Shown here: positions 1-23,208 of the stretch, in pieces
Numbering within the stretch: the stretch's first letter is position 1
Layout of the letters: every line of letters starts with the position of its first letter
Virus record (IMG/VR): IMGVR_UViG_3300025141_000792
Location: 1-23,208 of that record
Length of the DNA stretch: 23,208 nucleotides
Source of the DNA: a virus
Strand: one strand, 5' to 3'
Position numbers and translations under genes: made by a program
Notes under the pieces: model-generated
The model's input: the letters and a program-made list of their open reading frames with translations, nothing else
Database searches by the model: none
What the model was told of the DNA's origin: nothing

Positions 1-788
1 TTGGTAATGATAGGGTCCAGCATGGTAATTCTGGATATGGAGGCGCAGGCCATACGCAATGTGACTCAATAGACCTAGTAGCCGGCATGGGTGGGCCATA
101 TCCTAGAGAAGTCGATCAAGACAACCGATCCGTACCAACTAATCCAAACTTCTTTGTCGACGCTGCTAGAATTTATATTTCCCAGAAAACAAATGTCGAC
201 AAGAACTTTGGTATTGGTGAATTTGCTAGATACGACGCTACGAAACAGATGTCGCTAGTGCCGCCTGGAGGAGATGAGATCGGCGTGTATGGTGCAAAAT
301 CAGCGATCGCAGTCAAGGCAGACAACGTGAGATTAATTGGCCGCGAAAGTATACGAATTGTTACAGGGACCGATGACAAAAACTCTCAAAATGGCAAAGT
401 GCTAGCAAAGAGCGGAATTGAGTTAATTGCGAACAACGATGTTGAAACACTTCAGCCAATAGTTTTAGGTGATAATTTACAGTTGGCATTAATTACTATA
501 TTGAACAATGTCGAGGCTTTAGCTAAAATAATGCATGGATATATCAAATATCAGATGAAATACAATCAAGCCTTGCAGCGACATACTCACGTTTCACCTT
601 TTTACGGGATCACTACTTTAGAATCAGAACCGGCTATGATCGCGGGCATAAAGTGTGATATAGAGACCGGCGCGAATACAGAACTCTCTATCTTGAAGCA
701 CATAACAAATTTACAAGGAATTAAACATAATTTCTTGACGGATAGCGGCGAATCCTTTATTAATAGTAGAAACAACAAGGTTAACTAA
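1..788 (+). CDS. Phage structural protein, probably baseplate/spike associated (3' part only)
   Basis: The reading frame is open from base 3 to the TAA at 786-788, giving 261 visible residues. The first ATG in frame (87) is unlikely to be the true start, because the residues before it (GNSGYGGAGHTQCDSIDL) read like ordinary protein, so the gene begins upstream of the window. Visible features are a DAARIYISQKTNVDKNFG segment, a beta-rich AIAVKADNVRLIGRESIRIV stretch, a segment with LQPIVLGDNLQLAL followed by a predicted helix, an HTH (His-x-His) motif near the middle, and the C-terminal ending ESFINSRNNKVN. From memory this matches a family found just upstream of baseplate genes in marine myoviruses, sometimes labelled VrlC-like; I could not check this. 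His-x-His motifs bind metal in some trimeric phage spikes and fibres, so a spike or hub accessory role is possible. It sits 6 bases before the giant gene and is probably co-transcribed with it. Confidence 0.6.
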   Translation, partial: GNDRVQHGNSGYGGAGHTQCDSIDLVAGMGGPYPREVDQDNRSVPTNPNFFVDAARIYISQKTNVDKNFGIGEFARYDATKQMSLVPPGGDEIGVYGAKSAIAVKADNVRLIGRESIRIVTGTDDKNSQNGKVLAKSGIELIANNDVETLQPIVLGDNLQLALITILNNVEALAKIMHGYIKYQMKYNQALQRHTHVSPFYGITTLESEPAMIAGIKCDIETGANTELSILKHITNLQGIKHNFLTDSGESFINSRNNKVN

Positions 789-794
789 AAACAC

Positions 795-3700
795 ATGGCA
801 GAAATAGAAGACAAAAAGAAAGAAGTCGCTCCGCTTGAAAAAGTCCCGAAAGAGTTAGGTCCAACGACGATATTCTGCGACCCTAATCTAGAGTCGTCCT
901 TACAATTTGAAACTAATCAAGACCATTATATTGGTCGTTTAGAGGGCGAAGACGGAATATTTTCAAGCCCGTATCTTCCTGTTAGATTACAGCCGGCAGA
1001 AGAGGATCTAGAACGAGGCTGGGACGAACCGGACTTTGGAGTACTAGATAACGACGGCGATATTGTTACAGAAGCAGAGGATAAATCTCAGGTCGGCATT
1101 AAAGTTCCTTTAGGCCTAGAAATAACTGTAACGGAGATAGTGCAAAGCAAGACAGGCACATGGGTTGGCTTTATAGCTTTAGATCCACGCGCCGACGATT
1201 TAGATGATGTGTTTGCCGATAACACGCGCACATTGTATACAAAAGCAGAGTATGTCAGAATAAAAGAAGATTCTGTACCTGGTAACACCGATCCCTACTT
1301 GTCTGAGCGCGTTGCAAAGGGAGATTTCTTAGCAGAATCTACTAGCGGCGTCGCAGGCGCTGCAACAATCGCTCCTGGCGAAAATGAAAATTGGGTTAGG
1401 CTAGAGCCAGAAGACGTCAAGTTTCAGTATTTTAATTTCTATTTTTATAATCAGTCTCTTGCAGACCGCGGTCAAATCCCAAACGACGACGGCAGAATAA
1501 TTTACGACCTAGAGAGTATTGACAACTTTCAATCTCTTCGTTATTCTGAGGGGTACTTTTATTTTATTGTAGGTTCAGCGCCACGCAAAACCGAAGCTGA
1601 AATAATAAATTCTAGTAAGCAAGGATATGACTTGTTTGAGGATGAGCTAGAAGAAAAGAAAATCGCCGAAAAGATAGTCACACACGACGAAATTAAAAAT
1701 ACAGCGTGGGATAATCTTTTAGAATATCTCGGCAGGTCTGAAGCCAGCGCTAAGACAAGTTACATAGAAAATTTGAAAGATAAGTATTTCGTACAAGTCG
1801 CCAGAAAAACCAACACACAAACTCCAGATCCAAGTAACGAAAAGATATTGTTCGCGATTCGAGCGGAATACATAGACTCGCTGCCAAGAAATCCTAGGTT
1901 ATTTAAAAACAACTTTAAAGCCGGCTCGACTTTTTTGAGAGGCAACAATTACGCTGTCTCGTTTCCTGTATCAGAAATAAAGAAGCGTTGCGAGACAATC
2001 ACAAAAACGCTCAAAGATCTAAAGTCAAAGATAGATGCGTCCAAGCTGAGCATTGAGAATGCCAACGAGTCTGAATACGACATGCAAGCACAGATAAAGT
2101 TTATGGAAGAAGTGCCTGAAATATTTAAAGAATTTCTTGGTAGACAGTCTTTCCCCTTATCTAGCAATAAGAGTAGAATTTATGAACTAATCCGCGGAGG
2201 CGGTGGTACTTCCGGAGGCAGTGAAGTAACAAACGACAATCTATCCGCTCTTGATTTTAACGTCGGATCAGACTTGCCGGCAGAACACTTTATACAGCTC
2301 GGAATAAAAGACAATGGTGAGATTGCCGGCAACGCACGCGAAACCATATCTTACGTTTTGTTCTCGCCTGGACCAGGAAGCCTGGTCGGAGCAGACGCAT
2401 CCGATACTCAAGATCTCTTTTATTTTGATCCTTTTATAACACAGGATGACATAGACTTTTCGGATGTTCCACGCTCCGCATTGTCGTTAAACATAGCTTT
2501 ACCATGGCTAAGAGAAAAATTTGAAGGAGTGTACGGATCCCGTGCCCTTCATCTGTTGCTCTCTTATGAAAAGTCAAACAAGTTTTTCGGAGCGAGCGAT
2601 ACAGAAGAAAATTGGATGGAATATCTGTCCAAGTATATGGTGCCTCCGGTAAGAATTCATTTGTCTAAGCAACTTCGTGTTGATGATGAACCGCTAGAAT
2701 GTGATGAGTTAATCAAAAAACTAAATAAGGCCGGCCCAATTTTGACGCCTGAAGAAAGGCTGCTTCAAGAACAACTTTACAATAATCCGGATTGTATGGT
2801 TGCATATTACGACAAATTTTCCAAAGCAACTCCAGCAGTTAGTCCTGGCATGTCGAAGAGAGAATTAGAAAAGAAAGCTAAAAAAACTGAATCTGGAGGA
2901 AACGTACTAGACAACCAATATGTAAAGGTACTTTATACTGGCTTTTTCAATGCTCTAGATACAAACTCGATAACTGCTTTGATCATGGCATGCTTACAGA
3001 AAAAGCTAGGCGTTGCCCTTACGGCAGAAGCAATATGTGAAACAGCGATAATTAAGCTTGTCGAATCTACTGGCGCCGATTCAGTAGAAAAAGCAATGTT
3101 GGCAAACGCGCTATTGGCGCCAGATTCAGAATCCAGCCAGCTCTTTCTAAAGGTATACGGCGATGGTCCCCCATTTGCACCGAGTTTTAAAGGTCGAGTT
3201 CGTTTCAAGGGCCCTAAAAAAAACACTGTCAATGAGCCTGGCCAATTACTACCGGAATTAGATCAAAGTTATAATAACGCGGGTATTGCTACTTCTATGC
3301 TAATGTCTGATAGGGCGTCAGTTCTCACTCTAAATTTAGATCCAGTTGAAGAAGAGGACTCATTAAGGATAAAATCGGCCGCCATCGAGGCTGTCAAAAG
3401 TTTAGAAAAATCCGGACAAACGGTTAATTTGATTCCAGCCATTAAAGGATATGCTGACAACAAATACGTCGAAGAGAAAGCCTGGGAAGACGGCACAGAC
3501 GTCTTAAAAACCACCAAAAAGATTGCACTCGCTGCAGCTAGCTTTGGAAAACCTATTCCTGTTTATTACTCACAAGTAGAAATAGATAATGAGCGCGCTC
3601 GCTTAAAAACCCTAGGGTACACAAAAGCTGAGACCGACTCTGTTTTGGTGGCTTCAGGGTACTTGGTGCCTGATCCAAATCAGTATGAAGTTGTGCTGGG

Positions 3701-6700
3701 TGACGGAAAGGTTAGTTCGACACCACCGGGAGGCCAATCTGGAGCTACTGGCCTGCAGCCTTATAACTACTCAGCTGTTGAAGATGCCCGCGTTGTGGAA
3801 CAAAATGCTGAAAATTGGCTTAATTATATGAAACGCACCATCGGCCTAGCTTCAATCTGTGAATTGATTGTCGGTGATGTTTTAGATGGATTACAAAGCT
3901 TAATTAGAGACCCCGGAGCGTTCTTTAATGGCGGAGGTGCCGGCTGGTGGGATAGCCTCCTTGAGGGCCTAAAGAGACAATTCTCACCTCCTGTACCTAC
4001 TTTAAAATTTCCAGATTCTTTAGCAACAGATAACCACATGGGTGATTATGGCGAAAAGTTGCTTAAAACAATTCTTGCTATGGTTGCGCAAATGCTGGGA
4101 CAAATTGTTAACCTTCTATTGAAAAATGCGCTAGAGCAATGCTTAGAAGAGGACAGCGACCTAGGCCCTGCCGGAAGAAAACCTGCACCGGGCCCTGATG
4201 TACCGTTCCCAGCTATCGAAGCTTCCAACCTACCAACAATTCGTGGATTATCAAATGCAGATATGGTAGCGTGGATAAAAGATATATTAGATAACGTTTC
4301 GACTGGCCAGCTTTGCGCTCTTTTGAGGGGCGATGCAACCAGGCAAACACTTCGTGCATGCGTGTCCCGCACTAAGTCAAACTGGATTAAAATATACAAT
4401 GGCGGAATGGACACAATTCAGGATATAGAGTCGACGTTCCGAAAAATTGGCGAAAGTATTGATCTGGATATTTGCAATGTTGTGGAATCTCCAACATTAG
4501 TTAACAATTTGTGCGATGCTATTTTTGACCGAGACGCGCGCTGTTCTACTCTTTTAGAAGCCGGTCTGACTAAAGAAGAATGTGAACAGCAGATCAACCA
4601 AGAAATAGAAGATTTAAAGAGCAGAGTGTCTGGTTTAGCTAGTTTGAGTTTGTTAGACACCAGCCCTCTAGAGAATTCATTCCCACCTATTTGTGGCGAA
4701 AATGGTAATTTCACTGTTCCACCTGGTGTAAAAGACACCATGGATCGAATAACAGACAACATTCTTACAAATGTTAAGGGATCCCTAATGGTAGATTTGG
4801 AGGGCCTTAAGTTTTTCTCTGATCCTCCTCGTGCGTTGAAAGCGGTAACAGACCCAGAAGAACTGAAAAGAGCGCACTCGGCTTTCTTAAAATTAGCTCA
4901 AAAACCTAATAAGAAAAAGTGTCTTGCATTTATCGGAGACCCTCAAAACCATTATTCAGACAACAATATTGAACAGTCAACAGGATATATAATTTATCCT
5001 CTAACTTATAACTCCGTCACCCCAAACGGAGACAGCAGCGTCCTAAACAGTAGCTTAGAAGAACTAATCCCTCTTCACGTTGGTCTTTTAAACGAAGAAG
5101 ATGATTCCGACTTAATAGCAGGAAGCATAGCTGAAAAGCTAAACTCGTCAGTAAAAAATGATGTTAGTAGTTATATAAATTCTAAATTAGATGCGAAAAA
5201 ACCAGAAGAAATACCTTCTTTGCTTATCAACGATGAGTTAAACTCAGAATATGCAAAACAAATAAAAATTAAAAATTTAGATTCGTTAACTGTTGCACAA
5301 AACCAGCTCTTTAAAGCTCCTTTGTATGAAGCTAGCAGACAATCAAATACGTATGAAAATTTTCCAGGAAATCAAAATACTTATTATGGATCTGAGATGA
5401 ATAAATTTAACTTAACGCTCATGGCCACTGCCGACCCCATTCTCTTCTATTCTTACAAAAAACAAAGAAGAGTGCTTTCTAGAACTTGGACTTTAGACAC
5501 AAAATTAAAAGACATTGACAACAGACCCCAGACTTGGTATTATATGATGCAAGCTTATACTGGTGTGCACTTACCAATCCTTGACGACGATGACGGCGCC
5601 TGGCCAAGAAGAAACTTTCCAATGAGCGGTTGGATTGAGGATTATGATTTTTGGCTCGACGAATTTGATCCTGAAAACCCTGCAGAGATATATTCAGGCA
5701 CCGGCTTCGGCCCGGCGGCCATCGAGGCCGTCAATTCGGATGGGGCCGCCAGGAATTGGTGGCCACTTTATAAGAATTCTCCCGGACTAAGAAATCTAGT
5801 AAAAATTATAAAAAACCTGTATGAAGATTTTGGGAAAAAGCCGTTTAAATTTAAAGAACTAACACCGGGCAATAACCAAAAAATAGACGAATTCGAGTTT
5901 AACTTAGCTGTTGCTTTTATGGAGCTAACTGTTGCAGAAGCTACCGGACTTCAATATGATGTGGTACAAGATAAATTTCCAAATATTTCAAATTATTTTG
6001 ATGATAGTAGCGAAGTTATATTTGGCACTTACAAAAACCCAACACTAAACTTAATCGAACCTTTGGATAAGCATGCCCCTGAGACCAGGATCAAGGATGG
6101 AAAATTTTGGTTCAGGGCGATTCCGGCTCTGACCCGGTGGACCCAAATAGATGACACTGGTGAAACGCCGGGCTCCATCACCCTCCTCGACGCCGTGGCA
6201 ATCATAGCCAATTTTAAGTCGACCACTAGTGTTACTTTAGACGAAACCTTTAAACAAACCCAGAGATGGGGAGAATATGAATTCTATTACCCTCATTTTC
6301 TAGTATTTGATAAGCTTTTCAGAGACCCAAAAAGCTCTTTGAACGCTCCACCACAAGAAATAATTGAAGCATTCTCTAGCGTTGGTGCAAAAGTTAATCA
6401 AGACTTATACGATTCTTTAAACTTTATCCCTAAAAGTGTGATGCCAGCTTCTCTCCGAGGCGAAAAGGTTGCTACAGAAGACGGTTTTATTACATATACT
6501 GACCCATCTCCAGATGTGCAGGATGTTTTAGTAAGCGACGCCGAGGATATAAAAAAATCTGGCTTATATAATCCAAATATATTAAAATATGAGCTTCCTT
6601 CAAAAATTGTTAGTGCAGTTGCCACCGGAGGCCTAACAGAAGAAATGCAAGAAGCTATCGGCTCAATCAATCCTGAAGCACAGCTTTCTGCACTAGCAGA

Positions 6701-9700
6701 CCAACTAGAGACGACAAGCATAGAGAAGAGCCTTATATACCAGAACACAATTACACCATTAAGTGAAAATTCCAATATTCAAATAAACGAAGTTAAGAAT
6801 ATATCAAAGCTCGTTAAAGGTACAGTAACACCGTTTCCAGAATATCCATATATCGACCCGGATGTGCTAGGGGCAATCGAAGAAATGACTTTAGATGATT
6901 TCACATCTGGTCAATTGGTCAGCTTGATAAGCACACAACAAAATTATGCTGCAGGCAGCAAGCTTGATATATATTCTTCAGAAGAACTGGACGGCGATAT
7001 ATTTGAAACTGGCGTCGGCGCCGGCGTCGAGTCGCTAGCTGTATTCAACTTGAAAGAATTTTACAAAATATTTGATTACGGCCAGTGGCTGTTCGACCAG
7101 CCTGACGTCATCCACGCCGCAGAATGGCAAAGTTATCTCTTAGGTTCGGACAGTTGGATCAAGCTCAATTTGGGTTGGGGGACGGCTGACGGTATGCCTC
7201 CACCGACGCTAGCCGAAATTAATAATATAAAAACTGAAAAAGAGTTTCTCCAGCTTTTAAAAGCTTTTAATGATGATTATCTGCTTGATCAGGAGCTTAC
7301 TCCAATCTTACTTAATGACGACCAGGCTAATAATTTAGCGAATTCGTTGATCGAACAGCCAGAAAATGTTGGATCTGTTATTCTGGATAAAACTAATGCC
7401 AAATATTTACCAGGAGATCCCGCTATCCCGCCGGCCGTCATTGTCGCTGACAATAGAATTACAAATGAAACATACAACTTTAACTTTGCTGGCAAATTAG
7501 CTCCAGATGTACACGACTTAATAGAAAGTCTTTATCCTGGCGACAAATCTTTAAGCCTCAGCTTTCAAGGAGATTACAACGAACTTTATAAAGATTTCGA
7601 TCTCGAACCAGACAATTACAAAGCGCAAATATTTAGTCAACTATTGTCTAAAAAACTAGATGATAAGTTGCAACAATACTTGCCGACCAATGCCTCGTTT
7701 AATGATGAAAATCTAAAAGAAATTAAACAATTTTTGGCCATAGAAGGCTTTTCAGCACTCCAGTACGCTTACTCAACCCAGATGTTCGCCAAGATGAAAG
7801 CGTCCAGACTTCATAATCGCGGCTTTATGAAAAAGATTTGGAAAAAGATATTAAAAAGTCCTCTGGTTAGCGAGGGCATAGACCCTAGATGCGAAAACGT
7901 TTTAGAAAAGATCGGCGCTCCAACTGACACGCTTTCGCGGGACACAGAAACAGACTTCTTTAAAATTGAAGAAATAAAACCAAAAATTATAGAGCTTTAT
8001 GAAAAATCTCTCTGCAAAGACATCTATGAGGCAAATATAGACGGACAGAATTCTACTCGTGTCTCACTTCTAGAGGGCATGGTTAGGTTAGTTGTAAAAG
8101 TCTATACTCTAGAAATGTGCCTGGCTTCTGTGATAGCTTGGGACAGCTTTGATCTTGAAGATGTCTTTAAGGATACTTCAATGGCCGCGATTATCCTACA
8201 GAGCATATCTGAAGACTTTGATATAGAATTCTTGTCCTTTTTTGCAACAGACATGTTGAGAAAAGAAAACAATCTAACTGACATACAATTAGCAAGGTTA
8301 AGACTGGGCGTCGATGGCGCTCCTCAAAGTAGTATGGAGTATTTGATCGGCCTCGAAGCAGAAAGTATTTCTACAGTTGTTAAAAACATGTTTGTCAACA
8401 GTTTTCCTCTCAGCACAGATCTGCGTATAAGTTTACTTAAAAACTCAGACCCAGATTACGCTAATGACTTTTCAAAAGAAATTATTAATTCTAATGAGTA
8501 TAGCGTTGATTTCGTCGCTGAAGCTGGCGCTTTGACAGGTAGCACCGGCCCTCTAGAGGTAATATCTGATGCAAGAATGCACGATAATATTTATACAATG
8601 AACTTCGGCTCTGGCAGAAAGAACCCTTATGTAGGAATAGGCGGCCCCGCTGTCCCGAACTTTGATTTTGACAGAAGCCAAGCTGACGTGTTTGGATTAG
8701 AGGCAGAAAGAGGCGTAAGATCTCAAAATAATAAAAACTACTTGCACTCATTGCCTATGAATTGGTATCACGATCTTCCAAAGTATATTTATCCATCAAT
8801 TTCTTATTCCGACTGGAAAGACAAGGCCTGGAACTTGAATTCTTCCAATACTTTGTATACTGGTGAAAAAATTAATAATTTGTTATACATCCAAAGACAA
8901 TATCTTGCAAGAACAGACGCATTTTCTCTTGAAAACAGCCTAGAAACATCCCACGGCAACAATCTCAATAGAACTTTTGGAAATATAATTTTTGAACCTT
9001 ACGTAAAAATTCAAGACTGGGGCCCGGAAGAGGAAAGAGATTTCAAGGCTGAAGTTTATAGCAATCTAGATCTAAATGGAGAACCCTGTGACCAAGCTGT
9101 TTTGATAGAAACGTTTAATATAGAGGACTATTTGGAGATTATAGACGATAAAATCAATATTAAAAGAGACGAGCAGAACAATGCCTTCAAGAGCCATATA
9201 TATGGAAATGTCCCCTTGTCTGCTTGGAGCTACTTTTATAACAGCTATTTCTTAAAATCAGTTAATGAGTCACCGGCGCTCACCGCGCTGTTCAATAACT
9301 TTGGTCTTAAACCCTTCTTCAAAAAGGTTAGTTTTGGAATGCGCATGAGTTATATCACAGCAAATCCAGGATTAAACAAGTCACCCCTAATTGAAAGTTT
9401 AGATGTGCAATCAGCATCGACACCTTTAAAAAATGTCAAATCTATTCTCGGTCGTAGGCCTTATTACGTGGAAAACGAAGTCCCGGTTGTTTTATATGAG
9501 TTGCAAATTCCGATCGTTGAGGTAGAAAAAGAAATTAGTTCAATAAATGGTAGCCAATCATTTGTTATAGAAAATAGTGAGTTGATCCCTTTCAGCGAAT
9601 TGGGCATTGGCCCGGGCAACAAAGACGGAGAAGTACACTACACTATTCAGGATCCGGGCGCCATCATCAAGAACCCACATCAATTCTTTTATGATAAGTT

Positions 9701-10793
9701 GGCCAACGGAATGTTGCAGGAGATTAAAAATTCTGCTGAATTTAAATTAATGTACGATTATCTTTTTCCGATGAGAAGGTATATGGCCATGGCAACAATA
9801 ATGGCCTCTGACGGACTTTCCACCTTTATTAGTAATCCCACCGATGTTTTAGATAGAACCAAACAGTCTCTGTCTAGCATAATTGACAACATATCAAATT
9901 CCACAGATTTTAAACACTTGCCTGATCCTGTTGCGAACTTGCTGGCCGACCGCGCTCTACGAGCCGAGGCTGGTACCGGAGCAAAAGAGCCTGATATGAC
10001 AAAAGAGATCTTGAAAATTGTTCTTAGAACTCCGTTACTAGTTCTTAAGGGATTCGTCGAGATCACAGACCCAGCGATTATAACTGCCAAGAGAATTATA
10101 GATATTTCAAATGCTGTGGCAGTAAATACCCTTGCAGCGGTTAAACAAGGCATCGCTACTGCTAAAAGAATTGTTCAGTCTGGTATTGATGCTGCGAGAC
10201 AAATACTGCAGCAGCTAGAAATGCAGCTTAGCATCGGTATCGGTTTTGCAAAATCAGCCGTCGCGACGTTACCAACTATTAAAACTAGCGACGGGCCTGA
10301 AAAACTTTCCGATTACGTCATAATAGACAATTCCGGCGACATAGAAAACTGGGTATTGGAAATCAAGCCTCTCCCCGAGGATTTTACATCAGACGATCCT
10401 GAGATGGAAACAAAGTGGGCTGAGTTCACCGAGGAGTTTGATAAATTAATTGAACTGAGGCAGGAATATGTTGATAATAAGAGTAAATTAAGCGAATTGG
10501 AGAAGAAAAAAGCAGAAATCGTGAAAGAAGGCGAAGAAAAAGTAAAAGAAGCGGAACAACGCCTCAAGTCTGTCTATCAATCGCCGTATTTATTGCCGGG
10601 CGTTTGGTCGGCTATGATGCCATCAGTTATTCCTTATGGCGGCGGAATCAACCCGTATCCTATGCCTTTGCCTTTCGTGAGTACCTTCCCGGGCATGATT
10701 TATCTCGCTATACTATTTATAGATGCGATGGACGAGAAATTGCACGACGATATACAAAACACTAAAGATCCAAATTGCGAGGATCAACTTTAG
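795..10793 (+). CDS. Giant virion structural protein, 3332 residues, function unknown
   Basis: A single open frame of 10 kb encodes a protein of about 370 kDa. The ATG at 795 is the only reasonable start; its Shine-Dalgarno is weak (AAGG at 777-780). Visible parts: an SH3-like beta stretch (about 95-155, with GTWVGFIALD); a coiled-coil-like helix (391-441) before a Gly-rich linker (IRGGGGTSGG, about 466); a hydrophobic helix near 1089-1117; a Cys-containing helical region (1130-1380); amphipathic helices with repeated AKRI motifs (about 3090-3160); a charged coiled coil (3204-3261); and a Pro/Gly/aromatic tail with PYGGGINPYPMPLP and a hydrophobic GMIYLAILFIDAM stretch. No enzymatic motif was recognised and there is no signal peptide. 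It lies directly upstream of gp25, so a baseplate, hub or internal tail role is likely. It is not an obvious tape measure, because most of it is not heptad-like. Three short GC-rich islands interrupt its AT-rich sequence. The role remains inference. Confidence 0.72.
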   Translation: MAEIEDKKKEVAPLEKVPKELGPTTIFCDPNLESSLQFETNQDHYIGRLEGEDGIFSSPYLPVRLQPAEEDLERGWDEPDFGVLDNDGDIVTEAEDKSQVGIKVPLGLEITVTEIVQSKTGTWVGFIALDPRADDLDDVFADNTRTLYTKAEYVRIKEDSVPGNTDPYLSERVAKGDFLAESTSGVAGAATIAPGENENWVRLEPEDVKFQYFNFYFYNQSLADRGQIPNDDGRIIYDLESIDNFQSLRYSEGYFYFIVGSAPRKTEAEIINSSKQGYDLFEDELEEKKIAEKIVTHDEIKNTAWDNLLEYLGRSEASAKTSYIENLKDKYFVQVARKTNTQTPDPSNEKILFAIRAEYIDSLPRNPRLFKNNFKAGSTFLRGNNYAVSFPVSEIKKRCETITKTLKDLKSKIDASKLSIENANESEYDMQAQIKFMEEVPEIFKEFLGRQSFPLSSNKSRIYELIRGGGGTSGGSEVTNDNLSALDFNVGSDLPAEHFIQLGIKDNGEIAGNARETISYVLFSPGPGSLVGADASDTQDLFYFDPFITQDDIDFSDVPRSALSLNIALPWLREKFEGVYGSRALHLLLSYEKSNKFFGASDTEENWMEYLSKYMVPPVRIHLSKQLRVDDEPLECDELIKKLNKAGPILTPEERLLQEQLYNNPDCMVAYYDKFSKATPAVSPGMSKRELEKKAKKTESGGNVLDNQYVKVLYTGFFNALDTNSITALIMACLQKKLGVALTAEAICETAIIKLVESTGADSVEKAMLANALLAPDSESSQLFLKVYGDGPPFAPSFKGRVRFKGPKKNTVNEPGQLLPELDQSYNNAGIATSMLMSDRASVLTLNLDPVEEEDSLRIKSAAIEAVKSLEKSGQTVNLIPAIKGYADNKYVEEKAWEDGTDVLKTTKKIALAAASFGKPIPVYYSQVEIDNERARLKTLGYTKAETDSVLVASGYLVPDPNQYEVVLGDGKVSSTPPGGQSGATGLQPYNYSAVEDARVVEQNAENWLNYMKRTIGLASICELIVGDVLDGLQSLIRDPGAFFNGGGAGWWDSLLEGLKRQFSPPVPTLKFPDSLATDNHMGDYGEKLLKTILAMVAQMLGQIVNLLLKNALEQCLEEDSDLGPAGRKPAPGPDVPFPAIEASNLPTIRGLSNADMVAWIKDILDNVSTGQLCALLRGDATRQTLRACVSRTKSNWIKIYNGGMDTIQDIESTFRKIGESIDLDICNVVESPTLVNNLCDAIFDRDARCSTLLEAGLTKEECEQQINQEIEDLKSRVSGLASLSLLDTSPLENSFPPICGENGNFTVPPGVKDTMDRITDNILTNVKGSLMVDLEGLKFFSDPPRALKAVTDPEELKRAHSAFLKLAQKPNKKKCLAFIGDPQNHYSDNNIEQSTGYIIYPLTYNSVTPNGDSSVLNSSLEELIPLHVGLLNEEDDSDLIAGSIAEKLNSSVKNDVSSYINSKLDAKKPEEIPSLLINDELNSEYAKQIKIKNLDSLTVAQNQLFKAPLYEASRQSNTYENFPGNQNTYYGSEMNKFNLTLMATADPILFYSYKKQRRVLSRTWTLDTKLKDIDNRPQTWYYMMQAYTGVHLPILDDDDGAWPRRNFPMSGWIEDYDFWLDEFDPENPAEIYSGTGFGPAAIEAVNSDGAARNWWPLYKNSPGLRNLVKIIKNLYEDFGKKPFKFKELTPGNNQKIDEFEFNLAVAFMELTVAEATGLQYDVVQDKFPNISNYFDDSSEVIFGTYKNPTLNLIEPLDKHAPETRIKDGKFWFRAIPALTRWTQIDDTGETPGSITLLDAVAIIANFKSTTSVTLDETFKQTQRWGEYEFYYPHFLVFDKLFRDPKSSLNAPPQEIIEAFSSVGAKVNQDLYDSLNFIPKSVMPASLRGEKVATEDGFITYTDPSPDVQDVLVSDAEDIKKSGLYNPNILKYELPSKIVSAVATGGLTEEMQEAIGSINPEAQLSALADQLETTSIEKSLIYQNTITPLSENSNIQINEVKNISKLVKGTVTPFPEYPYIDPDVLGAIEEMTLDDFTSGQLVSLISTQQNYAAGSKLDIYSSEELDGDIFETGVGAGVESLAVFNLKEFYKIFDYGQWLFDQPDVIHAAEWQSYLLGSDSWIKLNLGWGTADGMPPPTLAEINNIKTEKEFLQLLKAFNDDYLLDQELTPILLNDDQANNLANSLIEQPENVGSVILDKTNAKYLPGDPAIPPAVIVADNRITNETYNFNFAGKLAPDVHDLIESLYPGDKSLSLSFQGDYNELYKDFDLEPDNYKAQIFSQLLSKKLDDKLQQYLPTNASFNDENLKEIKQFLAIEGFSALQYAYSTQMFAKMKASRLHNRGFMKKIWKKILKSPLVSEGIDPRCENVLEKIGAPTDTLSRDTETDFFKIEEIKPKIIELYEKSLCKDIYEANIDGQNSTRVSLLEGMVRLVVKVYTLEMCLASVIAWDSFDLEDVFKDTSMAAIILQSISEDFDIEFLSFFATDMLRKENNLTDIQLARLRLGVDGAPQSSMEYLIGLEAESISTVVKNMFVNSFPLSTDLRISLLKNSDPDYANDFSKEIINSNEYSVDFVAEAGALTGSTGPLEVISDARMHDNIYTMNFGSGRKNPYVGIGGPAVPNFDFDRSQADVFGLEAERGVRSQNNKNYLHSLPMNWYHDLPKYIYPSISYSDWKDKAWNLNSSNTLYTGEKINNLLYIQRQYLARTDAFSLENSLETSHGNNLNRTFGNIIFEPYVKIQDWGPEEERDFKAEVYSNLDLNGEPCDQAVLIETFNIEDYLEIIDDKINIKRDEQNNAFKSHIYGNVPLSAWSYFYNSYFLKSVNESPALTALFNNFGLKPFFKKVSFGMRMSYITANPGLNKSPLIESLDVQSASTPLKNVKSILGRRPYYVENEVPVVLYELQIPIVEVEKEISSINGSQSFVIENSELIPFSELGIGPGNKDGEVHYTIQDPGAIIKNPHQFFYDKLANGMLQEIKNSAEFKLMYDYLFPMRRYMAMATIMASDGLSTFISNPTDVLDRTKQSLSSIIDNISNSTDFKHLPDPVANLLADRALRAEAGTGAKEPDMTKEILKIVLRTPLLVLKGFVEITDPAIITAKRIIDISNAVAVNTLAAVKQGIATAKRIVQSGIDAARQILQQLEMQLSIGIGFAKSAVATLPTIKTSDGPEKLSDYVIIDNSGDIENWVLEIKPLPEDFTSDDPEMETKWAEFTEEFDKLIELRQEYVDNKSKLSELEKKKAEIVKEGEEKVKEAEQRLKSVYQSPYLLPGVWSAMMPSVIPYGGGINPYPMPLPFVSTFPGMIYLAILFIDAMDEKLHDDIQNTKDPNCEDQL

Positions 10794-10800
10794 GGGGGTG
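10791..10800 (+). promoter_or_regulatory. Strong Shine-Dalgarno for the gp25-like gene
   Basis: The stop codon TAG of the giant gene runs straight into a block of six G (AGGGGGGTG, 10792-10800), ending 8 bases before the ATG at 10807. It is the strongest ribosome binding site in the window. It would allow gp25 to be translated independently of the 10 kb gene in front of it, which would suit a small protein needed in many copies. Confidence 0.75.
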
Positions 10801-10806
10801 AACTAG

Positions 10807-11202
10807 ATGAACGGTATTGGGCCAAAATTACCACTACAAAGAGATGATATAGATGGGGCATATACGCTCATCGACGTTTACGCTGAAGAAATAAAACAAA
10901 ACTTTAAAAATCTCCTCTTAACATCGCCCGGTGAAAGAATGATGAACCCTGATTTCGGGGTTGGCTTAAGAAACTTTCTGTTTGAGCCTGAGCCGCGAGT
11001 GTCGGGCATGATAAGGCAGAGAATAGCAGGCCAGGTTACAAAATACATGCCTTTTGTAAAAATAAATAAACTACTTTTTAACCACGGCATTGACCCAAAC
11101 ACAGCAACTGACTCCAACGTATTGTCAATTCTTATAGAGTTTGAGGTGCCAAGTATAAATTTACAGTCCAGTTTAGAAGTGCAGGCCGAGGATATTAGCT
11201 AA
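10807..11202 (+). CDS. Baseplate wedge protein, gp25/GpW family
   Basis: The protein is 131 residues, almost the length of T4 gp25 (132). It carries the hallmark of the GpW/gp25 family at residues 36-61: LLLTSPGERMMNPDFGVGLR followed by NFLFEP. The family is often described as lysozyme-like in databases, but gp25 is a structural wedge subunit that links the baseplate to the first sheath ring and has no proven enzymatic role. The beta-alpha pattern after the motif (IRQRIAGQVTKYMPFVKINKL, then a final strand LSILIEFEVPS) is also typical. The start is fixed by the strong Shine-Dalgarno at 10792-10800. The next gene begins on the base after its stop, and gp25 and gp6 are adjacent or near neighbours in most contractile tail clusters. 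Identity is near certain. Confidence 0.95.
   Translation: MNGIGPKLPLQRDDIDGAYTLIDVYAEEIKQNFKNLLLTSPGERMMNPDFGVGLRNFLFEPEPRVSGMIRQRIAGQVTKYMPFVKINKLLFNHGIDPNTATDSNVLSILIEFEVPSINLQSSLEVQAEDIS
11188..11192 (+). promoter_or_regulatory. Shine-Dalgarno for the gp6-like gene, inside the gp25-like gene
   Basis: GAGGA lies 10 bases before the ATG at 11203 and within the last codons of the gp25-like gene. The two genes abut (TAA then ATG with no gap), so translation of the two wedge subunits is probably coupled. Confidence 0.6.
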
Positions 11203-12999
11203 ATGTCAAAGAAAAATAAAAAATTAATTAAATATACCGATCGCGAATTTAACGATATTAAGCAAAGTTTAGTCAATTATGCACGTAGGTATTATCCGGA
11301 TGTATATAAAGACTTCTCCGAGGCCTCTTTTGGATCTTTGATGTTAGATACGGTGGCATATGTTGGAGATATGCTTTCGTTTTATTTGGATTATCAAGCG
11401 AACGAATCATTTTTAGACACAGCAATTGAATACGATAACATTTTGAGACTTGGTGAACAAGTTGGGTATAAGCAACCTCTTCGTTCGAACTCTTTTGGTT
11501 TAATTTCGATATATGTTTTAGCTCCTTCTGTTGACGGCGGCTCCACTCCTGATACAAATTATTTGCCCGTCTTGGCAAAAGGCAGCAAATTTTCTACTAT
11601 AGATGGGCGCACCTTTTCTCTTATAGATGACGTCGATTTTGCAAATCCGGACAATGAAATTGTAGTCGCAACTCAGAACGCGGCAGACGGTAAGCCAACA
11701 TCATACGCTGTTAAGACAGTAGGGCGCGTAATTTCAGGAGAGGTAAAAACTGAAACTGTAAGTGTAAGTAATTTCAAAAGATTTCTAACCATACCGTTGT
11801 CAGACCCAGACATTACAGAGGTTGTGTCAATCGTCGATTCAGAGGGTCATGAATATTTTGAGGTTGAATATCTATCACAAGATACAATTTTTAGATCCGT
11901 GGTAAACAAGGATCCAGAAACCAGAAGGTATGTACCAGACGTAATGGTAACAACCTCTGCTCCAAGAAGATTTACAACTTTTAATCGTTTTGGAACAATA
12001 AATGTAAAATTTGGCTATGGATCAGAAAATAACCTTAAAACAGATAACACTATACACCCTTCTAATGTCGTTCTAAAAATGCACGGTCGCGACTATGAAA
12101 CAGACGCGTCGTTTGATCCTTCAAAGTTGGTGGAGACTAGTAAATTTGGAATAGCGCCTGCTAATACCACGCTAACAATCACATACAGAACTAATTCATC
12201 TGATAATGTGAACGTTGCAACAAGAGCTTTGTCAGAAGTTTCGAGACCAATTTTTATTTTTGGCTCGGATGCTACAAATAGCTCAAAAATAGCGACTCTG
12301 AGAGAAAGTATAGAGGTTGTTAACGAAGAACCAATCACAGGCGATGTGTCAGTCCCAACAGTCTCTGAATTAAAACAAAGAGTCAACGATGTTTTTTCGT
12401 CGCAGAATAGAGCGGTGACGGCTAGTGACTATGAGGCTTTGGTATACAGGATGCCCGGCCGCTTTGGTTCTATAAAAAGAGCGCGTATATATAGAGACCA
12501 AGACTCTTTTAAGAGAAATTTAAATCTATATGTTCTTTCAGAGGATGCGGACGGTAATTTTATGAAAAGTAGCCAATTGTTGAAAAACAACATTAAAACA
12601 TGGCTCAACAATCATAGAATGATAAACGACACGATAGATATTTTAGACGCTAGAATAATCAATATCAGGATTAATTTTGCTGCTGTAGTGGACTACAGTC
12701 AAGATAAAGTTGAGGCACTAAATGTAGCTTTAACAGAAATCGAAAATATGTTTTCGCAAAGGCTCGACATCGGCCAGCCGATCTACATATCGAAAATCTA
12801 CGATATTTTGAACAATCTAGACGAAATTGTTGATGTAACAAATGTACAAATAACAAATGAGTCTGGAGGAAGGTACTCTGATCAGATTTTAAATCTTAAG
12901 GAGTATATATCTGCAGACGGCAGGATTCTATATGCTCCAGAAAACACAGTGTATGAGCTAAAATATCCTAATCTAGATATTAAGGGAACTATTAGATAA
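11203..12999 (+). CDS. Baseplate wedge protein, gp6/GpJ (baseplate J-like) family
   Basis: The protein is 598 residues; T4 gp6 has 660. The N-terminal part (11-63) has the family signature: YTDREFNDIKQSLVNYARRY, then EASFGSLMLDTVAYVGDML and SFYLDYQANESF. The C-terminal half has the baseplate-J pattern: a segment NRAVTASDYEALVYRMPGRF near residue 402, a strand-rich RARIYRD...LNLYVLS stretch, and a late IENMFSQRLDIGQPIYISKI motif. In T4 and P2-like tails this protein dimerises and joins gp7/GpI to build the wedge ring that opens during sheath contraction. It follows gp25 directly and overlaps the next start by one base (TAATG), so it is in the same operon. No disruption is visible and the length is normal for the family, in contrast to its oversized neighbours. 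Confidence 0.95.
   Translation: MSKKNKKLIKYTDREFNDIKQSLVNYARRYYPDVYKDFSEASFGSLMLDTVAYVGDMLSFYLDYQANESFLDTAIEYDNILRLGEQVGYKQPLRSNSFGLISIYVLAPSVDGGSTPDTNYLPVLAKGSKFSTIDGRTFSLIDDVDFANPDNEIVVATQNAADGKPTSYAVKTVGRVISGEVKTETVSVSNFKRFLTIPLSDPDITEVVSIVDSEGHEYFEVEYLSQDTIFRSVVNKDPETRRYVPDVMVTTSAPRRFTTFNRFGTINVKFGYGSENNLKTDNTIHPSNVVLKMHGRDYETDASFDPSKLVETSKFGIAPANTTLTITYRTNSSDNVNVATRALSEVSRPIFIFGSDATNSSKIATLRESIEVVNEEPITGDVSVPTVSELKQRVNDVFSSQNRAVTASDYEALVYRMPGRFGSIKRARIYRDQDSFKRNLNLYVLSEDADGNFMKSSQLLKNNIKTWLNNHRMINDTIDILDARIINIRINFAAVVDYSQDKVEALNVALTEIENMFSQRLDIGQPIYISKIYDILNNLDEIVDVTNVQITNESGGRYSDQILNLKEYISADGRILYAPENTVYELKYPNLDIKGTIR
12982..12987 (+). promoter_or_regulatory. Shine-Dalgarno for the DNRLRE protein gene, inside the gp6-like gene
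   Basis: AAGGGA ends 11 bases before the ATG at 12999, which overlaps the TAA of the gp6-like gene by one base. The arrangement points to translational coupling. Confidence 0.55.
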
Positions 13000-15008
13000 T
13001 GGCGATTAAAAAATACAAAGCTACGAAAGACAACACTATTACTAACGCGTTCAAGCTAGACCTAAGCACTAGAGCAACTGGTTCTAATATGGGCTCTTCT
13101 GATATTTTAGAGGTATTTTCGATCTATGGGCAGCAGACTAGTACTTCGGCTGAATTGTCTAGGGTTTTACTACAGTTTCCCATAAGCACTATTTCTGCTG
13201 ATCGCACTGCGGGAAACGTTCCTGCTTCTGGTAGCGTAAATTTCTTTTTAAGAGTTTTTAACGCTAGACATTCTGAGCAACTACCCACCAATATTACATT
13301 TAATGTCCTAGCTGTATCACAATCTTGGCAGGAGGGTACCGGCTTAGACATGGAATCGTATCTTGATATAACTAAAGATAGCATAGCTGGCTCAAACTGG
13401 ATAAATGCTACTAGTGATACCGCAAAAGCCACACTAATTAACGCGATTGATATAAGCGGTCATGCTAACGGTGATAAGTTTACTATGAAGGTACCATCCA
13501 TCGCCGGTGGCGACGACGTTACCTACACTTTTTTGTTTGATACCACCACCAATGTTAATAACGACACTGGCGCCAATACTTTTGGCATTTCAAGACAAAT
13601 TGTTGCTGACGACGGCGCTCTGCGAGATGCTCTTGTCGACGCTATAAATGGCGTTGCTAATAGCGCTGTTAAATACGCCGACGCCGACACAGGCGCCGGT
13701 TCTACATTGACAGCTGGTACAATAGGTCTCACAGCAAAAGCGGGAACTGGTGCTTATACCGTTACTTTAACTATGGACACTAACGGATCCGCAGGAAACG
13801 TGGCCAATGTTTTGACCGCGGTAACAAATTTTGCGGAGGGAGATAAACTTATTGTCACCGCTTTTACCGGCGGGGATGGCCCATGGGCTAGTGCTGGTGG
13901 CCACTATCACTCCTCTTCTTACACCTCTGGCTCAACCATGCCAAACTATACAAAGACTTTTTCGAAAGGTTACGAAGATTTGGAGCTTGATATTACAGCG
14001 ATGGTAGAAGAGTGGGTTGCCGGCACTCAAGAAAATTATGGTTTGGGGCTATTTCTAACTTCTAGCCAGGAAGCGTATGTTTCAAATTCTGCTGGCACCG
14101 ACGACGGCGCTATTTTGCATAATGCTGCGGGCACAAGATCAAGCTTTTACACAAAAAGGTTTTTTTCTAGATCTAGTGAATTCTTTTTCAAGGTGCCTGT
14201 TATTGAAGCCAGATGGGATTCCACAACAAAAGACCAAAGAGGCGACTTCTTTTACAGCAGTTCTCTTGCGCCCGCTGCCGACAATTTGAATAAGATTTAT
14301 CTTTATAATTATGTAAGAGGAGAGCTAAAAAATATACCGAACATAGGAAGCGGCGAGATATTAGTTAGTATCTACTCTGGTTCATCAGACGATACAGAGC
14401 CAAGCGGATCTAAGCTAAATCTCTCTGTTGGCGGAGGTGTTGCTAGCGCTGGAGATTTAAACGTTACCGGCAACTACGTTTCAACAGGAATATACTCTGC
14501 ATCTTTTGCTTTTACTGGTTCCTCTACTTTAAAAACGATTTATGATGTTTGGCATAGTGATGGAACTGAGTATAATACGGGTTCCATTAAGCCACTAACT
14601 CTTTCATCCCCGAATTGGAATAGTTACCAGCAATATGTATCAAAGATCACAAATCTTAAACCTAAATACACAAAAAACGAACAAGCACGCTTTAGAGTAT
14701 TTGCTCGCCCACGGAATTACAATCCAGTTATATATTCACGTGTAATAAAAGAAATAGATAACACCACTATTCGCAAAGGATCGTACGAGATATTAAGAAT
14801 GGTTGACGAAAGAACTGTTATAAATAATTCTACAGGAAGCGCGACTAACCATACTTATTTATCTTATGACGTTTCTGGAAGTTACTTTGACTTAGACATG
14901 TCTCTGTTGGAGCCGGGCTATATGTATGGTATTAAATTACTTTATCATGTTGCTGGGCAATGGCGAGAGCAAGAAGAAGTGTTTAAATTTAGAGTTGAAG
15001 ATAATTAA
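12999..15008 (+). CDS. DNRLRE-domain virion protein with an inserted domain
   Basis: The protein is 669 residues. The N-terminus (ATKDNTITNAF, then RVLLQFPIS, FFLRVFNA) and the pattern SWQEGTGLDME...SNW...PWASAGGHY...YEDLELDITAMVEEWVAGTQ match the DNRLRE beta-sandwich family, found on many secreted and surface proteins and thought to bind carbohydrate or stabilise fibres. Between residues about 138 and 294 the domain is interrupted by a Thr/Ala/Gly/Asp-rich beta segment (NGDKFTMKVPS, LTMDTNGSAGN, FTGGDG) that looks like an independent fold. A second beta-rich part follows (about 430-669), with GIYSASFAFTG and the final YGIKLLYHVAGQW...FKFRVE. It sits between gp6 and a gp7/GpI-like gene, so it is probably attached to the baseplate wedge. 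There is no signal peptide or enzyme motif. The DNRLRE call is from pattern recognition, not a profile search. Confidence 0.75.
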   Translation: MAIKKYKATKDNTITNAFKLDLSTRATGSNMGSSDILEVFSIYGQQTSTSAELSRVLLQFPISTISADRTAGNVPASGSVNFFLRVFNARHSEQLPTNITFNVLAVSQSWQEGTGLDMESYLDITKDSIAGSNWINATSDTAKATLINAIDISGHANGDKFTMKVPSIAGGDDVTYTFLFDTTTNVNNDTGANTFGISRQIVADDGALRDALVDAINGVANSAVKYADADTGAGSTLTAGTIGLTAKAGTGAYTVTLTMDTNGSAGNVANVLTAVTNFAEGDKLIVTAFTGGDGPWASAGGHYHSSSYTSGSTMPNYTKTFSKGYEDLELDITAMVEEWVAGTQENYGLGLFLTSSQEAYVSNSAGTDDGAILHNAAGTRSSFYTKRFFSRSSEFFFKVPVIEARWDSTTKDQRGDFFYSSSLAPAADNLNKIYLYNYVRGELKNIPNIGSGEILVSIYSGSSDDTEPSGSKLNLSVGGGVASAGDLNVTGNYVSTGIYSASFAFTGSSTLKTIYDVWHSDGTEYNTGSIKPLTLSSPNWNSYQQYVSKITNLKPKYTKNEQARFRVFARPRNYNPVIYSRVIKEIDNTTIRKGSYEILRMVDERTVINNSTGSATNHTYLSYDVSGSYFDLDMSLLEPGYMYGIKLLYHVAGQWREQEEVFKFRVEDN

Positions 15009-15034
15009 TTATGTATACAAAGTTGGGCTAATTT

Positions 15035-18000
15035 ATGAGCATTAAAGATCTATTTGACAAAGGACATTCTCTAAAGTTTGTTAAAAACAAAACTAAAGAT
15101 GATATAGCTGAGTCGGTAGAGTCTTCTCGCTATATTGATGTATATAACAAAAGAAGAGACAGGTTCAGCCCGTCTGTAGATTTTTCCACTGCTTCTAATT
15201 TTGCGCGCTTCGGTTTAGCTGAAGAGTATTACGATACAGCCATAAAAAGAATTTATGAAACTTATCCATATGACGGCTCGCAAACAGAAAAAATTCAATG
15301 GGAAAACGATAGCACTTATTTAGATCTTTTTGTATTTGAAAACGAATACCCTAGAACAAATGGGCATGTTATAATGGGGCAAGAGTCTTCGTTCTATGGC
15401 TCAATAGACTCGACCTACAAAGTATATGCATCCACAGCACCACAGTACATATTTCTTAAGGGCGGCCCGCATGCGGACCCGGACGGAGATTATAAAAGTG
15501 ATTTTGGCCCAGGCGCATCCAAAAAAGGCGTTTCTAAAGCAAATATATATGATACAACGTATCAGCGGACAAACAACCTAGAACTTGATTTAGACAAGGG
15601 CGTCACTGTTGAATTCTGGATGAAGAAAGAAGGTTTCGCATCGACTTCGGCAGAACATCACGAGTACGTTTTCCATTCTTGGAATTCTGGATCCTCGGCT
15701 AGTTCTGGTTCTTTACGCGCCTATGTCTACGGATTGGGCGCCGCGGCTCAAACCCGCATGCACGTTAGCGCTGTTTCTGGATCTACAGAATTAGTATTTA
15801 ACCATGGTACTGGCTTGTCGACTATAGGTGACAGCAAGTGGCACCATTATGCGTTCACTTTAAAAACTCAAGGTGCCGATACGGTATCTCACTTATATGT
15901 TGACGGAGCACACAAATCAACCCTGTCTAGAGCTTCATCTACAATAAACGCCGTGACAGGAACAATGACGGCTGTAATCGGCGGCCTTGCCGGCCCGCTG
16001 TCCGGATCTTCCAATATCGGAAAGGGCTGGGGTAATATCGTCTCTGCATCTTTCGACGAGTTTCGGTATTGGAAAACAGAAAGAAACGCGCAAGATATAG
16101 GCAGATTTTACATTGATCAAGTTGGCGGAGGCACTAACACTGATAATGACAAACATGACGATTTAGAGAAAAAAGTTTCTCTTGGCGTTTATTACAAGTT
16201 CAATGAAGGCATAACAGGAAGAACCTCCACTGACTCTACAGTATTAGATTACTCTGGACGAATCAGCAACGGTACTTTTGTTAATTATGCGTCAACGTGT
16301 CGAAACACCGGCTCGGCTATTGTTTTATCAGAAGCCGCAACAAAAGAATTCTTAGACCCAATCATATACTCTCATCACCCGAGTGTTGCAAGCTTATCAA
16401 CAGCTAAAAAATCTAGTGGATCGATGCATGATCATGAAAACGCGTCGTCTCTCTACAGGTCGATGCCATCGTGGATTGCAGAGCAAGACGAAAAAGATTC
16501 TAAAAATTTAAAATTCTTGACTCAAACAATGGCCAGCTTTTTTGATGACTTGTATTTGCAAATTGAAAAGGTGCCCAGATTAAAAGATATAAATTATCCT
16601 GATGACAATGATTACGAAAAGCCCCTAGCCTTCGCAGAAAGACTCTTAAGCTCTAGAGGCTATGATGCTCCGGAATTATTTGCAAACGTGACCGATCTGG
16701 CAAAATATCTTGAGAGGGACGAAAAGAAACTATTTGAAAAGAAACTGTATGAAACAAAAAACATCATTTATCAAAATATCTATAACAACCTCTCTTATAT
16801 ACAAAAGTCAAAAGGCACTTACAAGTCTTTAAGAAATTTTTTGAGGTGTTTTGGCGTCGATGAGGAGTTAATTAAATTAAACGTTTATTCGAACAATGAC
16901 GTTTATGAGCTAAAAGACAACACCACCAACACCAGTATCAAAAAAACTTATTTAGATTTTGATGATGCAGAAACAAGGAACGCAGCATCTTCTAGTTATG
17001 CCGACTCGTATACTGCCACTGCATACCAGTATTATGACACTAGCGACTCTAATTCTATTTCTTATATACCTGGCGCTACAGAAACATTAATAACTGGCGC
17101 AATGATGACAATTGAGACAGAGGTAATTTTTCCAAAAAGATCAATTAGCGACGACAACAACTTTCAATTATTTTCTCACACCACTTCCTCAATTTTCGGA
17201 CTACACGCAGTCGCTGCTAGCAACACAGATCTTACATATGCTGCCTCTGACACTGTTAATTTTAATGTGCATGTGTCAAAACCAGATGATGACGCAAGAA
17301 ATGTAAAATTTCTTGTATCTGGTTCTAGCATGTTCTCACCCTTAGAGACTTCGCAGACGTATGCGGGTGTTTATGATAACGAAAAATGGAACTTAGCTTT
17401 CAGGTTAAGACCAACGAAAGCGACCACCAACAACACGCCTGCTTTAAACAGCAGTGTCGGTTTTCTATCACCGGCCGCCAGCGCTTATACGTATGAATTA
17501 TATGGCGTCAATTATATATCTAATGTTTTGCAAAACGAATTTACGTTATCTGGAACAATGAGCCTTGCAAACGCGGTTACTTTTTTCAAAACTCCAAAAA
17601 GAATATTTTTAGGAGCAGAAAGAACAAACTATACCGGTTCCGTTGTAAAATACTCAGACGTCAAAGTATCGTCAACCAGGGTGTGGTTAGATTATTTGTC
17701 AAACGAAACAATTCGTGCGCATGCTAGAGATGCAAGCACATATGGCGCCCTTCAGCCCTACAGAAACACGAACGACTCATTAAATAAGAGATTTGTGCCT
17801 CAAATTTCTTCTCTAATAATGAACTGGGCAATGGACAATGTGACCGGTTCGTCGGCCGCCGGCCAATTTTTAATTGAAGACTTTGCATCCGGCTCAATCG
17901 AAGACAAAATGAGATTTGGAGACCATTGGGCCGCACCAATATCAAAATACAACTATTCAGGCCGCGGAGATAAATTTGTTGTCAGTCCAAATTATACTGA

Positions 18001-20824
18001 CCAAGCGGTTGACATCGAATTCGTTCCATCAGCAAAACAAAAGCTTCCAGAAGTTGTTAACAGCGACGACATGATCAAGATACTGAATCAGCAAGACGAA
18101 ATGGTGTTTACAAGAGACTCTAACTACATCGAGCATTATCTCTCAGTTGAAAAGAGTATGTATCAAACGATATCCGAAGAAATGCTTCGTTTCTTTGCAA
18201 CAGTCGGAAACTTTAATAATCTTATTGGTGAACCGGTAAACAGATACCGGCCGTTTTACAAGAAAATGGCTAAATTGCGGGGTCTATTTTTTGAAAGCGT
18301 CGAAAACGAACGTCTAGATTTAGAAAAGTTTATTGAATATTTCAAGTGGATTGATGACGCGGTTACGATTATGATTGCGCAGCTAATTCCACTCTCCTCC
18401 AACAACACAGACTTTTTAAGAAATATGGTAGAAAGTCATATTTTAGAAAGAAACAAATATTGGACAAAGTATCCAACCTTAGAAGTTAAGGCTAGAAATC
18501 CAGCAGCTTCTTTGAAGGGAATAGAAGAACTAAAGTATAGTTGGAAATTTGGCCATGCACCACTATCCCCATCGGAAAACACAAATCAAAAACAAAATTG
18601 TTTGTGGTGGAAACAGAGGGCTGAGAGGAATGGCCCCTTAGCATCTGGAGATTCAAACGTTGATAGCAACAAGAACACAATATTAAAAATTGCTATTACT
18701 GAGGTCACCGGTTCCGAAGAGGCGCTACAAACTTCTGACAGTGTGAAGTACAATAAGAGCTACTATCATAATCGAAGCCTTGCCCGGCCCATCAACTTAG
18801 AGGTTACTCGTCTCCATGATCTACGTGGCGGCTCTACGCAGGCTGATAATAATTTACATGATTTTTATAAAGGAATTGTAAGGTGGGGAAGCGACGATGA
18901 CTTTATTTATTTAGATATCGACAACGTGACTAGAGAGACGGACTGTGACGATGATCCGACACCAAAAGAATTAAAGAAAGAAAAGGTAAGGATCAGAGCG
19001 CTAAGTATGACCGAGGCAGGCACCCAGAAATCTTCTGCGGACGGCACTGGGGACAACGATTTAAAATACACAGATGCAAAAACCAGCTTACTATTACCAT
19101 TTCAGATTTATACTTCTTCAATGAACCCTTTATCTTCGCTGAATACCGGATACCAAAAGCTCTATTCTAGCCAATTTACTATTGATTTTACAAACATGCA
19201 TGAAGACAAGTATGGTTTTGATGCTACAATTCCAATGCAAGGTCCTTTTGCTGAAAAACATGTCGGAGGCAATCAACATCGACATGTGAAATTAAACCGC
19301 GGAAGTGACACCGCCTTAACAAGAGCGGAAGGTTGGCACTTACAGGAGTTTTTGAATAATAGCACCTCTGAGACTTTAATAAGCGAATTGTTCGACAACG
19401 CTCCTTTCGGCGGCAGTCAAGATACAAAGATTTTAAATTTACCAGTTAATTCGGTATCCAGCGACCCTTCTCCCGCAGAATATTGGAGAAACGGAGTCGG
19501 AGCAGATAACTTGTGGACATTTTTGAAGGGCCCAACTCCGTCAGCCGGAACCGGACCCAGCGCAACGTCAGATACGTTTGCTTATTGTGAGGTTTTGCCA
19601 AGTAAGGTGGGGCAGACATTTAGCCTTGTTACACCTTTAATAGACTTGCTGGATGTCTCTTCTGATACCTACGCACAGGTCGGCTTTTCCTATAATATGC
19701 ATGGCCTGCATATGGGAGAGCTTAAGGTACAGGCTTCAACAGATGCGAATTTTATAAATGACGTCACTGATCTACTGGTTACTTGGGATGCAGGGGGCGC
19801 CCCGTTCACCGCCACTTATGTTGCCGGCCAGCAGCACACGAATGGAACTACCTATAGTACAGCTGTTGCCTCCTCGACCTTGTTCGGCAAAGGGTTGTCA
19901 GGCTACGTTGGAAAAAGGTTTTATATAAGATTTCTTTACACAGCCGGCATTAGTCATTTAGGTGATTGCGCTATAGACGCAATTAATGTAGGCATCGGGA
20001 CAGTAGGCAGTATATCAAGAAATTCGTTTAAGTTGTTTAGTCCGACTCACGACAATCACAACAGGCCCTCAGCAACCTACACAAGAGGTATTTTAGCAAA
20101 ACGACCCGTAAACATTAGGAATATTCACACAACAGGCAGCTCCCCAACTGAGGCTGGAAACTTCTTTAACAAATACGAAGTTGTTAGTACGGTTAGCCCA
20201 GAAGCTAATGACCCATATTTTGTTAAAAATACTTCACAAATTACCCAAACAAACATGAGATACTCGACAACCGGCAGTATACAGGCCGTGCTGTCTGCCA
20301 CCCCCGGACATATTCGAAATGACCTTGTGTATACTGAATATGCCTTGCCCGATCGATCTTTTCTTGCCGGCAGCGTACGAAACAAAACTAGAATAACAAC
20401 TAGATTTAGTTCTCCCGGCGGCTTTGAAACCACATCTAGAGGCCATCTCGATCCCGCACATGAGACGTTCTCCCAAAACAACGCACTAACTTTTAGAAAC
20501 GCATGGACACGAAAGGTTTTTAATTCACAACTACAGGCTCACTGCGGCTTATACGGCGTTAGCACGCACGAAGCAACTGTCGCGAGAGTTTACGGTTCCG
20601 AGGTCGTCGGTGTCGTCCGTGGAGAAGATTATGCACTCGTCGGTGACGCAGCAAAACACAAGTATCACAGAAATAATACGGAAAGAATAGAGTTCACTGG
20701 CGACGAGGCAACTTCAAAAAGTGCAGTGTTTGTAACTGCGTCTTTTTTCGATAACGCATTTGTCTCTCACATGATACCCAGAACGGACCAACAAACAAGA
20801 TGGATAACAGGATCAATAATTTAA
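15035..20824 (+). CDS. Multidomain baseplate protein: LamG, GpI/gp7-like, LamG, MAM-like (1929 residues)
   Basis: Domains in order: a concanavalin A/LamG-like domain (about 178-425; VTVEFWMKK at 190, KWHHYAF with Trp269, FDEFRYWK at 340-347); a helical segment (476-619) containing KSKGTYKSLRNFLRCFGV, which resembles the KGT...ir..l..lGv pattern of P2 GpI/T4 gp7 wedge proteins; a second LamG-like sandwich (about 688-903; EKWNLAFRLRP, RIFLGAERTN, RVWLDYLSNE); a conserved helical block (1041-1122); a MAM-like domain (about 1490-1658; GPTPSAGTGPSA, FSYNMHGLHMGELKV, GDCAIDAINVG); and a C-terminal piece ending HMIPRTDQQTRWITGSII. T4 gp7 has 1032 residues and GpI is far shorter, so this would be an expanded version. 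Position after gp6 supports the wedge role. The start at 15035 has only a weak Shine-Dalgarno (GGG at 15025-15027). The LamG calls are firm; the gp7/GpI and MAM calls are inference from motifs. Confidence 0.75.
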   Translation: MSIKDLFDKGHSLKFVKNKTKDDIAESVESSRYIDVYNKRRDRFSPSVDFSTASNFARFGLAEEYYDTAIKRIYETYPYDGSQTEKIQWENDSTYLDLFVFENEYPRTNGHVIMGQESSFYGSIDSTYKVYASTAPQYIFLKGGPHADPDGDYKSDFGPGASKKGVSKANIYDTTYQRTNNLELDLDKGVTVEFWMKKEGFASTSAEHHEYVFHSWNSGSSASSGSLRAYVYGLGAAAQTRMHVSAVSGSTELVFNHGTGLSTIGDSKWHHYAFTLKTQGADTVSHLYVDGAHKSTLSRASSTINAVTGTMTAVIGGLAGPLSGSSNIGKGWGNIVSASFDEFRYWKTERNAQDIGRFYIDQVGGGTNTDNDKHDDLEKKVSLGVYYKFNEGITGRTSTDSTVLDYSGRISNGTFVNYASTCRNTGSAIVLSEAATKEFLDPIIYSHHPSVASLSTAKKSSGSMHDHENASSLYRSMPSWIAEQDEKDSKNLKFLTQTMASFFDDLYLQIEKVPRLKDINYPDDNDYEKPLAFAERLLSSRGYDAPELFANVTDLAKYLERDEKKLFEKKLYETKNIIYQNIYNNLSYIQKSKGTYKSLRNFLRCFGVDEELIKLNVYSNNDVYELKDNTTNTSIKKTYLDFDDAETRNAASSSYADSYTATAYQYYDTSDSNSISYIPGATETLITGAMMTIETEVIFPKRSISDDNNFQLFSHTTSSIFGLHAVAASNTDLTYAASDTVNFNVHVSKPDDDARNVKFLVSGSSMFSPLETSQTYAGVYDNEKWNLAFRLRPTKATTNNTPALNSSVGFLSPAASAYTYELYGVNYISNVLQNEFTLSGTMSLANAVTFFKTPKRIFLGAERTNYTGSVVKYSDVKVSSTRVWLDYLSNETIRAHARDASTYGALQPYRNTNDSLNKRFVPQISSLIMNWAMDNVTGSSAAGQFLIEDFASGSIEDKMRFGDHWAAPISKYNYSGRGDKFVVSPNYTDQAVDIEFVPSAKQKLPEVVNSDDMIKILNQQDEMVFTRDSNYIEHYLSVEKSMYQTISEEMLRFFATVGNFNNLIGEPVNRYRPFYKKMAKLRGLFFESVENERLDLEKFIEYFKWIDDAVTIMIAQLIPLSSNNTDFLRNMVESHILERNKYWTKYPTLEVKARNPAASLKGIEELKYSWKFGHAPLSPSENTNQKQNCLWWKQRAERNGPLASGDSNVDSNKNTILKIAITEVTGSEEALQTSDSVKYNKSYYHNRSLARPINLEVTRLHDLRGGSTQADNNLHDFYKGIVRWGSDDDFIYLDIDNVTRETDCDDDPTPKELKKEKVRIRALSMTEAGTQKSSADGTGDNDLKYTDAKTSLLLPFQIYTSSMNPLSSLNTGYQKLYSSQFTIDFTNMHEDKYGFDATIPMQGPFAEKHVGGNQHRHVKLNRGSDTALTRAEGWHLQEFLNNSTSETLISELFDNAPFGGSQDTKILNLPVNSVSSDPSPAEYWRNGVGADNLWTFLKGPTPSAGTGPSATSDTFAYCEVLPSKVGQTFSLVTPLIDLLDVSSDTYAQVGFSYNMHGLHMGELKVQASTDANFINDVTDLLVTWDAGGAPFTATYVAGQQHTNGTTYSTAVASSTLFGKGLSGYVGKRFYIRFLYTAGISHLGDCAIDAINVGIGTVGSISRNSFKLFSPTHDNHNRPSATYTRGILAKRPVNIRNIHTTGSSPTEAGNFFNKYEVVSTVSPEANDPYFVKNTSQITQTNMRYSTTGSIQAVLSATPGHIRNDLVYTEYALPDRSFLAGSVRNKTRITTRFSSPGGFETTSRGHLDPAHETFSQNNALTFRNAWTRKVFNSQLQAHCGLYGVSTHEATVARVYGSEVVGVVRGEDYALVGDAAKHKYHRNNTERIEFTGDEATSKSAVFVTASFFDNAFVSHMIPRTDQQTRWITGSII

Positions 20825-20825
20825 T

Positions 20826-20842
20826 ATATAATCTAATTATAT
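20826..20842. promoter_or_regulatory. AT-rich inverted repeat with a TATAAT hexamer in the 37-base gap
   Basis: ATATAAT (20826-20832) and ATTATAT (20836-20842) form a perfect 7-base inverted repeat around CTA, just after the stop of the 1929-residue gene and just before the Shine-Dalgarno of the next gene. The left arm contains TATAAT, the bacterial -10 consensus, but no TTGACA-like -35 is visible about 17 bases upstream. A stem of only A-T pairs is weak as a terminator and no T-run follows. A promoter, an mRNA processing site or chance are all possible. Confidence 0.25.
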
Positions 20843-20845
20843 GAT

Positions 20846-20849
20846 GAGG
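20846..20849 (+). promoter_or_regulatory. Shine-Dalgarno for the last gene
   Basis: GAGG within ATGATGAGGTTAAG lies 12 bases before the ATG at 20862. The upstream ATG at 20841 opens a frame of only five codons and is not a credible start, so this site fixes 20862 as the start. Confidence 0.5.
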
Positions 20850-20861
20850 TTAAGATAAAAA

Positions 20862-23208
20862 ATGGCTTTAAGCGGATCACTAAATTTTCTAACTGCTAGT
20901 AGTTACGGCGCCGGCGTTACGACCCAAATGCGCCTTGTCGGCGATAACACTGACAGTAAAGCATCTTTTACGGCAATTGATTTTGCTGGCTTGAATACAA
21001 TAATAAGAGAGCCAATGACGGCTTCCCAAAATTATTTGGGCCAGCCAATGGACGTCCCCATACTAGGAGACTACGCGTCGGCCGGCCCGCTACATGAAGC
21101 AGGCAATGATCTGAGTAATCCAGGCAATTACATTTCTTTATATCGGCAGCACATAAAACCTCCAGGCGTAAGATATGCAGATCCTACGATTTTTAACGCG
21201 CTGATGTTGCACAGAAATGGACCCTATCAGCACCCTTCATGGAAACAGTACCGCGGCGGAGAACATCCCGTCGCTAGAACTTTGCGCCTCAACAATACTA
21301 TGTCGATTGATTTTACTTTTGCTGACTCTATCGCCCGTGAGGAACACAAAAAACAACTAAGATATAGATTAGAAAACGGTACCCACCAAGAAGTAAACGA
21401 TTATTTTGAAGGCACCAATAATATTTTAGGTACCTCGATCAAGAATCCAAAATTATATCAGCAACCCAACCTACAGCAATATTATGAGCCGTCTGTGTTA
21501 AAAGCTCACAAGCCTTTTATATATGACGTCCAAGGAGCTTATAAAGTTCGCTCAACTTTAATGAACCAAATGGTTTTTTTCGAAAATAAAGAAATAAATC
21601 AAGCACTTAACATTGCCGGCCCCGATCGATATAGCTCTTCTTTTTCTACAACAAAAACGCCAAAACAAGAATATTATGATTTTATTAGCGTTGCTAAAGA
21701 AAACGGAGCTAATGGCTTTATATATTCAGAGACTATCTTTCCAAAATCGATTAATACATTTAGGCCGTATAAATTAGAAAAGCTGAAGTACGAAGAAACT
21801 AGCGGCCTAAGTTCGAATGGATACGACCGCGCTGTAAACAGAAGTTTTTGGCGTGACTTACAACCTCCCTTGGGGGTTATGATAGGCTCAGATGGCACGT
21901 CTAGAATTAGAACTGATGGTGCCGACCAGACCGAACCAGGCACCTCCCAGGCCGGCACCGGTTTTGGCGCGCGCAATTCTCAATCGAACCCAATTCTATT
22001 CCCGACGTTGGCACCCACGGCCGCGGGGAATGCCATCGGGGAACAGAAAACAGGCCTGCCGGCTGAAAAAGACTTGGTGGGGTCTTACGATCTAATAAGT
22101 TCGAGATATCCTATTGGTTGGAATTTTACCTATAATTTTATGGATCCCGGAGTTATTGTACACACAGGCAACAATATTAGCTCATCTGTAAACGCGGTTA
22201 CCAAACTCCCTGCCCGCGGCCCAACTGCATCATTTGTGACGCTGGAGAGTTACCAACCACACCCGATTTCACTTTTGAGCATGTGGCCACTAGACCCGCG
22301 TCCAGATATTTATGACACACCAATTTACTTAACTTCCAGCGTCGGCGGCCAAGGCCTGCAAATTGGCCTTACCCCACACAGAATGATGGAATATCAAAGG
22401 CACGACGTATACGCACAAAGTCAGTCGCCAGTCTTTACGTCAAGCATTCCAGCTGCAGTCGGGCCCCTGATACATATTACAGGCTCAGGCATCGGCCCCG
22501 CCTCATATGCTGGTGTGCACTGGCCTAATGGCAACTCCTTTACCTATAGCGCGCGAACTACAGCGTCGGCTTCTTATGGACAAATTCAAAATCTGATGAC
22601 AGGCACTGCCGGTGAATTAGTATATAGCACTAAGACGCCAATGTTTTTCCACAAAACCGGTTCCCAAGACAACGACATAAAAGGCTATCGAACTGTAGCA
22701 GCCTCTATGCAGTATAACCGACACGCTTTCCCGTACAACACTCCATTTTATGTGACAAACAGAGTGCGAGGAAGAAACCCATTTTACAACTCATATTCTG
22801 ATTTTTCAGAAAATATGAAATATTTTGGCAGAGATTATAGTATTATCCCAGAGTACAAGACAGCGAATAATATACAATATTACTATGAAAACTATTTTAA
22901 AGGAAGGCTAGAAGAAGAATTACACGTAGAGTCTGAATTATCTTTCTTCGATGTCGGCGACTACGGCAGCTTTACTGGAATAGACTCTTTCTACGATTCC
23001 TTGGCCGGCCAGGATGACCCCTTTAACCAGTTTAATGTTGGAATGTCTAAAGCATCTATAATCAAAAGAAACATCCGCTTCTCAACGACGCCCCAGAAAG
23101 CAAAAGAGTTTAAGTTAAACTTTTTAACCATTGACGGCGCATTCGTTACATCTAGTGCCAACGTTAAGAATCTATCCGGCCTATCAGAGAGCGCCTTGGC
23201 TTTTAAAT
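20862..23208 (+). CDS. Large virion structural protein, unknown function (5' part, 782 codons visible)
   Basis: The frame is open from the ATG at 20862 to the end of the window with no stop; I translated it through by eye. It begins MALSGSLNFLTASSYGAGV, with no signal peptide. The sequence is rich in Ser, Tyr, Asn and aromatic residues and looks beta-rich. Recognisable blocks are a YRQHIKPPGVRYADPTIFNA region (about 95), HPVARTLRLNNTMSIDFTFA (about 140), WPLDPRPDIYDTPIYL and GLTPHRMMEYQRHDVYAQS (about 475-525), and GRDYSIIPEYKTANNIQYYYE (about 655). Between residues about 345 and 407 a Gly/Thr/Ala/Pro-rich, probably disordered stretch coincides with a GC-rich patch. From memory similar blocks occur in very large structural proteins of uncultured marine phages next to the gp6 cluster. 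Its place after the gp7/GpI-like gene suggests another outer baseplate or fibre-attachment protein. Not homologous to T4 gp8 as far as I can see. Confidence 0.65.
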   Translation, partial: MALSGSLNFLTASSYGAGVTTQMRLVGDNTDSKASFTAIDFAGLNTIIREPMTASQNYLGQPMDVPILGDYASAGPLHEAGNDLSNPGNYISLYRQHIKPPGVRYADPTIFNALMLHRNGPYQHPSWKQYRGGEHPVARTLRLNNTMSIDFTFADSIAREEHKKQLRYRLENGTHQEVNDYFEGTNNILGTSIKNPKLYQQPNLQQYYEPSVLKAHKPFIYDVQGAYKVRSTLMNQMVFFENKEINQALNIAGPDRYSSSFSTTKTPKQEYYDFISVAKENGANGFIYSETIFPKSINTFRPYKLEKLKYEETSGLSSNGYDRAVNRSFWRDLQPPLGVMIGSDGTSRIRTDGADQTEPGTSQAGTGFGARNSQSNPILFPTLAPTAAGNAIGEQKTGLPAEKDLVGSYDLISSRYPIGWNFTYNFMDPGVIVHTGNNISSSVNAVTKLPARGPTASFVTLESYQPHPISLLSMWPLDPRPDIYDTPIYLTSSVGGQGLQIGLTPHRMMEYQRHDVYAQSQSPVFTSSIPAAVGPLIHITGSGIGPASYAGVHWPNGNSFTYSARTTASASYGQIQNLMTGTAGELVYSTKTPMFFHKTGSQDNDIKGYRTVAASMQYNRHAFPYNTPFYVTNRVRGRNPFYNSYSDFSENMKYFGRDYSIIPEYKTANNIQYYYENYFKGRLEEELHVESELSFFDVGDYGSFTGIDSFYDSLAGQDDPFNQFNVGMSKASIIKRNIRFSTTPQKAKEFKLNFLTIDGAFVTSSANVKNLSGLSESALAFK

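Follow-up and report, generated by a model that had tools for sequence, protein, structure and literature searches.

Phages of a marine Far-T4-like myovirus lineage encode, between a central-spike-like gene and the gp25 and gp6 wedge genes, a giant protein that probably belongs to the baseplate. The copy described here has 3332 residues and lies in a stretch of 23,208 bases (the window), which is the whole of IMG/VR record IMGVR_UViG_3300025141_000792 and is classed as linear. We infer its presence in the virion, its location in the baseplate and its scaffold role, and give the reading of a structural baseplate protein, most likely of the inner baseplate, where it would serve as a large scaffold or clamp, a probability of about 0.6.

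The window is a fragment of a contractile-tailed phage whose group, by capsid and terminase, belongs with the Far-T4 phages. Because capsid and terminase genes are absent from the window, this placement runs through relatives with an approximately 48% identical gp6. For the 186 kb relative G017, the best matches of the MCP were LR756508, Microcystis phage Mel-JY01, Flavobacterium phage immuto and Rhodothermus phage RM378, and those of the terminase (TerL) were immuto and Mel-JY01. Its gp23-type capsid and T4-type terminase are nearer to RM378/immuto than to Tevenvirinae or cyanophages, and this neighbourhood of LR756508, Mel-JY01, immuto and RM378 is Far-T4 as in PMC4360716 and PMC7198788. G017 also encodes portal, sheath, tube and hub proteins of T4 type. 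For gp113, gp112, gp111 and gp109 of immuto (NC_055915), a cultured Far-T4 relative, there are counterparts among the genes of the window, which are the following:

3..788, + strand: 3' part of a central-spike-like gene, truncated at the contig end, with beta-helix-type repeats and an HTHV tip-like motif
795..10793, + strand: giant gene, 3332 residues, about 370 kDa (estimated mass), acidic
10807..11202, + strand: gp25 baseplate wedge protein (PF04965, E 5.6e-11; immuto gp113, E 2e-15)
11203..12999, + strand: gp6 / J-like baseplate wedge protein (phrog_219, E 1.1e-19; immuto gp112, E 2e-77)
12999..15008, + strand: wedge-associated protein, counterpart of immuto gp111 (E 6e-7)
15035..20824, + strand: 1929-residue protein with a central part that corresponds to immuto gp109 (E 8e-9), in the place of T4 gp7 by position
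20862..23207, + strand: open-ended ORF of the structural module

A sequence-only reading of this DNA had set the long frame beside baseplate wedge genes, and the gp25 and gp6 matches bear this out; the Baseplate_J match of the window gp6 is weak. The fragment at 3..788 had no Pfam or PHROG match and is called central-spike-like from its sequence pattern and position; spike-like homologues of 330-512 residues stand before the giant in relatives. The LamG-like stretch in the 15035..20824 protein was read by eye alone. The 669-residue protein at 12999-15008 carries an extra segment of about 150 residues (about 145-295) that is absent in its nearest relative, L061 (516 residues), which suggests a recent domain gain. 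The gp7-like protein measures 1,700-2,460 residues in the near clade (loci with a gp6 at least 60% identical to that of the window) and at least about 2,830 residues in the majority of far-clade loci; in the far clade the giant is often smaller, and the sizes of the two proteins may trade off.

The giant ORF begins with ATG and runs through 3332 codons with zero internal stops, filling 43% of the window, in agreement with the earlier description of one intact frame taking up more than 40% of it. Aligned with the homologue in L061 over 3172 codons, it gave a pN of 0.11-0.39 and a pS of 0.68-0.87, close to saturation, in every 300-codon block, which shows purifying selection along its whole length. 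Near-clade contigs were collinear: each block from residue 901 on was covered in at least 14 of 15, and N-terminal blocks in 8 to 14 of 15, a count affected by loci being cut 10 kb upstream. The sole split copy (L053/L071, 1081 + 659 residues) is no sign of an artefact, because a deletion of about 40 bases relative to the near-identical intact L052 explains the split. That the frame is an assembly join of separate genes, which the sequence-only reading had named as its refutation, or a chance ORF is ruled out by the selection in all blocks and by collinearity through every block in independent contigs from different metagenomes. The giant is a single real gene, made as one polypeptide.

The gene recurs throughout the group. 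With gp6 as bait in viral contigs we retrieved 56 and later 80 loci; at least 572 IMG/VR stretches encode a relative of the window gp6, and the giant was checked in a subset of them. The ORF directly before gp25 was very large in essentially all related loci that reach far enough. We gathered 127 such large ORFs (84 non-redundant), and about 130 related loci carry a giant homologue just before gp25 and gp6, with complete homologues of 1,767-3,926 residues. At E<1e-3, an HMM built from near-clade giants only recognised 51 of the 67 upstream ORFs from the far clade; many of those it missed are either short pieces or members that have diverged most. Searching viral contigs with the whole giant gave no confirmed match; the clade alignment succeeded as query. 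When the C-terminus of the giant served as bait, gp25 and gp6 followed just downstream (short flank) in 77 of 79 loci, the co-occurrence in viral metagenomes that the sequence-only reading had suggested checking; the other two are short (4.3-4.5 kb). We weighed whether the 972-residue homologue in L161 might be a minimal ancestral form and dropped the idea, because that contig begins only 82 bases upstream. Among the conserved genes of the structural module in these phages the giant is the largest, and it makes a good marker gene for uncultured marine viruses. Genes of the group also occur in bacterial MAG contigs (L159, L160, L161 and L162; Actinomycetes, Neisseriaceae, Flavobacteriales and Hydrogenimonas), which may be host hints or binning contamination.

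Gene order in relatives is strict: sigma factor, PG hydrolase, spike, giant, gp25, gp6, gp111-like and gp7-like. The late sigma factor gene upstream of the PG hydrolase heads the cassette (L069:16006-16686, - strand; L067:525-1238, + strand) and is a phrog_234 member and counterpart of immuto gp118 (E about 1e-26). The gene just upstream of the spike encodes a tail-lysozyme-type protein of 988-1564 residues whose enzymes vary: Peptidase_M15_4 (E 3.5e-17) with N-acetylmuramidase (E 5e-11) in L068:519-5210 (+ strand), a GDSL hydrolase (E 3.8e-5) in L069:12743-15706 (- strand) and a weakly M15-like domain in L063:13915-17655 (- strand).

An alignment of 48 giant members has about 1,334 columns filled in at least 70% of sequences. 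In window residues, its conserved stretches are 301-470, 511-760, 1020-1370, 2311-2560 and 2791-3110, to which the near clade adds 3250-3332. Along the window gene these and other segments are placed as follows:

1695..3134, + strand: residues 301-780, conserved N-terminal core with beta strands, a helical hairpin and a helical segment with a conserved 'NALD..C'
3825..4904, + strand: residues 1011-1370, conserved helical core with a QLCxLLRGxA motif
6825..7394, + strand: residues 2011-2200, inserted segment confined to the window and the relatives nearest to it
7452..8474, + strand: residues 2220-2560, conserved helical domain
9165..10124, + strand: residues 2791-3110, most conserved beta and helical domain, present even in the most distant members
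10071..10577, + strand: residues 3093-3261, long antiparallel helical hairpin with helices of 60-65 residues
10578..10793, + strand: residues 3262-3332, Pro/Gly/aromatic loop and hydrophobic helix, highly conserved in the clade of the window

Coverage of the hairpin is poor in distant members, L072 among them. Members carry up to about 350 extra residues at an insertion point near residues 1401-1500 and N-terminal extensions of up to about 385 residues. Self-BLAST found no internal repeats, in line with the view that the protein is not a repetitive fibre, and both the helical hairpin (about residues 3093-3261) and the conserved Pro/Gly/aromatic C-terminus (3262-3332), the latter noted in the sequence-only reading, are real. 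Structure models covered residues 300-1400 and the C-terminal 1133 residues, with 1-299 and 1401-2199 outside them. The C-terminal model is confident (mean pLDDT 77, pTM 0.69) and runs from a helical domain through a mixed beta domain, a second helical domain and the long helical hairpin to a terminal hydrophobic helix. The model of residues 300-1400 is weaker (pLDDT 69, pTM 0.39); helices make up most of it, and a beta element lies near 330-530. The giant is built as a conserved core of about 1,300 shared positions, made of mainly helical and mixed alpha/beta domains, with lineage-specific inserted domains that account for the size spread from 1,767 to 3,926 residues.

Database searches brought up no relative of known function. 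Pfam and PHROG scans of the window giant and 33 members (15 and 18) gave nothing convincing, with one weak match to an 'internal virion protein' PHROG in a single member (E 0.0015). In sequence-profile searches of the PDB the best E was 0.0095, of coiled-coil type and taken as chance. Foldseek gave no PDB match below E 0.5 for either model, and a prefoldin-like match reflects only the helical hairpin. Among 50,697 GenBank phages there was no detectable relative; the tblastn queries (the giant C-terminus, residues 990-1370, the core of a distant member and L161) were all without a match. Three BFVD entries, A0A1B1IUR6, A0A516MAR9 and A0A516M7H3, match the C-terminal third by predicted structure (E 1e-6 to 1.5e-4) and are probably members of the family. 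They are uncharacterised viral proteins with no name or function on record, so that giant-like sequences do exist in UniProt/BFVD without an assigned function. No published description of the giant was found in the literature searched, and in the Far-T4 paper PMC4360716 the main text says nothing of a baseplate. The giant as an addition to the inner baseplate cassette of a T4-like contractile tail is undescribed in the searched sources; the tail machine itself is known.

Genes of this interval in contractile phages encode hub and inner-wedge parts. The giant would sit at the junction of the central spike and hub with the gp25/gp6 wedges, and as a large scaffold or clamp it could hold hub and wedges together, with its inserted domains as decoration. 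Such a scaffold or clamp fits the strict synteny of spike, giant, gp25 and gp6 as well as the conserved core and its numerous insertions. The baseplate reading also draws on the gp25 and gp6 genes downstream of the giant in 77 of 79 loci, the far-clade matches of the near-clade HMM, the purifying selection along the gene, the confident C-terminal model and the two small genes, with no others, that fill this slot in immuto. Against it, no baseplate protein was matched in sequence or, with the two models, in fold, and the N-terminal model is weak. Ejected proteins and assembly factors can also have their genes among tail genes, and the position in the cassette is therefore no proof of location.

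The main rival, which we consider unlikely, is an internal ejected (pilot) protein in the tail lumen or head, of the size of the N4 virion RNA polymerase, itself a giant ejected protein. The giant is in the size class of known ejected giants, is acidic and helix-rich without fibre repeats, and ends in a hydrophobic helix conserved in the near clade. However, the 33 members showed no polymerase, enzyme or ejection-family match apart from the weak one at E 0.0015, and the gene is locked between spike and gp25 rather than lying beside portal or head genes. Less likely still is a role in baseplate assembly as a factor or scaffold that is not part of the virion: T4 does employ non-structural helpers such as gp51, but helpers are small, a 10 kb gene for one would be costly, and the group already has a T4_baseplate-type helper.

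We give little credence to the proposal, made in the sequence-only reading, that the giant arose by fusion and stands in for several small hub or tube-baseplate proteins (gp5, gp27, gp29, gp48, gp53 and gp54). What speaks for it comes from immuto, whose cassette is collinear with that of the giant-bearing phages: late sigma gp118, gp117, (PG hydrolase), spike, (slot), gp25, gp6, gp111 and gp109. The slot between spike and gp25 holds gp115 (371 residues) and gp114 (139 residues) and no other genes in immuto, and the 3332-residue giant in the window. Both gp115 and the giant C-terminus have a Pro/Gly motif (P-rich/GG) followed by a helix, a superficial likeness in the right relative position that we treat as a lead to possible kinship. 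No homology was detectable between the giant and gp115 or gp114, with an hhalign probability of 0.3% for gp115 against the giant C-terminus. There was no convincing counterpart of gp115 in G017 or G010, and for gp114 a single weak match, in G010 (E 0.009). Either the giant took the place of gp115/gp114 or it grew out of them. The GenBank label of gp115 (L001:18021-19136), 'DNA repair ATPase RecN', is probably a misannotation, as a protein encoded between spike and gp25 that looks like a structural coiled coil.

The small parts themselves argue against a fusion. Complete genomes of the group have gp25, gp6 and the gp7-like protein as separate genes too, with a gene for about 300 residues in the gp48/54 position. 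A second tail module is found in four giant-bearing genomes (G017, G027, G029 and G030) and in G017 spans the contig ends; its order is sheath, tube, T4_baseplate hub protein, tape measure, a protein of about 300 residues, a gp53-like wedge protein (phrog_7145, E ~3e-9) and a protein of 820-980 residues. The gp53-like protein, hub chaperone, tube, tape measure and the roughly 300-residue protein after it thus all stay separate. Eight giant segments compared by hhalign with T4 gp5, 6, 7, 8, 9, 10, 11, 25, 26, 27, 28, 29, 48, 51 and 53 (gp54 was left out) reached probabilities of at most 1.8%, the same as decoys (e.g. gp23, 1.6%). The fold search of the PDB with the two models gave no match either. 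The fusion is not supported; the unlikeness to T4 baseplate proteins stated alongside it is, for those tested. As the second module holds them separately, the checked small hub and wedge parts are not missing, and the giant is not the tape measure, as had been said from sequence: its large size, helical segments and place in a tail cassette would suit one, but a separate coiled-coil tape measure of 709-996 residues, between the tube and hub genes and the gp53-like gene in all four genomes, refutes this.

Contractile-tail baseplates are thought to be built from a conserved set of small proteins. To that set this lineage would add, at the meeting point of spike and wedge, one protein as long as 3,926 residues; it keeps all the standard parts that could be checked. 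We judge it an even bet that the family is an undescribed class of giant baseplate organiser (1,800-3,900 residues) with a fold absent from the PDB, obligatory for an abundant lineage of uncultured marine myoviruses and added between spike and wedge with the usual small proteins kept. As a family without description it is a concrete target for study in uncultured marine viruses. The N4-type virion RNA polymerase shares with it the size class and phage structural origin, but the giant has no polymerase signature and another gene neighbourhood. In T4 this place lacks a protein of such size, and none of the giant segments is like any of the T4 baseplate proteins tested. With the T4 inner baseplate (gp5, gp27, gp25, gp53 and gp6) the group of the giant nevertheless shares gp25, gp6, a gp53-like protein and T4_baseplate-type hub proteins.
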